Source: Aminobacterium mobile DSM 12262 (GTDB lineage: Bacteria > Synergistota > Synergistia > Synergistales > Aminobacteriaceae). From it: a stretch of 64,000 nucleotides of DNA. The notes beneath the pieces are model-generated. The model saw only the letters and a program-made list of their open reading frames with translations. It did not search any database and had not been told where the DNA came from. The position numbers and the translations under genes were made by a program. Shown in pieces: positions 1 to 64,000 of the stretch; within the stretch, counting starts at the first letter, position 1, and every line of letters starts with the position of its first letter. The DNA lies in contig NZ_JAFZ01000001.1 in NCBI RefSeq assembly GCF_000526395.1, positions 310,001 through 374,000 of the forward strand. The letters run 5' to 3'.

Positions 1-40
1 CTGTGCGGAAAATATCCTCTTTACGCAGGGTTTTAATCAT
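1..40 (-). CDS. Possible 5' end of a leftward gene (partial)
   Basis: Read leftward, an ATG at 40 follows an AAGGAG ribosome-binding site by six bases and opens MIKTLRKEDIFRT before the window edge. Too little is visible to name a product. A competing reading is a rightward gene whose last codons end with TAG at 61, just before the terminator at 64; the terminator orientation favours that one, the ribosome-binding site favours this one. Confidence 0.35.
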   Translation of the reverse strand, partial: MIKTLRKEDIFRT

Positions 41-63
41 ATCTACTCCTTTACAAAATAGTA

Positions 64-97
64 GGCTGGGATTTTTTCCCAGCCTTTTCTTTTTTGC
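64..97 (+). terminator. Rho-independent terminator
   Basis: GGCTGGG (64-70) pairs with CCCAGCC (78-84) and is followed by TTTTCTTTTTT. It would stop rightward transcription entering from left of the window, insulating the ABC operon that starts at 184. Confidence 0.8.
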
Positions 98-183
98 AGA
101 ACTGTAACTTGAATAAAAATCTTTTCCAGTGTATTCTTTCTCTCAGAATTGAAGTCCGTGTTTTGAATATGGAGGAAATTGTA

Positions 184-1008
184 GTGCATTCAATGGTTCG
201 TCGAGCGTTGTCTTTTTCGTTAGGGGCTCTCTATTTTTCCTATATTTTAGCCCCTATTTTTTTGATTTTAGTGGGGTCTTTGGGGGCGAAATGGTTTGGT
301 ACCCTGCTCCCAGAAGGGTTTACGTGGTCATGGTATTTGGATCTTTTTTCTCAGCCCATGTACATGGATGCCTTGAAAAGAAGCCTTCTTGTAGCCTTTC
401 TGACTGTTGTCGGTAATGCTTTTATCTCTCTTCCTGCTGTATATGCCGTTCATGTTCTTGACAGACCAGTGTTGCGATCTATCTTCAACTTTACAATTCT
501 TTTGCCAGTAGCTATTCCTCCTGTTGTAATGGGACTCGGCATGATACAGGCTTTTAACTGGCCAGGAATGGCTCTTGTAGGTACATGGCAGCTTCTTGTT
601 GCTGCCCATATGGTTTATACTCTCCCCTTTATGCTCCGTCCCCTCATGGCGAATATGGATCTCATCAACTGGAAAACACTGGAGGAAGCGGGATTTTCTC
701 TTGGTGCTGGAACCATGGTTATGATGCGCCGTGTACTGGTTCCTAATCTTCTGCCAGGGCTTATTTCTGGGGCTCTTATGACATTTGCCATGTCTTTAGG
801 GGAGTTTCAGCTCTCGGTAATGCTTACGGGTTCTCAGAGTCAGACCTATCCTGTTGTTTTATATCAGGCCTTTTACGTAAGTACGGGCTTTGCCTGTGCT
901 GCTACTACAATATTAGCTGGACTCTCCCTTTTCTCTCTCTTTTGTGTGTTGGGGCTAGGAGCCCTTTTTGGTAAATCAGGTCACGAACAGACACTTCTCG
1001 GGAGTTGA
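184..1008 (+). CDS. ABC transporter permease (PotC/PhnV-like)
   Basis: Inner-membrane permease of an ABC importer of the spermidine/iron/2-aminoethylphosphonate type, 274 residues with about six hydrophobic segments. The cytoplasmic EAA loop that docks the ATPase is visible in the stretch EEAGFSLGAGTMV near residue 165. I chose GTG 184 because GGAGG at 171-175 sits eight bases upstream; GTG 181 and ATG 193 are alternatives, and the open frame runs further up without a better site. It is the first gene of a five-gene operon that also encodes the ATPase, binding protein and second permease. The substrate cannot be read from sequence alone. Confidence 0.88.
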   Translation: MHSMVRRALSFSLGALYFSYILAPIFLILVGSLGAKWFGTLLPEGFTWSWYLDLFSQPMYMDALKRSLLVAFLTVVGNAFISLPAVYAVHVLDRPVLRSIFNFTILLPVAIPPVVMGLGMIQAFNWPGMALVGTWQLLVAAHMVYTLPFMLRPLMANMDLINWKTLEEAGFSLGAGTMVMMRRVLVPNLLPGLISGALMTFAMSLGEFQLSVMLTGSQSQTYPVVLYQAFYVSTGFACAATTILAGLSLFSLFCVLGLGALFGKSGHEQTLLGS

Positions 1009-1013
1009 GAAAT

Positions 1014-1499
1014 ATGAAAATAGTGAGTGTTATAGGCACATCAACTGCAGATGAAACCGTTTGGAATAATGCGTATCAAGTAGGACGGCTTCTTGCGAAA
1101 AACAGATGTGTTGTGGTGTGTGGTGGTCGCGGTGGAGTTATGGAAGCAGTGTGTCGTGGCGTCGCCGAGGGAAAAGGGATATCTATTGGTATCTTACCGG
1201 GAGAACGTTCGGAAGCTAATTTATGGGTGACGATCCCCCTTTCTACGTGCCTTGGAGAGGCGCGTAATACGGTTGTAGTTTCAGCTGGGGACGTTGTAAT
1301 TTCTATTGGAGGAGCTTTTGGGACCCTCTCTGAAATAGGGTTTGCCCTAAAAATGGGGCGGCCGGTAATAGCTTTGGGGACGTGGCAGATTCAGGATGAA
1401 AAAGGCGAACCAGCGCCGCTAATTCATGCCGAAACTCCTGAAGAAGCAGTACAAGTGGCTCTTTCCATATTTGAAAATGAAAGGGACGAAAAAGAGTGA
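1014..1499 (+). CDS. TIGR00725/LOG-like Rossmann-fold protein
   Basis: A 161-residue protein resembling the TIGR00725 branch of the LOG/lysine-decarboxylase-like superfamily. It shows a nucleotide-binding style start (KIVSVIGTS), a glycine-rich GGRGGVMEAV motif near residue 40 and GGAFGTLSE near residue 100, which corresponds to the PGGxGTxxE active-site motif of LOG proteins. The ATG at 1014 follows CGGGAG at 999-1004; a TTG at 1005 is less likely. It overlaps the next gene by four bases, so it is translationally coupled to the importer. Its biochemical role is not established; LOG homologues release nucleobases from nucleoside monophosphates. Why it sits inside an ABC operon is unknown. Confidence 0.8.
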   Translation: MKIVSVIGTSTADETVWNNAYQVGRLLAKNRCVVVCGGRGGVMEAVCRGVAEGKGISIGILPGERSEANLWVTIPLSTCLGEARNTVVVSAGDVVISIGGAFGTLSEIGFALKMGRPVIALGTWQIQDEKGEPAPLIHAETPEEAVQVALSIFENERDEKE

Positions 1500-2539
1500 G
1501 TAGTGTAGATCTTCAACATGTAGTAAAACGATTCGGCCATTTTATTGCGGTAGATAATATTTCTTTAAAGGTAGAGAAGGCCGAATTTTTATCTCTTCTT
1601 GGCCCCTCAGGTTGTGGTAAGACTACAACGTTGCGCCTTATAGCGGGCTTTCTCCGTGCTGATGAGGGGAAAATCGTTATTGGGGGAGAGGATAAAACCC
1701 ATACTGGGCCTCGAAATCGAAGAGTGGGCCTTGTCTTTCAGAACTACGCTCTTTTCCCCAATCTCAGCGTTTTTGAGAATGTAGCTTTTGGTCTCAGAGT
1801 TCAAAAAGTAAAAGAGAAAGAGATAGAACAGCGAGTTATGGAACTTTTGGAAATGGTAGGGCTTGCAGAGAAGCGTTGCGGGTACTCCAAAGAACTTTCT
1901 GGTGGACAGCAACAGCGAGTAGCTCTTGCTCGAGCTCTTGCCATTCGTCCCGATGTTTTGCTTCTTGATGAGCCTCTTTCTGCTCTTGACGCTAAGGTAA
2001 GGAATTCTCTTCGTTTTGAAATTAAAAAAATTCAAAGGGAGAGCATGATTACCACTATTTATGTGACTCATGACCAGGAAGAAGCTCTCTCTATTTCAGA
2101 TAGAGTGGCAGTTATGAATCGGGGAAAAATAGAACAGGTGGGGACTGCCTGGGACATTTATTCTTCTCCTCGAACCCTTTTTGTGGCAGATTTTGTTGGT
2201 GTTAACAATATTATTACAGTTTCTACCTGTGGAGATGGGGTTGCCCATTGGCAAGACATTTCGCTAAAGCTAGCCTGTCTTGAGCGCCGCCCTGCTGGTA
2301 CATATAAAATTATGGTTCGACCAGAACGTATGAGTTTGGGAACGGAACATGGCGGGTATAACGTACTCACCGGAGTTGTGGAAGGTCGGGTTTTTCTTGG
2401 TCCTCTCTCTCGCATTGCTGTAGCCATAGGGGGAGAACGGTTATTGGTGGATGCTTTGAATTCTCATGTGGTATCTATAGAACCTGGAGATCCTGTTCGC
2501 CTCGCATTTTCCCCGGAAGATGGGCACGTTTTAGAATAA
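1496..2539 (+). CDS. ABC transporter ATP-binding protein (PotA/FbpC-like)
   Basis: Cytoplasmic ATPase of the importer, 347 residues. Walker A GPSGCGKTT is at residues 36-44, signature LSGGQQQR near 135, Walker B VLLLDEPLSALD just after it and the switch histidine in VTHDQEEAL. The last hundred residues, with MVRPERMSLG, fit the regulatory TOBE domain of the CUT1/PotA group. The GTG start overlaps the TGA of the preceding gene. Together with the permeases at 184 and 3712 and the binding protein at 2566 it forms a complete importer. Confidence 0.93.
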   Translation: MSSVDLQHVVKRFGHFIAVDNISLKVEKAEFLSLLGPSGCGKTTTLRLIAGFLRADEGKIVIGGEDKTHTGPRNRRVGLVFQNYALFPNLSVFENVAFGLRVQKVKEKEIEQRVMELLEMVGLAEKRCGYSKELSGGQQQRVALARALAIRPDVLLLDEPLSALDAKVRNSLRFEIKKIQRESMITTIYVTHDQEEALSISDRVAVMNRGKIEQVGTAWDIYSSPRTLFVADFVGVNNIITVSTCGDGVAHWQDISLKLACLERRPAGTYKIMVRPERMSLGTEHGGYNVLTGVVEGRVFLGPLSRIAVAIGGERLLVDALNSHVVSIEPGDPVRLAFSPEDGHVLE

Positions 2540-2565
2540 AAAAGAGAATACGGAGGTTACGAAGG

Positions 2566-3648
2566 ATGAAAAAAATTGCTACTTTAGTTCTCATAGCACT
2601 TGCTATCCTTGCATTTGCAGCCGGCTTCGCACTGGCTGCAGAGCAGGAACTTTATTCTGGCGAAAAAGAGTTGGCCGAATTGGCCAAACAAGAGAAAGGG
2701 CTTAGCAGCTACGATACAGGTCCTACTTGGGCGAACTGGCAGGGGTTATTCGATGGTTTTACAGCACGTTATGGCATTAAGCTTGTATATAATGACCTTG
2801 GGAGTGGAGCCACAGTTGTTCGTCTTGAAAAAGAGTTGAACAACCCTCAGGCCGATACTGCCTATTATTTTATGCCTTTTGGTGCTCTTGCCAAAGAGAG
2901 AGGTGTTACTCAGCCTTTTAAGCCTGTAAATTTCGATAAAATTCCAGATATTTTAAAAGATCCAGATGGACATTGGTTCTCCATTCATAAGGGAACTGTG
3001 GTTTTTGTAGTGAACAAGCGCCTAATTAAAGAATCTCCCACTTCTTGGGAGGCTCTTCTCGACCCGAAATATAAAAAATCAGTGGTATATCTAGACCCCA
3101 GAACAGCTGGAATTGGTTACGCTATTGTTATTGCCACGGCATACTCTCACGGTGGGTCCTTGGACAATCTAGAGCCAGGAATCGATTACCTTGCAGAACT
3201 TCAGAAGAACGGCAACGTTCGTATGATCGAAAAAACAACTCCTTTCGATAAGTTTATTAAAGGTGAAATCCCCGTGTGGATTACCTACGATTGGAATGGG
3301 TATCGGGCTAAATATATTGCCGGTCTTGGCGATGATGTAGATATTATTATTCCCGAAGAGGGGACTATAACGTCTCCCTATGCTGTCAGCATGGCGAAAG
3401 GAGCTCCGAATCCTAATAGTGCCAAACTGTGGTTGAACTATATCCTTTCCGATGAGGGGCAGCAGACCTTCGCAAAAGGTTTTGTTCGGCCCATTCGTGA
3501 TGACGTAGAGCTTCCCGAAGAGGTTGCTGATAAGTTCCTTCCTGCCTCTGAATATGAAAAAGCTAAGAACGTAGACTGGGTTGCAGCTCAAAAAGTGCAG
3601 GAAAAAGCAGCACAGATGTGGGGCAACAAAGTCTTAGGAGAGAATTAG
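2566..3648 (+). CDS. ABC transporter extracellular solute-binding protein
   Basis: Periplasmic or lipid-free binding protein, 360 residues, of the iron/polyamine/phosphonate family (SBP_bac_6/PotD-like). The N-terminus is a signal peptide (MKKIATLVLIALAIL, then a small-residue stretch ending ALA before AEQEL). The mature part contains the family's hinge strands, for example GTVVFVVNKRLI and PTSWEALLDPKYK, seen in iron- and phosphonate-binding proteins. It follows the ATPase by 26 bases and has a good GGAGG site. A hairpin with a T-run directly behind the gene would let it be made in excess over the second permease, as is common for binding proteins. Ligand unknown. Confidence 0.9.
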   Translation: MKKIATLVLIALAILAFAAGFALAAEQELYSGEKELAELAKQEKGLSSYDTGPTWANWQGLFDGFTARYGIKLVYNDLGSGATVVRLEKELNNPQADTAYYFMPFGALAKERGVTQPFKPVNFDKIPDILKDPDGHWFSIHKGTVVFVVNKRLIKESPTSWEALLDPKYKKSVVYLDPRTAGIGYAIVIATAYSHGGSLDNLEPGIDYLAELQKNGNVRMIEKTTPFDKFIKGEIPVWITYDWNGYRAKYIAGLGDDVDIIIPEEGTITSPYAVSMAKGAPNPNSAKLWLNYILSDEGQQTFAKGFVRPIRDDVELPEEVADKFLPASEYEKAKNVDWVAAQKVQEKAAQMWGNKVLGEN

Positions 3649-3663
3649 ACGTTAATGGAATAA

Positions 3664-3694
3664 GGGGCGGCTTCCCTTTCCCGCCCCTTTTATT
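3664..3694 (+). terminator. Intra-operon attenuating terminator
   Basis: GGGGCGG (3664-3670) pairs with CCGCCCC (3681-3687) and is followed by TTTTATTT. It lies between the binding-protein gene and the second permease, so it probably reduces rather than abolishes read-through. Confidence 0.75.
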
Positions 3695-3711
3695 TGAAGG
3701 AGTGAACATCT

Positions 3712-4542
3712 GTGGAGAGACGTTACGTAGCATTTTTCTTTCTTGTCCCCCTTGTGCTTTTACTGGGGATTTTTCTCATATATCCATTGGCTCTGGTTTT
3801 TATCGAGAGCGTAAGTATAGATGGGCATATTTCCCTTGCTAATTACCTTATGCTCTTTACTAAAAATCTTTACCGGGAGTCTCTTGGTACAAGTCTTGCC
3901 CTCTCTTTCTCCACAGCCATTTTAGGGACAGTTATCGGCTTGCCCCTTTCCTACATCGTCTATAAAAGCCAAGGACGTTTCCGACAGTTTCTCATGGCCC
4001 TTACAGCTGTTCCCTTAACGTTTAGTGGCCTTGTGATAGGCTTTATGTTTATCATTTTGTTAGGTACAAGTGGTTTTATCACCATGATTTTCAGTCAGAT
4101 ATTCGGGTTTAACCCCTTGGAGTTTTCTGCTTTCCTCTTCACGTGGCGAGGTTTGGTAGTGGCCTATCTCTATTTTCTTATCCCTCGAATGATTCTTACT
4201 ATGACAGCTGCCTGGAGCAATGCTGACTGGAGCCTTATTGAGGCGGCAATGAATCTGGGTGCTTCCCGAATGACTATTCTTTTTAAAGTGCTTCTCCCCA
4301 TGTTAGGCCCTGCTATTTTTGCCGGATCCTCCCTTCTTTTTGCCGTAAGTATGGGAGCTTTTGGAACGGCCTTTGCTCTTACCGGTACAGGCGTTAAAAT
4401 TCTTCCCCTCGTGATCTATACTCATATATCCGAGGTTTCTGTGGATATTGGGCGAGCTGACGCTCTGGCAGTGGTCCTTGCAGTCGTGACCACCGTGGTT
4501 ATTACCCTTTACGAAAGGCTTTTTGCTTCTAAAGGGAGATAA
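3712..4542 (+). CDS. ABC transporter permease (PotB/PhnU-like)
   Basis: Second inner-membrane permease of the importer, 276 residues, about six membrane segments, starting GTG at 3712 behind AAGGAG at 3697. The EAA loop is seen in IEAAMNLGASRMTILFKVLLP near residue 180. It starts 18 bases after the attenuator T-run that follows the binding-protein gene and is the last gene of the operon. Same substrate as the partner permease; not identifiable here. Confidence 0.88.
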   Translation: MERRYVAFFFLVPLVLLLGIFLIYPLALVFIESVSIDGHISLANYLMLFTKNLYRESLGTSLALSFSTAILGTVIGLPLSYIVYKSQGRFRQFLMALTAVPLTFSGLVIGFMFIILLGTSGFITMIFSQIFGFNPLEFSAFLFTWRGLVVAYLYFLIPRMILTMTAAWSNADWSLIEAAMNLGASRMTILFKVLLPMLGPAIFAGSSLLFAVSMGAFGTAFALTGTGVKILPLVIYTHISEVSVDIGRADALAVVLAVVTTVVITLYERLFASKGR

Positions 4543-4555
4543 GACGACAATCCCC

Positions 4556-4598
4556 CCCTCCTTCTATGATAAAATGTTGAGCACTACCGGAAGGAGGG
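4556..4598 (+). promoter_or_regulatory. Hairpin that would mask the rmlD-like ribosome-binding site
   Basis: CCCTCCTTC at 4556-4564 is exactly complementary to GAAGGAGGG at 4590-4598, which is the Shine-Dalgarno sequence of the gene starting at ATG 4605. If formed in RNA, this nine-pair stem hides the ribosome-binding site. Seen directly; the regulatory meaning is inference. Confidence 0.45.
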
Positions 4599-4604
4599 AG
4601 TAGC

Positions 4605-5480
4605 ATGGATTTTTTTATTACTGGAAGCGGTGGACAACTGGCATGTGCTTTCCAGCGCCTTTTCAAAGAAGAAGATCTTTCTTTTTCTGCATACTCCCGC
4701 CAAGAACTAGACATAACAGACATAGGGCGTCTCAGAAGGCGCATAGAAGAAGATAAGCCGAACTGTATTATCAACTGCGCGGCGTGGAACGACGTAGACG
4801 GTGCGGAACAAAATTGGCGGGGAGCGTATATGGTTAATGCCATGGGCTCCAAAAATGTAGCTATAGTTGCCGGGGAGCAGGGTATTCCCCTCATCTCTTT
4901 CAGTACAGACTATGTTTTTAATGGTAAAAGCGTACGCTCGTGGACTATTGCTGACGCACCTGACCCTCTTAATGTGTATGGGCGCAGTAAGCTTTTGGGA
5001 GAACAGTTTATTCGGGATCACACCTCTCGGTTTATTATAGTAAGGGCGAGTTGGGTTTTTGGACCTGAAGGGAAAGAATCATCAAATTTCCTCAAAAAAG
5101 TGTTTCAATGGAGTCTGAATCAGCGAGAGCTTCGAATTGTCTCAGATCAGATATCGAGCCCTACATATGCTCCAGATCTGGCAGAGCGAGTATTGGAACT
5201 CCTTTATCGTCGGGAATGGGGACTCTACCATCTTTCGTGTGCTGGTCGGTGTAGCCGTTTTGAATGGGCTTCTTTTGCTCTTAAAGAACTGGGATGGCAG
5301 GGAACCATAGAACCAGCACGAAGCGAAGATTTTCGGCCTTTAGCTCAGCGCCCGGCAATGAGCGCATTAGATTCTTTTCCCTTAGAGGAGTTGAGTATTC
5401 GTATGCCTCGTTGGGAAGATTCAACTCTTCGTTTTTTAAAATCTATTGGACAGAAGAATGGTGACATTAATGACATATAG
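4605..5480 (+). CDS. rfbD: dTDP-4-dehydrorhamnose reductase family (RmlD-like)
   Basis: NAD(P)-dependent short-chain reductase of the extended SDR group, 291 residues, that in the pathway makes dTDP-L-rhamnose for cell-surface glycans. The N-terminal FITGSGGQLA is the dinucleotide-binding motif; STDYVFNG and YGRSKLLGE carry the active-site Tyr-x3-Lys; SWVFG is typical of RmlD. No rmlA, rmlB or rmlC lies nearby, so it may act on another nucleotide sugar or be a stand-alone copy. Its last 23 bases overlap the RNase H-like gene in another frame. Confidence 0.82.
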   Translation: MDFFITGSGGQLACAFQRLFKEEDLSFSAYSRQELDITDIGRLRRRIEEDKPNCIINCAAWNDVDGAEQNWRGAYMVNAMGSKNVAIVAGEQGIPLISFSTDYVFNGKSVRSWTIADAPDPLNVYGRSKLLGEQFIRDHTSRFIIVRASWVFGPEGKESSNFLKKVFQWSLNQRELRIVSDQISSPTYAPDLAERVLELLYRREWGLYHLSCAGRCSRFEWASFALKELGWQGTIEPARSEDFRPLAQRPAMSALDSFPLEELSIRMPRWEDSTLRFLKSIGQKNGDINDI

Positions 5481-6063
5481 TGGACATTTTGATGGAGCTT
5501 CCCGTGGAAATCCAGGTGAAGCAGGAGCAGGAGCCCTGCTTTATGACGGAGAAGGCAATATTATATGGCAAAAAACGACGTATCTTGGCTCCAAAACGAA
5601 TAATGAAGCAGAATACGAGGGATTGCTCATGTTGCTTCGCGAAATAAGAGAGCGGAATATAGAGCAAATTGTTATTCGTGGAGACAGTCGACTTGTAATC
5701 TGCCAGATGAAAAAAGAGTGGAAAGTAGCCAGTCCCCATCTTAAAATACTTTGGGAAGAAGCCCAGCGTTTGATCCGTGGCCGCTCCATTGCCTTTGAAT
5801 GGGTCCCAAGGGAGGAAAACAGCGATGCAGATTGTCTGTCAAATCAGGCCATAGACAAACATTCTGCGGATAAGCCTTCCGTCAATGTTTTTGATCCTTC
5901 TCGCCTTGAAAAGGTGGCGCCTTCTATCTTTATTGCCCATGGGACGGAAGATTATGCTGTAGATGTGAAACATAAGGCATGTACCTGCCTGGGTTTTATG
6001 CACCAAAAGCGCTGTAAACATTTAGACGCGGCCCTTTCCCTCTTAAATGGCGCTAAGTCTTGA
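5458..6063 (+). CDS. RNase H family protein with C-terminal SWIM-like zinc motif
   Basis: A 201-residue protein with two parts. Residues 6-135 are RNase H-like (RVT_3 type): FDGASRGNPG with the first Asp, NNEAEYEGLL with the Glu, RGDSRLVI with the second Asp and ENSDADCLSN with the last Asp, so all four metal-binding acidic residues are present and it should cut RNA in RNA-DNA hybrids. The last 45 residues contain C175-x-C177-x8-C186-x-H188, the pattern of SWIM zinc-binding motifs. Start is uncertain: ATG 5458 or ATG 5470, both inside the end of the upstream gene. The combination of the two domains is unusual. Confidence 0.82.
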   Translation: MVTLMTYSGHFDGASRGNPGEAGAGALLYDGEGNIIWQKTTYLGSKTNNEAEYEGLLMLLREIRERNIEQIVIRGDSRLVICQMKKEWKVASPHLKILWEEAQRLIRGRSIAFEWVPREENSDADCLSNQAIDKHSADKPSVNVFDPSRLEKVAPSIFIAHGTEDYAVDVKHKACTCLGFMHQKRCKHLDAALSLLNGAKS

Positions 6064-6118
6064 GACTCTATTATTGAGCTCTCGATAAAAAGTACCCTAG
6101 TATTAGGAGGCATTTGTT

Positions 6119-7306
6119 ATGGCGTCGCAACTTGATAGAAGAACTTTCCGACTCTGCTGGCTCGTAACATATTTCAGTCAGACATTTGTCTCTATGTTCT
6201 TTCTCTATCCAGTGGCCATTCAACAGCAGGGATTTCCTTTTATCCTTACCGGGTGGCTCATGAGCATTTTCAGCGTCACATCTACGCTGGTTCGTCCTTT
6301 TAGTGGAATAATAACAGAGCGGATAGGCGTTCGGAAAAGTTTGCTCATAGCTTCTATTTTTCTTTTTGCTTCATCACTTCCGTTGTTGTGGGTTCAGTCT
6401 TTTTCCGGCCTCATGATCTTGCGGGCGTGTATGGGCTTCTTCTATGGAATTGTGATGGTAGCTATTACTACGTATCAGGCCCTGAGCATTCCGGCCGATC
6501 GCCGGGGGCGTTTGTACGCCTGGATCGCTATTGCGTATGTATTGCCTCTCGTAACAATTCTTCCAATAGCCGAATTCTCTCTCTCCCGTATGGGAACGAG
6601 CTTTTATCTTATTTTGGCCCCTCTTCTTGTCCTCGCTCTCATTTTTTCTACGAAGTACCTTCCGCGTCTCGCCGAACTGGAACATTCCGATGAAGATGAC
6701 TCTCCTTTCCCCCATAACAGGAACCAGGCGCAACAATGGGGAAGTTGGAAAGAGATGTTTTCCGTTCCAGGTTTTTGGCCTCTTATGGCGACTCTTCTGA
6801 CGTGGTCTCTCGTCAATTCCTCTACCTTACAATATATGCCCTCCCTTATTCATTCCAGAGGAATGATTGCCAGTGCTTTTATGATGACAAACGCAGTAGT
6901 TTCTCTCTTCTTGCGCTTCCTTGCCACGGGAATTATGGACCGCATAGACCGCACGTTGATAGGAAGCCTTTCCATTGCTCTTATGGGCGCTGTAGTGGTA
7001 GGTGCAAAAGTAGCTTTCAGTAACCAGGCTTTCTGCTTTTTAGGAGCTATTTACGGGATAGGCATGGGAATGGGTTTCCCTGTAATGCTTGCTTTAATGC
7101 CAGATATATTCCCTCGCCATCTTCAGCCGAAGGGAGTGGCGGCGGGGACTCTTCTTATGGAAGGGGGCTTCATTATAACTCCCTTCATTATGAGTTATGG
7201 AGGCTTTCTATGGGGGCTGGAGAATGTTTTGGCTCTTATGGGCGCTTTTGGATGTGCAAATGGATTGTTCCTTGCTTTTAAAGGCTGGAGGCGCTCACGT
7301 CGGTGA
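6119..7306 (+). CDS. MFS transporter
   Basis: Twelve-segment major facilitator carrier, 395 residues. It carries the family's loop motif after the second helix (GIITERIGVRKSLL, matching GxxxDRxGRR) and a GIGMGMGFPVM helix in the second half. AGGAGG lies nine bases before the ATG. Substrate unknown; a similar carrier occurs at 54043. The last 29 bases overlap the convergent gene ending at 7278. Confidence 0.85.
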   Translation: MASQLDRRTFRLCWLVTYFSQTFVSMFFLYPVAIQQQGFPFILTGWLMSIFSVTSTLVRPFSGIITERIGVRKSLLIASIFLFASSLPLLWVQSFSGLMILRACMGFFYGIVMVAITTYQALSIPADRRGRLYAWIAIAYVLPLVTILPIAEFSLSRMGTSFYLILAPLLVLALIFSTKYLPRLAELEHSDEDDSPFPHNRNQAQQWGSWKEMFSVPGFWPLMATLLTWSLVNSSTLQYMPSLIHSRGMIASAFMMTNAVVSLFLRFLATGIMDRIDRTLIGSLSIALMGAVVVGAKVAFSNQAFCFLGAIYGIGMGMGFPVMLALMPDIFPRHLQPKGVAAGTLLMEGGFIITPFIMSYGGFLWGLENVLALMGAFGCANGLFLAFKGWRRSRR

Positions 7307-8087
7307 GAGTGGGCGTCGCATCTATAAGCCTTCGAGTGTATCTGTGTTTTGGGAAGGATAAGAGCTTTTGCGTTGCTCCCTCTTCGCAGCATTCCCCCCG
7401 TAACAATATCATGCCTTTCTCTGCTGCAGCCCTGGCGAGATAGAGATCATGTGTAACGAAAATCATAGACATGCCGTATGTTACTCTCTCACATAAAAGA
7501 TCTACAATATCACTTCGAGTCGAGGCGTCTTGCATGCTTGTAGGCTCATCGCATAAAAGAAGCTCTGGTTCTAAAATCAGAGCTCGAGCCAAAGCGATAC
7601 GCTGTCTTTGCCCTCCAGAAAGACCAGATCGAACGCGGGTGGAGAGAAGTCGATCTTCCCGTATCCCTAATTTTTCAAGAATATTTCTAGCTCTACCGTA
7701 CGCTTCAGAGCGGCTTTTTCGCCCATATACGATAATCCATGGTTCTGCTACAGCATCTATAACTGTCAATGTGGGAGGCAGACTGCCGTAAGGATCCTGA
7801 GAAACATAACCACATCGTCGTCGAAGCCCTATGCGTTCTTGACGCGAGCAACGATGTATATTTCCCCCGAAAAGAAAAGACGCTCCTTCTGTAGGAGAAA
7901 TAAGCCCTAATAAAATTCGTAAAAGAGTTGTTTTGCCACTACCTGATTCTCCAATAAGGGCAAGACTTTCTCCCTTTCGTAATATGAGATTTATATTTTT
8001 AAGAGCCCAACAACCACGTTCATTTCTTCTCCTGGATGGGAAGAAGACGCTAACCTTTCTTGCCTCTACGAGGAATCCGTTTGTCAT
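7278..8087 (-). CDS. Peptide/nickel ABC transporter ATP-binding protein (OppF/DppF-like)
   Basis: ATPase of the importer, 269 residues: Walker A GESGSGKTT near residue 45, signature LSGGQRQR, Walker B ELLLCDEPTS and switch His in FVTHDL. ATG 8087 overlaps the TGA of the upstream ATPase gene and has AAGGAGA six bases before it. It is the last gene of a five-gene leftward operon. The usual C-terminal iron-sulfur extension of full-length DppF proteins is absent; the protein ends soon after the KHRYTRRLIDA stretch. Confidence 0.9.
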   Translation of the reverse strand: MTNGFLVEARKVSVFFPSRRRNERGCWALKNINLILRKGESLALIGESGSGKTTLLRILLGLISPTEGASFLFGGNIHRCSRQERIGLRRRCGYVSQDPYGSLPPTLTVIDAVAEPWIIVYGRKSRSEAYGRARNILEKLGIREDRLLSTRVRSGLSGGQRQRIALARALILEPELLLCDEPTSMQDASTRSDIVDLLCERVTYGMSMIFVTHDLYLARAAAEKGMILLRGECCEEGATQKLLSFPKHRYTRRLIDATPTLTDVSASSL

Positions 8088-8863
8088 GACCAATCTCCTT
8101 CTATCTTTTTCAGAGCTTGAACAAGCTGAATTGTATGAGAGTGACGAGGAGCGTTCACTATTTTTGAGGGGCTTCCTTCCTCAACAATCTCTCCGCTTTT
8201 CATTACTGCTATCTCATCACAAATATGGGTAGCTAAAGGGAGGTCATGGGTTACGAAGAGCATGCCCATATTTCGTCTTTTTACTAAATTCTTTAGCATA
8301 GATATAATCTCTTTCTGAGTAATTACATCAAGAGCAGTTGTTGGTTCATCTGCGAGAAGGAAGGCTGGATCACACGCTAAGGCAATGGCTATGGCCGCTC
8401 GTTGCTTCTGCCCTCCAGATAGTTCATGGGGGTATCTTTTTGCAAGAAAAACTTCAAGTTCGGCCTCTTCGAGCAGAGAGGCGCATCTCTTTTTGGCAAC
8501 TGAGCCGGAAAGTCCAAGATGAACCTCTAAAACTTCTTCTATATGTTCTCCTATGGTGAGCACTGGCGTAAAGGAATTCATAGCTCCTTGCGGAACCAGC
8601 GCTATCTCTTTCCATCGAATAGAGTTCAACATACTGTCATTAAGAGTTAAAAGGTTAATATTATCGTAAATAATGGCCCCTTCTACCGTGACTTGGGGAG
8701 AAAGGAGCCCTGGGATAGCCATGAGGAGAGAGCTTTTCCCACTTCCAGATTCTCCTACAAGGCCCGTAATGGTGCCTTTATGGAGAGTTAGAGATACGTT
8801 CTTGATGGCGAGTACCTTGTTTTTCCCTTCATAGGTTACGGAGAGGTTGATTATATCAATCAT
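8084..8863 (-). CDS. Peptide/nickel ABC transporter ATP-binding protein (OppD/DppD-like)
   Basis: First ATPase of the pair, 259 residues, with Walker A GESGSGKSS near residue 40, signature LSGGQKQR and Walker B FLLADEPTTALD. It starts with ATGA overlap to the permease gene and ends in overlap with the second ATPase, so all are co-translated. It is shorter than E. coli DppD (about 325) because the C-terminal oligopeptide-transporter extension with its cysteines is missing, as in nickel-type NikD proteins. Confidence 0.9.
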   Translation of the reverse strand: MIDIINLSVTYEGKNKVLAIKNVSLTLHKGTITGLVGESGSGKSSLLMAIPGLLSPQVTVEGAIIYDNINLLTLNDSMLNSIRWKEIALVPQGAMNSFTPVLTIGEHIEEVLEVHLGLSGSVAKKRCASLLEEAELEVFLAKRYPHELSGGQKQRAAIAIALACDPAFLLADEPTTALDVITQKEIISMLKNLVKRRNMGMLFVTHDLPLATHICDEIAVMKSGEIVEEGSPSKIVNAPRHSHTIQLVQALKKIEGDWS

Positions 8864-10044
8864 GACCGCGCTTCCCCCTTCAAAAGAGGATCCACTCGTT
8901 CTTCTAAATATTTCCCCAGATCAAGAAAAACCAGACAGAGCAATGTAATCCCCAACCCTGGGGGAAGAAGTAGCCACCAGGCTCCTTGAGAGAAAGCGCC
9001 AAAAGCATAAGCTTCGTGAAGCATCCGCCCCCACGAAATGATGCGAGGATCTGAGAGCCCTAGAAAAGAGATACCTGCCTCAGATAGAATGGCGCCAGGA
9101 ACTCCCAAGGCGATATTGGCCAAAAGCAGGGGGAGGGTTTCTGGTAGCAAGTGGCGCCAGAGAATATAATGAGTCGGAGCACCAAGACCTCGCAAGCCCT
9201 CGATGTAGCCGCTATCTCGCAGAGTAAGTGTCATTGCTCGAACTGTACGAGCCGTCCCCATCCATGAAAAAAGCGAAAGAATAAGAACCAATTGCCAAAG
9301 GCCCTTCCCCCAAAAAGCGGCTAAAACCATGAGGATGGGGAGGATTGGGATGGAGAGAAGCACATCTACACCTCTCATAATGAGGGCATCAAGCCATCCC
9401 CCAACATAACCACTTAAGAGTCCAAAAGAAAGGCCTAGAAAAGTGGCCAGAAAGGTTGCGCTGATCCCCACTATCAGGGAAACTCTCACCCCCTCTATAA
9501 AAAGGAGCAAGACATCTCGGCCGCGCTGATCTGTTCCTAACGCTCCCCACCGCCCTCCCTCTATATGTAAAGCGAGGTCTCCCTTTACAATATATTCTGG
9601 GTGATCAAAAGCAAGAGTGTACTCTCCCTCTTCAGGGAAAAGAACCTGAGGAACTTGTGCAAAAGGAGAGGCGCCAAGCATCTCTTTAAAAGCCATGTCC
9701 CGCCCGTCTATCTCCAGAGTTGTTTCCCCTTGAGGAAAGAGCAGCAAAAAAAGTTCTCGATCTGGCATTATCCAGAGGAGAGAGACAGGCTTTGTAGCTA
9801 CAATATACCCTACGAGACGAAGGCGAGCTGGAGGGCTATATGTCCATGCAATAGAGGATTCCCCTTTGTTTTTCGATATGGCGAGGTCTATCGTAGGAGG
9901 AAGATTGTGACGTAGCCATAGTGGTTTCGCAAAGGGCGGTGCTACTTCATCAGAAGGAGAAATGCTAAAAAGGGAGGGGCCCACCATTGCCAAGAAGAAG
10001 AGGCATAGGAGGACACGGAAGCTCCATCGTCGATGCAGCTCCAT
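8860..10044 (-). CDS. Peptide/nickel ABC transporter permease (DppC-like) with large external insert
   Basis: Inner-membrane permease of 394 residues; DppC proteins are usually near 300. After the first membrane helix (residues about 9-28) there is a 150-residue hydrophilic, beta-rich stretch containing GETTLEIDGRDMAF and FPEEGEYTLAFDHPEY before the conserved LGTDQRGRDVL motif that normally follows after some 50 residues. The remaining helices and the docking loop (EGLRGLGAPTHYIL) are normal. The extra stretch should face the cell exterior/periplasm and might contact the binding protein. Starts in TAATG overlap with the other permease. Confidence 0.88.
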   Translation of the reverse strand: MELHRRWSFRVLLCLFFLAMVGPSLFSISPSDEVAPPFAKPLWLRHNLPPTIDLAISKNKGESSIAWTYSPPARLRLVGYIVATKPVSLLWIMPDRELFLLLFPQGETTLEIDGRDMAFKEMLGASPFAQVPQVLFPEEGEYTLAFDHPEYIVKGDLALHIEGGRWGALGTDQRGRDVLLLFIEGVRVSLIVGISATFLATFLGLSFGLLSGYVGGWLDALIMRGVDVLLSIPILPILMVLAAFWGKGLWQLVLILSLFSWMGTARTVRAMTLTLRDSGYIEGLRGLGAPTHYILWRHLLPETLPLLLANIALGVPGAILSEAGISFLGLSDPRIISWGRMLHEAYAFGAFSQGAWWLLLPPGLGITLLCLVFLDLGKYLEERVDPLLKGEARS

Positions 10045-11018
10045 TATTTTTCTCTCCTTTCAAAACGAACCCTCGGGTCTACTATGCCGTAAAGAAGGTC
10101 AGCAGCCAGGTTGCTGAAAATTGTCAGTAAAGCGAGAAGATAGAAGGCAGCGCTGGCAGCAGGATAGTCGCGACCGGTTACAGAATCGAAGAGGAAACGA
10201 CCTACTCCATGCAGAGAGAAAACAGTTTCTGTAATGACTGCCCCTGAAATAATCCCTGGTATGGAGAGGAGCAAAATAGTGAGGAGGGGAGGGATAAGAG
10301 TGCGGAAAGCGTGATTCCAGACAATTCGTTTTTTCGGGAGGCCTCGAGCCTTTCCCATGGCAATAAAATCTTCCCCCAAAACTTTCACCATAAGGTTTCG
10401 CACATAGAGAGCCCATCCTCCAAAACTGAGAAGGACTAAAGATCCTACAGGCAACATAAGATGCCACACGTAGTCGATTATGGAGACCCAGAATCCTTGA
10501 GGAGGAGGGATGGAGACACTGCCTCGAAGTGGGAAGAGGGGAAGAGCGTAAGCAAAAGCCATAAGTAGAATGAGTTGCAAAAAGAAAGAAGGAAAAGAGA
10601 AGGAAAGAGCGCCGCCCCATAGAACAATTCTCTCTCCCCAGCACCCCCTTTGTAACGCAGCTCGTATACCAAGCCATGTGCCAATACCTGCAGAAAGGAG
10701 CAACGCTGATCCGAGCAGCGCAATAGTATTGGGGAGACGGGAGGATAGCTCTTCCCAAATAGGCCGAGCGGTGAGAAAAGACAATCCAAAATGGAAAGTG
10801 ACCATTTGTTTCATATAGAGAATAAATTGAGTCTCCAGAGGCTTATCCAGACCGTATAGACGTTGCAATTCCATCTTGGCTTCAGGAGAAAATCTGGGAT
10901 CCAGAATGGTTCCTACAGGATCTCCCGGCATAAGGCGGAAGAGCAAAAAATTTAAGACAAGAACAATGAACAGAACGAGAATGGAGCCTGCTATTCGTCG
11001 AGCCCAGTAATTTTTCAT
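10044..11018 (-). CDS. Peptide/nickel ABC transporter permease (DppB-like)
   Basis: Inner-membrane permease, 324 residues, starting at ATG 11018 behind GAGGG; the open frame extends farther up only because it runs through the binding-protein gene. The N-terminus (RIAGSILVLFIVLVLNFLLF then RLMPGDPVG) and the docking loop (ARGLPKKRIVWNHAFRTLI) are typical of the DppB/NikB family. It starts ten bases after the binding-protein stop codon. Confidence 0.92.
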   Translation of the reverse strand: MKNYWARRIAGSILVLFIVLVLNFLLFRLMPGDPVGTILDPRFSPEAKMELQRLYGLDKPLETQFILYMKQMVTFHFGLSFLTARPIWEELSSRLPNTIALLGSALLLSAGIGTWLGIRAALQRGCWGERIVLWGGALSFSFPSFFLQLILLMAFAYALPLFPLRGSVSIPPPQGFWVSIIDYVWHLMLPVGSLVLLSFGGWALYVRNLMVKVLGEDFIAMGKARGLPKKRIVWNHAFRTLIPPLLTILLLSIPGIISGAVITETVFSLHGVGRFLFDSVTGRDYPAASAAFYLLALLTIFSNLAADLLYGIVDPRVRFERREK

Positions 11019-11028
11019 GGTTGATCCC

Positions 11029-12711
11029 TCATTTGCGAAGAAGCCAGAAGTGGGGGTTGCGTATAAAGTGAACGTACTCTCCAGGGCGATATTCTTTGAA
11101 GATAAAGGGCCCTGACCCCACCAACTGGGAGAGTCCCTCTTCGCCTTCCAACGGGGTTTGTGCTGGTTTCCAACTCTGCCAATCCGATACTTTTTCCAGT
11201 ATATGACGAGGAAAAATAGGGAGCCCCCCAATATTATGGAGATGCCAATAGCTCGTGGTCTTCATAGTAACCTCCAAGGTGTATTCGTCAGGCGTCTCAA
11301 CTTTATCAACATCACTCACAGCATCATAAAATCGAGGTGGCCGATGTTTTTTAAGAAAGCTAATAGTAAAAGCAGGGTCAGAAGCTGTCAGGGGACGTCC
11401 GTCCTGCCACGTAACCCCTTTCCTAATATGGAAGGAGAGTTTTGTTGCCGGAAGGTCTCCCTCTCTTATAGTCTCTATCTTCCATGATTCAGCGATCCAT
11501 GGAAGATCGCCCAGGTTTTCAGGATTTATTGCCAGAAGGGCGTCGTAAATAAGTGACAGAACGTTCCAGTCATAGGCGGAACTGGCTGTTAGAGGGTTGA
11601 GAGAGCGTGGCTCATCTGCAAGAGCTACACGAAGGGGTTCCATAGAACCTTCCCTCGGTTCCATGCGCAGGAAACTCCATATATTATCCGATGTTGTATA
11701 GGAAGTGGCATACGTCCCTTTCCACAACGTCGAAGCGGCGGATATGGAATATCGACTGTAGATCGGAACTACTGGCACAATGTCTGCCAACATCTTTTGG
11801 GCTTCAGAAGCTGCCAATCGAGCAGAGGCTTCGTCGTGGGCCCATCGAAGCCTTTCGAGAATGCTATCCAGGTTGGAATTATATATGCCAGGAATATTAT
11901 ATCCGCCCTTTACGTCCATAGAGGAGTGGTATAAGGCGAACAAGGAATCTGGGTCCCGTGTCATCTGCCACGCCAAAACATATGCATCGAATTTTCGCTC
12001 GTCCAGCAGTGCGATCATAGTAGAAAAATCCATGGGTTCGACCTCTATGGGAATCCCAATGGCTCGAAGAGAAGCCGCAGCTTGTTCGGCGATCTCTGCT
12101 GTTGTGGGAGCTATCTGAGCAGTAGGCGAGAGGAGCTTCTGTGGAGTAAGAGTTCTTTTAGCATCAGGTCCGGTCCCATCTGGAGATACGAGGATGCCAT
12201 TTTTGTTCCAGCTCCAGCCAGCTTCCTGTAGACGTTTTTTCGCATGATCAGGGTTATAAGGGTAGGTAACCACATTTTGTTCAAAGTAGGGAGAAGCTGG
12301 AGGTAAAAAGGTAGACAGTGGCTCTGCATAGCCCGAGAAAAGGTCTCGTACCAGTTTCTCTCGTGGAATTGCCTCGCAAACGGCCTGGCGTAACGCTACA
12401 GAGTTCCATGGAAAGGCTCGTAAATTAAAACCGAGGAAAAATCCGTGGAATCCTTTTGCAAGAGACATGCCTATTGAGAGATTCTGAGACAACCTCTCAA
12501 TATCTACAGGTCGAGCAATATCACTGAGGATATGAACCTGCCCCTTCTCCAGAGCCAAAAGTTGGGCATCAGGATCACGTACAATTATCAAATATAAATC
12601 TGTAACACGAGGACCAGAAAAAGAGCTCATCTCAAAAGCTCTTGCAGACACTGGTAAAATCATGACGAAACTAAGAATAAAAATAGCTACAATTATCAGT
12701 GTACGCTTCAT
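11029..12711 (-). CDS. Family 5 solute-binding protein in circularly permuted order
   Basis: Extracytoplasmic peptide-type binding protein, 560 residues, with a normal signal peptide (MKRTLIIVAIFILSFVMIL, cleavage near ARA-FE). The order of the fold is unusual. Residues 30-350 match what is normally the second part of the family: DPDAQLLALEKGQVHI, FLGFNLRAFPWNSVALRQAV, YPYNPDHAKKRLQEAGW, and VPVVPIYSRYSISA, which normally lies close to the C-terminus. From residue 358 the normal beginning follows: LRVALADEPRSLNPL, LSFHIRKGVTWQDGRPLTA and GSGPFIFKEYRPGEY, ending at NPHFWLLRK. In ordinary DppA/OppA proteins that FW motif leads directly into the segment found here at residue 30. No frameshift or second copy is visible. 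First gene of its operon. Confidence 0.88.
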   Translation of the reverse strand: MKRTLIIVAIFILSFVMILPVSARAFEMSSFSGPRVTDLYLIIVRDPDAQLLALEKGQVHILSDIARPVDIERLSQNLSIGMSLAKGFHGFFLGFNLRAFPWNSVALRQAVCEAIPREKLVRDLFSGYAEPLSTFLPPASPYFEQNVVTYPYNPDHAKKRLQEAGWSWNKNGILVSPDGTGPDAKRTLTPQKLLSPTAQIAPTTAEIAEQAAASLRAIGIPIEVEPMDFSTMIALLDERKFDAYVLAWQMTRDPDSLFALYHSSMDVKGGYNIPGIYNSNLDSILERLRWAHDEASARLAASEAQKMLADIVPVVPIYSRYSISAASTLWKGTYATSYTTSDNIWSFLRMEPREGSMEPLRVALADEPRSLNPLTASSAYDWNVLSLIYDALLAINPENLGDLPWIAESWKIETIREGDLPATKLSFHIRKGVTWQDGRPLTASDPAFTISFLKKHRPPRFYDAVSDVDKVETPDEYTLEVTMKTTSYWHLHNIGGLPIFPRHILEKVSDWQSWKPAQTPLEGEEGLSQLVGSGPFIFKEYRPGEYVHFIRNPHFWLLRK

Positions 12712-12730
12712 CTTCTCACCCCCATAAAAT

Positions 12731-12748
12731 GGTGCCAGGTCTTGAATT
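12731..12748 (+). repeat. Left copy of the GGTGCCAGGTCTTGAA repeat
   Basis: An 18-base copy of a motif that recurs inverted at 13385-13398 behind mscL and, as another inverted pair, at 43686 and 43849-43865. Here it lies 20 bases upstream of the binding-protein start codon, within its leader. Such GTGCCAG-rich palindromic units resemble REP-type repeats; no transposase is in the window. Confidence 0.55.
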
Positions 12749-12905
12749 GCGCAGCGTTTTTATAACTTCATTTTTATCGTGTTCTTTTTATTGTCCATTG
12801 TAATATTATTTTTTATTCCTGCCCCATGTATTTACCGATAAAGATGTTTAGATTGTTTCATTATATAATATAGGGATAACTATTTTTTAATATAGGGGGG
12901 ATACC

Positions 12906-13361
12906 ATGTCTATCTTAAAAGAATTCAAAGAGTTTGCCGTGAAGGGTAACGCTATGGATATGGCGGTAGGAATCATTATTGGTGGAGCATTTGGGAGCGT
13001 TGTTTCTTCTTTGGTGAATGATGTAATAATGCCGCCTATTGGGTTACTTATGGGCAATGTAGATTTTAAAGATGTTTTTTGGGTTTTGAAGGAAGGGGCG
13101 ACGGCTGGGCCCTATGTTTCTTTGGCGCAAGCAAAAGAGGCTGGAGCTGTTACATTGAATGCAGGTTTGTTTATTAACTCCATAGTAAGCTTTCTTATAG
13201 TGTCCTTCGCTGTTTTTGTCCTTGTGAAAAATTTGAACCGACTAAGAAAACCATCAATGCCAGCACCGAAACCACCAGTAAAAATATGCCCGTACTGCTT
13301 CACTGAAATTCCTGAACAGGCTCTTCGATGCCCAGCTTGTACTTCTACTTTGGAAAAATAA
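12906..13361 (+). CDS. mscL: Large-conductance mechanosensitive channel MscL with zinc ribbon
   Basis: Inner-membrane channel that opens on membrane tension and releases solutes during osmotic downshock. The N-terminal amphipathic stretch and first helix (EFKEFAVKGNAMDMAVGIIIGGAFG) with the conserved pore glycines are at residues 5-30; the second helix is at about 85-107. Residues 125-149 carry CPYC...CPAC, a zinc ribbon added after the usual cytoplasmic helix; total 151 residues against 136 in E. coli. A good -10 element TATAAT is at 12864-12869, without a convincing -35. RBS is the G-run at 12895-12900. Confidence 0.93.
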   Translation: MSILKEFKEFAVKGNAMDMAVGIIIGGAFGSVVSSLVNDVIMPPIGLLMGNVDFKDVFWVLKEGATAGPYVSLAQAKEAGAVTLNAGLFINSIVSFLIVSFAVFVLVKNLNRLRKPSMPAPKPPVKICPYCFTEIPEQALRCPACTSTLEK

Positions 13362-13363
13362 AA

Positions 13364-13405
13364 TAAGGCCAGATCTTGAAATGTTCAGGATCTGGCACGG
13401 CCTTA
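13364..13405 (+). terminator. Hairpin behind mscL, containing an inverted copy of the repeat
   Basis: TAAGGCC (13364-13370) is complementary to GGCCTTA (13399-13405), and CCAGATC (13369-13375) to GATCTGG (13389-13395). The T-run is weak, so termination is probable but not certain. Read leftward, 13385-13398 gives TGCCAGATCCTGAA, the same motif as at 12731, so mscL is flanked by inverted copies. Confidence 0.55.
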
Positions 13406-13454
13406 TAATATGGGAATGTAGGTGCAGATTAATGGAAATATGGGGTTATAGGAG

Positions 13455-15254
13455 ATGAAAATACGTAAGTTAAGGTTTTGCAACGCTGGATTTCTGGGCT
13501 CGGGACATGGCATCATTTGTTGTTCCTTTATACTATATGCCTTCCTCTTTTTTGCCCCAACATCTCAGGCTGTAACGATAGCTCCTGTCCTTCAATCTGA
13601 TCACGGCATTGTTGTTGCGATGAATCCTGATGCCGCTAAGGTTGGGGCAGAAATTTTGGAGAAAGGTGGGAATGCTTTTGATGCGGCTATAGCAGTGAGT
13701 GTGGCTTTGGGAGTGGTAGAGCCCTATGGTTCTGGTTTGGGGGGAGAGGGGTATCTTATTGGCAGAACAGCTGATGGGGAGAGATTTGCTTTGGACTTTC
13801 GCAGCGTTGCTCCTCATTTGGCTACATATGAAAATATAAGAAAGAGTAAGATGTCATTTGCGAAGACGATGCAAACTCTGAAGGGGGCAGGTGTTCCCGG
13901 CCTTCCCGCTGCTCTGGAATACATTCATAAAAAGCTGGCAACCATGCCTTTATCGGATTTGATATCGCCGGCTATCCACTTAGCGGAAGAAGGATTTGTG
14001 GTTACTAAGGAATTCGCCCAGGCAGTGGCTTTTTACTACGATCACCTGATCCTTTCCGCTCCTGATTTTCTAAAGAACGGACAGCAACTTTGGAAAGAGG
14101 GAGACCGATGTTTCAATCTACCTTTGGCCCAAACGCTTCGCATTTTGAGTCAAGAAGGATTGCAATCGTTTTATAGTGGTTCTATTGCTGATTCTATAGA
14201 AACATTTATGAAACACAACGAGGGCTGGATTCAAAAAGGAGATCTTCAGTCTTATAGTGTATGTGCGCGAAGCCCTCTTCATGGAACGTATCGAGACTAC
14301 GATATATATGTAGCGGGAATGCCAGCAGGAGGGCCGCGTCTTATTGAAACCCTCAATATTTTGGAGAAATTCAATATCTCTGCTTTTGAATGGGACGACC
14401 CATTACGAATACACCTTATGCAAGAAATTTTTATCCTTACAGCACTGGATCAGGAAAAATTCGTAGGTGATACATCTTTTGACGATCTGCCAGAACATGG
14501 TCTAGTAGATAAAAAATATGCTCAACGTCGTTTTATGGAGCTTAATCTATCTCAGGCTTCTTCCCCAGAGGAATGGAAACAACGCTACGGAAATCCTCTC
14601 CTTTTTGAAGAGGGCAAAAAATTCTCAGATATTTTAATAGAAGAAAAACCCTATAAAGCTCCTATAGAAAACAAGGAAATTGTGCCTGTAGAATCATCCT
14701 CTACAACCCATTTTGCCATAGTGGACCAATGGGGGAATACTGTTTCCTGGACACAGACCATATCCGATTTTTGGGGAACAGGCTATTGGGTAGGAGGTTT
14801 TTTTCTTAACAACGAATTATGTAATTTCCAAGATGGATCCGCACAGGGAGACCCGCTTTACATGGAAGAAGGGAAACGCCCTCGCACTACAATTGCCCCT
14901 TTAATTATAGAAAAGGGCGGAAAGATTAAGTGGGTGCTTGGAACGCCTGGAGGAGGACGTATCGTTTCCACCTTAGTTCAGGTAATAGTAGATCTTGTCG
15001 ATTTTCATATGACCCTTGAGGAGGCTGTAAAAGCTCCTAAATTTGTAGGCTACACTCTGTATCCAGAGTTGCGCATGGAAGACGCTTTCCCTGTGAACAC
15101 TATAAAATGCCTTGAGAAATTTTTCGGCCATACTGTGAAATTGTACCCATATCCAGATGCATTTTTTGGTGGATTAAATGCCATTGGTGTCAATGAAAAT
15201 GGCATCGTTCAAGGAATAGGCTCTCTGCGCCGCAATGGTGCTGCTGGAAAATAA
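13455..15254 (+). CDS. ggt: Gamma-glutamyltransferase
   Basis: Secreted N-terminal-nucleophile hydrolase that removes the gamma-glutamyl group from glutathione and related peptides. Residues 20-38 are a signal segment. The catalytic threonine is T417 in SSSTTHFAIVD; self-cleavage before it gives the large and small subunits. GSGLGGEGYL and LGTPGGGRI, lining the substrate pocket, are present. Length 599, as usual for the family. ATG 13455 follows GGAG with correct spacing. Next to a macrodomain gene but 109 bases separate them; the products would supply glutamate and Cys-Gly for fermentation. Confidence 0.92.
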   Translation: MKIRKLRFCNAGFLGSGHGIICCSFILYAFLFFAPTSQAVTIAPVLQSDHGIVVAMNPDAAKVGAEILEKGGNAFDAAIAVSVALGVVEPYGSGLGGEGYLIGRTADGERFALDFRSVAPHLATYENIRKSKMSFAKTMQTLKGAGVPGLPAALEYIHKKLATMPLSDLISPAIHLAEEGFVVTKEFAQAVAFYYDHLILSAPDFLKNGQQLWKEGDRCFNLPLAQTLRILSQEGLQSFYSGSIADSIETFMKHNEGWIQKGDLQSYSVCARSPLHGTYRDYDIYVAGMPAGGPRLIETLNILEKFNISAFEWDDPLRIHLMQEIFILTALDQEKFVGDTSFDDLPEHGLVDKKYAQRRFMELNLSQASSPEEWKQRYGNPLLFEEGKKFSDILIEEKPYKAPIENKEIVPVESSSTTHFAIVDQWGNTVSWTQTISDFWGTGYWVGGFFLNNELCNFQDGSAQGDPLYMEEGKRPRTTIAPLIIEKGGKIKWVLGTPGGGRIVSTLVQVIVDLVDFHMTLEEAVKAPKFVGYTLYPELRMEDAFPVNTIKCLEKFFGHTVKLYPYPDAFFGGLNAIGVNENGIVQGIGSLRRNGAAGK

Positions 15255-15362
15255 ATGACATCACCCTTACAAACAAGAAAACAAATGACAGTAAAAAATA
15301 AGTATTTTTTAAGTACTTTTAATGGACAAAGGCAATTTTTTCACGAAAGGAGAGGGAGTATT

Positions 15363-15893
15363 ATGACTATCGATAAGAGGATCCGCCTCTACGAGGGAGA
15401 CATAACGACTATGGCGGTGAATGCCATTGTTAATGCCGCAAATACGTCTCTTCTTGGCGGTGGCGGAGTGGATGGTGCTATTCATAGAGCTGCGGGCCCC
15501 GAGTTGCTTAAAGCCTGTCGTTCTCTTGGAGGGTGTGCCACTGGAGATGCAAAGATAACAAAGGGATATAATCTTCCCGCCTCTTACGTCATCCATACCC
15601 CCGGGCCGGTTTGGCACGGCGGAACGAGGGGGGAAGCAGAGCTTCTGGCTTCATGCTACCGTCGAAGCCTGGAACTTGCAAGGGATCATGACTGTACTAC
15701 AATAGCGTTCCCGGCTATAAGCTGTGGTGTCTATGGCTATCCTGTTGCGGAAGCATGCTCAATAGCGCTGAATACGATTTCGGATTTCCTGGCGAACGAC
15801 CAAAAAATCAAGGTAGTTTATCTGGTTGCCTTTGGTTCGGTGATTGCGAGGGAATACGAGAAACTTGGGGTGCCTGCGGCGGAAGAAATATAA
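15363..15893 (+). CDS. Macrodomain protein (O-acetyl-ADP-ribose deacetylase family)
   Basis: A 176-residue stand-alone macrodomain. [23 protein letters not shown] holds the catalytic Asn/Asp pair and the glycine-rich loop that binds ADP-ribose in YmdB/MacroD enzymes; GVYGYP is the second ligand loop. It should hydrolyse O-acetyl-ADP-ribose or remove ADP-ribose from targets in the cytoplasm. ATG 15363 has AAAGGAGAGGGAG directly upstream; the frame is open farther up but without a start signal. Confidence 0.9.
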
Positions 15894-15966
15894 TTTCGCA
15901 GAGAGGGAAAAGAGAGGCGCCGTTTTTCCTTCTCTGCTATTCCACACTGTATCCTTGCGAGCATCG

Positions 15967-16941
15967 CTATCCGAATCTTTTTTGATGCCACGCCCAGGCT
16001 GTTTCGACAATCTGTTCCAAAGCGGCATAGCGTGGTTCCCATTCCAAAGTCTTGATAGCTTTTTGAGAGGAAGCCACGAGTTTCGCGGGATCTCCCCAAC
16101 GTCGTGCTCCGTCTATAGTGGGGACGGGATGTTGGGTTACCTTTCGTACTGTTTCTATAATATCGAGAACAGAATAGCCGCTTCCATTCCCAAGGTTATA
16201 TGTTTCTATGGAGGCTTTCCCTGCTAAAAGGCGCTGTAATCCTAAGACATGAGCTTGTGCCAAGTCCGTTACATGAATGTAGTCTCGCACACACGTACCG
16301 TCCTTTGTAGGGTAGTCTCCACCGAAAATAGCAATAGACGCACGCCGCCCCAGCGCCACATCAAGTACAAGAGGAATCAGATGGGTTTCAGGAGAGTGAT
16401 CTTCCCCTGTACGTCCCTGGGGGTCTGCCCCTGCGGCATTAAAATAACGGAAAGAAATACTTTTAAGTCCATAGGCGTCATAATAGCGGCGCAACACACT
16501 TTCGAGGAAGAGCTTTGTTTCGCCATATACATTTGTGGGTGTTTTGTTGGCTTCTTCTGAAATTGGCACAGTTTCAGGCTCGCCATAAACAGCGGCTGTA
16601 GAAGAAAGCACAAAAGACATAACGTTATGGCTTCTCATCGCGCGTAAAAGATTGAGTGTCCCAGTTATATTGTTCCAATAGTATCCTTCTGGTTCCTTCA
16701 TAGACTCCCCTACAAGACTGAGAGCTGCGAAGTGAAGTACACCTTCAATAGGATATGTATCAAAAACTTTTTGTACAAAAACTTCATCTCGTAAGTCGCC
16801 TTCCGCGAGATAGGGAGAAAAGACAAGATCTTTATGCCCGCGGCTGAAATTATCGAGAACGACTACATGGAAGCCAGCTTCCTGTAAAGCCAAAACTGCT
16901 GTGCTACCTATATACCCAGCTCCTCCTGTGACGAGAATCAT
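15967..16941 (-). CDS. galE: UDP-glucose 4-epimerase
   Basis: Cytoplasmic NAD-dependent epimerase, 324 residues, that interconverts UDP-glucose and UDP-galactose for surface polysaccharides. The N-terminal ILVTGGAGYIGS binds NAD; SSTAAVYG and the YGETK motif provide the Ser and Tyr-x3-Lys catalytic residues; FRYFNAAGA is typical of GalE. ATG 16941 is preferred over GTG 16950 because AAGGGG ends about nine bases before it. Convergent with the macrodomain gene; stands alone. Confidence 0.93.
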   Translation of the reverse strand: MILVTGGAGYIGSTAVLALQEAGFHVVVLDNFSRGHKDLVFSPYLAEGDLRDEVFVQKVFDTYPIEGVLHFAALSLVGESMKEPEGYYWNNITGTLNLLRAMRSHNVMSFVLSSTAAVYGEPETVPISEEANKTPTNVYGETKLFLESVLRRYYDAYGLKSISFRYFNAAGADPQGRTGEDHSPETHLIPLVLDVALGRRASIAIFGGDYPTKDGTCVRDYIHVTDLAQAHVLGLQRLLAGKASIETYNLGNGSGYSVLDIIETVRKVTQHPVPTIDGARRWGDPAKLVASSQKAIKTLEWEPRYAALEQIVETAWAWHQKRFG

Positions 16942-17120
16942 TGCTATCACCCCTTAAAAATACAAACAATTGAAGTATACCTGAAAAAGTTTGAGAGTGC
17001 TTTCTCTTTTGTGTTTTTTGTATAATTGAATAGAGAGTGCTAGACCTTTATTTAGAAATATGATAGCGTGATAAACGCTGGTTTGAGGCCGGCTATTCGA
17101 TTTATTTAGGAGGAAAAATC

Positions 17121-17321
17121 TTGAAACAGGGAACAGTCAAATGGTTTAATGCGACGAAGGGCTATGGGTTTATTACGAGCGATGAGGGGAAAGATGTCTT
17201 TGTCCATTTTAGCGCTATTCAGGGGGATGGTTTCAAGACTCTCGATGAAGGTCAGCGAGTTTCCTTCGATGTAACAGCCGGCGCAAAGGGAGATCAGGCA
17301 GCAAACGTTATAAAACTTTAG
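17121..17321 (+). CDS. csp: Cold-shock protein (CspA family)
   Basis: Small single-stranded nucleic-acid-binding OB-fold protein of 66 residues. RNP1 (KGYGFIT) and RNP2 (VFVHF) are intact. It starts with TTG behind AGGAGG, which lowers translation. The long AT-rich leader from about 17030 would be part of its mRNA, as for other csp genes. Terminator at 17398. Confidence 0.95.
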
Positions 17322-17397
17322 TTTTATAACGTAACGTCAAGTCTTGAATGTATGCAATTGTGCTTAAAGTATACGAATAAAGCATGTTGATAGAGAA

Positions 17398-17430
17398 GGT
17401 GGCCCAAAGGTACATGGGCTGCCTTTTTTT
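17398..17430 (+). terminator. Terminator of the cold-shock gene
   Basis: GGTGGCCCA (17398-17406) pairs with TGGGCTGCC (17415-17423), with two G-T pairs, and seven Ts follow. Confidence 0.8.
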
Positions 17431-17626
17431 ATGTGCCACTTCCTTGCTGCTCTATACCTAAGTTATGCAATGTATCCTCTCTTTTCTGTGCCCATGCGAA
17501 TTGTTGCGTGCTATACGCAATGTTGACAATTACAACTGAAAGTGGATCCGCTTTTTTCTCCTCATTTGAAACCGAATTCTATTTTTCTTAAGTATATACA
17601 AGTTTAAAAAATTTAAAGATATCCTC

Positions 17627-17672
17627 TTGACTGAGAAATATTGCTGTGTTAATGTTCAAATGTCCAACAGCC
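17627..17672 (+). promoter_or_regulatory. Promoter-operator of the ABC/DUF3798 operon
   Basis: TTGACT at 17627 is followed by GTTAAT at 17648, then AATGTTCAAATGTCC and AACAGC. Bases 17641-17672 match 27904-27935 upstream of the TRAP/Grd operon at 28 of 32 positions, with the TTGAC element at the same distance in both. TGTCCAACA (17661-17669) is a near-palindrome typical for FadR-type regulators, three of which are encoded at 25590-27835. The rest of 17431-17710 shows no gene. Confidence 0.7.
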
Positions 17673-17710
17673 ATACTGTAGGATATTGTTTAAAGAGAGG
17701 GGGGTGCGGA

Positions 17711-19321
17711 ATGTTTGATTCGAAACCGCTTCTGCAAATGTGCAGTATCTGTAAGGACTTTTACGGCAATAAAGTTCTGGAAGGTATCGATTTTCACTTG
17801 AAGCGGGGAGAAATTATAGGCTTAGTGGGGGAAAACGGAGCTGGAAAATCAACCCTCATGAACGTTCTGTTTGGAATGCCTGTTATCCATGACACAGGCG
17901 GTTATAGTGGAAAAATTCTAATAGAAGGGGAAGAGGTTCATTTTACTAACCCTTTGGACGCTATTGATAACGGAATAGGAATGGTTCATCAAGAATTTTT
18001 CCTCATCCCAAGCTTTACCGCAACAGAGAATATCCTTCTCAATAGAGAAGTCTCTCGATACAACCCTTTAGTTGAAGTTTTTGGTGATCGTTTTCGATTG
18101 TTGGATAGACCCGCTATGAAAAAACGCGCAGAAAAAGCGATACAGGTTTTGGGGGTAGATATCCACCCAGATGCGCTCGTTTCAGAGATGCCGGTAAGTT
18201 ATAAACAATTTACTGAAATAGCGCGCGAAATAGATAGAGAGCAGATGAAAATTTTAGTTCTCGATGAGCCCACTGCCGTACTAACGGAGTCTGAGGCAGA
18301 GACTTTCTTGAAGACATTAAAGAGACTATCTGCGAAAGGAATTGGTCTCATCTTTATATCTCATAGGCTTCAGGAAGTTCTAGATGTATGCGATCGCATT
18401 ATCGTTTTAAGAGATGGCCGGGTTATTAGAGATATTCCCACATCAGAAGCGGATATTCGAAGCATTGCATCGTGGATGGTTGGTCGCGAGATTAAAGAAA
18501 GCTCAACACAAGTCAATAAAAGAGAAAAAACAAAAAGGCCTGTAGTTTTATCTGTTCAGAACTTACAAGTGGATATGCCTGGAGAAAAAGTAAAAAATGT
18601 TTCTTTCGATGCTTTTGGTGGAGAAATATTAGGTATTGGAGGACTTGCAGGGCAGGGGAAGCTCGGTATCCCCAATGGCATTATGGGATTGTTCCCTTCC
18701 AGGGGAACTGTCTTATTAGATGGCAAAGAACTTAAACTTAATGATCCTCTTTCCTCATTACGGTCAGGCCTGTCTTTTATCTCAGAAGATAGAAGGGGAG
18801 TTGGTCTTCTCCTCGATGAGTCCATAGCTTTAAATATTGCCTTTACTGCCATGCAGGTCCATGAACGATTTATTAAAAAACTCCTCGGTGGATTTATTAA
18901 ATGGAGGAATGAGGAAGAATTGTATCAATATGCAGAGGACTATATAAAAAAGTTAGATATAAAGTGTACTGGACCAAACCAAAGGGTTATAGAACTTTCC
19001 GGAGGAAACCAGCAAAAAGTGTGTGTCGCAAAGGTCCTTGCCACTTCCCCTCACGTCCTCTTTGCTTCAGAACCTACTCGGGGCATTGATATAGGGGCAA
19101 AACAGCTTGTCCTTGATGTTTTAAAGGAATTTAACGAAAAATTGGGGACGACTATTATTGTGACGAGTTCTGAACTTCAAGAGCTTCGTTCTGTCTGCCA
19201 TAGAATTGCAATTGTTAGTGAAGGGGAGATAGCAGATATCCTCCCAGCAGATGCTCCTTTGGAAGAATTCGGTCTCCTTATGCTTGGCAATAAGAAAAAG
19301 GAGGAAGCAACTCATGCATAA
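17711..19321 (+). CDS. ABC transporter ATP-binding protein, double-domain (MglA/YufO type)
   Basis: Fused two-cassette ATPase of a sugar- or nucleoside-type importer, 536 residues. The first half has Walker A GENGAGKST near residue 40 and Walker B ILVLDEPTA, but its signature is MPVSYKQ in place of LSGGQ. The second half has a degenerate Walker A (GLAGQGKLGI) yet a full LSGGNQQK signature, the usual asymmetry of this group where one composite site hydrolyses ATP. ATG 17711 follows AGAGAGGGGG; an upstream start inside the operator region is unlikely. Overlaps the first permease gene by eight bases. Confidence 0.92.
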   Translation: MFDSKPLLQMCSICKDFYGNKVLEGIDFHLKRGEIIGLVGENGAGKSTLMNVLFGMPVIHDTGGYSGKILIEGEEVHFTNPLDAIDNGIGMVHQEFFLIPSFTATENILLNREVSRYNPLVEVFGDRFRLLDRPAMKKRAEKAIQVLGVDIHPDALVSEMPVSYKQFTEIAREIDREQMKILVLDEPTAVLTESEAETFLKTLKRLSAKGIGLIFISHRLQEVLDVCDRIIVLRDGRVIRDIPTSEADIRSIASWMVGREIKESSTQVNKREKTKRPVVLSVQNLQVDMPGEKVKNVSFDAFGGEILGIGGLAGQGKLGIPNGIMGLFPSRGTVLLDGKELKLNDPLSSLRSGLSFISEDRRGVGLLLDESIALNIAFTAMQVHERFIKKLLGGFIKWRNEEELYQYAEDYIKKLDIKCTGPNQRVIELSGGNQQKVCVAKVLATSPHVLFASEPTRGIDIGAKQLVLDVLKEFNEKLGTTIIVTSSELQELRSVCHRIAIVSEGEIADILPADAPLEEFGLLMLGNKKKEEATHA

Positions 19322-20369
19322 CTCCCAACAAATAGAAAGAATCGTAGCGCAATTTGGTTGGCCTCGTGTCATTATTGCTTTCTTTCTTGTGATACTCTTT
19401 GCTATTGCTCCTTTTGTTGGCGTTCGCGTGGATACGTCCTTAAGCGACACATTAGTTAGGGTAGGAATGAACGGCATTATGGTGTTAGCCATGGTTCCCA
19501 TGATCCAGTCTGGTTGTGGCCTTAACTTTGGGTTGCCTTTAGGTGTTATAGCTGGGCTTGTTGGCGCAGTGACATCTATGGAATTTTCCTTACAGGGATT
19601 TACAGGTTTTTTTGTAGCTCTTTTAATTGCTATCCCTCTCGCGGCTCTTTTAGGCTATATCTATGGCTGGATTTTAAATCTGGCGAAAGGCGATGAAATG
19701 ATGATCGCCACCTATGTAGGTTTTTCCTCTGTGGCTTTTATGTGTATGATGTGGCTCCTTTTGCCCTATCGTAATCCACTCATGCTGTGGGGATTTGGTG
19801 GTAGTGGTTTGCGAACTACGATCAGTCTCGAAGGTTTTTGGCTTGAAGTTTTGAACAAATTTTTAGCTTTCCGTATTGGTAATTACTTCTTTTTCCCAAC
19901 AGGCACCTTCCTTTTTTTTGTGGCGGCATGCTTTTTAGTGTGGGCTTTTTTCAGAACGAAAACAGGAACTGCTATGACATCTGCAGGGAGTAACCCGCAA
20001 TTTGCCAGAGCTAACGGCGTTAATGTCGATCGCATGAGAGTTTTATCGGTAATTATATCTACTGTTCTGGGTGCAGTTGGGATGGTTGTGTACGAACAAA
20101 GTTATGGTTTTATCCAGCTCTATATGGGGCCTTTTTACATGGCTTTCCCAGCTGTAGCAGCAGTGTTGCTAGGTGGAGCTTCTGTAAACAAAGCGACAAT
20201 TACGAACGTTGTTATAGGAACGTTGCTCTTCCAAGGAATACTGACCATGACCCCTTCTGTTATTAACGGTCTTCTAGAGACAGACATGTCAGAGGTTATT
20301 CGAATCATTGTCTCTAATGGCATGATTTTATACGCTCTTACCAGGAAAGAGCAGGTGAAAAAAAGATGA
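19314..20369 (+). CDS. ABC transporter permease (sugar/nucleoside type)
   Basis: Inner-membrane permease of the BPD_transp_2 family, 351 residues, with eight to ten hydrophobic segments. GCGLNFGLPLGVIAG near residue 65 and TAMTSAGSNPQFARANGVN near residue 220 are characteristic. ATG 19314 overlaps the ATPase gene and has AAAGGAGG before it. Works with the next gene as a heterodimeric channel. Confidence 0.9.
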   Translation: MHNSQQIERIVAQFGWPRVIIAFFLVILFAIAPFVGVRVDTSLSDTLVRVGMNGIMVLAMVPMIQSGCGLNFGLPLGVIAGLVGAVTSMEFSLQGFTGFFVALLIAIPLAALLGYIYGWILNLAKGDEMMIATYVGFSSVAFMCMMWLLLPYRNPLMLWGFGGSGLRTTISLEGFWLEVLNKFLAFRIGNYFFFPTGTFLFFVAACFLVWAFFRTKTGTAMTSAGSNPQFARANGVNVDRMRVLSVIISTVLGAVGMVVYEQSYGFIQLYMGPFYMAFPAVAAVLLGGASVNKATITNVVIGTLLFQGILTMTPSVINGLLETDMSEVIRIIVSNGMILYALTRKEQVKKR

Positions 20370-21457
20370 AAAAACATTCTTTAAAGGGGTTTATATTATC
20401 GAACATAGTTCCCATCATATTTCTTGTTTTCGCTCTTTTCGCCATTCCTATCTCAGGCTTAAGTTGCCACTATCTTCTTCAGGAAATGATAACTCGCCTG
20501 AGCCGTAATACTTTTCTGGTTTTATCTCTTCTTATACCAGTACTTGCCGGAATGGGATTGAATTTTGGAATGGTTCTTGGCGCAATGGCCGGGCAAATTG
20601 GTTTAATCCTTGCCGTCGATTGGGGTGTTGCAGGTATTCCGGGCTTGTTGATAGCAGCTTTGATAGGAACCCCCATATCCATTCTTTTAGGCCTTCTTTG
20701 TGGGTATGTAATGAATAGAGCAAAAGGCAGGGAAATGGTGACTTCGTATATTTTAGGATTCTTCATGAATGGGGTTTACCAATTCGTGGTTCTTTATTGT
20801 ATGGGATCGATTTTCCCACTCAAAGATCCTGAACTTTTGCTCTCTAGAGGGTACGGCGTAAGGAACACAATGGCTCTTCCCGGCATTAGGAAGGCGCTGG
20901 ATTCTCTTGTGACAATAGAAATACAAGGGCTTTCTATCCCTGTAGCAACTTTTGTGGTTATTTTAGCCTTTTGTCTCCTTTTGGTCATGTTTGAAAAGAC
21001 AAAACTTGGGCAAGACATGCGGGCTGTAGGTAAGGATATGGCCGTTGCAGATGGGGCTGGAATTCCTGTGGAAAAAACGCGTATCGTGGCCATTATTATT
21101 TCCACTCTTCTTGCTTGTTACGGGCAAATTATCTTCCTGCAAAATCTTGGAACCATAAATACCTACAATAGTCATGAACAGACAGGTATTTTCGCTATAG
21201 CAGCGCTCCTTATTGGTGGTGCCACAGTTTCGAAGGCACGTATTTCCAATGTTTTTATCGGAGTCCTCCTCTTTCACTTAATGTTTGTGATCTCACCGAC
21301 TGCTGGAAAAAATCTTATAGGGGATGCGCAGCTTGGTGAATACTTTAGGGTATTTGTTTCTTACGGGATTATTGCTGTAACTCTTTTGCTTCACGCGTGG
21401 GAACGACGTCGAGCTCGAATAGCTCGAATGAAAATGGAAGACGAAGATCTGGTTTAG
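20366..21457 (+). CDS. ABC transporter permease (sugar/nucleoside type)
   Basis: Second permease, 363 residues, homologous to the preceding one: GMGLNFGMVLGAMAGQIG near residue 62 and QDMRAVGKDMAVADGAGI near residue 215 occupy the same places. Starts in ATGA overlap with the first permease. The pair with a two-cassette ATPase and a DUF3798 binding protein makes a complete importer whose ligand is unknown. Confidence 0.9.
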   Translation: MKKHSLKGFILSNIVPIIFLVFALFAIPISGLSCHYLLQEMITRLSRNTFLVLSLLIPVLAGMGLNFGMVLGAMAGQIGLILAVDWGVAGIPGLLIAALIGTPISILLGLLCGYVMNRAKGREMVTSYILGFFMNGVYQFVVLYCMGSIFPLKDPELLLSRGYGVRNTMALPGIRKALDSLVTIEIQGLSIPVATFVVILAFCLLLVMFEKTKLGQDMRAVGKDMAVADGAGIPVEKTRIVAIIISTLLACYGQIIFLQNLGTINTYNSHEQTGIFAIAALLIGGATVSKARISNVFIGVLLFHLMFVISPTAGKNLIGDAQLGEYFRVFVSYGIIAVTLLLHAWERRRARIARMKMEDEDLV

Positions 21458-21477
21458 AAGAGAAGAGGTGATTTGCC

Positions 21478-21858
21478 TTGAGCACTTTAAAGAGAAGAAT
21501 ACTTTTACGGACTCTTCTTGTGGTGGCTTTAGTTTTCTTTGGGGTTTTTTTAGTTTTTATAGGTAAACGGCATGTTGTCGTTTTTGCGAATGAAGAGATA
21601 CAGCAAAATGGAGAAGTTTTTCCAGCTTTAGATTGTGTTCGTATTACAGCAGGAGAAGAAAAATTTGAACTTGAGTCAGAAGATAGGATTGCAATAGAAG
21701 TTGCCGGCTTAAAGAATGTCTTTTTAATAGAGACTTTATCAGATGGAGTGATTGGTAAATCTATAACTTTTCCTCTTTCTTTAAAGCTTGAGCGAATGGT
21801 TATCGTCTCTCTACCTCTTGTTGCAGCAGGTTCCTCTGATGTCATAGTGACAGAATAA
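21478..21858 (+). CDS. Small membrane-anchored protein of unknown function
   Basis: 126 residues starting TTG 21478. One hydrophobic helix near residues 11-28 is followed by a soluble beta-rich part of about 95 residues outside the membrane. It resembles uncharacterised proteins (perhaps DUF6672) found beside DUF3798-type transporters; I am not sure of the family number. Position between permease and peptidase in the same operon suggests an accessory part of the importer. Confidence 0.7.
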   Translation: MSTLKRRILLRTLLVVALVFFGVFLVFIGKRHVVVFANEEIQQNGEVFPALDCVRITAGEEKFELESEDRIAIEVAGLKNVFLIETLSDGVIGKSITFPLSLKLERMVIVSLPLVAAGSSDVIVTE

Positions 21859-21889
21859 TCATAATGCATATATGTTGGAGGTGTAGTTC

Positions 21890-23092
21890 ATGTCTCAGTA
21901 TGAAGATCTTGCACTGAAAATGGACGAGTATATTTGCAAAAACCTTGATGAACTTGGAACACTCAGCGACTGGATAGCAGAGCACCCAGAACTCAGCCAT
22001 GAGGAATACGAGACGTCCAAAGTTTTATGTGAAGCCCTAGAAAAAGAAAATTTTACAATAGAACGACCATATGCGGGGTATGACACAGGTTTCAACGCAT
22101 TCTTTAAAAATAGAGGAGACGATGCCCCTACTGTAGGGCTTCTTGCCCAATATGATGCCTTACCTGAAGTAGGGCATGGTTGTGGCCATAATATGTGTGG
22201 AGCTATTTCAGTTCTAGCGGCAAGAGCTCTCAAACATGTACTGGAGAAAGAAAATATTCCTGCCCAGATCAGAGTTATTGGCACTCCGGCGGAAGAAACA
22301 ACAGGTGAAAAAGTACCCATGGCAAAAGCGGGACTTTTTGACGACTGTGATCTTGTCCTCATGGCTCATCCAGAAACAGGGAGCTCTTTTATAGGTTTTA
22401 ATTCTCTAGCTGTAGATCCCTTCGAGTTTACTTTTGCTGGGAAATCAGCCCATGCAGCGGCGTCTCCTTGGGAGGGAAAAAATGCTCTTAATGGCCTTCA
22501 GCTGTTTTTGCACGGAATAGATATGTTACGCCAGCATGTCAGACCAGAAGTACGTATGCATGGCATTGTTACAGAAGGAGGATCGGCGCCCAATATAGTT
22601 CCAAGCAAAGCGGCGGCGAGACTGCTTTTAAGAGCCCCTTGGAGAACCTATTTAAATGAAGTTGTAGAGCAGGTTTTTGATTGCGCCAGAGGAGCGGCTA
22701 TAGCAACTCAAACGGAAGTATCTTGGAGCAAATGTGGATATAGCATGGATAATATGCTCCCCAACCCTACCGGTAAAAATATGCTCAAAAAAATTATGGA
22801 AGAAGAAGTAGGAGAGCCTATTAATGATTATCCGAGCCTTACTGGTTCTACAGATATGGGTGCTATTTCGTGGAGGCTTCCCACTTTGGAACTGCTTATT
22901 TGTGTTTCTGAACAAGAAATTGCACCTCACACTGTCGATTTTGGGCGAGCATGCCGTGGAGGCAAGGCGAGGAGTGCCCTGAGCAAAGCTGCAAGGGGAT
23001 TGGCCAGGGCTAGCCTAAAAACTATTTTAGATGAAACGTTGCGAATAAGGATGAAAGAAGACTATGAAAAGCAAAAACACATTCAACTATAA
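21890..23092 (+). CDS. M20 family amidohydrolase (AbgB/HipO-like)
   Basis: Cytoplasmic zinc-dependent amidohydrolase of 400 residues, of the group that removes acyl or aminobenzoyl groups from amino acids. GHGCGHNMCG near residue 100 provides the conserved His and Cys metal ligands, GTPAEETTG the catalytic Glu pair and AHPETGS the next His. The dimerisation domain lies at about 180-300. ATG 21890 has GGAGGTG upstream. In an importer operon it probably cleaves the imported substrate, hinting at an N-acyl amino acid or dipeptide. Confidence 0.88.
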   Translation: MSQYEDLALKMDEYICKNLDELGTLSDWIAEHPELSHEEYETSKVLCEALEKENFTIERPYAGYDTGFNAFFKNRGDDAPTVGLLAQYDALPEVGHGCGHNMCGAISVLAARALKHVLEKENIPAQIRVIGTPAEETTGEKVPMAKAGLFDDCDLVLMAHPETGSSFIGFNSLAVDPFEFTFAGKSAHAAASPWEGKNALNGLQLFLHGIDMLRQHVRPEVRMHGIVTEGGSAPNIVPSKAAARLLLRAPWRTYLNEVVEQVFDCARGAAIATQTEVSWSKCGYSMDNMLPNPTGKNMLKKIMEEEVGEPINDYPSLTGSTDMGAISWRLPTLELLICVSEQEIAPHTVDFGRACRGGKARSALSKAARGLARASLKTILDETLRIRMKEDYEKQKHIQL

Positions 23093-23199
23093 GAACGTAA
23101 TGAAAAGGAGGAGGTAAAGACTATACGTTTCAAAGAGTTGCAAAGGGGAAACATTGAGAGGGAACTGTGAAGATAAAAATGTAGTAGGGGGTGCTTTTT

Positions 23200-24396
23200 A
23201 TGAAAAAGGTTGTTTGTCGTTTTTTATGTGCTGTATTTTTAGTGTGCTCTTTTTCTGGATTAGCATTAGCAGAAGCGCCATTCCATATCGGTATCGTTAC
23301 TCCAACAGTTTCTCAAGCTGAAGATAATTACCGGGGAGCAGAGGCTCTATTGAAAAAATATGGTGATGTGGCGGATGGAGGCATGGTTAGACATCTCACA
23401 TCTCCAGATAACTTTAACGCGGAAATGGAGACGACAATTACTCAAATTGTAAGTCTTGCCGATGATCCTCTAATGAAAGTAATTGTTGTTGATGAGGCTG
23501 TTCCTGGAACAACAGAGGCTTTTAAAAGAATTATGGAGAAGCGGCCAGATATTGTAAGACTTGCAGGTAATCCCCTCGAAGATCCTAATATGATTTGTCC
23601 AGTAGCTTCTCTTGCTGTAATGCCAGATCATATTAGCCGAGGATACACAATTATATATGGTGCGAAAGAAATGGGAGCTGATACGTTTGTCCATATTTCT
23701 TTCCCACGTCATTTGAGCATAGAACTTCTTTCAAGGCGTATGCATATAATGGAAGAAGTATGTAAAGACTTAGGTCTTAAGTTTGTTCAGGAAACAGCGC
23801 CAGATCCTACATCAGATGTAGGAGTGGCAGGCGCGCAACAGTACGTCCTTGAAAAAACGCCAGCATGGCTTGAAAAATATGGGAAAAATGCGTGTTTCTT
23901 TACGACGAACCAAACTCATATTGAGCCATTGTTGCGACAATTGACCCACCATCATGGCGGTTACTTTTTGGAAGCAGATAGTCCGTCTCCATTGAAGGGA
24001 TATCCAGGGGCTTTTCATCTAGATCTTGAGAAGGAGAAGGGTAATTGGGAAGCCATTATGGCTAAAATAGAAAAAGCAGTAGTAGATGCCGGAGCTGGTG
24101 GAAGACTGGGTACATGGGCGTACTCTACTGCCTATGCTACTGCTGCAGGGCTTGGCGAGTTCGGGAAATGGGTAGTAGAAGGGAAAACCGACATTAATGA
24201 CACGGAGGCGCTAAAAAAAGCTCTTGAGACATATACTCCGGGAGCATCATGGAGAACAATGTACTATACAGATAAAAATACAGGTGTAAAGATGAAAAAT
24301 TATCTCCTTATTATGCAAGACTCCTACGTCTTTGGGAAAGGGTTCCTCCATTTGACGGATGTTGAGATACCTAAGAAATACTACAAAATAAAGTAA
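23200..24396 (+). CDS. DUF3798 family solute-binding protein
   Basis: Extracytoplasmic protein of 398 residues with signal peptide (VVCRFLCAVFLVCSFSGLALA, cut before EAPFHIG). The mature part has a type I periplasmic-binding fold look: FHIGIVTPTVSQAEDNYRGAE, MKVIVVDEAVPGT and ACFFTTNQTHIEPLL. I recognise it as DUF3798, a family known mainly from Synergistota and clostridia near sugar/nucleoside-type ABC genes. It is the binding protein missing from the operon's start. ATG 23200 follows AGGGGG. Ligand unknown. Confidence 0.85.
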   Translation: MKKVVCRFLCAVFLVCSFSGLALAEAPFHIGIVTPTVSQAEDNYRGAEALLKKYGDVADGGMVRHLTSPDNFNAEMETTITQIVSLADDPLMKVIVVDEAVPGTTEAFKRIMEKRPDIVRLAGNPLEDPNMICPVASLAVMPDHISRGYTIIYGAKEMGADTFVHISFPRHLSIELLSRRMHIMEEVCKDLGLKFVQETAPDPTSDVGVAGAQQYVLEKTPAWLEKYGKNACFFTTNQTHIEPLLRQLTHHHGGYFLEADSPSPLKGYPGAFHLDLEKEKGNWEAIMAKIEKAVVDAGAGGRLGTWAYSTAYATAAGLGEFGKWVVEGKTDINDTEALKKALETYTPGASWRTMYYTDKNTGVKMKNYLLIMQDSYVFGKGFLHLTDVEIPKKYYKIK

Positions 24397-24415
24397 GAAA
24401 TAGTTTGTTTTAGTA

Positions 24416-24451
24416 AGAAAGAGGGAAGCAGATAAAAGCTTCTCTCTTTCT
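24416..24451 (+). terminator. Hairpin behind the DUF3798 gene
   Basis: AGAAAGAGGGAAGC (24416-24429) pairs with GCTTCTCTCTTTCT (24438-24451), 14 pairs with one G-T. There is no clear T-run, so it may protect the upstream binding-protein mRNA or attenuate read-through into the peptidase gene. Confidence 0.6.
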
Positions 24452-24470
24452 CTTATACGAGGAGGATATG

Positions 24471-25565
24471 ATGGATTACGTAAAAAGATTTAACAAACTT
24501 CTCGAAATTCTTCAAAATAGCAATTTAGATGGAATTTTTTTAGCTCCCTCTTCAGATCTGGAATACACCACAGGCCTTAAGCTTCATCCTGACAGTCGAT
24601 TTAAAGGAGTCATGATCTCTAAAAATGGAGAATCTTTTGCTCTCTGCCCCTCCCTTTATCGCGAAGAAATGGAGGCAGCTCTTCCTGAAAGTACGGCCAT
24701 TTTGGAATGGAAAGATGGTCAAGGATTTGTGGAAGTATTTAAAGATGGGATAAAAGCCTTAGGCCTTAACAATGGAAGAGTTGCATTTAATGCAGGAGTG
24801 AAAGCTGTAGATATGCTTGATGCAGTTTTAGAGACGAACATAACGTGTGTAAATGGGGCATCGGTTCTTTCGCCTCTTCGACGTAGTAAAGATGAGCAGG
24901 AACTTGATTTTTTGAGAGCGGCATCAAGAAATAATGATGCAGTTATGGAAGACCTGAAAAATTTCATCCGCCCAGGAGTTACGGAAAAAGATATAGCGAA
25001 GCATATTATGTTTCTCCATGAGAAAAGAGGGGGGGTTCCCCGGTACCCTGTTGTAGCCTCTGGAATAAATGGGTCGATGCCACATTATGGAGGCCAAGAC
25101 AATCGAATTATTCAAAACAAAGACATTATTATCGTTGATACTGGGGCTTGGTATAACAGCTACAATTGTGATATGACACGAATGTTTTTTATAGGGGATC
25201 CGACGGAAGAACAGAAAAAGGTATATAGAATTGTTCTAGAAGCACAAAATGTTGGAGAAGAAGAGGCTACGCTAGGAGCCATACCGGAGGATATAGACAA
25301 TAAGGCGAGAAAAGTTATTGAAACAGCAGGTTATGGTGCTGCTTTTACCCACCGTTTAGGTCATGGAACTGGTATGGATCCTCATGAAGATCCCTTTATC
25401 GTAGCAGGAAATAAAAGACCTCTGGAGGTTGGGAACTGTTTCAGCATAGAACCGGGGATTTATCTAAAGGGGGCATTTGGGGTCCGTATAGAAAATCTTA
25501 TTGCTATTACAGAAACGGGTCCTGAAGTATTAAATAAACTAGATAAAGAAATGATCATTCTATAA
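24471..25565 (+). CDS. M24 family aminopeptidase (Xaa-Pro peptidase-like)
   Basis: Cytoplasmic metallopeptidase of 364 residues with an N-terminal creatinase-type domain (1-125) and a pita-bread catalytic domain. Metal ligands are visible: IVDTGAWYNSYNCDMTR (two Asp), HRLGHGTGMDPHEDP (His), FSIEPGIY (Glu) and VRIENLI (Glu). It should cut Xaa-Pro bonds of small peptides. ATG 24471 is chosen over 24468 because GGAGG ends only two bases before the latter. Last gene of the ABC operon; bidirectional terminator behind it. Confidence 0.9.
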   Translation: MDYVKRFNKLLEILQNSNLDGIFLAPSSDLEYTTGLKLHPDSRFKGVMISKNGESFALCPSLYREEMEAALPESTAILEWKDGQGFVEVFKDGIKALGLNNGRVAFNAGVKAVDMLDAVLETNITCVNGASVLSPLRRSKDEQELDFLRAASRNNDAVMEDLKNFIRPGVTEKDIAKHIMFLHEKRGGVPRYPVVASGINGSMPHYGGQDNRIIQNKDIIIVDTGAWYNSYNCDMTRMFFIGDPTEEQKKVYRIVLEAQNVGEEEATLGAIPEDIDNKARKVIETAGYGAAFTHRLGHGTGMDPHEDPFIVAGNKRPLEVGNCFSIEPGIYLKGAFGVRIENLIAITETGPEVLNKLDKEMIIL

Positions 25566-25566
25566 A

Positions 25567-25605
25567 ATTGCGAGTAGCCCTTTGAAGGGTTACTCGCAAT
25601 TCTTT
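25567..25605. terminator. Bidirectional terminator between convergent genes
   Basis: ATTGCGAGTAGCCC (25567-25580) pairs with GGGTTACTCGCAAT (25587-25600), T-rich on both sides. It also encodes the last codons and stop of the leftward GntR gene ending at 25590. Confidence 0.85.
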
Positions 25606-26300
25606 TGCGCATCAAGGCTTAATAATTGACTTTTAAGCATATGTTCAATGTGTTTCTTTACGCTTTCACGTGCTTTACCTATGTCTCTATTGAGTATGCA
25701 GTTTAATATTGCTTCATGTTCTGTCATCATCTCTTGCCAGCTAGACAAGGGAAGCCTTGTATATCTATATCTTTGTGCATTAATTTCTTCTCGTATGGAG
25801 GCTAATATTTTAACAGCCAAGCTGTTTCCTGCTATTTCAGCTAGATATTCATGGAATTTAGTATGTGAGGAAGGATTGATAGCTTCATTTTTATTGCCTC
25901 GTTCTAAAAAAACAATTTCTTTGAGAGTTTCAAGGTCCTCTTCTGTTGCCCGTTCTATAACCCATTCTACAATTTGTGTCTCTAAAAGAATTCGAATTTC
26001 CATTAATTCTCGTATGGAAACATTTTCCGATAAGTGTTCAACGAGCTCATTGTTTGCCAAATATCGCAGCGCATTGGCAGAAATGTATGTGCCATCTCCA
26101 GATCGGGATTCGACGATGTTATATATTGAGAGAGCTTTTAAAACTTCTCGGATGCAATTTCTGCTGACTTGAAATATCTCAGCAAGAGCTAGTTCCCCTG
26201 GGATCTTTTCTCCAGGTTTCCATGCCCCTTTTTTTACTGCTTCGAGCATTTGTTCTAAAACATTTTCATATAACGTAGATTTATTAGCAGGCTTTATCAT
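25590..26300 (-). CDS. FadR/FCD-type GntR transcriptional regulator
   Basis: DNA-binding regulator of 236 residues: winged helix at 8-75 (GEKIPGELALAEIFQVSRNCIREVLKAL) and an all-helical FCD ligand-binding domain at about 95-225 with the metal-ligand pattern Asp/His (HTKFHEYLAEIAGN, ending HEAILNCIL). It is the most divergent of three tandem paralogues, sharing MxKPANKSTLxENVL at the start. It lies between two operons with a common operator and is a candidate regulator of both; ligand probably an organic or amino acid. Confidence 0.9.
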   Translation of the reverse strand: MIKPANKSTLYENVLEQMLEAVKKGAWKPGEKIPGELALAEIFQVSRNCIREVLKALSIYNIVESRSGDGTYISANALRYLANNELVEHLSENVSIRELMEIRILLETQIVEWVIERATEEDLETLKEIVFLERGNKNEAINPSSHTKFHEYLAEIAGNSLAVKILASIREEINAQRYRYTRLPLSSWQEMMTEHEAILNCILNRDIGKARESVKKHIEHMLKSQLLSLDAQKNCE

Positions 26301-26351
26301 TTATATCCTTTCTGAAGCATTAAAAATAATGTGTTCTTATTTCAATACGAC

Positions 26352-27047
26352 CTAACGCTGTTCTTTTTCGTGTAAACGTTCCAAGATCTCATATTGGCCG
26401 TGAGACAGGTGTTTATACATAATCTTTTTGGCTTTCTCTGGATTCCGCTCTTTTATAGCTTGACATATTTCCCAATTTTCTTTCTTGAAAGCAGCAAGGT
26501 TCTCAACTGGCGAGGTTTTGAAAATAAGTCGTTGCGTCGCGAGTTCATTGCGAATAGATCCAAGTAACCGCAATAAAAAACGATTTCCCGCCATCTCTGC
26601 TAAGACATTATGAAATTTATCGTGAATATCTACATCCGGATGTTCCTCGTCTTTTAATAAAAGCTCCTCCATTTTTTGAATTTGTTGCTCAGTAGCCCGT
26701 TGTGCTGCCCAATAAGCAATTTGGCCTTCTAACAATTGCCGAGCTTCCACAAGCTCTTTTAATGTAGACTCTTCAAAAAGGCTTGCAACAAACTCAGTGT
26801 TAGTAATATTGCGAAGAGCATTTATAGATAAATACGTGCCATCACCAGGACGCGCTTCAACAATTCCTGAAAGTTCAAGAGCCTTTAAAACTTCTCGAAT
26901 ACAATTTCGGCTTACCCCGAAGGTTTTCGCTAAAGCTTGTTCTCCAGGCAACTTCATACCAGGTTCCCATATATTTTTTTTAATAGCATCAATAATTTGG
27001 TTGAGAACGCTTTCATGAAGTGTCGATTTACTTGCCGGTTTAAACAT
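26352..27047 (-). CDS. FadR/FCD-type GntR transcriptional regulator
   Basis: 231 residues; the winged helix is MKLPGEQALAKTFGVSRNCIREVLKALELSG and the effector domain contains HDKFHNVLAEMAGNRFLLRL. It is clearly a duplicate of the next gene: both begin MFKPA-K-TLHE and both keep FVSRNC/FGVSRNC recognition helices and LVASLFEESTL. RBS AGGGGG before ATG. A GTATATAC palindrome lies in its leader at about 27079. Confidence 0.92.
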   Translation of the reverse strand: MFKPASKSTLHESVLNQIIDAIKKNIWEPGMKLPGEQALAKTFGVSRNCIREVLKALELSGIVEARPGDGTYLSINALRNITNTEFVASLFEESTLKELVEARQLLEGQIAYWAAQRATEQQIQKMEELLLKDEEHPDVDIHDKFHNVLAEMAGNRFLLRLLGSIRNELATQRLIFKTSPVENLAAFKKENWEICQAIKERNPEKAKKIMYKHLSHGQYEILERLHEKEQR

Positions 27048-27142
27048 TATATCCCCCTTACGTATAAGACCTTGTTAAAGTATATACTATTTGAACTCCG
27101 TGAAGAGACATAAAAATAGATTTTATATTTTATATAACAATT

Positions 27143-27835
27143 TTATAGTCTCTCTTTCTCCTTTTTCTCCAGAATCCCTTTTTGCGAATGGGCGAGGTGT
27201 TGGATCATAGTTTCTCGTGCCTTTTCTGGAGCCCGTGCTTTTACCGCCTGACAGATTTCCCAGTGGTCTTTCCGAAATTGTTCCAGATCTGTAGAGGGCC
27301 ATGACTTAAACATAATTCTTTGAGCAGATACTTCATTTCGTATGGAATCTAAAAGACGCAATAGAAAGGGATTCCCGGCTACTTCCGCCAGAAAATTATG
27401 AAATTGGTTATGTATATCTACGTTGGGAACGTCTGTTTCTTCCATCAAAATATGCTCTAAGATATTCACATCTTCCTCAGTAGCCCGTTCGGCTGCCCAG
27501 TAGGCAATTTGTCCTTCCAGAAGTTGCCGTGCCTCCATGAGCTCTGCAAGAGTGCTTTCCTCGAAGAGAGAGGCAACAAGTTCTGTATTAGCTATGTTAC
27601 ACAAAGCACTGTCGGAAAGATATGTGCCGTCACCAGCTCGGGCTTCGACTATCCCTGTAAGCTCAAGAGCTTTTAAAACCTCTCGTATGCAGTTCCGACT
27701 TACGCCGAAGGTTTTCGCCAAAGATTGTTCCCCAGGTAATTTCATACCCGGTTCCCAAGCCTTATTTTTTATGGCGTTGATCATTTGATGTAGCACATTT
27801 TCATGAAGAGTTGCCTTGTTTGCGGGTTTAAACAT
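27143..27835 (-). CDS. FadR/FCD-type GntR transcriptional regulator
   Basis: 230 residues, close paralogue of the preceding gene over its whole length. The recognition helix region GVSRNCIREVLKALEL is identical in the two, so they should bind very similar operators; the effector domains differ more, suggesting response to different ligands. ATG 27835 has AGGAGG upstream, with the palindrome CTGTATT-C-AATACAG immediately beyond. Divergent from the TRAP/Grd operon starting at 28026. Confidence 0.92.
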   Translation of the reverse strand: MFKPANKATLHENVLHQMINAIKNKAWEPGMKLPGEQSLAKTFGVSRNCIREVLKALELTGIVEARAGDGTYLSDSALCNIANTELVASLFEESTLAELMEARQLLEGQIAYWAAERATEEDVNILEHILMEETDVPNVDIHNQFHNFLAEVAGNPFLLRLLDSIRNEVSAQRIMFKSWPSTDLEQFRKDHWEICQAVKARAPEKARETMIQHLAHSQKGILEKKEKERL

Positions 27836-27844
27836 AAGATCCTC

Positions 27845-27859
27845 CTGTATTCAATACAG
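27845..27859. promoter_or_regulatory. Palindrome in the leader of the GntR gene
   Basis: CTGTATT-C-AATACAG is a perfect 15-base inverted repeat just upstream of the ribosome-binding site of the gene starting at 27835. GTATNCAATAC-like palindromes are usual operators of FCD-type regulators, so autoregulation is likely but inferred. Confidence 0.5.
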
Positions 27860-27889
27860 TTTTATTTATAAAATTTTATTTTTTCAGGC

Positions 27890-27935
27890 TTGACGTTATT
27901 GCCTTGCTGTGATAATGTTCAATTGTTCAACAGCA
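27890..27935 (+). promoter_or_regulatory. Promoter-operator of the TRAP/Grd operon
   Basis: TTGACG at 27890, GATAAT at 27911 and TGTTCAACA (27924-27932; TGTT-C-AACA is a perfect palindrome). The last 32 bases match the element at 17641-17672 at 28 positions and the spacing from TTGAC is the same. Spacing between the hexamers is 15, a little short, so the exact -10 is open. Confidence 0.7.
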
Positions 27936-28025
27936 GGGCATAAGATCATTTCTACTATATCCTACCATTCTCTATCAGTAAAGCTCAAAGATACGTAACA
28001 ATTAATGAAGGGGGAGGTTTTTTCT

Positions 28026-29018
28026 ATGAATACGTTGTTGATGAGCCAGAATGAAATCAAAGAGCTTATTACGATGAAAGATGTAGTTGAGGCCTGCGAC
28101 AAAACCTTTCAAGGAATGGGCGACGGAACTGTTATTAACCCCACGAAAGTCAATCTAGATCTTGGAGAAACAGCATCGTTCCCTCCTTATAGTGGATTTA
28201 TGAATGCTATGCCTGCCTATGTTGGATGGTCAGACACGGCTGGAATAAAGTGGGCTGGCGGGTTCTTAGGCGAACGTAAAAAAGTTGGTCTTCCCTATAT
28301 TACCTCTCTTATTATGCTCATAGATCCTAAAATGGGCAACTTCACAGCAGTGATGGATGGTGCATACATTACCAATCTTCGTACAGGTGCTCAGACAGCG
28401 GTAGCCCTTAAGTATCTTTTCCCTAGAAAATCTCTTCGTTTATGTCTCTATGGAGCGGGAATGCAGGGGCATACTCAGACCATGGCCATTTCCCAGCTTT
28501 TTGACATAGAAGAAGTACACGTATACGACATTAGTAAAGCAGCTGCTGAGCGCTATGCCTCTGACATGGCTTCTTATGTAAAAGGGAAAATTCATATTGC
28601 GAATACCCCCGAAGAAGCAGCGGATGGAGATGTGGTCGTTTGTGTTACTCAATCAAAAGATAAGTTTTTTAAAAATGAGTGGTTTAAGCCAGGAATGTTG
28701 CTTTTCCCTATGGGATCATATCAGGAATGTGATAATGATTGTATTTTAAACGCGGATAAAATAATAGTAGATCATATTGGACAGACCCTTCACCGCGGCG
28801 CTCTTGCAGAACTTGGTACCTCTGGACGGATCACAGAAAAAGACATTTTTGCCACCATCGGCGAATTAGCTGCTGGAAAAAAGAAAGCCTCTGTAGCTAA
28901 CGGAGAAAAGATTCTCTGTATCCCCATTGGAACAGGCGCTATGGATATTGGTGTGGCTTCAGTTGTGCTTGACAGAGCTAAGAAGAGCCAACGCGGAAAA
29001 ACGTACGCATTTGTATAG
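28026..29018 (+). CDS. Ornithine cyclodeaminase / mu-crystallin family enzyme
   Basis: NAD(P)-binding enzyme of 330 residues. The dinucleotide motif is LCLYGAGMQGHTQTMA near residue 140, and YITNLRTGAQTAVALKYLFP carries the conserved Arg and Lys region of the family. Members are ornithine cyclodeaminases, alanine dehydrogenases, ketimine reductases or related amino-acid dehydrogenases, so the reaction cannot be fixed here. ATG 28026 follows GGGGAGG; an upstream in-frame ATG lacks a site. First gene of the operon; a strong hairpin follows it. Confidence 0.87.
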   Translation: MNTLLMSQNEIKELITMKDVVEACDKTFQGMGDGTVINPTKVNLDLGETASFPPYSGFMNAMPAYVGWSDTAGIKWAGGFLGERKKVGLPYITSLIMLIDPKMGNFTAVMDGAYITNLRTGAQTAVALKYLFPRKSLRLCLYGAGMQGHTQTMAISQLFDIEEVHVYDISKAAAERYASDMASYVKGKIHIANTPEEAADGDVVVCVTQSKDKFFKNEWFKPGMLLFPMGSYQECDNDCILNADKIIVDHIGQTLHRGALAELGTSGRITEKDIFATIGELAAGKKKASVANGEKILCIPIGTGAMDIGVASVVLDRAKKSQRGKTYAFV

Positions 29019-29040
29019 AACAAGCGGGTAGCGCCGCACA

Positions 29041-29083
29041 TAAAGAATGGGTGTCGTTAGGCGAGTACGACACCCATTCTTTA
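29041..29083 (+). terminator. Strong hairpin between cyclodeaminase-family and TRAP genes
   Basis: TAAAGAATGGGTGTCGT (29041-29057) pairs perfectly with ACGACACCCATTCTTTA (29067-29083), 17 base pairs with a nine-base loop. No T-run follows, so it may cap the first transcript segment or stabilise mRNA rather than fully terminate. Confidence 0.55.
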
Positions 29084-29108
29084 AAAGAGTAAGAGGGGAG
29101 GGTCTGGG

Positions 29109-29657
29109 ATGTCAGAGTCAAAAAGTTTTTTTAACACCATTCTTTATTGGGCAGCAAAAGCGCAAGATGTAGTTTTGGTTTTTCTGATGTCATTCATCTC
29201 GATTCTTGTTTTTGGCCAGGTTGTGTTGCGCTATGTTTTTAAAGCCCCCCTTATGGGAATAGAAGAGTTGCTTCTTTTTCCCACAACATGGGCATATCTT
29301 ATCGGGGCTATAAAAGCTTCGGCAGACAAAAATCAGATAGTGGCCAGGGTGCTCGAAGTTTTTATGCGGAAACAGAAATCAGTGTATTTAGTGCGTGCCA
29401 TTGCTGCTGCTTTAAGTGGAGTTGTTCTAATTTGGCTTTCCTATTGGGGATACGATTATCTCAAATATGCTCTACGTGTCCAAAAAGAAAGTCCCACGCT
29501 CTTTATTCCCATGATTTGGTCTGAGTCTCTTGTTTTTGTCAGTATGGCTTGCATGACCTTCTATACCATCGTTGAATTTTTTGGTCATGTTCGAGACTTT
29601 ATCCGAACACCTCAAGACGTGCTAACCCAGATGGAAGTGGAAGAGGAGGTATATTAA
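29109..29657 (+). CDS. TRAP transporter small permease (DctQ)
   Basis: Small membrane subunit, 182 residues, four hydrophobic segments. FGQVVLRYVFKAPLMGIEEL near residue 37 is the DctQ signature. It bridges the binding protein and large permease of a sodium-dependent TRAP importer. It abuts the next gene. The three TRAP genes are split: DctP lies after the serine dehydratase gene. Confidence 0.92.
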   Translation: MSESKSFFNTILYWAAKAQDVVLVFLMSFISILVFGQVVLRYVFKAPLMGIEELLLFPTTWAYLIGAIKASADKNQIVARVLEVFMRKQKSVYLVRAIAAALSGVVLIWLSYWGYDYLKYALRVQKESPTLFIPMIWSESLVFVSMACMTFYTIVEFFGHVRDFIRTPQDVLTQMEVEEEVY

Positions 29658-30962
29658 ATGGTATCTGTTGCTCTTATCGCTTTATTAATTCTCGTTGTAT
29701 TCCTCTCCCTCGGTGTTCCTTTACCTTTCTGTTTTGGTGGAGCCCTTATGTATATGAGCATTATAGGTGGCGTATCCATGAAAGGCATGATGATGTGGGG
29801 GTTGCAACAGATTTTGAGCCCTGTCCTGCTCTGTGTCCCCCTCTTTATTTTTGCAGGAAGTTTAATGAGTCAAAGCGGTATTGCAAAATATCTACTTGAT
29901 CTAGTGGACGTTTTTGTAGGGAGAGTAAAGGGTGGTTTAGGTGTTGTAGCTACAGTAAGTTGCGCCATTATTGGCGCTATCTCTGGCAGCGGTTTTACAG
30001 GAGTAGCAGCAGTGGGTCCTATCCTTATTCCACGCATGGTTGAGCAAGGATACCCAAAAGGTTACGCTACGGCTCTTGTCACAGATTCTTCTATTCTTGG
30101 GCTCCTTATTCCTCCAAGTGTTATTTTGATTGTCTACGGCTGGGTCACCGAAACATCTATCTTAGCCTGTTTTCTTGCCACAGTAGGGCCGGGAATCCTC
30201 GTTACTATTTTCTTTTCCATCATTAATCTTATATGGGCTAAACGGTTCCCTCTCAAACTGGAGCCAGAGCTTAAAAAAGAAGAAAAAATGCGCGAAATTG
30301 TTCATCGAGGTTGGAAAGCATTACCAGCCCTCATGATGCCAGTTATTATTCTTGGCGGAATTTATGGGGGAATTATGACTCCTACAGAGGCCGCAGCAGT
30401 AGCTGTTATATATGCAATTCCTGTAGGTTTCCTAATTTATAAAGGGCTTAAAGCTAAAAATTATTATGAGGTAGCCAAAAATTCTGCAATATCCGTTGGA
30501 TCTATCATGGTCATGATTTTATGTAGCCTCATGCTCAGCCAGACATTTGTTATGCTTCAAATTCCTCAAGCTATTGTAAAAACTATGTTTGGAATTACAC
30601 AGAATAAGGTTATATTGTTGGTCCTCATCAATCTTCTTCTTTTCTTCATAGGCATGATTGTGAATGACCTTACAGGAGTTATTCTTGTCGCGCCCTTACT
30701 TTTACCATTAGCTTTAGCCATAGGAATTCACCCTATCCATTTTGCCTCCATTCTTGGTGTTAACCTCGCAGTCGGCGGTGTCACGCCACCCTATGCGAGC
30801 ATCCTTTATTTAGGAATGAAGATTGGAGAGGTGGAATTTGTTGAGATTCTTCGTCCAGCAATGACTTTTCTTTTGTTGGGCTATATCCCCGTTATGATCC
30901 TTACTACATTTTGGCCCCCTCTGTCCCTTTTCCTTCCTGGAATTATGGGATTTTTACAGTAG
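29658..30962 (+). CDS. TRAP transporter large permease (DctM)
   Basis: Twelve-segment inner-membrane subunit, 434 residues, that carries solute with sodium. SGSGFTGVAAVGPILIPRM near residue 110 and LLIPPSVILIVYGWVTE near residue 152 are hallmark DctM motifs, repeated in inverted topology by GMIVNDLTGVILVAPLLLP and GVTPPYASILY. Starts one base after the DctQ stop codon. Typical TRAP cargo is an organic or amino acid anion. Confidence 0.94.
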   Translation: MVSVALIALLILVVFLSLGVPLPFCFGGALMYMSIIGGVSMKGMMMWGLQQILSPVLLCVPLFIFAGSLMSQSGIAKYLLDLVDVFVGRVKGGLGVVATVSCAIIGAISGSGFTGVAAVGPILIPRMVEQGYPKGYATALVTDSSILGLLIPPSVILIVYGWVTETSILACFLATVGPGILVTIFFSIINLIWAKRFPLKLEPELKKEEKMREIVHRGWKALPALMMPVIILGGIYGGIMTPTEAAAVAVIYAIPVGFLIYKGLKAKNYYEVAKNSAISVGSIMVMILCSLMLSQTFVMLQIPQAIVKTMFGITQNKVILLVLINLLLFFIGMIVNDLTGVILVAPLLLPLALAIGIHPIHFASILGVNLAVGGVTPPYASILYLGMKIGEVEFVEILRPAMTFLLLGYIPVMILTTFWPPLSLFLPGIMGFLQ

Positions 30963-30986
30963 TGGGTATTAAGGGAAGTGGCGTCT

Positions 30987-32588
30987 ATGAACTTTTGTCA
31001 GAACCGTAACAGACTCGTGAGTCTTTTTGATTCCCTCGGTCCTATTATGACAGGACCCTCTAGTTCTCATACAGCGGGAGTCCTCAGAATAGGGCGAATG
31101 GGCCGACTCTTTTTAGGAGGAGACCCTGAGCGCATTGACCTTTTTTTCTATGGCGCATTGGCTGAAACCTATAAAGGACATATGAGCGATTCTGCTATAG
31201 TAGGCGGCTTGCTTGGCATGAGAGAAGATTCTCCGGAAATAGGAGAAGCTCTTTCTTTGGCCGAGCAAAAAAATATCCCTGTTTTATATCACTTGGAACC
31301 ACTCTCCAAAAGAAACCCGAACACTGTAGATATGCTTCTTGCGAGACGAGATCAAAGCCTTCGGGTTGTAGGAATTTCTGTCGGTGGTGGCGAAATTCTT
31401 ATGACAGATATTGAAGACTTTCCTATTTACTTGCAAGGAAGCGAAGAAGGGATTCTCTTTATTGCAGATAAGCTTTTCACAAAAGAGTTTTTAGCTGAAC
31501 TTTTGGAAGAGAACGTTTTATTCCTTGAAAAGAGTGTCTCGTCAAACCATGAAGAAAAGGACGTCCTTTACACCTGCCTTACGGAAAAACCTTTGTCAGA
31601 TATTCAGCTTAAAAAAATAGAAAGAGAAGCAGGAGTTAGAAAGGTTTTTCCCCTTACTTGTTTGCTTGATTACAAATTGAAAAACGATGAACCCCTTTTC
31701 TCTTCTTTCGAAGGATGGCTTCACTATGCTGACTCTCTCCATATTTCTTTACCTGAAGCAGCAATTGCATTTGAAGAAAAAAGGAGTGGCTTATCCAAGG
31801 GTTTTATTCGTGAAAAGGTACAGATTGCGTGGCAAACAATGTCTCAATCTGTAGAAAAGGGGATGGGGAACGATCTTTGTCTTTTAGGTGGGCTTATGCC
31901 CCATGATGAAGGTGTAAAACTTATGGCTCTTGTAGAAGGAGGGCGATCTCTTTCTGGTGAAACTGTAGGAAAGGCTGTGGCAAGAGCGCTGGGCGTCATG
32001 ACATTGAACGGATGTATGGGGTGTGTAGTAGCAGCTCCGACTGCGGGGTCAAGTGGTGTATTGCCTGGAGCCCTTCTAACAGCAGCTGAACATTTAAGCT
32101 CAGATATTGCGGAAATAGAAGATGCGTTACTTGTAGCGGCAATGACAGGGGCTCTCATCGCTATGAGGGCACCAGTTTCCGGAGCATTGGGAGGATGCCA
32201 ATCCGAGATAGGTGTTGCTTCTGCCATGACTGCTGCTGCTTTAGCACAGCTTTCCGGAGGTACTGCAAAAGAGGTTGTTCATGCTTCTTCACTTGCTTTA
32301 AAAAATATTTTGGGACTTATCTGTGACCCTGTTGCAGGACCAGTTGAGATTCCATGCATTAAACGCAATGCTATAGGGGTAGCCAATGCTTTTGCGGCTT
32401 CAGATATGGCTATTGCTGGCATAGAAAGTATTATCCCGCCAGATGAAGTGGTCGATGCTCTCATCAATGTACAGAAGCTTTTGCCTGTTGAACTTCGAGG
32501 AAGCATGCGAGGAGGGTTAGCTTCTACCCCTACCGCACAAAAACTCAAAGACAAATGGTTTGCAAAATTGGGAGTAAAGAATAGTTAA
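30987..32588 (+). CDS. sdaA: L-serine dehydratase, iron-sulfur dependent, single chain
   Basis: Converts L-serine to pyruvate and ammonia using a [4Fe-4S] cluster; 533 residues. The N-terminal part (SLFDSLGPIMTGPSSSHTAG) equals the beta subunit; the C-terminal part (from about 255) equals the alpha subunit, with TLNGCMGCVVAAPTAGSSG and LICDPVAGPVEIPCIKRN bearing the cluster cysteines. It is longer than E. coli SdaA (454), because the middle ACT-like region is retained as in clostridial beta subunits. ATG 30987 fits AAGGGAAG at 30971; GTG 30978 would overlap it. Placement inside the TRAP genes suggests that the imported compound yields serine or a similar beta-hydroxy amino acid. Confidence 0.9.
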   Translation: MNFCQNRNRLVSLFDSLGPIMTGPSSSHTAGVLRIGRMGRLFLGGDPERIDLFFYGALAETYKGHMSDSAIVGGLLGMREDSPEIGEALSLAEQKNIPVLYHLEPLSKRNPNTVDMLLARRDQSLRVVGISVGGGEILMTDIEDFPIYLQGSEEGILFIADKLFTKEFLAELLEENVLFLEKSVSSNHEEKDVLYTCLTEKPLSDIQLKKIEREAGVRKVFPLTCLLDYKLKNDEPLFSSFEGWLHYADSLHISLPEAAIAFEEKRSGLSKGFIREKVQIAWQTMSQSVEKGMGNDLCLLGGLMPHDEGVKLMALVEGGRSLSGETVGKAVARALGVMTLNGCMGCVVAAPTAGSSGVLPGALLTAAEHLSSDIAEIEDALLVAAMTGALIAMRAPVSGALGGCQSEIGVASAMTAAALAQLSGGTAKEVVHASSLALKNILGLICDPVAGPVEIPCIKRNAIGVANAFAASDMAIAGIESIIPPDEVVDALINVQKLLPVELRGSMRGGLASTPTAQKLKDKWFAKLGVKNS

Positions 32589-32608
32589 GCATAAAGGAGG
32601 CGGTGTTC

Positions 32609-33625
32609 ATGAAAAAGTTTTTTGCAGCACTATTGGGAATTTCTTTTGTTTTTGCGGCTCTCTTTATGGTAGGCGGAGAAGCTCTGGCCAAAGAGAAATC
32701 TTATGTCTGGAAGATTTCTCATATCCGCCCGGCAGATACGGCAATTGACAAAGATGTGAAGTGGTTTGCAGAAAAACTTGAACAGGAATCTAACGGTCGT
32801 ATTAAGCTCCAGATTTTTGATAACAGTCAGCTTGGCGACTACACCGTCGTTCATGAAAGAGTGAGTGTTGGTGCGGTAGACATGGCCATTCAGCCTGTCG
32901 TTACCACTGCCGACAAAATGCTCCAGATATTGAATCTCCCGTACATTGTGAATGATTGGGAGGGAGTAAAGAAAAATTATGTAAGCGGCACTCCCCTCAT
33001 GAACTGGGCAGCGGAACGTTACGCCAAACAAGACCTCAAAATTATTAGCGTTTGGCCGGTGTATTTCGGAGGAACCGCTCTCATGAAAAAACCTGAGAAA
33101 CCTGGCGATCCTTCCGTCTCTAAAGGGCTGAAAGTCCGAGTCCCGACGCAGAAAGCCTTTGAGCTTCTGGCAGATGCACAAGGGTACATGGCTACTCCTC
33201 TTGCTTTTGCTGAAACATTTACAGCTCTTCAGACTGGAATTGTAGATGGGGCTTTTGGAGCCGGAGCAGAAGGATATTATGCGAATTTCCGCGACATTAT
33301 CAAGTGCTATGTTCCATCGAATACTCATTTTGAGCAGTGGTATCTCATTATAAACATGGAACTTTGGAACTCTCTTTCTGAGGAAGATCAGGCTTTAATT
33401 ACTACGTTGGCTCGCGAAATGGAAGATCGCCGCGTTGCTCAGGCTGAATCTGATCAAGCGGCAAATGAGAAGCGTATGGAAGAGTATGGCATTGAGGTTG
33501 TTCACCTTTCCAAAGAGGAGCTTCAAGCCCTTACTGATAATGCTCGAGAAAAAGTTTGGCCTGAAATGAGAAAGATACTTGGAGAGGCAAACTTTGACGA
33601 AGCTGTGAAGCTAGTTATGGATTAA
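32609..33625 (+). CDS. TRAP transporter solute-binding protein (DctP)
   Basis: Extracytoplasmic binding protein of 338 residues with signal peptide (FFAALLGISFVFAALFMV, cut near ALA-KEK). WKISHIRPADTAIDKDVKWFA, the family's first helix, and KVRVPTQKAFELLADAQGYMATPLAFAETFTALQTG, with the conserved Arg that grips the ligand carboxylate and the family signature, place it in DctP. ATG 32609 follows AAAGGAGG at the right distance. Behind it a hairpin favours excess production. Confidence 0.93.
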   Translation: MKKFFAALLGISFVFAALFMVGGEALAKEKSYVWKISHIRPADTAIDKDVKWFAEKLEQESNGRIKLQIFDNSQLGDYTVVHERVSVGAVDMAIQPVVTTADKMLQILNLPYIVNDWEGVKKNYVSGTPLMNWAAERYAKQDLKIISVWPVYFGGTALMKKPEKPGDPSVSKGLKVRVPTQKAFELLADAQGYMATPLAFAETFTALQTGIVDGAFGAGAEGYYANFRDIIKCYVPSNTHFEQWYLIINMELWNSLSEEDQALITTLAREMEDRRVAQAESDQAANEKRMEEYGIEVVHLSKEELQALTDNAREKVWPEMRKILGEANFDEAVKLVMD

Positions 33626-33636
33626 AACTGTTTATA

Positions 33637-33665
33637 AGTAGGGGCTTCAATAAGCCCCTACTTTC
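33637..33665 (+). terminator. Hairpin behind the TRAP binding-protein gene
   Basis: AGTAGGGGCTT (33637-33647) pairs with AAGCCCCTACT (33652-33662), then TTCT. Strong stem with a short T tail; likely partial termination before the catabolic genes. Confidence 0.65.
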
Positions 33666-33683
33666 TAAAAAGGGGGAATTGTA

Positions 33684-34955
33684 GTGTCAGAATCGTTGCT
33701 TACCATTTTGAAAAGAGAAGTTAAGCCAGCCCTTGGATGTACTGGCCCGACCTCTGTTTCTTTTGCTGCAAGTGTGGCTCAAGCAGCTGTGGAAGGGGAA
33801 GTAAAATCCATAAAAGTTGTGATGGATCGGGATACGTATAAAAATTCTATAGCAGTGGGTATCCCAGGTACATCGCTATTAGGGCTTGATATAGCGGCTT
33901 CTCTTGGTGCCGTTGCTGGGGATGCAGAAGCAGGCCTAGAGGTTTTACATAATATCACGAAGGAAGACGAGAAAAGGGCCATAGCCATGCTACCCAACAC
34001 CCACATTTCTATCGATTGGACTCGAAAAGAGGTTGGTCTTTATATTGATGCTACAGTTGAAACTACAAATGGAGTTGGACGAGCAGTTGTCGTTAAAACC
34101 CATACAAATGTAGTTCTTATAAAAGCCAATGAAGAAATGATATTGGCTAAACCCCAAGAAGATACAGCAGCTTCTGACTATTCGAAAGATGCAATCCTTT
34201 CTTATAAGCTTAAGGATCTTTACGATTTTTCTTTAAGTGAGCCTCTTGAGAATTTATTATTCCTTCAAGATGCCATAGTGATGAACGAAAAACTTGCCAA
34301 GGCTGGTTTTGAAGAACAAGCAGGAGGAAAGTTTGGACAGGGGTTCCTCGATTATCCCTATATGAATCCTATTATCAAGGCTAAAGCCTTGACAGCCGCT
34401 GCCTCTGATGCACGAATGGATGGCCTGGGGCTGCCAGCCATGAGTTGTGCCACAAGTGGAAATGTTGGCATTACAGCTTCGTTACCCCTTGTTGTTATGG
34501 CTCGTGAACTTGATAAAGATAAAGAAGCGCTTCTTCGATCTCTTGCCCTTAGTTTTCTTGTCACTATTTATCTAAAGAGTCATATTGGTCGCCTTTCACC
34601 GATGTGTGCTTGCGCCATAGCTGCGGGGTTGGGTGTTACTTCTGGAATGGTCCTTATGCTTGACGGTTCTTTTGAGCAGGTGGAAAGAGCAATCAATACT
34701 GTTGTAGGAAGTATTGGCGGCATCTTGTGCGATGGCGCAAAGCTCGGATGTGCTATGAAGTTGGCCAATGCGGTAGGTACGGCAATGGAATCAGCTTATT
34801 TGGCAATGAATAATACGTCTATCCGTTCAGGAGACGGACTCGTTTGTGAGAGAGCAGATGATACCATCTGCATTCTTGGCCGGATAGCACAAAAGGGAAT
34901 GGCTCCTGCCGATGAAGAAATGTGCCGTGCCATTATAGAACGAGAACAGGGTTAG
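33684..34955 (+). CDS. UPF0597/CyuA-like L-cysteine desulfidase or serine dehydratase-alpha-like protein
   Basis: 423 residues, GTG start behind AGGGGG. KREVKPALGCTGPTSVSFAA at the start, SDARMDGLGLPAMSCATSGNVGI in the middle and HIGRLSPMCACAIAAGLG plus GILCDGAKLGCAMKLANA towards the end are the conserved UPF0597 blocks, with the cysteines expected for an iron-sulfur cluster as in serine dehydratase alpha chains. Known members (YhaM/CyuA, archaeal CdsB) degrade L-cysteine to pyruvate, sulfide and ammonia. A GC-richer paralogue lies at 39106. In this operon it may act on a product of the Grd-like enzyme. Confidence 0.88.
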   Translation: MSESLLTILKREVKPALGCTGPTSVSFAASVAQAAVEGEVKSIKVVMDRDTYKNSIAVGIPGTSLLGLDIAASLGAVAGDAEAGLEVLHNITKEDEKRAIAMLPNTHISIDWTRKEVGLYIDATVETTNGVGRAVVVKTHTNVVLIKANEEMILAKPQEDTAASDYSKDAILSYKLKDLYDFSLSEPLENLLFLQDAIVMNEKLAKAGFEEQAGGKFGQGFLDYPYMNPIIKAKALTAAASDARMDGLGLPAMSCATSGNVGITASLPLVVMARELDKDKEALLRSLALSFLVTIYLKSHIGRLSPMCACAIAAGLGVTSGMVLMLDGSFEQVERAINTVVGSIGGILCDGAKLGCAMKLANAVGTAMESAYLAMNNTSIRSGDGLVCERADDTICILGRIAQKGMAPADEEMCRAIIEREQG

Positions 34956-34966
34956 GGGGGAACTTT

Positions 34967-36259
34967 ATGGAAACCTTGAAGCTGAGACGAATCTCAATTT
35001 CAAACATAGAGTTTGGGACAGTCACTGAAATTAAGGATAAGACTCTTTTTATAGATAAAGAAGAGCTCGTTTCCCTTCTTCTCGAAGATAAGCAGCTTCA
35101 AAGTGTTGATATTAAAGTAGCTCGGCCTGGGGAAAGCAAGCGAATTATCCCTGTAAAAGATGTCATAGAGCCTCGAACGAAACTCGAAGAAAAAACCTAC
35201 ACCTTCCCGGGCTTTTTTTGTGACCCTAATTTCCTTTCGGGTCGAGGAACCACAGTTGTTCTCGATGGGGCAGCTGTGGTGACGTCAGGTAAACTTGTGA
35301 ATTTCCAGGAAGGTCTCATAGATATGAAGGGAAAAGGTGCGGAATACAGCATCTTTTCGAAGAAGAACAATATAGTTTTGCTTTTTGAGCCAGTCCCTGG
35401 TCTTGGGAAACATGAACACGAGCGAAGTGTACGAAACGGCGGCATTAAGGTCGCCCGTTTCCTGGCAGAAGCAGTAAAGAACTACCCTTTATACGAAGAA
35501 ACAACGTACACGGTTCCTACGTTGGCGGAACTCCTAGGAAGAAACAGCTCATTACCTAAAGTGATTTATGTCTGTCAAGCCATAGCACAAGGATTGCTTC
35601 ACGATAACTATTTCTATGGTCTCAACGCGCAGGGATGTCTTCCTGTCTTCATGAATCCGACAGAGCTTATGGATGGAGCTGTGGTAAGCGGCAATTGCGC
35701 AGCCCCATGCCACAAACATACTACGTACCACCATCAAAACAACCCTATTGTAGAAGATCTTTTATTAGAACATGAAAAAAATATTAATTTTCTAGGAGTT
35801 ATAGTCGCTCCTGTTCGCACAGCTTTCGTAGAGAAAGAGCGGATCTGCAACCAGGTATTCAAAATAGCTGAAATGCTGGGAGCAGATGGGGCCATTATTT
35901 CCGAAGATGGGGGAGGCAACCCCGAGGCCGATCTCATGATGCTCACGAGGCTCTTTGAAAAGCGTGGCATAAAAACAGTGCTGGTCACAGATGAATATGC
36001 TGGTTCTGATGGTGCGTCTCCAGGCCTTGCAGATGTAACTCCAGAGGCAGATGCTGTTGTAACGAACGGAAACGGGAATGAGCGAGTGATTTTACCTCCT
36101 ATGGACGAAGTTATTGGCCATATTGAATGTGTTGATGTCATTACAGGCGGTCATTCCGGCAGTCTTCTCCCTGATGGGTCTGTGTCTATGGAAATAGCTG
36201 GCATCATGGGGGCTACCAACGAATTAGGCATAGAAAACCTCACCACATGGGCAATTTAG
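34967..36259 (+). CDS. Glycine/sarcosine/betaine reductase component B, alpha/beta proprotein (GrdE/G/I-like)
   Basis: 430 residues, about the length of GrdE. In the family this proprotein is cut at an internal cysteine, which becomes a pyruvoyl group that forms a Schiff base with the substrate amine. The corresponding site is VVSGNCAAPCHKHTTYH, with C244 (and C248) as nucleophile candidates. SEDGGGNPEADLMML and VITGGHSGSLLPDGS are further family blocks. ATG 34967 is preceded by a G-run. It is directly followed by its selenoprotein partner. Which amine substrate it binds is not known; glycine, sarcosine and betaine forms look alike. Confidence 0.9.
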   Translation: METLKLRRISISNIEFGTVTEIKDKTLFIDKEELVSLLLEDKQLQSVDIKVARPGESKRIIPVKDVIEPRTKLEEKTYTFPGFFCDPNFLSGRGTTVVLDGAAVVTSGKLVNFQEGLIDMKGKGAEYSIFSKKNNIVLLFEPVPGLGKHEHERSVRNGGIKVARFLAEAVKNYPLYEETTYTVPTLAELLGRNSSLPKVIYVCQAIAQGLLHDNYFYGLNAQGCLPVFMNPTELMDGAVVSGNCAAPCHKHTTYHHQNNPIVEDLLLEHEKNINFLGVIVAPVRTAFVEKERICNQVFKIAEMLGADGAIISEDGGGNPEADLMMLTRLFEKRGIKTVLVTDEYAGSDGASPGLADVTPEADAVVTNGNGNERVILPPMDEVIGHIECVDVITGGHSGSLLPDGSVSMEIAGIMGATNELGIENLTTWAI

Positions 36260-36270
36260 GAGGAGGAGCT

Positions 36271-37581
36271 ATGAAAAAGATCAAAGTCGTTCATTACATA
36301 AATCAATTTTTCGGGCAGATTGGTGGGGAGGATAAAGCAGGTATACATCCCTTTACGACAGATGGGCCAGTGGGTATTGGTAATATTTTTCAACAAGAGT
36401 CTGATAATCGGTATGTAATAGTAAAAACGATTATTTGCGGAGATAACTATGCAGCGGAGAACTTAGAGACAGTGAAAGAACAGGTTCTTCTATGGGTTAA
36501 GAAGGAAGAACCAGATCTATTTATTGCAGGGCCAGCCTTTGCTGCGGGACGATATGGAACCTCTTGCGGCACCCTATGTCAAGCTATAACAACGACTTTG
36601 AAAATCCCAGCTATAACAGCCATGCATCCTGTAAATCCAGGGGTAGATATTGCCAGAAAAGATCTTTTCATTATTGAAACAGGTGATTCAGCTCGGGAAA
36701 TTTCTTCTGTTGTGCCTCGAATGATTCATCTCGCGGATAAAGTTCTGGAGAAGAAAACTATTGGAGGCCCTGAAGAAGAAGGATATATCCCAAGAGGCAT
36801 ACGAACCAATATACGGAAACCTCAAAGGGGATCTCGGCGAGCAGTGGATATGTTGGTTAACAAACTTTACAACCGTCCTTACATTACAGAACTCCCCATG
36901 CCAGTCTTCGATACTGTTCCTCCAGCTCGCCCTGTCTTAAACATGAGAGATGCCGTAATCGCCATTGGTACGGAGGGTGGGATTGTACCTCGAGGAAATC
37001 CAGACCGAATAGAGGCTCATAACGCTTCGAAATGGTGTCACTATTCCATAGAGGGCCTCGATGCATTGCAAAAAGGGGATTATGAAGTCGCTCATGGAGG
37101 CTACGATCCTGTAGCTGCAAATGAAAATCCTAATCGTGTATTGCCTCTTGATGCTGCACGGATTTTAGAAAAAGAGAAGGCTTTTGCTCGTCTCCATAAC
37201 GAATATCCCGTTACTGTAGGAAATGTTACGGCGGTGAGGTCTGCGGAACGATATGGGCGAGAAATAGGAGAAATGCTTTTAAGCCAGGGGGTACATGGAG
37301 TTATTCTTACTTCCACTTGAGGAACGGGTACTCGTTGCGGAGCAACGTTGGCCCGAGAAATAGAGCGAGTGGGGTTACCAGCAGTTCTCATTACAGCCAT
37401 CCCATCGGTTGCCTTCACAGTAGGGGCCAACCGAATAATACGAGGGGTTGCTATTCCTCATCCAGTAGGCGCTCCTTCAGAGAAGCCAGCAGAAGAGCTT
37501 GCCATCCGGAAACGTCTTCTTGAAAGAGCTCTCAAAGCCTTGTCTGAACCCATTTTAGAACAGACTATTTTCGAGGAATAG
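36271..37581 (+). CDS. Glycine/sarcosine/betaine reductase component B selenoprotein (GrdB/F/H-like)
   Basis: Selenoprotein subunit, 436 residues when the in-frame TGA at 37318-37320 is read as selenocysteine (residue 350). The frame on both sides is continuous: VHGVILTST-U-GTGTRCGATLARE, which is the active-site motif of GrdB with Sec at the same position as in known 436-residue GrdB. A SECIS-like hairpin follows the TGA. FAAGRYGTSCGTLCQ and AIGTEGGIVPRGNPDRIEA are other family blocks. The selenol attacks the activated substrate and hands an acetyl-carrying group to GrdA, which is not in this window. ATG 36271 follows AGGAGGAGG. An automated annotation would split it into two genes at the TGA. 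Confidence 0.93.
37318..37355 (+). promoter_or_regulatory. UGA selenocysteine codon with SECIS-like hairpin
   Basis: TGA at 37318-37320 is followed by CGTTGC-GGA-GCAACG (37333-37347), six perfect pairs with a three-base loop containing two Gs about 19 bases after the TGA. An outer helix CGGG (37325-37328) with CCCG (37352-37355) encloses it. This matches the bacterial SECIS architecture. Confidence 0.85.
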
Positions 37582-37583
37582 AA

Positions 37584-37934
37584 ATGCGTATCCTATCGAA
37601 CAATCCTCGGGTGATCAGTGCTTTCTCCCAAGCAGAATCTATAAAAGGTTCGGCCTCCCTTGTGTTGGAGTTTGCACGGAAATACATCCATGTGGGGTTT
37701 GTTCTCTTTGCGCATCCATTAGCTGGGAATGCTCGTCTTTGCCGAAATCCTTACAGATCTGTTGTACTCGATGGACCTCAGAATGAAGTGTGTGCCCGGT
37801 CGGTACTCTGGATTGATGATGCAATTGAACGTCTATCTCGAGGACAATTCGATAGCGATATAGCCAAGCAAGATGACTATAGCTTCATTGATTATGATTT
37901 GCTCTTATCGACGATTCGCTTAAATATAACCTAA
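37584..37934 (+). CDS. grdX: GrdX-like protein
   Basis: 116 residues resembling GrdX, a small protein of unknown role encoded in glycine reductase operons. The start ILSNNPRVI fits the family. It begins two bases after the selenoprotein stop codon, so it is translationally linked. It supports the view that the two preceding genes are a working reductase component. Confidence 0.75.
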   Translation: MRILSNNPRVISAFSQAESIKGSASLVLEFARKYIHVGFVLFAHPLAGNARLCRNPYRSVVLDGPQNEVCARSVLWIDDAIERLSRGQFDSDIAKQDDYSFIDYDLLLSTIRLNIT

Positions 37935-37947
37935 AGGAGGGGTAGCA

Positions 37948-39033
37948 ATGGATCATAAATTTGCAGTACTTGGCAGCGGGAATGGAGCACGGGCTTTTTG
38001 TGCACAGATAGGGGCTAAAGGGTACGACGTTATGATGTGGGAACCTCTCGAGGCTACCGAAGATTACAAACGACTTCGGGAAGAAAAGAAGATGTATCTT
38101 AAAGGAGATATTAATCTAGAAGGTAATTTAATGGGTGTTACCATGGACATTGCTGAAGCTATGGATAAGGCGAAAGTGCTTTTTGTGGTCGTTCCTTCTT
38201 TTGCACATGAGCCTATCTTCAAGAAAATGCTCCCCCATCTTAAAGATGGACAGCATGTAGTAGTAGTACCTGGTAACTATGCTGGTTTCAGACTTCGTAA
38301 AATAATGAAAGAAGCTGGAGTTGATGTAAAAATTTCCATTTCAGAGACAGCTTCTATGCCTTATGCTTGCCGCATTAGCAGCTACAATACAGTCCGGATT
38401 TTTAAAAAGAAATTTAAGTTGCAAATTGCCACTTCTCCTGCAGCTGAAGCAAAAGAAGTATTCGAAATAATGCAAGATATTTTTAAGGGATATGTAGAAT
38501 TTATTCCCTCCAATAGTTTACTTGCCATTGACCTTGATAATATCAACTTTACCCTCCACCCACTGCCAGTTCTTCTAAATTATGGCGCTATCGAAAAAAA
38601 TCCGGAAGGATTTCGCCATTACATGGATGGAATTACTCCCGAGATAACAAAGCTTATGGAAAAAATGGATGAAGAGCGAAGAGCCATTGGTAGAGCTTAT
38701 GGAGTAAATCTCATTGAAGCCCTTGAACAGCTTAAAATGTTTTACGGAGACAATGACACAAAAACATATTATGAGTACGTGCAGAGTCCTCAATCTCCCT
38801 ATGAAGACTTAATAGGGCATAATATAAAAGGGCGATACCTTACAGAAGATGTTCCCGGAGTTCTTGTTCCGGCCCTGCTGCTTGCCCGAAAAGCTGGTTG
38901 TAGTGCTCCTACAGTGGAGCTTGCGGTGGAATTGGCTTCTCGTCTTCATGGAGTGGACTATCTGAAGAATGGAACCACCCTTGAGACACTGGGTATTGCA
39001 GATCTTTCCATTGACCAGATTCGTAATATTTAA
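37948..39033 (+). CDS. Opine dehydrogenase family protein (octopine/nopaline dehydrogenase-like)
   Basis: 361 residues. N-terminal Rossmann motif AVLGSGNGARAFCAQI (residues 6-21), SETASMPYACR near residue 132 and, in the C-terminal helical domain, LDNINFTLHPLPVLLNYG with the His typical of the octopine/nopaline dehydrogenase fold. Such enzymes reversibly join an amino acid to a keto acid to form an N-carboxyalkyl amino acid. AAGGAGG precedes the ATG. Last gene of the operon. Its role here may be oxidative cleavage or formation of an opine-like intermediate; the direction cannot be told from sequence. Confidence 0.85.
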   Translation: MDHKFAVLGSGNGARAFCAQIGAKGYDVMMWEPLEATEDYKRLREEKKMYLKGDINLEGNLMGVTMDIAEAMDKAKVLFVVVPSFAHEPIFKKMLPHLKDGQHVVVVPGNYAGFRLRKIMKEAGVDVKISISETASMPYACRISSYNTVRIFKKKFKLQIATSPAAEAKEVFEIMQDIFKGYVEFIPSNSLLAIDLDNINFTLHPLPVLLNYGAIEKNPEGFRHYMDGITPEITKLMEKMDEERRAIGRAYGVNLIEALEQLKMFYGDNDTKTYYEYVQSPQSPYEDLIGHNIKGRYLTEDVPGVLVPALLLARKAGCSAPTVELAVELASRLHGVDYLKNGTTLETLGIADLSIDQIRNI

Positions 39034-39044
39034 CAAAAGAACTG

Positions 39045-39082
39045 AAAAGGGGCAGCCTTAACAAGGCTGCCCCTTTTCTTTA
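39045..39082. terminator. Bidirectional terminator at the end of the TRAP/Grd operon
   Basis: AAAAGGGGCAGCCTT (39045-39059) pairs with AAGGCTGCCCCTTTT (39063-39077), 15 perfect pairs with a three-base loop, T-rich on both outer sides. Serves the operon and the convergent gene ending at 39106. Confidence 0.88.
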
Positions 39083-39105
39083 TGAGATGTTTGGGGTTGT
39101 TTTAT

Positions 39106-40416
39106 TTAGCAGGCAGAGCGAGAAGCCATAATATCGAGAATAATTTTGTCTACGTCACTCATTCCCTGGGTGTTTACCGTTACCACATTGGCGACGGTTT
39201 CTTCGATCTTCTCGTCAATAACTCCCTGGGGGATTTCAATGCAATGTCCGTTCATAACGAGCTCTGCGGCCTGTACAGCCTCAAAAGCTCCAGTTCCGAC
39301 CTTCAGTGAGCATGTTTCCTTGGCTCCATCGCACAGCATTCCAACAAGGTTCCCCAGCACAAGCTCCATGGCTTTGGCTGCCTGGACATCGGAACCTCCC
39401 AGAAGATGAACGATCCCGCCGGCAGCACCGGCTCCAGCCGCTACGGCACATCCGCAAACCGGGCTCAGTCGTCCCATCCGGCTCTTCACGAAGCTTGTAC
39501 ACAGGTGGCTGTAAATAATGCCTTCCGCTATCTCTCTGTCGCTTTTGCCCAGTTCACGTCCCAGAATATAGACGGGCAGGATGGCGGTGATTCCATGGTT
39601 CCCACTCCCCGCGCTGCTCATGACAGGGTAGGGGGCTCCAGACATTCGAGCGTCGGAAGCTGCGGAACTAATAGCGCGAATTTTAATGGACCGGTCCAGG
39701 GTCTCCCAGTTGGCAGCGGCTTTTTTGAGGGTTTTGCCCACCTCAAGACCGAGGGTTTGGCTCTCGTCGAAACCATGTTCTGCCATGTCCATATTCATTT
39801 GTGCCCCTTCCAGCGCATAGGCGGCATCATTGTCGTCCATCTGCTGGATAAGGTCCACCACAGATGAGAAGGGCATTTGGGCGATCTCCTGCGCGGCAGA
39901 AAGAGACTCTTTCTCTCCAGATTTATTCTCTTTTGTCTCTGCCTCAAGAGAGAAGACAGTTTTCCCATCAAGGGTGACCTGTACAATGCCTGTATGGCTG
40001 CCTTCAATGATACAGATGGCTGTTTTATCCCCGCCCTGCACGCTTGCTTTGACATAAACACCGTTCCGGTCGGGATCCGGGAGGACCTGTACATGTCCGG
40101 CAGACACCATTTTCTGAGCTTTAAGCACCATGTCGTCAGTACAGTCTTTGAGGACTTCGAGACCGAGGGAACTCTTTCCGCACAAGGCGCCTAGCGCCGC
40201 GGCAATGACATTGCCCCGAAGGCCGTTTGTCCCGGGAATGCCTACAGACATTCCATTCTTGAATATATTTCCACTCACCAGAACCTTAATGGAATTTACA
40301 GAGACCTTTCCCAGCTCTTCCGTAGCCCGGGCGACAGCCAAAGCTACCGCGCCGGGCTCGGTACATCCTAATGCAGGCTTTACCTCTTCTTTAAGGAAAT
40401 TCTTGAGCGATACCAT
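39106..40416 (-). CDS. UPF0597/CyuA-like protein, GC-rich paralogue
   Basis: 436 residues, start ATG 40416 behind AAGGAG. KEEVKPALGCTEPGAVALA, SDARMSGAPYPVMSSAGSGNHGI, RMGRLSPVCGCAVAAGAGAAGG and GMLCDGAKETCSLKVG are the family blocks, so it is a likely cysteine desulfidase or serine-dehydratase-like lyase. Its codon use is clearly richer in G and C than that of the paralogue at 33684 and of neighbours, which suggests recent arrival from elsewhere. It lies 28 bases downstream of the URO-D-like gene, in one operon with it. Confidence 0.88.
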   Translation of the reverse strand: MVSLKNFLKEEVKPALGCTEPGAVALAVARATEELGKVSVNSIKVLVSGNIFKNGMSVGIPGTNGLRGNVIAAALGALCGKSSLGLEVLKDCTDDMVLKAQKMVSAGHVQVLPDPDRNGVYVKASVQGGDKTAICIIEGSHTGIVQVTLDGKTVFSLEAETKENKSGEKESLSAAQEIAQMPFSSVVDLIQQMDDNDAAYALEGAQMNMDMAEHGFDESQTLGLEVGKTLKKAAANWETLDRSIKIRAISSAASDARMSGAPYPVMSSAGSGNHGITAILPVYILGRELGKSDREIAEGIIYSHLCTSFVKSRMGRLSPVCGCAVAAGAGAAGGIVHLLGGSDVQAAKAMELVLGNLVGMLCDGAKETCSLKVGTGAFEAVQAAELVMNGHCIEIPQGVIDEKIEETVANVVTVNTQGMSDVDKIILDIMASRSAC

Positions 40417-40444
40417 GTATATAGACTCCTTCTCTTCAGCAGAT

Positions 40445-41434
40445 TTACCGTGCTGTCTCTTCGATAAGTTTCTTGACAAGCAGCAGACGCTCGTCGGATG
40501 TGTTCGGGTTAACTACGCAGCCAGGAGCAAAAATAACAGCTTTTCCATCATTATGTTTCCATGTATCTTGAACCTGAGCGCGAAGTTCTTCTTCTGTCCC
40601 ATTGGGAAGAGTGTGCTTGTGGCTCAATCCTCCGCAGAAGCAGCGGTCGGTTTTAGCCCGAGCTTCCTCCATGGAAGGACCGTCATCTCTATCATGCCAG
40701 TTCAAAACTTGAATTGGGTAATCAAGAAGTTCCTCGAAATAGATGTTCGATCCATGAATGTGAAGCACGTTAAACCAAGATGTATCTTTAATGGCGTCAA
40801 GGATGACTCGGTCGTACTTTTTCATGAACTCGTTGAGTTGTGTTTCGTTAAGACGGTCGCGGCTTGCCATCTGCGTAGCAAAAAATACTCCCGCCGCACC
40901 GTTCTCAACAGCAGCCAGAGCAAATTCCTTCGTGGTCTCGGTAATAACTTCCAATCCCTTATGAACCTTCTCTGGGCACTCTACCAGGTGCTTTTTCAGA
41001 GTCTCTTCACCAGCCATTTTAAGAGCAGTTGTAAGGGGACTGAAAACAGTCTGTACAATAGGAACCTGACAATGGAGTTCTTTAAGGGCAATTCGCTGAG
41101 ATTCAAGAACAATGGCATACTCCCCAGATGTACCGCAACGAGGAGTAATCTTGTCCCAATCCTCAGGCGTAGCTATAGGGAAATTGGCAGCTACGGGTGG
41201 TTCGCCAAACCCTTCGAATACCTTGAGGTCTGTACCCCAATCAATGGTGGAGAACATTCCGTAAGGCATGTATTTAATAAAGTCCAGATCCAGAGCTTCT
41301 TGATAATGAATAGCGAGCTCCGCCAATCTTCGAGGCATTCTGTCTTTGTTGGGGAAATGCCACCAAAGGCTGTACGGTAAACGATCTGTCTCTTTCCCAG
41401 CTATAGCATGTTCGATTCGTTCGCGATGATTCAT
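40445..41434 (-). CDS. Uroporphyrinogen decarboxylase family protein (methyltransferase-like)
   Basis: 329 residues of the URO-D superfamily, from ATG 41434 behind AAGGAGG. The start NHRERIEHAIAGKETDRLPYS and the end GKAVIFAPGCVVNPNTSDERL are characteristic, and FCGGLSHKHTLPNG with CGG and CV sites resembles the zinc/cobamide methyltransferase branch (MtaA/CmuA) more than true HemE. No corrinoid protein or heme genes are near. Between a GntR regulator and a UPF0597 protein it probably takes part in amine or amino-acid catabolism; the substrate is unknown. Confidence 0.8.
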   Translation of the reverse strand: MNHRERIEHAIAGKETDRLPYSLWWHFPNKDRMPRRLAELAIHYQEALDLDFIKYMPYGMFSTIDWGTDLKVFEGFGEPPVAANFPIATPEDWDKITPRCGTSGEYAIVLESQRIALKELHCQVPIVQTVFSPLTTALKMAGEETLKKHLVECPEKVHKGLEVITETTKEFALAAVENGAAGVFFATQMASRDRLNETQLNEFMKKYDRVILDAIKDTSWFNVLHIHGSNIYFEELLDYPIQVLNWHDRDDGPSMEEARAKTDRCFCGGLSHKHTLPNGTEEELRAQVQDTWKHNDGKAVIFAPGCVVNPNTSDERLLLVKKLIEETAR

Positions 41435-41520
41435 AGATAAATCCTCCTTAGTAAAGAAATTTGGCATAAGCGACATATGTCTGTCTAAGGTTCACAACGC
41501 GTACAGTTCATAGAAAGAAC

Positions 41521-42186
41521 TTACCGCGTTAAATACTGAATTATGTGATGTTCTGCGTTTTTTAAATGCTCTTTCAGAAGATCTACAGCTTTTTCTATAT
41601 TTCTTTCTCGTAAAGCAGTTATCAACTGCTTGTGAGCTTCGATAGATTCAGATTGGAAACTTAAAGTTCTTAAATAAATACGAATATAGCGATCAATATT
41701 CTGGTTGAGAGAATCAATCATAGCGAGAAGGCGAGGCCTCTTCGCATATTGATATAGAAAAGAGTGAAACTTCCAGTTTTGATCACTCCAATTGGCAGAA
41801 TCTTTTTCTGCGCCAGCTTCTTCTACAAGCCGCAGTGCTTCATCAAGGACGTCGTTGGAAAGATTGGGAAAGGCGAAACGCAAGGCTTCAGACTCTAAAA
41901 TAAAACGAATTTCGAAAATTTCTTTTGCTTCATCGGGAGAAAGAGTGGAAACGACCGCTCCTTTATAGGGGTAAAAAGTTACAAGCCCTTCTGCCTCCAA
42001 TTGCATTAAGGCTTCTCGAACGGGGATGCGGCTTACACCTAGCTGGAAAGCGATGTCATCTTGTCGCAGCTGCTGCCCACTTTCCAAATATCCTCTCATA
42101 ATGGCTTCTCTGAGACTTTCTAAGACCTTTTGCTTCATCGTCTTGTCACCGTCAGAGCTAATGGGGGTCAATTGCGCTAAAGACAA
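41521..42186 (-). CDS. FCD-type GntR transcriptional regulator
   Basis: 221 residues with winged helix (GQQLRQDDIAFQLGVSRIPVREALMQLEAEG) and FCD effector domain. I prefer TTG 42186 because GAAGGGAGGGAG ends six bases upstream; the open frame goes to 42210. It is the first gene of the leftward group with the URO-D-like and UPF0597 genes, which it may regulate. A perfect inverted repeat overlaps its promoter. Confidence 0.88.
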   Translation of the reverse strand: MSLAQLTPISSDGDKTMKQKVLESLREAIMRGYLESGQQLRQDDIAFQLGVSRIPVREALMQLEAEGLVTFYPYKGAVVSTLSPDEAKEIFEIRFILESEALRFAFPNLSNDVLDEALRLVEEAGAEKDSANWSDQNWKFHSFLYQYAKRPRLLAMIDSLNQNIDRYIRIYLRTLSFQSESIEAHKQLITALRERNIEKAVDLLKEHLKNAEHHIIQYLTR

Positions 42187-42238
42187 AAAGAACTCCCTCC
42201 CTTCGTTCAATAGTCAGTTTATTTCGCCAATGATTTTA

Positions 42239-42293
42239 TACGATATTTTATATTATTTTTATCTCACTATACTAAATATCGTAAAGATGTCAA
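42239..42293 (-). promoter_or_regulatory. Promoter and candidate operator of the GntR gene
   Basis: On the minus strand TTGACA (42293-42288) and TATAGT (42271-42266) are spaced by 16 bases. TACGATATT (42239-42247) and AATATCGTA (42275-42283) form a perfect nine-base inverted repeat 27 bases apart, one arm inside the spacer and one near the transcript start, suited to autorepression by a looping or two-site dimer. Confidence 0.65.
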
Positions 42294-42383
42294 TAATGAT
42301 GACTGGTTTTGTAAATGTGCAGTGCTTGAACATGATGGGGGCATAAGGAAAAGGGGCGTTCTTTCAGAAATAACCCTTGCCTA

Positions 42384-42420
42384 ATCAAAAAGGTGGCTTC
42401 TCAGAAACGAAGCCACCTTT
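42384..42420 (-). terminator. Terminator of the AI-2E-family gene
   Basis: AAAGGTGGCTTC (42389-42400) pairs with GAAGCCACCTTT (42409-42420); read leftward TTTTTGATTAG follows. It lies 90 bases past the stop codon at 42510. Nothing else is seen between 42294 and 42509. Confidence 0.78.
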
Positions 42421-42509
42421 GTAATCAGTTCCTCAGTTACATAGAGTATCAAATATGCTTTCGTCATTCATTTATATTGCGTTCTTTCAAGACGAGGTAC
42501 TTCCTCTTT

Positions 42510-43595
42510 CTACTTTTTCCTTCGCCCGGATTCCATAAGAATAGCTACTGGCCGAAGGGAAGGGATATTTTCACAGACAATTTTAATGACAACAGCGATG
42601 GGAACGGCGAGTACAGCTCCGAAACCACCCCAGAGCCATCCCCAGAAGAGCAGCGATACTAATACGATAATTGGATTGATGTCGAGAGCGTCTCCCATGA
42701 CCTTGGGGGTTAAGAAATTTCCTATCCCCATTTGAATTATTAATAGAGCGATAGATGCGGCTATAGCAGGCCCCAAATCGGGGTAAAATTTTACCAACGC
42801 CACTAAAATAGGGGGGATAGACGCTAGAATCGATCCAATGTAAGGAATAAAGTTGAGAACAAAGGCCAGCACTCCCCAGTTAACGGCGAAATCCACTCCG
42901 ATGGCCGTTAAGGCGAGCCATGCGGCTATGCCGGTCGCGGCGCTGATGATCACCGCTGTAACTAAATATCGACCTATCTGTGCGGATATGGCGTTAATAA
43001 CCTGCTGCACTCGCTCCGCAGTAGTGGGGGAAAAAGCTCGTTTAAGTTTCCCCCCTGGCGCAGGTGTCCCCAGCAATATGAAGATCAGAAATACGATCAC
43101 GAGAAAAAGATTACTAACCAGAGAAATAGCAGTTCCTGGAAGTGTAAGAAGCCAGGAAGTTAAGCGTTTCCCCCAATCAAATTCAATCAAAAGATCTGTT
43201 GGTAGGTCTGTGGATTGGCCGACATCCTGTATAAGATGTATCAGGCGTTCATAATAGGCCGGGAATGCGTTTACAAAGGGCATTAAACGCCTATAGAGGA
43301 AAGTGAACGCCAGTAAACAGACACCTAAAAAAAGAATAAGTAACAACGTTATAGAGAGGGTAGGAGGAATTTTTTTCTTCTCGAGCTTTCTCACTATAGG
43401 TTTAAAAATATAAGAAAGAAGCCATGCCACTACCAAAGGCATAACAACGCTTCTTGCAGAGCGAAGCACGGCGCCTGCCGCTACAACACAAAGAAACCCC
43501 ATAAAGAAAAAAAGGCTTCGGAACCCATATCGACTTACAACCTGAACCCTTTCTTTTATCTCTTCGTTACTATTATTCTCAGAAGAAGAGCCCAT
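42510..43595 (-). CDS. AI-2E family transporter (PerM/YdiK-like)
   Basis: Inner-membrane protein of 361 residues with about eight hydrophobic segments. VVMPLVVAWLLSYIFKPIVRKLEKKKIPPTL near residue 50 and, in the C-terminal half, FVLNFIPYIGSILASIPPILVAL, VMGDALDINPIIVLVSLLFWGWLWG are the UPF0118 signatures. Functions described for members include export of autoinducer-2 and sodium/lithium-proton antiport; none can be assigned. Stands alone, with AGGAGGGG before ATG. Confidence 0.9.
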   Translation of the reverse strand: MGSSSENNSNEEIKERVQVVSRYGFRSLFFFMGFLCVVAAGAVLRSARSVVMPLVVAWLLSYIFKPIVRKLEKKKIPPTLSITLLLILFLGVCLLAFTFLYRRLMPFVNAFPAYYERLIHLIQDVGQSTDLPTDLLIEFDWGKRLTSWLLTLPGTAISLVSNLFLVIVFLIFILLGTPAPGGKLKRAFSPTTAERVQQVINAISAQIGRYLVTAVIISAATGIAAWLALTAIGVDFAVNWGVLAFVLNFIPYIGSILASIPPILVALVKFYPDLGPAIAASIALLIIQMGIGNFLTPKVMGDALDINPIIVLVSLLFWGWLWGGFGAVLAVPIAVVIKIVCENIPSLRPVAILMESGRRKK

Positions 43596-43685
43596 ATTTC
43601 CCCTCCTATCCTAGGAGGTCTGCGTTGATACGACCACCTATGCAGCCAATGTAACCGATGTGGCCAATATAGACAATAATTAAAT

Positions 43686-43866
43686 GGTGCCAGATTTTGA
43701 CGAAGAGTGTTTCCCCTATACAGTTCACTCAGATGACGTAACCTCACAAGTTTCAGTACGCCCACCTCTAGATGTGATCATTGCAGGCTCCAGTGCTCTC
43801 ATGCCACTAAACATGCTGAAGAAAGGTGCATTTCCCCTCTCTTGCATATTTCAAGACTTGGCACCA
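43686..43866. repeat. 180-base element bounded by inverted GGTGCCA repeats
   Basis: GGTGCCAGATTTTGA (43686-43700) and, inverted, TCAAGACTTGGCACC (43851-43865) match at 12 of 15 positions. The same motif brackets mscL (12731, 13398). The interior has no convincing gene. The right arm supplies the last codons and stop (…EHGAKS) of the GntR gene ending at 43851. It could be a small non-autonomous element or a REP pair; no clear target duplication. Confidence 0.5.
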
Positions 43867-44510
43867 TGCTCTCCAACGCATTCAGCGGAGGCAAGAATGT
43901 GAGAGCGCATTAATTCAACAGCTCTTTCTTCATTATGCTCCTTCAGTGCATTTACAATTTCTCTATGTTCATCAAGGCTGGGGTTCCCTCCGAAGTCAAA
44001 AAATGATTCAAAAAGCACTAAATAGACGAGAGAGCGAGAGAGTACGCTTACGATAAGATCATAAAGAACTACATTCCCGCTGGCTTCCGCAATAATTTTA
44101 TGGAAAGCATTGTTTATCTCCAGGTACTTATCCAAATCCTTCTCTGCAAAAATACTTTCTTCTTTTTGCATCTCTTCTTCCAACATGCAAAGCTGAAGAG
44201 GCGTTATGTGATGTACCGCTTTTTTCACAGCCAAACATTCTAAATATGCTCGCATCTCGAAGGTATTTTCAATCTCTTCTTTAGATGGGTCGACTAAACT
44301 GGCACCTTCGTTGGGTATCATGTTAATAAGCCCTTCATTTGCAAGACGTCTAAATGCCTCTCGCACAGGGGTTCGACTCACATGTAACTGCTCTGCGATA
44401 GCTATTTCTGGAAGATGTTGCCCCGGTTTGAATTCTTTATTCATGATTTTACGGCGTAGTTCTTTGTATACATAATCTACAGATGATTGTGTTTGAGAAT
44501 GATGCCTCAA
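43851..44510 (-). CDS. FCD-type GntR transcriptional regulator
   Basis: 219 residues; winged helix GQHLPEIAIAEQLHVSRTPVREAFRRLANEG and FCD domain with NAFHKIIAEASGN. TTG 44510 fits AGGGAGG seven bases upstream; GTG 44531 is an alternative. Its 3' end runs into the inverted repeat at 43851-43866, which may have replaced the original C-terminus. It is divergent from gcvPA, whose promoter carries a palindrome, and so is the likely regulator of the glycine dehydrogenase operon. Confidence 0.87.
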   Translation of the reverse strand: MRHHSQTQSSVDYVYKELRRKIMNKEFKPGQHLPEIAIAEQLHVSRTPVREAFRRLANEGLINMIPNEGASLVDPSKEEIENTFEMRAYLECLAVKKAVHHITPLQLCMLEEEMQKEESIFAEKDLDKYLEINNAFHKIIAEASGNVVLYDLIVSVLSRSLVYLVLFESFFDFGGNPSLDEHREIVNALKEHNEERAVELMRSHILASAECVGEHGAKS

Positions 44511-44531
44511 TAAAAAAACCTCCCTGTCCAC

Positions 44532-44929
44532 ATAGATTTTCTGTCGAAGGAACCCTATTCAGAACTCCCCACGAGAAAATTCTCCATAACTGCTTAGATT
44601 CAGACATAGATAAATATATTTATATTAAAGAAGATGTTATTTAAGAAGTTGTGAGAGAACGGAAAAATCAATTAAAAAGCTGGCTTTATTTTATCAAATT
44701 TTTCATAAAGACCTCCAACTCATCATACATTTATTTCCCTAGTGTCTTCATTGTCGCCTTGTTTTCCAGAATTCTATGTATCCATTGAATGCTAAAAGAT
44801 GCAATATCGATTGTCAAGGACCTTAGAAATTTATGCGGCGAGAAGGAAAAGATGTCGAATCTGGTTGTTCCCATTCTAAAAGTATCTCTTGTATCGAGTT
44901 GTTTATGAAATTTTAGAAATTGAAAAAAC
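44532..44929. other. AT-rich intergenic region without recognisable gene
   Basis: About 400 bases between the GntR gene and the gcvPA promoter. No open frame here looks coding. I looked for a glycine riboswitch, expected before glycine-degradation genes, and saw none. It may hold the GntR promoter. Confidence 0.5.
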
Positions 44930-44970
44930 TTGACAGGACGGGGAAAATGGATTATGAATACTATGTATTC
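44930..44970 (+). promoter_or_regulatory. Promoter and palindromic operator of gcvPA-gcvPB
   Basis: TTGACA (44930-44935), 17 bases, TATGAA (44953-44958). GAATAC-TAT-GTATTC (44956-44970) is a perfect palindrome overlapping the -10, and a third GAATAC follows at 44974. This fits an FCD-type repressor site, with the divergent regulator as candidate. Confidence 0.7.
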
Positions 44971-45015
44971 CATGAATACTAAAAGAATTATATAGTAAGA
45001 AAGAGGAGGAAGCTC

Positions 45016-46407
45016 ATGGACAAGAAAAAGGTCGTATACCCTTATATTCCAAACTCCGTTCCTCATATTCAGGAAGAAATGTTGAAGGAAATAGGTGCGG
45101 AAAGCATTGATGAATTTTTTGAGTGTATCCCTTATGAATTAAGGCTTCACAAACCACTTGATCTTCCCGCCCCCCTCCTTTCTGAAATTGAGCTTAAGCG
45201 ACATGTGCAACAGGTTCTTTCAAAGAATGCCACTACTACAGAAAATATTAGTTTTCTTGGCGGAGGGTGCTGGAACCACTACGTTCCCGCCATATGCGAT
45301 GAAATAAACCAACGTTCGGAATTTCTTACGGCCTACGCAGGAGAGCCTTACGAAGATCACGGAAGATTTCAAGCTCTTTTTGAATATGAAAGCATGATGG
45401 CCGAGCTTGTGGATATGGATGTTGTAAACGTTCCAACATATGATGGAGCTCAGGCCGCAGCCACAGCCATCAGAATGGCTTCCAGAATTGCGAACCGCAG
45501 CGAAGTGCTTGTGGCTGAAAATATTCATCCAGAAACAAAAGCAGTTATAAAAAATTACTGCAACCCAGATCTCTCAATAGTCTGCGTCCCCTGCGATCCT
45601 AAAACAGGATGCCTTGATGTACAGAAACTCAAAAGCCTTACATCGTCTAAAACTGCTGTTCTCTATTTTGAAAACCCATCTTTTATCGGCACTATAGATT
45701 CCAATGGTTCCCACATAGCGAAAATCCTTCATGAGGCTGGAGCTCTTATGGTTGTAGGTGTGGATCCTTCCTCTATGGGACTCCTGACGCCTCCGTCCCG
45801 TTACGGGGCAGATATTGTTTGCGGAGACCTACAACCTCTTGGTATGCATCAATGTTATGGTGGAGCCCGGGGTGGGTTCATGGCTACTCGGGACGACGAA
45901 ACCTTCGTTAGAGAGTATCCATCCCGGCTTTTTGGAATAGCTCCCACAACCCATGGTGAGTGGGGATTTGGAGATGTAGCTTGGGAACGAACATCCTTTG
46001 CAGAGCGAGAAAAAGCTAAAGAATTTGTTGGAACAGCAGCGGCTCTCTGGGGAATTACTGCAGGGGTCTACGTAGCTCTTATGGGGCCAAAAGGCATGAA
46101 GGAGCTTGGAGAGAACGTTTATATACGCTGTCAGTACCTTATGGAAAAAATGGCGGTGCTTCCAGGCGTAAAAATACCCCTTCAATCCACCCCTCATTTT
46201 AAAGAGTTTATTGTGAACTTTGATGGAACAGGAAAGTCTGTGAAGGAGATTAATAAAGCTCTATTAGATAGGAATATTTTTGGTGGCCTCAATGTCTCGA
46301 AACTTTTCCCAAGCTATGGCGAGAGCGCTCTTTACAGCGTAACAGAAGTTACAACGCAACAAGACATGGATACTCTCATCACAGCTCTAGGCGAAATTCT
46401 TGTATAA
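45016..46407 (+). CDS. gcvPA: Glycine dehydrogenase (decarboxylating) subunit 1
   Basis: N-terminal half of the split P-protein of the glycine cleavage system, 463 residues. It adopts the PLP-enzyme fold without the lysine: FLGGGCWNHYVPAICDEI, EYESMMAELVDMDVVNVPTYDGAQAAATA and GGARGGFMATRDD are standard blocks. It decarboxylates glycine together with the next gene product. No gcvT or gcvH is adjacent. AGAGGAGG lies before ATG. Confidence 0.93.
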   Translation: MDKKKVVYPYIPNSVPHIQEEMLKEIGAESIDEFFECIPYELRLHKPLDLPAPLLSEIELKRHVQQVLSKNATTTENISFLGGGCWNHYVPAICDEINQRSEFLTAYAGEPYEDHGRFQALFEYESMMAELVDMDVVNVPTYDGAQAAATAIRMASRIANRSEVLVAENIHPETKAVIKNYCNPDLSIVCVPCDPKTGCLDVQKLKSLTSSKTAVLYFENPSFIGTIDSNGSHIAKILHEAGALMVVGVDPSSMGLLTPPSRYGADIVCGDLQPLGMHQCYGGARGGFMATRDDETFVREYPSRLFGIAPTTHGEWGFGDVAWERTSFAEREKAKEFVGTAAALWGITAGVYVALMGPKGMKELGENVYIRCQYLMEKMAVLPGVKIPLQSTPHFKEFIVNFDGTGKSVKEINKALLDRNIFGGLNVSKLFPSYGESALYSVTEVTTQQDMDTLITALGEILV

Positions 46408-46431
46408 ATTGAAAGAAAGGAATGAACGCTC

Positions 46432-48021
46432 ATGGGAATGAATATGCAAACCAAACTGAGAGACTTCCATCAGGCGCGGTGGGACGAACCCATTATTTAC
46501 GAGCTCTCAACACCAGGCGAACGGGGAGTGCTCTTGCCCGAGATAGAAGAAGGAATACAGAACACCGTTAAAGATCCTATAAAAAAGCTTCCTGCCCATA
46601 TGGTCCGATCAGATGAGGCAAACCTTCCTGAAATGGGACAAATGAGGGTTTTAAAACACTATCTTCGCCTTTCTCAGGAAAACCTCGGTGCTGATCTGAA
46701 CATTGATATTGGGCAGGGGACGTGCACGATGAAGTACAACCCCAAAATAAACGAGGTCCTGGCACAAAATCCCAAAATAAGCCAGCTCCACCCATATCAA
46801 GATGAATCTACAGTTCAGGGGGCTCTTGAAATTATCTATAACATGGATATTGCTTTGAGGGCTATTTCTGGAATGGACGCTTTTTCTCTTCAGACAGGTG
46901 GAGGTTCTCAAGCTCTTTATTCCATTATTTCCATTATCAGAGCCTGGCTTGAGCATACGGGGCAGACAGAAACAAAAGATGAAATTATCACGACCATATA
47001 TTCCCATCCTTCTAACGCTGCGGTAGCTAAACTTAAAGGTTTTAAAATCATCACAATATACCCTGGCGACGACGGACGTCCAGATTTCGAAGCCCTTAAA
47101 AATGCTGTTTCAGAACGAACAGCTGCTCTTATGATTACAAACCCTGAAGATATTGGAATTTATAATTCGCGGATCAAGGATTTTACAGATCTGGTACATA
47201 GCGTTGGAGGTCTTTGCAGCTACGATCAGGCAAATCTCAACGGCATTATGGGCATAACTCGCGCTCGGGAGGCCGGCTTCGATATTTGCTTCTTCAACCT
47301 TCATAAAACCTTTTCGGCTCCCCATGGCTGCGGCGGCCCGGGAAGTGGTGCTGTCGGCGTTACAGAAAGGTTGAAACAGTATCTTCCTGCCCCCCTTGTA
47401 GAAAAAAACATGAAGACGGGTGCTTTTTCTTTAAACTATAACCTTCCCCATTCTGTAGGGAAAATTAAAAACTTTTATGGGACCCTCCCCGCCATTCTCA
47501 AAGCCTATGCGTGGGTTCGGGCTTTAGGAGCCGATGGTATTAAGGAAGCGGCCAGGGTGGCAGTCTTAAATAATAACTATATTTTTAGAAAAATCCTGGC
47601 TATACGAGGTGCTTCTGCACCATATGCTGAAGGGGAACACAGGGTAGAGCAAGTCCGTTACAGTTGGCAGAAACTGAAAGAAGAAACGGGTGTAACCACA
47701 ACTGATGTACAGAACAGGATGTTCGATTTTGGTGTCCACTATTGGACAAGCCATGAACCCTGGATAGTTCCAGAACCTTTCACTATCGAGCCAACGGAAT
47801 CTTACTCAAAACAAGAGCTGGACGAGTTTATAGCTATCACTGAACAGATTGTGAAAGAAGCTTACGAAAACCCGGAGATAGTTAAAACAGCCCCTCATAA
47901 GAGTACGATCCATACAGTAGACCACTCTTATTTTGATGACCCTGAGAAGTGGGCTATTACGTGGAGGAGTTATCAAAAGAAATATCAGGGCTATTTTGAA
48001 AAAAGACGGATAGAGGAGTAA
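46432..48021 (+). CDS. gcvPB: Glycine dehydrogenase (decarboxylating) subunit 2
   Basis: C-terminal half of the P-protein, 529 residues, with the PLP lysine K292 in FNLHKTFSAPHGCGGPGSG. Most GcvPB have HGGGGPG; here a Cys replaces one glycine of the phosphate-binding loop. DIGQGTCTMKYNPKINE near residue 100 is normal. 24 bases separate it from subunit 1. The missing T and H proteins must be encoded elsewhere or the enzyme serves another partner. Confidence 0.93.
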   Translation: MGMNMQTKLRDFHQARWDEPIIYELSTPGERGVLLPEIEEGIQNTVKDPIKKLPAHMVRSDEANLPEMGQMRVLKHYLRLSQENLGADLNIDIGQGTCTMKYNPKINEVLAQNPKISQLHPYQDESTVQGALEIIYNMDIALRAISGMDAFSLQTGGGSQALYSIISIIRAWLEHTGQTETKDEIITTIYSHPSNAAVAKLKGFKIITIYPGDDGRPDFEALKNAVSERTAALMITNPEDIGIYNSRIKDFTDLVHSVGGLCSYDQANLNGIMGITRAREAGFDICFFNLHKTFSAPHGCGGPGSGAVGVTERLKQYLPAPLVEKNMKTGAFSLNYNLPHSVGKIKNFYGTLPAILKAYAWVRALGADGIKEAARVAVLNNNYIFRKILAIRGASAPYAEGEHRVEQVRYSWQKLKEETGVTTTDVQNRMFDFGVHYWTSHEPWIVPEPFTIEPTESYSKQELDEFIAITEQIVKEAYENPEIVKTAPHKSTIHTVDHSYFDDPEKWAITWRSYQKKYQGYFEKRRIEE

Positions 48022-48027
48022 CAAGGC

Positions 48028-49152
48028 ATGAAAAAGCTGGGGCTCATCATTAATCCAATTGCTGGAATGGGTGGCAAAGTTGGGCTCAAGGGAACTGATG
48101 GCCCCGCTATATTGGCACGGGCTCTGGAGATGGGAGCCACCTCTCATGCTCCGGAGCGCGCTGCTGAGGCCCTGGAAAAACTTTTAGACATAAAAGAGGA
48201 AATACAAATTCTTACCTTTCCGGGAGATATGGGAGAAAGAGTAGCAAAACAAAAGGGGTTCTTCCCAACAATCTTATTGAAAGGAGTGATATCTGGAAAA
48301 AACACTACTTGTGAAGACACAATCCTTGCAGCAAAAGAGTTGTTAAAACAAAAAGTGGATCTTCTACTTTTTGCCGGAGGAGATGGTACGGCCCGTGACA
48401 TATGTGAGAGTGTGGGCTCTCAACTTGCAGTACTCGGTATCCCCTCCGGAGTGAAAATTCACTCAGCTGTTTTTGGCTGTTCTCCGCAACAGGCTGGTGA
48501 AGTGGCTCAATTATACTTGAAAGGGCAGAGTACACAAAAGAAACTCGCAGAGGTAATGGATATTGATGAAGACCTCTTCAGAAGCGGAGTTGTAACTGCT
48601 AAGCTTTATGGGTATCTCAATATCCCTTTCGAAAGAAGAAGAGTGCAACGGCTTAAAGCAGGAAGTCCTGCTTCTGAAGAAGCTGTACACCAAGCAATAG
48701 CTGATCATATTATTCACAACGAAATGGATGCCGATACGCTGTACATCATTGGGCCGGGAACAACCACAAGGGCTGTTATGTCTGCTCTGAACCTTGATTA
48801 CTCTCTTTTAGGTGTGGATTGTGTTTGCAACAAACGTCTTGTAGGAAAAGATCTTTCAGAAGAAGCACTATTAAAGCTTTGCGCTCAGCATAAAAAGGTG
48901 AAACTTCTTATAACCCCTATTGGTGGACAGGGTTTTCTTTTGGGGCGAGGAAACCAGCAAATAAGTCCTCGTGTTCTTCACTTTGTATCTCGTGATGATC
49001 TCTTTGTTCTCTGTACACCAGCTAAACTTTGTTCTTTGGAAGGTTCTCCTTTACTTATCGATACCGGCGATACACCCATTAATCAGAAATTTTCCGGTTA
49101 TATCCATCTCATTACAGGATATAAGGAATATGTAGTGTATAAAGTACGATGA
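48028..49152 (+). CDS. ATP-NAD kinase-like protein (AcoX-like)
   Basis: 374 residues. The N-terminus LGLIINPIAGMGGKVGLKGTDG and the LLFAGGDGTARDI motif near residue 115 are those of the NAD-kinase/diacylglycerol-kinase superfamily. The GGDGT motif binds ATP. Members with this extended C-terminal part, AcoX and relatives, sit in catabolic operons and lack a proven function; true NAD kinases are shorter. Six bases behind gcvPB, so in the same operon. Confidence 0.83.
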   Translation: MKKLGLIINPIAGMGGKVGLKGTDGPAILARALEMGATSHAPERAAEALEKLLDIKEEIQILTFPGDMGERVAKQKGFFPTILLKGVISGKNTTCEDTILAAKELLKQKVDLLLFAGGDGTARDICESVGSQLAVLGIPSGVKIHSAVFGCSPQQAGEVAQLYLKGQSTQKKLAEVMDIDEDLFRSGVVTAKLYGYLNIPFERRRVQRLKAGSPASEEAVHQAIADHIIHNEMDADTLYIIGPGTTTRAVMSALNLDYSLLGVDCVCNKRLVGKDLSEEALLKLCAQHKKVKLLITPIGGQGFLLGRGNQQISPRVLHFVSRDDLFVLCTPAKLCSLEGSPLLIDTGDTPINQKFSGYIHLITGYKEYVVYKVR

Positions 49153-49170
49153 GACGCTGCAGCGTAATCG

Positions 49171-49198
49171 TTGACAGAAGGTTTTTTTGTGATATTGT
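49171..49198 (+). promoter_or_regulatory. Promoter of the saccharopine-dehydrogenase-like gene
   Basis: TTGACA (49171-49176) and TATTGT (49193-49198), 16 bases apart, 115 bases before the ATG. A small palindrome CGCTGCAGCG precedes it at 49155. Confidence 0.5.
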
Positions 49199-49313
49199 AA
49201 TTGATGTACACAATGGATTCAATGAATTCATTTCGTTGCTGAGCGAGTCGTACGTAACTTTAACTTCTTTTCTGCGCGTTTAACGCAAAAATATTCAGAA
49301 GGGAGTTTTCAAT

Positions 49314-50492
49314 ATGGCTAAACGCAAATCATTACAAATTGGTGCAGGGATGGTTGGTCGTTGTATTGTCAACGATATGATAAAAGATTTTGATGTTACT
49401 GTCCTTGATATGAGCGAAGAGAATTTGGCTGAAACGAAGCGCCTCTTCCCTGATGTAAAAACCGTCAAGGGGTCTGCCACAGACGAGAAGCTTTTTCAGG
49501 AAATTACCAAAGATGTAGATATCGTTACCGCTGCTATGCCTGGAACAGTAGGGTATAAGGTGACTGAGATCGCTATGAAATATGGGAAAAAGCTTGCCAG
49601 TGTCTCCAGCATGCATGGTCGTTCCGACGAACCTTTTGATAAGATCGGGAAAGAAACAGGCGGGCTCGGTATTTCAATGATTGGCTTTGAGCCTGGGATG
49701 AGCAACTTTTTTGCTGGACGTGGTTACCACCTTCTCGACAAATGTGAGGAGATGTATGTTTACGTTGGCGGCATTCCTTATAATCCGCGCCCTCCTTTTA
49801 ACTACACTACCACCTGGTCTTTCACAGATAACCTCAATCAGTTTGCACAGCCTACCACTGTCGTCCGTAACGGACAGGAAATTGTAATTAAGGCATTGAG
49901 TGAGCTTAAAGAATTTCAAATCGAAGATTATCCGGTTATGGAAGCCTTTACCAGTAATGGCCTTGGAAGCCTTTTCCGCAGCTTCCACAATGTGCCCAAC
50001 ATGGCCGCCTATACTGTTCGTTGGCCTGGGTTGACTCAGCAGATGCGTTTCCTGGTAGATCTCGATCTCTTCGATTGGGAACCTAGAGAGATTGCCGGAC
50101 ATAAACTTGTACCGCGTGAAATTCTCTTCAGCCTCTTCGCTGATAAATATAAGAAACTTCCTGGTGACCTTGATATGTCTGTTATGCGCATTATCACCAA
50201 GGGATATAAAAATGGCGATGCCGTAAATTACACGTGGGAAATAGCACAAGTTGAGGATCCTGACAGCGGCTATTCATCTATGGCTTGGTGTACGGCCAGT
50301 ACCTGCGGCATTTTTGCCCGTGCTATGTGTGAAGGCAGAATTAAGGGATGTGGAATGGTCTCTGCTGAAAAACTTGCAGCTGATGACGATTTCTACAACT
50401 GGGTTATGGCCGAGCAGGATAAACGTGGCGTTCATTACAAGCTCAAGATCGACATTAAAAAGGACGCCAAGAAAAAGTGGAGTCGTGGCTAG
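49314..50492 (+). CDS. Saccharopine dehydrogenase family protein (lysine dehydrogenase-like)
   Basis: 392 residues. The Rossmann motif is LQIGAGMVGRCIVNDM (residues 7-22); VSSMHGRSDEPFDKIGKE and GFEPGMSNFFAGRGY in the middle are typical of the saccharopine/L-lysine 6-dehydrogenase group. Enzymes of this kind oxidise the amino group of lysine or related substrates with NAD. Here, beside amino-acid carriers and a proline-type reductase, it may form a cyclic imine from a diamino acid. Followed by a 14-pair hairpin. Confidence 0.83.
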   Translation: MAKRKSLQIGAGMVGRCIVNDMIKDFDVTVLDMSEENLAETKRLFPDVKTVKGSATDEKLFQEITKDVDIVTAAMPGTVGYKVTEIAMKYGKKLASVSSMHGRSDEPFDKIGKETGGLGISMIGFEPGMSNFFAGRGYHLLDKCEEMYVYVGGIPYNPRPPFNYTTTWSFTDNLNQFAQPTTVVRNGQEIVIKALSELKEFQIEDYPVMEAFTSNGLGSLFRSFHNVPNMAAYTVRWPGLTQQMRFLVDLDLFDWEPREIAGHKLVPREILFSLFADKYKKLPGDLDMSVMRIITKGYKNGDAVNYTWEIAQVEDPDSGYSSMAWCTASTCGIFARAMCEGRIKGCGMVSAEKLAADDDFYNWVMAEQDKRGVHYKLKIDIKKDAKKKWSRG

Positions 50493-50518
50493 GTGTACAG
50501 AGGAGTTATTTATAGATA

Positions 50519-50553
50519 AGAGAAAAGTTAGGAGTTTTTCCTAACTTTTCTCT
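50519..50553 (+). terminator. Terminator
   Basis: AGAGAAAAGTTAGG (50519-50532) pairs perfectly with CCTAACTTTTCTCT (50540-50553) around a seven-base loop. The T-rich right arm replaces a separate T-run. Confidence 0.7.
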
Positions 50554-50594
50554 AGCACCTATTGTTTCCAGTTTTAAGAAAAGAACTTTGATAG

Positions 50595-50614
50595 GAATCG
50601 TTACGATTCGTAAC
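50595..50614. promoter_or_regulatory. Overlapping palindromes upstream of the AGCS symporter
   Basis: GAATCG-TTA-CGATTC (50595-50609) and GTTACGA-T-TCGTAAC (50600-50614) overlap. The position, about 135 bases before the symporter start, suits an operator. The protein that binds is unknown. Confidence 0.4.
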
Positions 50615-50748
50615 AGTCATATCTCGTATTTTAGATAGCTTAGGGTCTAAACAGCGTCAAACCACCTTTATATATCCCTTTTATGCGCTGGCAGTTTTTT
50701 TACTCCGGCACTGTAAGGTGTCACATTACAAGGAGGTGCCTGTAGCCC

Positions 50749-52224
50749 ATGGACGTTGCACTAGTAACGAAATGGTTAGAGTTCTTCGCTTGGAAAGTTC
50801 TTTGGAACCGTTTTTTCCCTATTATTTTTATTGTTATGGGTTTGTACCTGACAATAGGAATGCGTTTCTTTCAATTTAGACGGGCTGGAGATATCGTATA
50901 TAACACTATAGGAACCCTTTTTAGAAAGAAGAAAAAAGAGGAGAAAGAGAAAGGATTTATTAGCGCTTTTGGAGCCTTTGCCACAGCCCTGGGGGGGACT
51001 GTAGGTACAGGTAACATTGCTGGAGTTTCCAGCGCCATAGCCATTGGTGGCCCAGGTGCGTTATTCTGGATGTGGATTGCGGCCTTGGTGGGAATGGTCA
51101 CTAAAATGGCCGAGATTATTTTGACTCAACATTATAAACAGCGTTTCCCAGATGGGACATGCTACGGAAGTGCCGCCTTTTACATTGAAAAAGGGCTTGT
51201 TCAAGAACGAGGTTGGAAATGGTGTAAGGTACTAGCTATTGTATTCACCGTTTTCATGATTGGTGCTTTCTATTTTGCTCCTGGCCCATACACCATAATG
51301 GAATCTTTTCAACGCTCTTTCAATCTAAGCAAATATACCGCTATTGGGATGAGCATTGCTTATACCCTCCTTTGTTATTACATTGTTCTTGGCGGTATCC
51401 CTCGCGTGGTTAAATTCGCAGAAAACGTCGTTCCTGCTATGGTTGTCCTTTATGTTACGGCAGGGCTTTTTGTTATTTTCCAAGACTTTGGAGCTCTTAA
51501 AGATGCGTTTGCCAGCATCTTTTATTATGCATTTACGCCCTGTGCCGCTGTCGGCGGATTTGCTGGTGTAGGGGTTATGAAAGCTGTTCAGGTTGGCGTT
51601 GCCCGTAGCGTCTATAGCAATGAAGCCGGTTGGGGAAGTTCCGCCATTATCCACGCTACAGTGGAAGTGGACCACCCTGCTCGTCAGGGTATGTGGGGAG
51701 CTTTTGAAGTCTTTGTAGACACCATTATAGTCTGTTCCATCTCAGGCCTGATGGTGATAGTTACCGGTGCCTGGAAGAGTGGTCATGGCGGGGCTGGCGC
51801 TGTAGGCGACGCTTTGACAGCAGTATTTGGGTCATACGGTGCATATGCGCTGTCATTTTTCATGCTTATTTTTGCTTTGACCACCACAACAGGTTGGTTC
51901 TCATACTTGGAATCCCTGATCGTCTATTGCACTAGAAATAAGACACGTGAACAGCGCATGAAGTATATTCAGTTCGTTCGTTTCACTGGTCCTGGTGTTC
52001 CCCTGCTCTTTACTCTCTATGCTTTCTATAACAACATGGTTCCCTCAGTGGTCTGGATGGTTTTAGACATTCAATCTGCCGTTCCCGTATATGTGAACGT
52101 TGTGGCGTTGGTCTTGTTGTCTCCGCTCATATTCCGTCTTACGAAGGAGTTTGAAACCGATTATCTTGATCCTGAAAAAGCTGCTCGGAAAGCCGCCAAA
52201 AGAGACGCTCAGCTTGCAGAGTAG
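50749..52224 (+). CDS. Sodium:alanine/glycine symporter (AGCS family)
   Basis: Inner-membrane sodium-driven uptake carrier for alanine or glycine, 491 residues with about ten helices. GAFATALGGTVGTGNIAGVSSAI near residue 75 is the family signature; FAGVGVMKAVQVGVARSVYSNEAGWGSS near residue 275 is the second. AAGGAGGTG precedes the ATG. With gcvPA/PB upstream, glycine is a reasonable cargo. Confidence 0.94.
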   Translation: MDVALVTKWLEFFAWKVLWNRFFPIIFIVMGLYLTIGMRFFQFRRAGDIVYNTIGTLFRKKKKEEKEKGFISAFGAFATALGGTVGTGNIAGVSSAIAIGGPGALFWMWIAALVGMVTKMAEIILTQHYKQRFPDGTCYGSAAFYIEKGLVQERGWKWCKVLAIVFTVFMIGAFYFAPGPYTIMESFQRSFNLSKYTAIGMSIAYTLLCYYIVLGGIPRVVKFAENVVPAMVVLYVTAGLFVIFQDFGALKDAFASIFYYAFTPCAAVGGFAGVGVMKAVQVGVARSVYSNEAGWGSSAIIHATVEVDHPARQGMWGAFEVFVDTIIVCSISGLMVIVTGAWKSGHGGAGAVGDALTAVFGSYGAYALSFFMLIFALTTTTGWFSYLESLIVYCTRNKTREQRMKYIQFVRFTGPGVPLLFTLYAFYNNMVPSVVWMVLDIQSAVPVYVNVVALVLLSPLIFRLTKEFETDYLDPEKAARKAAKRDAQLAE

Positions 52225-52244
52225 CCTATGAGGAGGACGTGTAG

Positions 52245-52559
52245 ATGTCTGATTTCTTTGACGCTGTTAAGGTTAAAATTCAAGTCAATAGCTTCTTTGG
52301 AGGGAAAGTTCAGAGTCGTACTCTAATTTTCCCCAACGGAAGTCGTAAAACGTTGGGAGTGTATCTCCCAGGCGATTATGAGTTCCATTCTGACGGGCCA
52401 GAGAAAGTGTTAATGACTGCAGGTTCTGTGGAAGTCTTTTTCCCTGGAGACGCTGACTGGCGAAAAGTAGGCGTAGGCGAGGTCTATATGGTCCCTGCAA
52501 ACACTGTCTTCAAGATCAGATGTGCAGAACTGTCGGAGTATATTTGCGACTTTCTTTAA
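52245..52559 (+). CDS. ppnP: Pyrimidine/purine nucleoside phosphorylase
   Basis: Single cupin-fold protein of 104 residues, matching PpnP (formerly YaiE/DUF1255): NSFFGGKVQSRTLIF, TLGVYLPGDYEFHSDGPEKV and GDADWRKVGVGEVYMVPANT. PpnP splits nucleosides with phosphate. About ten residues longer than E. coli at the start. Twenty bases behind the symporter gene; a strong hairpin follows. Confidence 0.9.
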   Translation: MSDFFDAVKVKIQVNSFFGGKVQSRTLIFPNGSRKTLGVYLPGDYEFHSDGPEKVLMTAGSVEVFFPGDADWRKVGVGEVYMVPANTVFKIRCAELSEYICDFL

Positions 52560-52567
52560 TATATGTC

Positions 52568-52599
52568 GATGTTCTGCCGCTGCAAAGCGGCAGAACATC
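52568..52599 (+). terminator. Hairpin with GNRA loop behind ppnP
   Basis: GATGTTCTGCCGCT (52568-52581) and AGCGGCAGAACATC (52586-52599) form 14 pairs closed by a GCAA tetraloop, then TACTTTTTCC. Likely terminator or mRNA stabiliser. Confidence 0.7.
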
Positions 52600-52633
52600 A
52601 TACTTTTTCCTTAAGGAAGCGGAGGTTTAGAGG

Positions 52634-54040
52634 ATGAAGAATCTCGATGAATTAGTACTCTCTCGATCGCAAGAACTGATACAGACTGTTCAGGAGAGTG
52701 TCCGCATTCCCAGCATTTGTTCCGCACCTCAGCCCGACTGTCCCTATGGCAGGGAGATAGGGCGTACCCTGGACCATGCTCTGCATGTAGCCCAATCCTT
52801 AGGGTTTCATACTGTTAATCTCGATGGCAAAGTGGCATGGGCTGAATATGGTGATGGCGAGGAAATTGTTGGAGCCATGGGGCACCTTGATGTGGTTCCT
52901 CCAGGAGAAAATTGGGATTTCGATCCTTTCTGTGGAGATATAGTTGATAACCACATACGGGGCAGAGGAACACAAGATGATAAAGGACCTCTTTTCAGCT
53001 CCCTCTTTGCATTAAAAGCGCTGGCAGACTCTGGCGTTCCTTTGAAAAATAAGATTCGGATTATTTTCGGTCTAGACGAAGAATCCGGCAAAATGAAAGA
53101 TGTAACAGCCTATCTAGAATCTGAAGGCCCTTGGCTGATGGGGTACACTCCCGACGGAGAATACCCGGTAATCAATGCAGAGAAAGGGGCTCTCAAGTTT
53201 ATTGGCAAAACCAATTTCACTGGAAATCTCCCAGGTAAAATCACGCCTCTTTCTTACAACGGGGGTGAAAGCACGGGATCTGTGCCAGCAAAAGCGGAAG
53301 CCCTCCTTTCAGGGGGAAAAAGGGAATTGGAAGAAGCGAAGGGTATTCTGACAAAGATGGCAGCAGAACTTCACTGGCCAATTTCTACCAGTTGGCACGA
53401 CTCCCATCTGAAGATTTCCGTTATGGGTAAAGCTGCGCATGCAACCTTGCCTGGATTGGGTGTGAATGCCATTGGAAGGCTCTGTTCTCTAATGGCAAAA
53501 TTGGATATGGCAGAAACATACCGTCGTTTCTTTCGCTTTATTGGAGAAAACATTGCCCTTTCCCCTGATCTATCAGGTCTAGGTTTAGCGGCTTCTCATC
53601 CTCATACGGGGGATATTACCTGTAATTTGGCTCAACTTAAAGGAGACAACAACAATGCTTCTTTCTTTGTAGGGATCTATATACCAGCTGAGACAATTTC
53701 TTTCGAAGATGCTTGCTCTAAAATTAAATCTATTTGCCTCAAAGAAGCTATTGTTCTTGATATACAAACTCAGATGGCACCACTGCTTGTATCTCCTCAA
53801 TCTCGTCTCATTCAGGCCTTATCCAGGGGCTATAAGAGCGCGACAAATGAGGAGCCTCGATTACTATCTATGTGTGGCAGCACATATTCGAAAAAAATGC
53901 CGAATATGGTTCCATTTGGGGGGGCTTTCAATGATGAACCGGACTTCGCTCACGGGGCGAATGAAAGAGTTCTCATAGATCGCCTGCTCCGCAGTACGTG
54001 CATCATGGCTCATGCTCTTAGAGAGCTGGCGAACGATTAG
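52634..54040 (+). CDS. M20 family dipeptidase (PepV/Sapep-like)
   Basis: Cytoplasmic zinc dipeptidase of 468 residues. MGHLDVVPPGENWDFDPF and RGTQDDKGPL carry His and Asp metal ligands, FGLDEESG the catalytic Glu pair; the long lid domain extends from about 180 to 380, and the last ligand His is in DFAHGANE. This length and lid are characteristic of PepV. GGAGG lies before the ATG. Three bases separate it from the MFS gene. Confidence 0.92.
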   Translation: MKNLDELVLSRSQELIQTVQESVRIPSICSAPQPDCPYGREIGRTLDHALHVAQSLGFHTVNLDGKVAWAEYGDGEEIVGAMGHLDVVPPGENWDFDPFCGDIVDNHIRGRGTQDDKGPLFSSLFALKALADSGVPLKNKIRIIFGLDEESGKMKDVTAYLESEGPWLMGYTPDGEYPVINAEKGALKFIGKTNFTGNLPGKITPLSYNGGESTGSVPAKAEALLSGGKRELEEAKGILTKMAAELHWPISTSWHDSHLKISVMGKAAHATLPGLGVNAIGRLCSLMAKLDMAETYRRFFRFIGENIALSPDLSGLGLAASHPHTGDITCNLAQLKGDNNNASFFVGIYIPAETISFEDACSKIKSICLKEAIVLDIQTQMAPLLVSPQSRLIQALSRGYKSATNEEPRLLSMCGSTYSKKMPNMVPFGGAFNDEPDFAHGANERVLIDRLLRSTCIMAHALRELAND

Positions 54041-54042
54041 CT

Positions 54043-55230
54043 ATGACATATAGCCCAGTAGTGTTCCAACTTCTATTTATGACGTTTTCAGCAGCGGCGA
54101 TGGATAGCGGCTACTACTTCCTTCCGGCCTATTTTCCCAGTGTTGGTTTCGATACTGGCCCATGGCTGGGATGGATAATGGGGGCCGGGTATGGAGTATC
54201 AGCTCTTTCTCGACCATTCGCTCCTTTGATAGTAGAACGAATTGGTCTTGATCGCTCTCTGAAAGTTGGATTTCTATTACTACTGGTTGCTTCCGTAGCT
54301 TTGGCTGTTGGTCCATTAACAGTGGGACTTGCTATCTTCTACAAAGTACTTCTTGGCTTCGGCTTTACGCTTCAGGGAGTTTCCATGATAGCTTATCAAA
54401 TGGTTCTCGTTCCAAAACAGACGCGAGGACGGGATATCGCCCTGATCTCTTTGGGGTACGTTCTTCCATCTCTCATACTTGCGCCTTGCCTTGAATGGAT
54501 TCTCCTTAAAGGCTATCCGCACGTCTACTCTTTAACTCTTGTAGTAGTTGTGTTAGGCGGATTATTGCTCAGTCTTCGCTTCAGAGGAGAGCTAGAACAC
54601 CCCAGCCTTTGTAAAGAAGAGAAAGGGGCTGCTAGCTACAAAGAAATATTCACCATGCGCCCAATCCTTGCATTCATGGCTGTCATGTTCGTTTTCTCCT
54701 TAGTGGATGCCATGCAGATTACCTTCGTGTCTCTTGCTTATGAACGACATCTTGTGGCTACGGCGTTTTTCCTTCCTGTTGCCGTTACGTCTCTGGCAAT
54801 CCGTACTTTAGGAGGCTCCCTTTTGAATCGTTTCCCTCGTCGTCTTTTGGCAGGAGCTACTACCTTTGTTACAGCCATTGGTATTTTAGGTACGAGTTTC
54901 GCCTCATCCTCATGGCAACTTGTATTCTTAGGAATTTTTTTCGGCATTGGAATGGGAATCGGATTCCCTGCCATGACGTGCCTGGTAGGGGATTTAGGTG
55001 ATGATCGAACGCGTACAAAGCTTGCAGCAATCTATGGGCTGCTTTATTCAGGTACTTTCTTTATAGTACCTGCAATTATTAGCTCTATTGCAGCATATCT
55101 GAACTATACAATAGCCTATCGTCTTGTATCTATTGCCTTTTTAAGCCTGAACGTTGCTGCTTTTCGCTGGAGTTATGGTATACAGCAAGCCGCGACTTCA
55201 CAAAATATAGAAACCATATCGGAGGTATGA
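54043..55230 (+). CDS. MFS transporter
   Basis: Twelve-segment carrier of 395 residues, the same length as and similar to that at 6119 (both have FxGIGMGIGFP near residue 300 and a DRSLKVGF/RKSLLIAS loop after helix two). Placed between a dipeptidase and a ProC-like reductase; may export or import amino acids. ATG directly after the PepV stop codon. Confidence 0.85.
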   Translation: MTYSPVVFQLLFMTFSAAAMDSGYYFLPAYFPSVGFDTGPWLGWIMGAGYGVSALSRPFAPLIVERIGLDRSLKVGFLLLLVASVALAVGPLTVGLAIFYKVLLGFGFTLQGVSMIAYQMVLVPKQTRGRDIALISLGYVLPSLILAPCLEWILLKGYPHVYSLTLVVVVLGGLLLSLRFRGELEHPSLCKEEKGAASYKEIFTMRPILAFMAVMFVFSLVDAMQITFVSLAYERHLVATAFFLPVAVTSLAIRTLGGSLLNRFPRRLLAGATTFVTAIGILGTSFASSSWQLVFLGIFFGIGMGIGFPAMTCLVGDLGDDRTRTKLAAIYGLLYSGTFFIVPAIISSIAAYLNYTIAYRLVSIAFLSLNVAAFRWSYGIQQAATSQNIETISEV

Positions 55231-55234
55231 CATT

Positions 55235-56056
55235 ATGAAAATTGGATTTATTGGTGCGGGTCTCATTTGTGAAATTCTAACTCAAAATATTTTGGGCAGC
55301 GGGCTTGTTAAAGCGGAGGATATCCACATTACCGATGTTTTTAAAGCTCGTGAAAAAGAAATGCACGATCGCTATGGCCTTACAGTTGCTTCTGATAAGG
55401 CTGACGTTATTAAGGCTGCAGATTTTGTGTTTATTTGTGTTCGCTCTGATAATGCAATAGATCTTGCAGAGGAACTTCGTAAAATGAACCCTGATTTCAG
55501 TGGCAAAGCCCTTGTTTCCATCTCATCGGGCATACCCATGAAACTTTATGAGGATATCTTCCCAGACCTTGCCATTGCCAGGGCTCTTCCCAACCCTCCC
55601 AGCCGCATTGGTCATGGAGTAGTTGCTGTAGCCTTTAACAAAAAATTTAACGATACTCAGAGAGAAAATCTCATGAAACTTTTTGATTCCATGGGGAAAG
55701 CTTATATGCTCGACGAAGAGAAAATCAACGTTGCTACAGCTACTACAGGCCCTGCACCTGTCTATGCTTTCTTCGAAGCCATGGTAGAATCTGCTCTACT
55801 TCTTGGCATTGACCATAAAACGGCATCTCATATGGCCTTTGGGACAGTAGAAGGTTGTTTAAAAGTTTGGGAACGACAAATTGATAATATAGCAGGCCTA
55901 TTGAAAGAGACGAGCACTCCAGGTGGTATCTCTGTCCGTCAGCTTTATGCACTTGAAAAACGGGCTTTCAAGGCTATTGTCAAAGAAAACTATGAGGAAG
56001 GCTGGACTCGCACAAAGGCTTACAGCGATTCTATTCGAGAAATGTTAAAAAAGTAA
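55235..56056 (+). CDS. proC: Pyrroline-5-carboxylate reductase family protein
   Basis: 273 residues; N-terminal IGFIGAGLICEILTQNIL binds NAD(P)H, VSISSGIPMKLYE and ARALPNPPSRIGHGV fit ProC, and TATTGPAPVYAFFEAMVESALLLG and TSTPGGISVRQLYALE are the C-terminal dimer blocks. It reduces pyrroline-5-carboxylate to proline or a related cyclic imine. Because the saccharopine-dehydrogenase-like enzyme is in the same region, a lysine-derived imine is a possible alternative substrate. GGAGG before the ATG. Confidence 0.88.
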   Translation: MKIGFIGAGLICEILTQNILGSGLVKAEDIHITDVFKAREKEMHDRYGLTVASDKADVIKAADFVFICVRSDNAIDLAEELRKMNPDFSGKALVSISSGIPMKLYEDIFPDLAIARALPNPPSRIGHGVVAVAFNKKFNDTQRENLMKLFDSMGKAYMLDEEKINVATATTGPAPVYAFFEAMVESALLLGIDHKTASHMAFGTVEGCLKVWERQIDNIAGLLKETSTPGGISVRQLYALEKRAFKAIVKENYEEGWTRTKAYSDSIREMLKK

Positions 56057-56083
56057 GTTTTTTAAAAGAAAGTCTCGAAGGTA

Positions 56084-56971
56084 GTGTCTGTGAATATTAT
56101 TGGAGTTTTTTATAGCCTTCTTGTCGCTTTTGTGTGGGGAAGTGCCCCTATTATCTATCGCTATTGCATTGCGAGCAGTTCTGCATTGAAGATGCAGGCT
56201 GTGCGTAGCATTGGATTTTTAGGATGTGGTCTGGTTATAGCGGCATTTTCTCCAGACATAATGCGAGTTGCTTTCCATTCGGCCTTCCTGGTTTCCATTG
56301 GTGGGCTATCGGCTCTTTTAGTTGGCGACTCGCTTTTTTTCCACGGCATTAAACTTATAGGGCCTGGTACCGCTACCGCTATTACAGGTACCTATCCCTT
56401 CTTTGCAAGTGTTGCGGCGATTCTTTTCCTTGGCGAAAAAGCTACCACGGCAACGGTTGTGGGAACAATCTGTATTTTTGTTGGATTAGTGGTCTTCCGC
56501 ATGAAAAAAGAGGAACCAAAGCAGAAATCTCTTAAGGGAGTTCTTCTGGCACTCTTCGCAGCTTTTTTTTGGAGTGTTAACTTTGTTTTAACTAGATGGG
56601 GAATGACTGCAGGTAATATTTCGCCCAAGGCCCTTGTTTTCTGGCAATCTATTTCTTTCTTCATATCTATATGGCTGTGCTGGGGCATCTCTTGGTTTAG
56701 AAACGGTCGACAAGAGCCTTTTTTTAAAATGCCGCTTAAAAACATGCTCATGATGATAACAGTGGGAGTTCTATCAATGGGGTTGGGAGGCTTCCTGACG
56801 TCAGAAGCGATGAGATATGCTCCTGCATCGGTAGTAACTCCTATTACTGCATCTAGCCCCCTCTTTGCGGCATTTTGGGGGAGAGTACTCTATAGGGAAC
56901 CTATTTTAATTCCCCAATGGATTGGCATTGTCCTTATACTTGCTGGTGGAGTGGCCATCAACTTCGGTTGA
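56084..56971 (+). CDS. EamA/DMT family permease
   Basis: Ten-helix drug/metabolite-type membrane protein, 295 residues, built as a duplicated five-helix unit: the halves begin with FVWGSAPIIYRY and FFWSVNFVLTRW. Function is typically amino-acid or metabolite export. GTG 56084 is the likeliest start. Last gene before a strong terminator. Confidence 0.87.
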   Translation: MSVNIIGVFYSLLVAFVWGSAPIIYRYCIASSSALKMQAVRSIGFLGCGLVIAAFSPDIMRVAFHSAFLVSIGGLSALLVGDSLFFHGIKLIGPGTATAITGTYPFFASVAAILFLGEKATTATVVGTICIFVGLVVFRMKKEEPKQKSLKGVLLALFAAFFWSVNFVLTRWGMTAGNISPKALVFWQSISFFISIWLCWGISWFRNGRQEPFFKMPLKNMLMMITVGVLSMGLGGFLTSEAMRYAPASVVTPITASSPLFAAFWGRVLYREPILIPQWIGIVLILAGGVAINFG

Positions 56972-56994
56972 TAAGGCATTCATAGAACAGTAAC

Positions 56995-57052
56995 AAAGCC
57001 CCTCTTGTAGTGAAAACGAAGCAGCGTTTCAACTACGGGAGGGGCTTTCTCC
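56995..57052 (+). terminator. Terminator after the EamA gene
   Basis: AAAGCCCCTC (56995-57004) pairs with GAGGGGCTTT (57039-57048); an inner helix GTAGT/ACTAC adds to the stem. A CT-rich tail follows. Confidence 0.78.
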
Positions 57053-57372
57053 CGTCCTCTTACCCACACTATCAATAGTATGCAACAAGCAACCATTGGC
57101 CGGCATGTAGTACATAGAGCAAAACCTAGCACCACCCTACCTCCAAAAACCTTCCAGCGACGTTATTTACGCGCTCAGGAAGGGCCATCATGTACCAAGA
57201 ACCTCTCCTGGCTTTACTGCACGTTGCACAGCCTGATGCCACGTATTTTACAAGGCCAGCTGTTCGACGAAAGGCCCTACTTGGGGAACTTCTCCCCCCA
57301 CGTATTTGTATCTTTTACCCCTTGACCCCACTTATAAGGGTGAAGGCTGGTAAAAGAAAGGAGGTGTGGCTC
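57053..57372 (+). other. Leader region of the small-protein cluster
   Basis: A 320-base stretch. A frame from ATG 57190 runs into the next gene, but its first 60 codons look non-coding. TTGACC at 57322 could be a -35 element without a clear -10; the cluster's own sigma factor might use another sequence. No other feature seen. Confidence 0.4.
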
Positions 57373-57594
57373 GTGTCTCTGTATATTCCTGTTGAAAGTC
57401 GGCTACAGCTTCGCATTAATCTTGGTCCCGATGAAAATGGCGACATGGTTCTTAAAAGCATGAACTTCTCTGATGTATTACCTGAAGCCGAAGCTGGCAA
57501 AGTAGATCTTGTAGCGAAATCTCTTGCTTCCTTGCTTGAGTATCCTCTCGAGGAAACGCTGAAGATCGATAGTAACGCCGTTGAAGAGCAGTAG
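57373..57594 (+). CDS. DUF1659 family small protein
   Basis: 73 residues starting GTG behind AAAGGAGGTG. RLQLRINLGPDENGDMVLKS is the characteristic DUF1659 start, followed by a helix with VAKSLASLLEYPLEE. Function unknown. The same beta-beta-helix-beta pattern is seen in the following protein, so the two look distantly related. In Firmicutes DUF1659, DUF2922 and YvrJ genes are regularly neighbours, as here. Confidence 0.85.
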   Translation: MSLYIPVESRLQLRINLGPDENGDMVLKSMNFSDVLPEAEAGKVDLVAKSLASLLEYPLEETLKIDSNAVEEQ

Positions 57595-57636
57595 TTATCA
57601 GGTATCGTAGAGTTTAGATAAAAAGGGGGGATACAT

Positions 57637-57843
57637 ATGAAGAGCGTACGACTCAAGTTTGGAACGTCCGACGGAAAAAAACGAACCATCTCCCTGCGAT
57701 ATCCACGGGCAGATATAACAGAGCCTGAGGTCCGCAGTGCCATGCAGGCCCTTATCGATAACAACATTTTTGTAAATGGCCTTACTGCTATTGCAAGCGC
57801 AGAGATGGTAGAGACCACTGTGACTCCTCTTATTGAAGGGTAA
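57637..57843 (+). CDS. DUF2922 family small protein
   Basis: 68 residues. VRLKFGTSDGKKRTISLRYP then EVRSAMQALIDNNIF and AEMVETTVTPL fit DUF2922. Function unknown. ATG follows AAAGGGGGG. A terminator-like hairpin lies right after it, so this and DUF1659 may be made in larger amounts than the downstream proteins. Confidence 0.87.
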   Translation: MKSVRLKFGTSDGKKRTISLRYPRADITEPEVRSAMQALIDNNIFVNGLTAIASAEMVETTVTPLIEG

Positions 57844-57851
57844 ACGACTAT

Positions 57852-57885
57852 AAAGGCGGCCGGGAATTTCCCGGTCGCCTTTTCA
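57852..57885 (+). terminator. Terminator between DUF2922 and YvrJ genes
   Basis: Stem 57852-57864 with 57870-57882 (AAAGGCGGCCGGG against CCCGGTCGCCTTT, one G-T pair), five-base loop, ending in TTTT. Confidence 0.75.
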
Positions 57886-57909
57886 TGCTTCTAAAAGGAG
57901 GTGATAGAG

Positions 57910-58080
57910 ATGGAGGACTTTTGGTCCTTGTGTCTTCAAAATGGCTTTTCTGTGGCGGTAGCAGCCTATCTGCTTGTACGTATGGAGAAAAGGCTTGACG
58001 AACTCACGGAAGCCATCCGGCGCCTCGAAAGCGCTATCACACATATTGGAGGAGGCATGAACAGTGAAACAGCTTCTTAA
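57910..58080 (+). CDS. YvrJ family small membrane protein
   Basis: 56 residues. One membrane helix at about 12-24 (GFSVAVAAYLLVRMEKRL) followed by a charged helix with heptad spacing (DELTEAIRRLESAITHI) that may form a coiled coil inside the cell. This is the YvrJ pattern. ATG 57910 follows AAGGAGGTGATAG. Its last 17 bases overlap the peptidase gene. Confidence 0.83.
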   Translation: MEDFWSLCLQNGFSVAVAAYLLVRMEKRLDELTEAIRRLESAITHIGGGMNSETAS

Positions 58081-58438
58081 TGATTTCCAGCTTACACCCC
58101 ACTTTAACTTGCGGGAATTTCAATGTCGTTGTTGTCAACAGGCAAAAGTATGGCCTCAATTGCCGCTATGCCTTGAAAAACTGAGAACCCTTTGGGGAAA
58201 ACCTCTTATTCTCACGAGTGGATACCGTTGCCCAACCCATAACAAAGAAGTAGGCGGTGTCCCTCATAGTCTTCATATGAAAGGTTGTGCTGCAGACGTG
58301 GTAGTTATGCATAAATATCAATCCCATTTCTGCAAATTAGCAGAAAAAACCGGATTCCACACCATCTTGCCCTACGGTCGTCGTAACTTCGTTCATCTCG
58401 CCATAAAAATCAACCAAAAGAGGGTGAGAATGGAGTGA
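58064..58438 (+). CDS. M15A-type peptidase (peptidoglycan D-Ala peptidase-like)
   Basis: 124 residues, GTG start inside the YvrJ gene. HFNLREFQCRCC is the usual beginning of Peptidase_M15_3; TSGYRCPTHNKEVGG, SLHMKGCAADVV and FVHLAI contain the zinc ligands His, Asp and His. It has no signal peptide, like phage endolysins and similar cell-wall enzymes, so export would need another route. Overlaps the sigma factor gene by four bases. Confidence 0.87.
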   Translation: MKQLLNDFQLTPHFNLREFQCRCCQQAKVWPQLPLCLEKLRTLWGKPLILTSGYRCPTHNKEVGGVPHSLHMKGCAADVVVMHKYQSHFCKLAEKTGFHTILPYGRRNFVHLAIKINQKRVRME

Positions 58439-58935
58439 GTGCCAATAAACGAATTGAAGAAACAGAAAAATTTAAGTGTTGGGTTCGTCACTTTATTGAA
58501 ATAACGGCACGACGATATGTTGGTAGAGGTGCCGAGTTTGAAGATTTGAAACAAGAAGGCATTATAGCCTATCTCTTTCTTATACAAAAATGCCCGCCGG
58601 AAAAGTCTAAAAAAGAGTATATTTCCAAACGATTACCGGGGCGAGTTCGAGACGCAGCCAGGCGATATCGCAGAACTCCTTACGCCTGCGAGTTTACCCC
58701 TCAACTTGAAGTGGTAATGGCAGCCCCGAGGAAAAACCTTCCTATTGAATATATCGATATGCTAGAGCGCTATTTTACCCGGGAAGAGATCTTCCTTATC
58801 CAGGCACTTTTCTTAGGGTATACGCAGAAAGAAATAGCTGAAAAGTTACAACGTACCCAACAGGCTGTGAGTGCTCGCATAAAGAAGATACGGCGCAAAA
58901 CGAGGAATATTCTTCATCGTTATTGGCCGCTATAA
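58435..58935 (+). CDS. Sigma-70 family RNA polymerase sigma factor-like protein
   Basis: 166 residues. The first part (ITARRYVGRGAEFEDLKQEGIIAYLFLIQ) corresponds to sigma region 2, with the DLxQEG polymerase-binding motif. The last part (LIQALFLGYTQKEIAEKLQRTQQAVSARIKKIRRK) is the region 4 helix-turn-helix. GTG start overlaps the peptidase stop codon. No anti-sigma gene is obvious, though YvrJ could be its membrane partner. Probably directs expression of this cluster or other surface genes. Confidence 0.85.
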   Translation: MSANKRIEETEKFKCWVRHFIEITARRYVGRGAEFEDLKQEGIIAYLFLIQKCPPEKSKKEYISKRLPGRVRDAARRYRRTPYACEFTPQLEVVMAAPRKNLPIEYIDMLERYFTREEIFLIQALFLGYTQKEIAEKLQRTQQAVSARIKKIRRKTRNILHRYWPL

Positions 58936-58941
58936 ACTTTT

Positions 58942-58965
58942 AAGGGAGCCAGATGTGGCTCCCTT
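58942..58965 (+). terminator. Terminator after the sigma factor gene
   Basis: AAGGGAGCCA (58942-58951) and TGGCTCCCTT (58956-58965) with a GATG loop. C-rich rather than T-rich tail. Confidence 0.7.
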
Positions 58966-59036
58966 CCCCCGCTATCATGATATAATTTCAAATATTGCCT
59001 CTCAAGCAAAATATATCCATGGAGATAGTAAAAAAC

Positions 59037-59969
59037 ATGAACAAACACTTTATTGGCATTCTTTTTGCACTCTGCACAGGAATTTCCTGGGGCGTGGTGA
59101 GTCCTTTAGGGCGTGCTCTTGCCCTTCGAGGTGTGGATATGGCAACAGTTATAGTGCTGCGAGCCTTTCTCGTTACCATCTGCTGTGGCACCTACCTGGC
59201 ATGGTGCGACCGCGCCTCCCTGAAAAAGACAGTACAGGAACAGGGGCTTCTTTTTATCTACGGTATTCTCTCTGTAGTGTGCACCTATACGGGATTTCTT
59301 TACTCTTTAAAATATCTCACAGTTTCTGCCGCCCTTATTATTCACTACACCTTCCCTCTCGTCACCCTCATAGGTGGAATTTTTATTACGCGGGAACGCC
59401 CCACCTTCGCCCAGATTGTGTCGGCTTTTCTTATTCTTCTCGGTGTATGGGTGGGCATGTTTTTCGGAAAAGGCGGAGCTCAAAACATTGCCCTTCCAGG
59501 AATTCTTTGGGGGCTTGTAGCCGTTATGGGGCTAGCCGGTCAATCTCTCTTGGGGCGAAAAATAGCGAAAGAAGGACGCATTACCCAAGGCAGCCTTATT
59601 TTTTATTCCCATCTCTGGGGTGGACTCTGCATGGTTCTTGCAAAGCATCTCTCTGCTGGATGGCACGATATTGCACTCCTTTCCCGCAGCGATTGGGGAT
59701 CTATCTTCCTTCTCACCGCTATAGGAAGCTTGTTGGCGTACGCAGCGTACTACACAGCCCTTAAATATATTTCAGCCACAGCTGCCAGTCTTGTATGTAC
59801 AGTGGAAATAGTAACGGGCATTAGCCTTGCCGCTCTCTTGAGCAAAGAGATGCCAACGACCAACGAAATATGGGGCAGTGCCATTATTATTCTCGCCATC
59901 TTTCTTGCAGCTCTGCCGCCAGACCTTTTCCAGCGGCGCCCGCGGCATTCCATGCGAGATAATGCGTAA
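59037..59969 (+). CDS. EamA/DMT family permease
   Basis: Ten-helix metabolite permease, 310 residues, duplicated unit (ALCTGISWGVVSPLGRAL and GLVAVMGLAGQSLLGRKI). ATG 59037 has GGAGAT upstream; ATG 59019 is an alternative. Distantly like the permease at 56084. Substrate unknown. Monocistronic between two terminators. Confidence 0.87.
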   Translation: MNKHFIGILFALCTGISWGVVSPLGRALALRGVDMATVIVLRAFLVTICCGTYLAWCDRASLKKTVQEQGLLFIYGILSVVCTYTGFLYSLKYLTVSAALIIHYTFPLVTLIGGIFITRERPTFAQIVSAFLILLGVWVGMFFGKGGAQNIALPGILWGLVAVMGLAGQSLLGRKIAKEGRITQGSLIFYSHLWGGLCMVLAKHLSAGWHDIALLSRSDWGSIFLLTAIGSLLAYAAYYTALKYISATAASLVCTVEIVTGISLAALLSKEMPTTNEIWGSAIIILAIFLAALPPDLFQRRPRHSMRDNA

Positions 59970-59984
59970 AAAGAGGTGTAGATT

Positions 59985-60026
59985 AAGGGAAGCACTTTTT
60001 TAGAGAAGGTGCTTCCCTTGTTTTTT
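59985..60026 (+). terminator. Terminator
   Basis: AAGGGAAGCAC (59985-59995) pairs with GTGCTTCCCTT (60009-60019), followed by GTTTTTT. Confidence 0.88.
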
Positions 60027-60062
60027 GACAATCTCTATTTTGAGTAATAAAATGACTCAAAA
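60025..60062 (+). promoter_or_regulatory. Promoter with overlapping inverted repeat
   Basis: TTGACA (60025-60030), 17 bases, TAAAAT (60048-60053). TTTTGAGT (60038-60045) and ACTCAAAA (60055-60062) form a perfect inverted repeat around the -10. The gene it serves encodes a winged-helix protein, so autoregulation is likely. Confidence 0.7.
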
Positions 60063-60087
60063 AGGGAAAGGAAATATTCAATAACAC

Positions 60088-60615
60088 ATGCTTGAATCTC
60101 TTATCACATCAAAAACCCGAATAAAACTGCTTTTAAAATTCTTTCTGAACCCGGAAAACAAAGGGTATTTGCGGGAACTCTCCGATGAATTTGGCGAGTC
60201 GACTAACGCTGTGCGGGTAGAACTGAATCGCCTTACAGAAGCAGGCCTCTTAGAGACCCACGACGAAGGTCGAACAAAAGTCTATAGGGCCAACATAAAA
60301 CACCCGCTCTTTCCAGAAATACGGGCCATTGTGGCAAAAACGCTTGGAATCGACCAACTTGTGGATCAGGTTATAAAACGCCTTGGCAATGTGGAACTTG
60401 CCTTTATAACTGGAGACTATGCAAAAGGTATTGACTCTGGCCTTATCGACCTAGTGCTTGTTGGTGACATTGACAGGGCATACCTGCAAAGCCTGATAGA
60501 CAAACTTGAAAAGATGATTGAACGGAAAATTCGTGTTTTGGTACTGAAGCAAGACGAATTGCAGATGTTGAGTGATACTTTTGCTGATAATGTACTTGTG
60601 GTTTGGGAGATGTAA
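60088..60615 (+). CDS. Winged-helix protein with nucleotidyltransferase-like C-terminal domain
   Basis: 175 residues. Residues 1-75 are an ArsR-like winged helix (GYLRELSDEFGESTNAVRVELNRLTEAGLLE, then GRTKVYRAN as wing). The rest resembles the minimal nucleotidyltransferase fold (VELAFITGDYAKGIDSGLIDLVLVG), where GSxAxG-x-DxDL is replaced by GDYAKGIDSGLIDL, so catalysis is doubtful. Such proteins often precede surface-polysaccharide genes, as here, and probably regulate them. Confidence 0.85.
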   Translation: MLESLITSKTRIKLLLKFFLNPENKGYLRELSDEFGESTNAVRVELNRLTEAGLLETHDEGRTKVYRANIKHPLFPEIRAIVAKTLGIDQLVDQVIKRLGNVELAFITGDYAKGIDSGLIDLVLVGDIDRAYLQSLIDKLEKMIERKIRVLVLKQDELQMLSDTFADNVLVVWEM

Positions 60616-60655
60616 TGTGGACAATATGGTTAAGATTATTAGTGGAGAAAGAATA

Positions 60656-61978
60656 ATGAAAAAAATATTAATGATATTAATAATGATTGTTATGATTTTG
60701 AATTTTTTTTGTGGGGCATCTTTTGCATCCTCTAAAAAAAATTTCAGAGAGAATTCTTGCATTGTTGATAATATTGATGAAGCACTTTGGCAAAAAACAG
60801 TGGAAATATACTTGAAAGACGATCTTTGGACAGAGCAAAATGCATATGATGCGTGTCATTATTTAATGGTACCTATGCATGCGGCTTTTCTTTTGAGGAA
60901 ATATGAGTGGGAAGAACAATTTAATACTCATTTTTTGCGGTTTTTAGAAGCTTATCAAAATGGTAATGCTATTGTAGAAGGGAGACTTAATAGGCTTCAT
61001 TATTTTTATTTAATGAGTCGTTTTTTAGCGCTGTCTTTAAATTCAAATAATTATGGTATTTTACAAAAAGAGTTGCAAAAAATATTATATGACGAGATAG
61101 AAATTTTATGGACTAAAGACCCCGCATGGATGTGGGGGAAGAAGCCCTTTATTGGGGGGATGCGCGAGAGATTCGCATGGAAATTCTCTGGTGCTAAACT
61201 CCCTTATAGTTATTGCAAGGCTGTTATTGATGAGGAATTATTTGTTTTTTCGATCGCAGCTGATTTACGAAGTATAGAGCGTGTTGTTAAAACAAGGGCA
61301 ACATGGTCTCCTCTCATTAGTGATATCTTAGATGCAGCATATGATGTTTTTAAAAAAGAAAGCAGTTTTTTAAGTGATGATGGTTGGCTTTTCCAAATAG
61401 GCGTATGGGCAGACCATGGGGATTATGCGTATGTTGGACATTTACAGAAAGGGACTAATTTAGAACCTAAACCATTACGAGACGTGTCTTCTGATGTATC
61501 TCATAGCCATAGGTTTCCTCTTTGGATATTAAGTTTACGAGATGCATATGAAAGCTCAGACGAGGAATACCAATATTATGAAAAAGTAAGAAAAGGCTTA
61601 GCAAAACAATTTACAGAGAAAGTATTGATCCCCCCTTCCAATGTTTTCCAGGCGTACAGAACTACTAATTTTATGGACGGGAGAAATGGTATTTATAGGT
61701 GGAATTATAAAACCCAAGGACCAAATAATGGGTATGGCCCATATGAATTATCAGGGACATTCATGCTTGGTTGGTGGGCTTTTTGTGGTTCTAAAATAAT
61801 AGATGATTCCTATGGTGAGATGGTAAAAGCTTTCCCTCTAAGTGAAAGAATTATATCTGTATATACCGGACCCAACACAACTAGAGAAAGACATTCCCTT
61901 GTTAAATTTCCAGATTTTTTCAAGAATGGATATTCAGAGTTGTTAGTTAGATTAGCTAGTAAAATGCCTGTGTTCTAG
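60656..61978 (+). CDS. Secreted protein of unknown function in polysaccharide locus
   Basis: 440 residues with a signal peptide (ILMILIMIVMILNFFCGASFA). The mature part is rich in Trp, Tyr and His and all-helical in outlook, for instance HYFYLMSRFLALSLNSNNYG, AWMWGKKPFIGGMRERFAWKFSG and YGPYELSGTFMLGWWAF. This recalls alpha/alpha-barrel polysaccharide lyases or hydrolases, but I cannot assign a family. Base composition is more AT-rich than the genes to the left, which together with position marks the start of a variable surface-glycan region. ATG 60656 follows GGAGAAAG. Confidence 0.75.
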   Translation: MKKILMILIMIVMILNFFCGASFASSKKNFRENSCIVDNIDEALWQKTVEIYLKDDLWTEQNAYDACHYLMVPMHAAFLLRKYEWEEQFNTHFLRFLEAYQNGNAIVEGRLNRLHYFYLMSRFLALSLNSNNYGILQKELQKILYDEIEILWTKDPAWMWGKKPFIGGMRERFAWKFSGAKLPYSYCKAVIDEELFVFSIAADLRSIERVVKTRATWSPLISDILDAAYDVFKKESSFLSDDGWLFQIGVWADHGDYAYVGHLQKGTNLEPKPLRDVSSDVSHSHRFPLWILSLRDAYESSDEEYQYYEKVRKGLAKQFTEKVLIPPSNVFQAYRTTNFMDGRNGIYRWNYKTQGPNNGYGPYELSGTFMLGWWAFCGSKIIDDSYGEMVKAFPLSERIISVYTGPNTTRERHSLVKFPDFFKNGYSELLVRLASKMPVF

Positions 61979-62080
61979 AAGAGAAGAGGTGCTCTTAGAA
62001 TATAAAGGCGGACAAATCTAAAAAGAAATTGCATTTTACATGTTATTTCAATTTATTAATAGGGTGAAGGTTTGATTTCA

Positions 62081-63535
62081 ATGAAGTATTTTTTGCCTCG
62101 CTTAATTGAAAATCTAAAAAACAAATTTAAATCAGAATCAGCAGTCAAAAGCGTTTCCCTCTTAGCTGGAGGTACAGCTATTGGTCAGGCTATTTATGTT
62201 TTTGTAACCCCTATTTTATCTAGGCTCTATTCTCCTTCAGATTTTGGGGTTTTAGCCATATATGCAGCCTTACTAAGCATTTTGGGGGCTTTTACAAGCT
62301 TATCATATCATTTAGCTATACCTCTGCCTGAGGAAGATGCTTCAGCTACAAACCTACTTGTTTTAAGCTGTTTGGCACATGCAGGAGTAGTTTGCTTTCT
62401 ATCTCTTGTTATCTATTTTAAGGGGGACTTTTTTTTAGCTAAATGTGGTTGGGAGGCAATAAAACCGTACCAATGGCTCCTTCCTTTAGGGGTTTTTTTT
62501 ACCGGTCTATATACGATATTAACCTACTTTGCACTTCGATTTAAAGCCTATCAAACCATTGCGCAAACAAAGGTAACCCAAAAATTGTTTGGTGCGGGAA
62601 CAAGTGTTTTAATGGGGGTAACAGGTTTTACACCCTCTGGTTTGTTATGGGGGCAGATTATAGGTATGACAGGCGGAATTACTTCTCTTGTTCGTATAAC
62701 GAAAAAAAACTTTTCCCTAAGCGTAGTCAATAAAAAAATGTTAGCAATCGTTGCTAAAAAATATTACAATTTCCCTCTTTATCAAACGTGGGGAACCCTC
62801 CTTAACGTGCTAAGTATACAAATAATGCCACTTTTGCTCGCCTCTTTTTTCTCCTCAGATGTAACTGGATGGTTTGCTATGAGCATGAGAGTTCTTCAGC
62901 TGCCCGCCAGTTTTTTAGGTCAGTCTATAGGACAGGTTTATTTTCAGAAAGCAAGCGTTGCACAAAGGGAAAAACGGTTATCAGATGTAACGGTTCGTAC
63001 TCTTAAGGCTTTGGTTACTTTAGGGACATTCCCTATTTTATCTTTAGGTTTTATAGCCCCGGATCTTTTTCCTTTAATCTTAGGGGACAGTTGGAAGATA
63101 GCTGGTTACTATACTCTTTTCCTTGCTCCTTACCTATGGATGCAGTTTTTATCATCTCCTATCTCTGCTACTTTTTTGATAGTGAATAAACAAAAGTATT
63201 TAACTCTTTTTCAAGGATTCATGTTACTTATGGGTGTGGCATCTCTCTATATAGGCTATTTAGTCCAAGGTACTTATGCCCCTATTATTATTTATGGAAT
63301 AGGGAAATTTATAGTCTACTTCTTGTACCTCGTTATTATTATGAAATTGGTGGGCAAAGGCATAAGCGAATATTTAGGAGGAATAATAAAGGAGTTTTGT
63401 ATTGCTATGTTACTTATTATTCCAATAATAGTTACTCAATCTTATCGAGCACCAGCGTTTTTTAATATAGGTGCATGGATTTTTTCTAGCTTAATTTACG
63501 TGTTTTGGATTCTCAAAAGAAAGCTCTTGGTGTGA
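62081..63535 (+). CDS. wzx: Polysaccharide flippase (Wzx/MATE-like)
   Basis: Inner-membrane protein of 484 residues with 12-14 helices that moves lipid-linked glycan units across the membrane. SVSLLAGGTAIGQAIYVFVTPILSRLYSP near residue 25 and FGVLAIYAALLSILGAF are the standard N-terminal Wzx blocks. ATG 62081 suits GGGTGAAGG; TTG 62072 is too near. Part of the AT-rich region; convergent with the next gene. Confidence 0.9.
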   Translation: MKYFLPRLIENLKNKFKSESAVKSVSLLAGGTAIGQAIYVFVTPILSRLYSPSDFGVLAIYAALLSILGAFTSLSYHLAIPLPEEDASATNLLVLSCLAHAGVVCFLSLVIYFKGDFFLAKCGWEAIKPYQWLLPLGVFFTGLYTILTYFALRFKAYQTIAQTKVTQKLFGAGTSVLMGVTGFTPSGLLWGQIIGMTGGITSLVRITKKNFSLSVVNKKMLAIVAKKYYNFPLYQTWGTLLNVLSIQIMPLLLASFFSSDVTGWFAMSMRVLQLPASFLGQSIGQVYFQKASVAQREKRLSDVTVRTLKALVTLGTFPILSLGFIAPDLFPLILGDSWKIAGYYTLFLAPYLWMQFLSSPISATFLIVNKQKYLTLFQGFMLLMGVASLYIGYLVQGTYAPIIIYGIGKFIVYFLYLVIIMKLVGKGISEYLGGIIKEFCIAMLLIIPIIVTQSYRAPAFFNIGAWIFSSLIYVFWILKRKLLV

Positions 63536-64000
63536 TTAAAAAATTTGATTATCAAATATCTTTTCTTTGGCTCGATTCAGATTTGCAGTTTTCGCTAACC
63601 AAAGCAAGAAAACTGCAAGGGCTAATCCGTGAGTAAGAAGTCCCGTTGTTAGATCTGAGCTCATGAAAACAGTAATAATAGGAACAGCAATGAGAGAACT
63701 TCCTACCCATAGGGGAAGTTTATTGTACGTCGTGTCATCTGTGAACTTCAAAACAAGACCAAGTAAGAATGCATAAAAAACTATCCCCCAATAGCCCATG
63801 TGGGCATATCCTGTACCAAGAAAACCAGTATTTGCCCATGCTTGAGGATTTTGCCCTATAAATGTACTTACGAGTAGAGGTGGTGCTATATCGTATGGAT
63901 AGTTTATAAATTTTTTTAAGAAACTATTAGAAAAATATACCATGGGATTGTTTTGAAAAAAAGCAAAGTACTTGAAGTTTAAGAAAGCAGGAACGAAAAG
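63536..64000 (-). CDS. O-antigen polymerase-like membrane protein (C-terminal part)
   Basis: The frame stays open to the right edge, so only the last 154 codons are visible. GTGYAHMGYWGIVFYAFLLGLVLKF and later hydrophobic segments, with a short loop between, resemble the C-terminal half of Wzy/O-antigen ligase-type proteins (GNxYxxxGxxGVxxxxxxxG motif). It is convergent with wzx with no gap between the stop codons. Confidence 0.7.
   Translation of the reverse strand, partial: LFVPAFLNFKYFAFFQNNPMVYFSNSFLKKFINYPYDIAPPLLVSTFIGQNPQAWANTGFLGTGYAHMGYWGIVFYAFLLGLVLKFTDDTTYNKLPLWVGSSLIAVPIITVFMSSDLTTGLLTHGLALAVFLLWLAKTANLNRAKEKIFDNQIF

Follow-up and report, generated by a model that had tools for sequence, protein, structure and literature searches.

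Circular permutation is a common tool for engineering binding proteins into sensors, and natural circular permutants among ABC binding proteins are, to our knowledge, rare. TpMglB-2 (Tp0684) of Treponema, designated 'type Ic / cluster Bc', is a naturally permuted ABC binding protein; it is a cluster B glucose binder that still binds its ligand and closes, and it is present in a conserved set of species (PMC4990184). Among the family 5 substrate-binding proteins (SBPs) of cluster C, Escherichia coli DppA holds the dipeptide ends with R383 and D436, and a scoop of DppB enters between the lobes (PMC12136057). The window, which is the whole 64,000-nucleotide stretch of Aminobacterium mobile DNA analyzed here, codes for a family 5 SBP for which natural circular permutation is the best and a supported reading. 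Our search of the open-access literature brought up no account of a permuted cluster C protein; prior mention in the subscription literature is possible.

Order of the two parts in the binding protein

The permuted (type 1) SBP gene (11029..12711, minus strand) has an ATG start and codes for 560 aa, and its assignment is based on Pfam, HMM, and doubled-sequence alignment. Family membership is clear from PF00496 (SBP_bac_5, cluster C; E 1.8e-64), which matches in two stretches, the better of which aligns residues 42-261 with profile positions 154-360. A canonical family 5 HMM of 512 positions, made from other family 5 proteins, aligns residues 32-328 with its positions 216-489 and residues 356-557 with positions 31-215, and PDB proteins place their N-terminal part on residues 361-555 and their C-terminal part on residues 33-333. 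The linear domain order thus differs from that of solved family 5 members, with the C-part ahead of the N-part. These swapped Pfam, HMM, and PDB matches bear out the initial annotation, in which the canonical second part came first and the N-terminal part after it, and the coordinates and motif readings given there are right.

The protein begins with a signal peptide at its new N terminus (∼residues 1-24; 12640..12711, minus strand), recognizable by a positive start and a hydrophobic stretch, with a putative cleavage site and no lipobox. The canonical C-terminal part follows at residues 33-353 (11653..12615, minus strand) and corresponds to canonical ∼214 to the C terminus, spanning HMM positions 216-489 and, by structure, residues 209-507 of mature DppA. 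A linker of the sequence EGSMEPL (∼residues 354-360; 11632..11652, minus strand) leads from the old C terminus to the old N terminus, its limits set by the structural match, which ends at 353, and by the N-part matches, which begin at 356-361. The canonical N-terminal part, from LRVALADEPRSLNPL to NPHFW, occupies residues 361-557 (11041..11631, minus strand), spanning HMM positions 31-215 and matched by PDB chains with their residues ∼15-207.

The cut lies in the loop that follows NPxFW, and its two edges adjoin each other in canonical proteins; for example, the two pieces meet at residues 186|187 of a trimmed canonical paralogue (L003), and thus no residues were lost at the cut. A type 1 profile (residues 33-551) aligns with a doubled Cytobacillus SBP in a single stretch (residues 188-705, 225 bits), with 519 profile positions on 518 residues, and it also forms one stretch against doubled forms of paralogues from the same genome, a Meiothermus SBP, and E. 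coli DppA. When the window protein itself is reordered, two matches of 132 and 86 bits become one of 231 bits. Judged against the doubled canonical sequence, the window protein has each part of the cluster C domain once, with none absent and none duplicated, and the claim that all parts are present once and in frame holds. Lost or duplicated remnants in the flanks of the gene were considered and rejected, as a search for them yielded only one weak 20-nt repeat.

A structure model was built solely from the window sequence and stretches of related loci, using a shallow alignment that was chosen over two others with misaligned C-halves. The whole-protein model has a mean pLDDT of 61.5 and a pTM of 0.61 with this shallow alignment; the C-part is good and the N-part is weak. 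The stretch from residue 34 to 353 can be superposed on the C-part of canonical NikZ, AppA, and DppA with Z scores of about 25-27 (24.9 against residues 209-507 of 1dpp_A), and residue 353 coincides with the C-terminal residue of mature DppA (1dpp_A 507), such that the linker between the old termini is only ∼7 residues long. Modeled alone, the N-part retrieves family 5 proteins in Foldseek (E about 1e-6), but with high rmsd and low pLDDT. None of the matched PDB family 5 structures has a permuted chain. We infer that the permuted chain adopts the Venus-flytrap shape typical of the family, its new ends lying clear of the hinge in the domain I loop that follows NPxFW, and by homology both lobes would be expected to close.

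Conservation and origin of the permuted order

The permuted order is present in 108 of the 188 genomes of the phylum Synergistota as determined by profile search, all within one order, and almost always as one copy per genome. Full-length collinear homologues with 43-69% identity occur in many genera and, within the family and order of the window, in the majority of genomes, whereas the canonical family 5 paralogues of these genomes, including the window's own, have the normal order. An error of assembly or binning, or a recent rearrangement confined to the window strain, has a negligible probability, as the 108 genomes span many genera, include single-contig genomes, and have the same operon around the permuted gene. 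The initial annotation's view of a natural permutation is supported, and full-length collinear orthologues in independent genomes exclude an assembly error. Of 30 genes examined, nearly all have a signal peptide-like N terminus ahead of the permuted parts, like the signal peptide noted there. Tethering, which was proposed for TpMglB-2, was considered as the cause of the permutation and rejected, since a lipobox-like motif is present in only 2 of 30 orthologues.

The gene is evidently under constraint. Differences by codon position between the window gene and locus L021 are 0.24, 0.15, and 0.60, indicating purifying selection, and many residues are invariant among the type 1 proteins of 25 species. 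Two species have broken type 1 copies: one with a frame change (L110:696-2449, in G125) and one with an in-frame TAG (L111:2-1711, in G122), each of which is either a pseudogene or a sequencing error. Together with the 80 of 188 genomes of the phylum without a match at threshold, these broken copies indicate that some lineages can do without the transporter.

Because near kin in the subfamily, those of Cytobacillus and Meiothermus, have the canonical order and type 1 is fixed in its order of bacteria, the ancestral arrangement is the canonical one, and type 1 predates the diversification of that order. An ancestor with the canonical order would have undergone an in-frame tandem duplication, and the first N-part and last C-part would then have been lost before the order diversified. 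This route, put forward in the initial annotation, fits the lack of overlap or loss at the cut, the short linker, and the presence in the window's own genome of a directly adjoining pair of canonical SBP genes that share a frame (L109:1509-4658); such a tandem pair is raw material for a permutant by duplication. A fused dimer intermediate was sought among long open frames and none was found, and the route is accordingly offered as a proposal. Open frames of 857 aa (G015 and G035), 852 aa (G035), and 1,050 aa (the window's own genome) were rejected as fused dimers, each being either a canonical SBP whose frame stays open upstream or a pair of neighboring canonical SBP genes. The canonical SBPs in ∼855-aa open frames (L106:150-2720, L107:493-3063, and L108:490-3045) have no Pfam match in their first ∼330 aa, which may be just an open upstream stretch.

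An exact cut with neither overlap nor loss is also what a clean split would leave, and the gene could have been split into half-genes whose order was later reversed before they fused. We regard this as improbable, because a split version is absent from the loci read and tandem canonical SBP genes exist in the window genome as a source for duplication, which is the preferred route.

Operon, DppC partner, and function

The SBP gene heads an otherwise complete transporter operon, as the initial annotation stated, with genes for DppB, DppC, DppD, and DppF types on the same (minus) strand. These are a DppB-type permease (10044..11018), a DppC-type permease (8860..10044) of 394 aa, which is above the usual length and has BPD_transp_1 at residues 204-384, a DppD-type ATPase (8084..8863), and a DppF-type ATPase (7278..8093). 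The SBP-B-C-D-F order is kept in nearly all type 1 neighborhoods read. Divergent from the SBP gene, at 12906-15893 on the plus strand, are genes for MscL, a gamma-glutamyltransferase, and a macro-domain protein; the first two again adjoin the SBP gene in a congener (L051), whereas most other genomes lack this arrangement.

The additional length of DppC is a ∼120- to 130-aa segment between TM1 and the GTDQRGRD motif (approximately 9550..9942, minus strand), delimited by the HMM span. It should be periplasmic, judging from DppC topology; it is conserved in the window and in loci L050-L068, where the motif reads GTDQxGRD, and it has no Pfam match. The DppC HMM match extends over ∼380 aa in each of the 20 type 1 operons checked, compared with ∼285 aa in most type 2 (see below) and canonical operons. 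However, a longer DppC also occurs beyond type 1, in a Nitratireductor type 2 locus (L082) and in a Sulfitobacter locus with canonical order (L126), and its link with the permutation is therefore a correlation only. The Sulfitobacter locus is on a plasmid (L126:2670-4841) and codes for an SBP of up to 724 aa, with alpha-glucosidase and tryptophan halogenase genes adjoining.

Very probably, the window protein is a functional periplasmic SBP of a Dpp/Opp-type (SBP-B-C-D-F) ABC importer, built on one two-lobed cluster C domain in circularly permuted order. It would be exported by the Sec route and would hand its ligand to DppBC as normal DppA/OppA does. At the positions of DppA R383 and D436, the type 1 columns have gaps or other residues, although the alignment is uncertain at R383, where the residue is present in DppA alone. 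Without counterparts of these two residues, simple dipeptides are unlikely substrates, and the likeliest ligand is a peptide or peptide-like solute of another kind. The lack of conservation of the DppA ligand residues, as well as the broken copies in two species (L110 and L111), might instead reflect a sensor or a relic that no longer imports; this is very unlikely given the conserved full operon, the purifying selection, and the many residues invariant across 25 species, all of which argue for the importer.

A second permuted form and relation to known systems

A second permuted form (type 2) has a different cut. In locus L069 (genome G025), which belongs to the same order as the window, the SBP gene (4617-6293, minus strand) codes for canonical ∼354-488 first and then 33-361. 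It is the only type 2 gene within the phylum and has 43% identity to a haloarchaeal plasmid protein, a pattern that suggests horizontal transfer. Searches with tblastn place type 2 genes on plasmids of Halalkalicoccus, Nitratireductor, Neorhizobium, Microvirga, Roseomonas, Ketogulonicigenium, Maritalea, and several haloarchaea, mostly within SBP-B-C-D-F operons; there are few relatives on viral contigs. The type 2 loci are L069, L081-L086, L089, L091-L095, and L100. Like type 1, type 2 is a permuted cluster C protein of the same transporter subfamily with its old termini joined, but its new ends are at canonical ∼350, not ∼216, its hosts are alphaproteobacteria, haloarchaea, and one species of the window's order, and its DppC is mostly of the usual length.

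Both types have the same join of old C terminus to old N terminus, their linkers resemble each other in sequence (W-x-x-L-x-x-E-P-x-G) and length, and both fall into one subfamily with canonical Cytobacillus, Meiothermus, and other systems in a tree of rearranged SBPs and in a tree of DppB and DppC. They could derive from one ancestor, fused from old C to old N terminus and opened at two places, to which we assign slightly less than an even chance, the alternative being two separate permutations. The SBP likelihood prefers the two types as sisters, a tree that keeps them together scoring 19-22 log units above a free quick search, whereas the permeases are slightly against it, and AU tests decide neither way (p 0.76 and 0.81 in favor for the SBP, and 0.30 for the permease). 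In the permease tree, as in the free SBP tree, type 2 lies beside the canonical Cytobacillus and Meiothermus systems, and any direct join of such termini would be somewhat alike. A broader scenario is rather doubtful, in which two or more stable permuted lineages that differ in their ends descend from an ancient fused or cyclized family 5 SBP, and one of these lineages became fixed in a bacterial order together with a new periplasmic DppC domain as a docking platform for the rearranged protein.

An order-wide permuted cluster C family together with a second cut offers a natural experiment on tolerated ends, the origin of permutation, and adaptation of the membrane partner. It also bears on annotation, in that the permuted protein is named plain SBP_bac_5 and profile-based naming is blind to the order of parts.

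The DppA/OppA/AppA/NikA-type proteins (PF00496, cluster C) are homologous to both halves of the window protein and have the same operon layout, and their C-part superposes with Z scores of 24-27; they differ in that none of the matched solved chains is permuted and the DppA clamp (R383 and D436) is not conserved in type 1. Cytobacillus firmus (L087) and Meiothermus taiwanensis (L099) have the nearest permeases found (DppC with 45.5% identity) and SBPs among the nearest in trees, but with normal SBP order and DppC of normal length. The nearest precedent for a permuted family 5 SBP is TpMglB-2, of the type I, cluster B fold, in which the permutation is at the level of strands, the moved part is poorly conserved, and a fourth hinge crossing is added. 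The window protein is not a member of cluster B, all strong sequence and structure matches being to family 5, and unlike TpMglB-2 its entire sequence is recognizable on both sides of the cut.

Follow-up and report, generated by a model that had tools for sequence, protein, structure and literature searches.

A Distinct Selenocysteine-Containing Component B Clade in a Putative Opine-Utilization Operon of Aminobacterium mobile

Introduction

To our knowledge, the documented substrates of component B of the glycine reductase (Grd) type are the amines glycine, sarcosine and betaine and, lately, fluoroacetate. The window analyzed here, a stretch of 64,000 nucleotides from the amino-acid fermenter Aminobacterium mobile DSM 12262, carries a component B gene pair in one operon with a TRAP importer, an opine dehydrogenase and amino-acid lyases, which raises the question of what compound this pair reduces. 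Judging from the sequences and their genomic context, we see a somewhat less than even chance that the operon serves to import and ferment opine-type secondary amines, in which two carboxylic acids are joined via one NH. A little more tentatively, we propose that its core is an undescribed “opine reductase,” i.e., a Sec- and pyruvoyl-dependent component B that would cleave the C–N bond of an N-(carboxyalkyl)glycine to an amino acid and acetyl-phosphate and that is paired with the opine dehydrogenase, one opine being both donor and acceptor. Searches of a largely open-access literature for opines and glycine reductase returned no prior description of such a system.

Organization of the Operon

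The operon (positions 28026–39033) comprises ten genes, all on the plus strand and separated by gaps of 0–90 bp, and each gene lies where the preliminary description had placed it. HMM searches assigned them, in order, to the families OCD_Mu_crystall, DctQ, DctM, SDH beta+alpha, DctP, SDH_alpha, Gly_reductase (PF09338), GRDB (PF07355), GrdX and Octopine_DH. The first gene, OCDa (28026–29018; PF02423), encodes an NAD(P)-dependent enzyme of the OCD/mu-crystallin family and is a conserved member of the module. It is followed by the small and large TRAP permeases DctQ (29109–29657; PF04290) and DctM (29658–30962; TIGR00786 above the cut-off), an iron-sulfur serine dehydratase with beta and alpha parts fused in a single protein of 536 aa (30978–32588; TIGR00718 above and TIGR00719 below the cut-off), the TRAP solute-binding protein DctP (32603–33625; PF03480/NF037995), and a UPF0597/CyuA-like lyase of the SDH-alpha type (33684–34955; PF03313). 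The second half of the operon encodes the GrdE-like proprotein of component B alpha (34967–36259; PF09338, 570 bits) with the pyruvoyl-site motif SGNCAAPCHKHTTYHH, the GrdB-like selenoprotein of component B beta (36271–37581; PF07355, 486 bits), GrdX (37584–37934; NF038093 above the cut-off) and ODHa, an opine dehydrogenase of the octopine/nopaline family (37948–39033; PF02317). A terminator-like hairpin (39044–39078; an inverted repeat of 16 pairs, 9 of them G-C) closes the operon; it sits between convergent genes, and the scan lists it on the minus strand. Divergent from the operon are three genes of the FadR/GntR type on the minus strand (25590–27835; profile scan of the first and third), which are likely its regulators. 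A related regulator family (cluster c6) was found near the Grd pair in several loci of the clade described below.

The mechanically called grdB reading frame ends at position 37320 with an in-frame TGA (37318–37320; residue 350, STUGTGTRCG), and reading continues to 37581. A SECIS-like hairpin region (37321–37372) lies 3′ of this codon, the fold of 37312–37372 having a free energy of –23.2 kcal/mol (z –3.05), and the genome contains a tRNA-Sec scoring above the gathering threshold. Neither GrdA nor GrdCD is encoded among the ten genes, as had been pointed out, and both occur outside the operon. The single grdA of the genome (G000:C1:795409–795849) is part of a canonical grdE-A-B set, and the genes for GrdC beta and alpha, both above their NCBIfam cut-offs, are located just downstream. 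The genome therefore supplies one GrdA and a GrdC alpha/beta as carboxymethyl acceptors.

The Grd Pair Forms a Separate Component B Clade

The adjacent genes, both scoring above the gathering thresholds of PF09338 and PF07355, and the Sec residue in GrdB place the pair within the component B superfamily. The UxxCxxC motif described for GrdB (PMC13188914) is altered to UGTGTRC, the first Cys being replaced by Gly. We did not treat this as excluding membership, because FarB likewise departs from the motif (PMC10838667).

None of the NCBIfam models for the established types accepted the pair. The GrdE-like protein scored 458 bits with the sarcosine GrdG model (cut-off 780), and the GrdB-like protein scored 533 bits with sarcosine GrdF (cut-off 800), 496 bits with glycine GrdB (TIGR01917, cut-off 602) and 455 bits with betaine GrdH (NF040795, cut-off 775); the score with the fluoroacetate reductase model NF053623 was 134 bits (cut-off 675). 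The controls passed their own cut-offs (881 and 854 bits for GrdG and GrdF of Peptoclostridium acidaminophilum, and 674 bits for the glycine GrdB of the same genome). In the phylogenetic trees the pair formed a clade of its own outside the glycine, sarcosine and betaine references (support 100/100 for GrdE). The placement outside GrdGF and GrdIH, together with the scores and the diagnostic residues, confirms the earlier statement that this is not a standard glycine, sarcosine or betaine operon; by sequence, the pair is neither a glycine, nor a sarcosine, nor a betaine component B.

The sarcosine-type GrdG/GrdF of P. acidaminophilum shares with the window pair its families, the Sec of GrdB, the GNC pyruvoyl site, the APC..TT..HH..NN pattern following the processing Cys, the GrdX neighbor and the expected use of shared GrdA/GrdC. 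However, GrdF is only 46% identical to the window GrdB, UGTC and DKV (at the pyruvoyl site) stand in place of UGTG and HKH, and the TRAP, opine dehydrogenase, OCD and lyase neighbors are those of the window. The glycine paralogs of the same genome have the same component B architecture, but they belong to a separate clade (48% identity for GrdE and 52% for GrdB), and the window operon differs from the glycine type by the lack of grdA and grdCD. Betaine GrdI/GrdH, which also has a Sec-containing beta subunit, is distant in the trees, and the GrdI sequences lack the GNC processing site that the window clade retains. FarE/FarB of Cloacibacillus porcorum is likewise a component B offshoot in Synergistota in which the Cys motif following Sec is altered and GrdA/GrdC are shared (PMC10838667), but its transporter and partner genes differ. 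Both GrdI and FarE have lost the two processing cysteines (PMC10838667), whereas the GrdE-like protein retains the GNC Cys and the second Cys; a betaine or fluoroacetate type was therefore rejected, and we expect an amine substrate that can form a Schiff base.

The Cys-to-Gly replacement at Sec+3 is found in the window and in all Synergistota members of the clade with an intact GrdB. As an absolute marker of the clade UGTG was rejected, since among the 17 sites that at G031:C1:830384 is part of another pair, with 43% identity. Further clade-specific residues are His249 and His251, which lie beside the pyruvoyl cysteine of the GrdE-like protein (HKH), and Arg182, Glu235 and His250 of the GrdB-like protein (elsewhere Phe, Ser, and Ser or Cys). 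These residues suggest that the substrate has an extra polar or charged group. A PDB search found no relative of either Grd subunit, and the AlphaFold models are too weak to place the GrdB residues in a pocket (pLDDT 76, low at 176–192 and 238–252) or to map the specificity residues of GrdE (pLDDT 61).

The foremost alternative, which we consider unlikely, is a divergent glycine (or sarcosine) component B that uses glycine from the opine dehydrogenase and releases ammonia or methylamine as usual. The best NCBIfam matches are indeed the sarcosine and glycine types, the Sec and pyruvoyl features are retained, and glycine is a plausible product of opine dehydrogenase. On the other hand, the canonical grdE-A-B set would make a second glycine pair redundant, the clade stands apart from both reference groups with different residues fixed at the Sec motif and the pyruvoyl site, and two loci (L042 and L043) combine TRAP and Grd genes with no opine dehydrogenase nearby.

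Partner Enzymes and the Proposed Pathway

ODHa scored 128 bits with PF02317 (cut-off 30) and has the catalytic His and Arg/Asp; His204, Arg296 and Asp301 are conserved in all module copies. Its nearest solved relative is the N-(1-D-carboxyethyl)-L-norvaline dehydrogenase of Arthrobacter (1bg6, E 1e-50), with which it shares whole-length homology and the HPLP and RYxxED motifs. ODHa has Asn110 where 1bg6 has Ala111, a position that is one of two switching amino-acid preference (PMC10787698). The products of 1bg6 are N-(1-carboxyethyl) amino acids, and opine dehydrogenases usually take pyruvate as the oxo acid (PMC10787698); we counted both points in favor of a strombine-type substrate.

For OCDa, the nearest solved relative is an archaeal alanine dehydrogenase (1omo, E 1e-40). 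The Lys is conserved, but all module copies carry Asn in place of the substrate-binding Arg of the RAMP motif. Since OCDa also falls below the cut-off of TIGR02371 for archaeal OCD-type alanine dehydrogenases (204 against 409 bits), a plain alanine dehydrogenase was rejected.

In the pathway that we propose, the TRAP system would import an N-(carboxyalkyl)glycine, in the simplest case N-(1-carboxyethyl)glycine (strombine). The opine dehydrogenase would oxidize part of it, yielding NADH together with glycine as the amino acid and pyruvate as the 2-oxo acid. Another part would be bound by the pyruvoyl group of the new component B, and the Sec would attack at the N-CH2 carbon; the leaving group would be the amino acid (alanine in the case of strombine), and the carboxymethyl group would proceed through the shared GrdA and GrdC to acetyl-phosphate. 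A single substrate would feed both halves of a Stickland pair, the oxidative and the reductive route, and the OCD-family enzyme and SDH-type lyases would process the released amino acids. The preliminary description's idea of an amino acid as the leaving amine is consistent with the adjacency of the opine dehydrogenase, the retained pyruvoyl site and the new charged residues in both subunits; the substrate itself is deduced from context.

We infer that strombine, a real and abundant opine of invertebrates (PMC7669893), is the lead candidate. Alone, it leaves the OCD and SDH genes unexplained. Moreover, strombine is a product of marine invertebrates, yet the carriers include a rumen MAG, along with MAGs from other settings, and another N-substituted glycine may thus be the substrate. 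A separate reading, in our view improbable, is that some other N-carboxymethyl amino acid is reduced by the pair, e.g., carboxymethyl-lysine or other glycation products, with release of lysine or another amino acid. The chemistry would be the same, the rumen MAG would fit, and degradation of carboxymethyllysine has been reported for Cloacibacillus evryensis, also a member of Synergistota (PMC9501902). However, neither the operon nor its recurrent neighbors included recognizable lysine-fermentation genes, the opine dehydrogenase and serine-type lyases indicate other partners, and the literature searched, largely open-access, nowhere linked carboxymethyllysine to glycine reductase.

Recurrence of the Gene Neighborhood

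A single-sequence scan of the genome contigs gave no matches, and a search with the clade alignment gave 12 loci. The clade is present in 13 further Synergistota genomes from six families and in two MAGs labeled otherwise. TRAP, OCD and opine dehydrogenase genes nearly always accompany it, whereas none of five canonical glycine loci has any of them. Among the 14 clade loci counted (the window included), GrdX adjoins GrdB in all, an opine dehydrogenase is nearby in 12, and the UPF0597/CyuA-like lyase occurs in 4; the motifs of the serine dehydratase are kept in the clade copies. The neighbors are thus conserved in relatives, on which point the preliminary description had sought a check, and a chance neighborhood was rejected because most of these genes are found again next to related pairs from further genera and families.

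The same loci bear on whether these genes share a substrate. It seems quite improbable to us that the Grd pair and the opine/lyase genes serve different imports of one habitat, e.g., in general amino-acid scavenging. For such a separation speaks that TRAP, opine dehydrogenase, OCD+SDH and GrdEBX recombine freely, some loci being without one or more of them, and that three loci (L037, L038 and L048) have the TRAP block and GrdEBX in divergent orientation. Against it, six loci representing several families have ODHa immediately 3′ of GrdX in the same orientation, and the same kind of DctM (62–94% identity) occurs in 13 of the 14. The combinations of TRAP with GrdEBX alone (L042 and L043) and of TRAP with ODHa but no Grd pair (L116) suggest that both enzymes act on what the TRAP system imports. 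The window DctP groups with those of L042 and L043 with moderate support (81/90); as the DctP subtypes track gene content, the ligands may differ among loci, and the best solved relative (E 5e-24) is too distant for a ligand to be read.

The proposal that the two lyases degrade serine or cysteine released by the Grd pair found no specific support. OCD+SDH accompany TRAP/opine-dehydrogenase modules in genomes without this Grd pair and are missing from L042 and L043; they are therefore not dedicated to a Grd product, and the two lyases are general members of the opine module. Finally, opine dehydrogenases are best known as NADH consumers in invertebrates (PMC7669893), but a synthetic role as electron sink, with an opine made from internal glycine and pyruvate and then reduced by the Grd pair, is very improbable, given the dedicated importer alongside the genes nearly everywhere and a cycle without obvious gain over direct glycine reduction.

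Conclusion

If the proposed opine reduction is correct, component B would include a further conserved type with its own Sec motif and a link to opine dehydrogenase, and an energy-conserving reaction would be added to those of the family. The Cys at Sec+3 of UxxC would then be dispensable in a pyruvoyl-type component B, and the specificity of component B would become testable by comparison of a few fixed residues. The reaction would also represent an anaerobic sink for opines from anoxic animals and from decay.

Operon Structure and Distinctness of the Component B Pair

The ten genes at 28026–39033 (+) are tightly packed, run in one direction and end at a 16-pair hairpin (39044–39078); this bears out the ten-gene operon of the preliminary description, the families of which were recovered in HMM scans, with the serine dehydratase (SDH) being a single fused chain. 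The GrdB reading frame crosses a TGA (37318–37320) and runs on to 37581, and since folding gave a stable hairpin 3′ of this TGA and a tRNA-Sec is encoded in the genome, GrdB is a selenoprotein. Three tandem FadR/GntR paralogues (~230 aa each; 25590–27835) are divergent from the operon, and directly past it the minus strand (39106–41476) carries another UPF0597/SDH-alpha gene together with one resembling methylcobamide:CoM methyltransferase (MtaA/URO-D family). About 6 kb beyond the operon, the stretch 45016–52224 contains genes for a glycine cleavage P-protein (PF02347; 45016–46407), a probable second P subunit (46432–48021), a saccharopine-dehydrogenase-like gene (49314–50492) and a sodium:alanine symporter family gene (50749–52224).

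The curated models set the GrdE-like/GrdB-like pair apart, since it scored below the cut-offs for GrdG (458 of 780 bits), GrdF (533 of 800), glycine GrdB (496 of 602) and GrdH (455 of 775), whereas the references exceeded them (881 and 854 bits for the P. acidaminophilum sarcosine pair; 674 bits for the genome's own glycine GrdB). Across 185 Synergistota genomes, GrdE relatives at least 64% identical to that of the window occupy 16 places, including the window, and all remaining GrdE, the genome's own glycine GrdE among them, reach at most 51%. These relatives form one clade in the GrdE tree (100/100, with long branches flagged), and the 16 clade rows are grouped at 100/99 in the GrdB tree, where the distant L071 attached weakly. 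In both trees the clade is apart from the glycine, sarcosine and betaine-type references; the sarcosine ones are from a single organism, the betaine label in Synergistota rests on matches that approach the cut-off (738 of 775 at most), and the glycine and betaine labels of Acetoanaerobium were assigned within this analysis. The view that this is not a standard operon is well supported, as is a new component B type.

Several differences are fixed in the clade. At the third position after selenocysteine, it has Gly (UGTG) versus Cys in all glycine, sarcosine and betaine-type rows; its pyruvoyl site reads NCAAPCHKH versus NCVSACDKN, and its GrdB carries Arg182, Glu235, His250 and Asn251 versus Phe, Ser, Ser or Cys, and Ser in the others. 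A motif survey of the 185 genomes yielded UGTC in 131 genomes and 17 UGTG sites, of which 15 fall in clade loci. Another lies next to a gene for the window's opine dehydrogenase type (ODHa) on a short contig (G176:C45) that is probably the missing end of L050, a locus cut by a contig boundary, and the last belongs to a different divergent pair outside the clade. This divergent UGTG pair (L123:1277–10269; G031:C1, ~823–832 kb; GrdE 32% and GrdB 43% to the window) neighbors TauE-like, OCD-family, two-component system and SSF symporter genes; its 267 of 780 bits against GrdG suggest that it may be another new type.

The 2.1-Mb genome (5 contigs) has a single GrdA, within a canonical grdE-A-B set (C1:794–797 kb), and GrdC beta/alpha right downstream, above curated cut-offs; the proposed search for GrdA/GrdCD elsewhere in the genome thereby succeeded. 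The window pair is therefore a second component B and would feed the common GrdA/GrdC, the service of several component B complexes by one A/C system being established (PMC10838667).

Conserved Neighborhood and Modular Organization

Among 14 loci with usable flanks (the window and 13 others), GrdX occurs in all, the large TRAP permease in 13, the OCD-family enzyme and an opine dehydrogenase in 12 each, the fused serine dehydratase in 10 and the UPF0597 lyase in 4, and none of these neighbors was found in five canonical glycine loci of about equal size. Gene order varies among the loci, but in six of them (the window, L036, L037, L039, L041 and L047) ODHa is the next gene after GrdX in the same orientation, and in L040 it is convergent toward GrdX. 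Among the carriers are MAGs named Acetomicrobium hydrogeniformans, Thermovirga and Fretibacterium. The pair is truncated and more distant in L071 (MAG labeled Clostridiales), and in L064 (MAG labeled Deltaproteobacteria) it accompanies another TRAP type. There (L064:3461–16758), the genes beside GrdEBX encode a fused TRAP permease, a GrdC-like protein (DUF5940) and a member of the URO-D family, which is also represented just past the window operon; genes for an amidohydrolase and a TAXI-type binding protein lie upstream.

The opine dehydrogenase and OCD enzyme also served as queries across the phylum, and places without this Grd pair were inspected. TRAP genes occur with ODHa (L116), with ODHa and a second type, ODHb (L112, L113, L115 and L119), with ODHb, OCD and lyases (L105, L106, L109 and L110), and, elsewhere, with GrdEBX alone (L042 and L043), which shows that the TRAP, opine dehydrogenase, OCD/lyase and Grd parts form a modular system. 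DctP subtypes track these combinations, the window DctP falling with those of the Grd-only loci with moderate support. As the importer is common to all combinations, the simplest reading is that it brings in related compounds on which the opine dehydrogenases and the Grd pair act. The earlier suggestion that the two lyases clear Grd-released serine or cysteine is weakened, because the OCD and SDH genes are part of the opine module in general. The UPF0597 modules of L105, L106, L109 and L110 also contain a galactarate/altronate dehydratase-family (UxaA-like) enzyme, accompanied by serine dehydratase in L109/L110 and an alanine-racemase-N protein in L110.

Proposed Substrate

Among proteins of solved structure, the one most closely related to the opine dehydrogenase (37948–39033) forms N-(1-D-carboxyethyl) amino acids from pyruvate, according to its entry name and PMC10787698; pyruvate is usually the preferred partner of such enzymes, and two positions set the amino-acid choice (PMC10787698). 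The window enzyme retains His204 and the RYxxED Arg/Asp and has Asn110/Asn200 at the specificity positions, unlike the Ala/Asn or Arg/Gly pairs there.

The intact pyruvoyl site of component B suggests an amine substrate, and selenocysteine attack requires an N-CH2-COOH unit for the carboxymethyl group, as is established for the family. A compound both opine and N-substituted glycine would be an N-(carboxyalkyl)glycine. Strombine, an opine that is abundant in invertebrates (PMC7669893), is the simplest of these and the inferred candidate substrate. Carboxymethyl-lysine, the degradation of which is reported for one Synergistota species (PMC9501902), is a live alternative to strombine. For the class as a whole, an opine-type N-substituted glycine is a plausible substrate of this component B.
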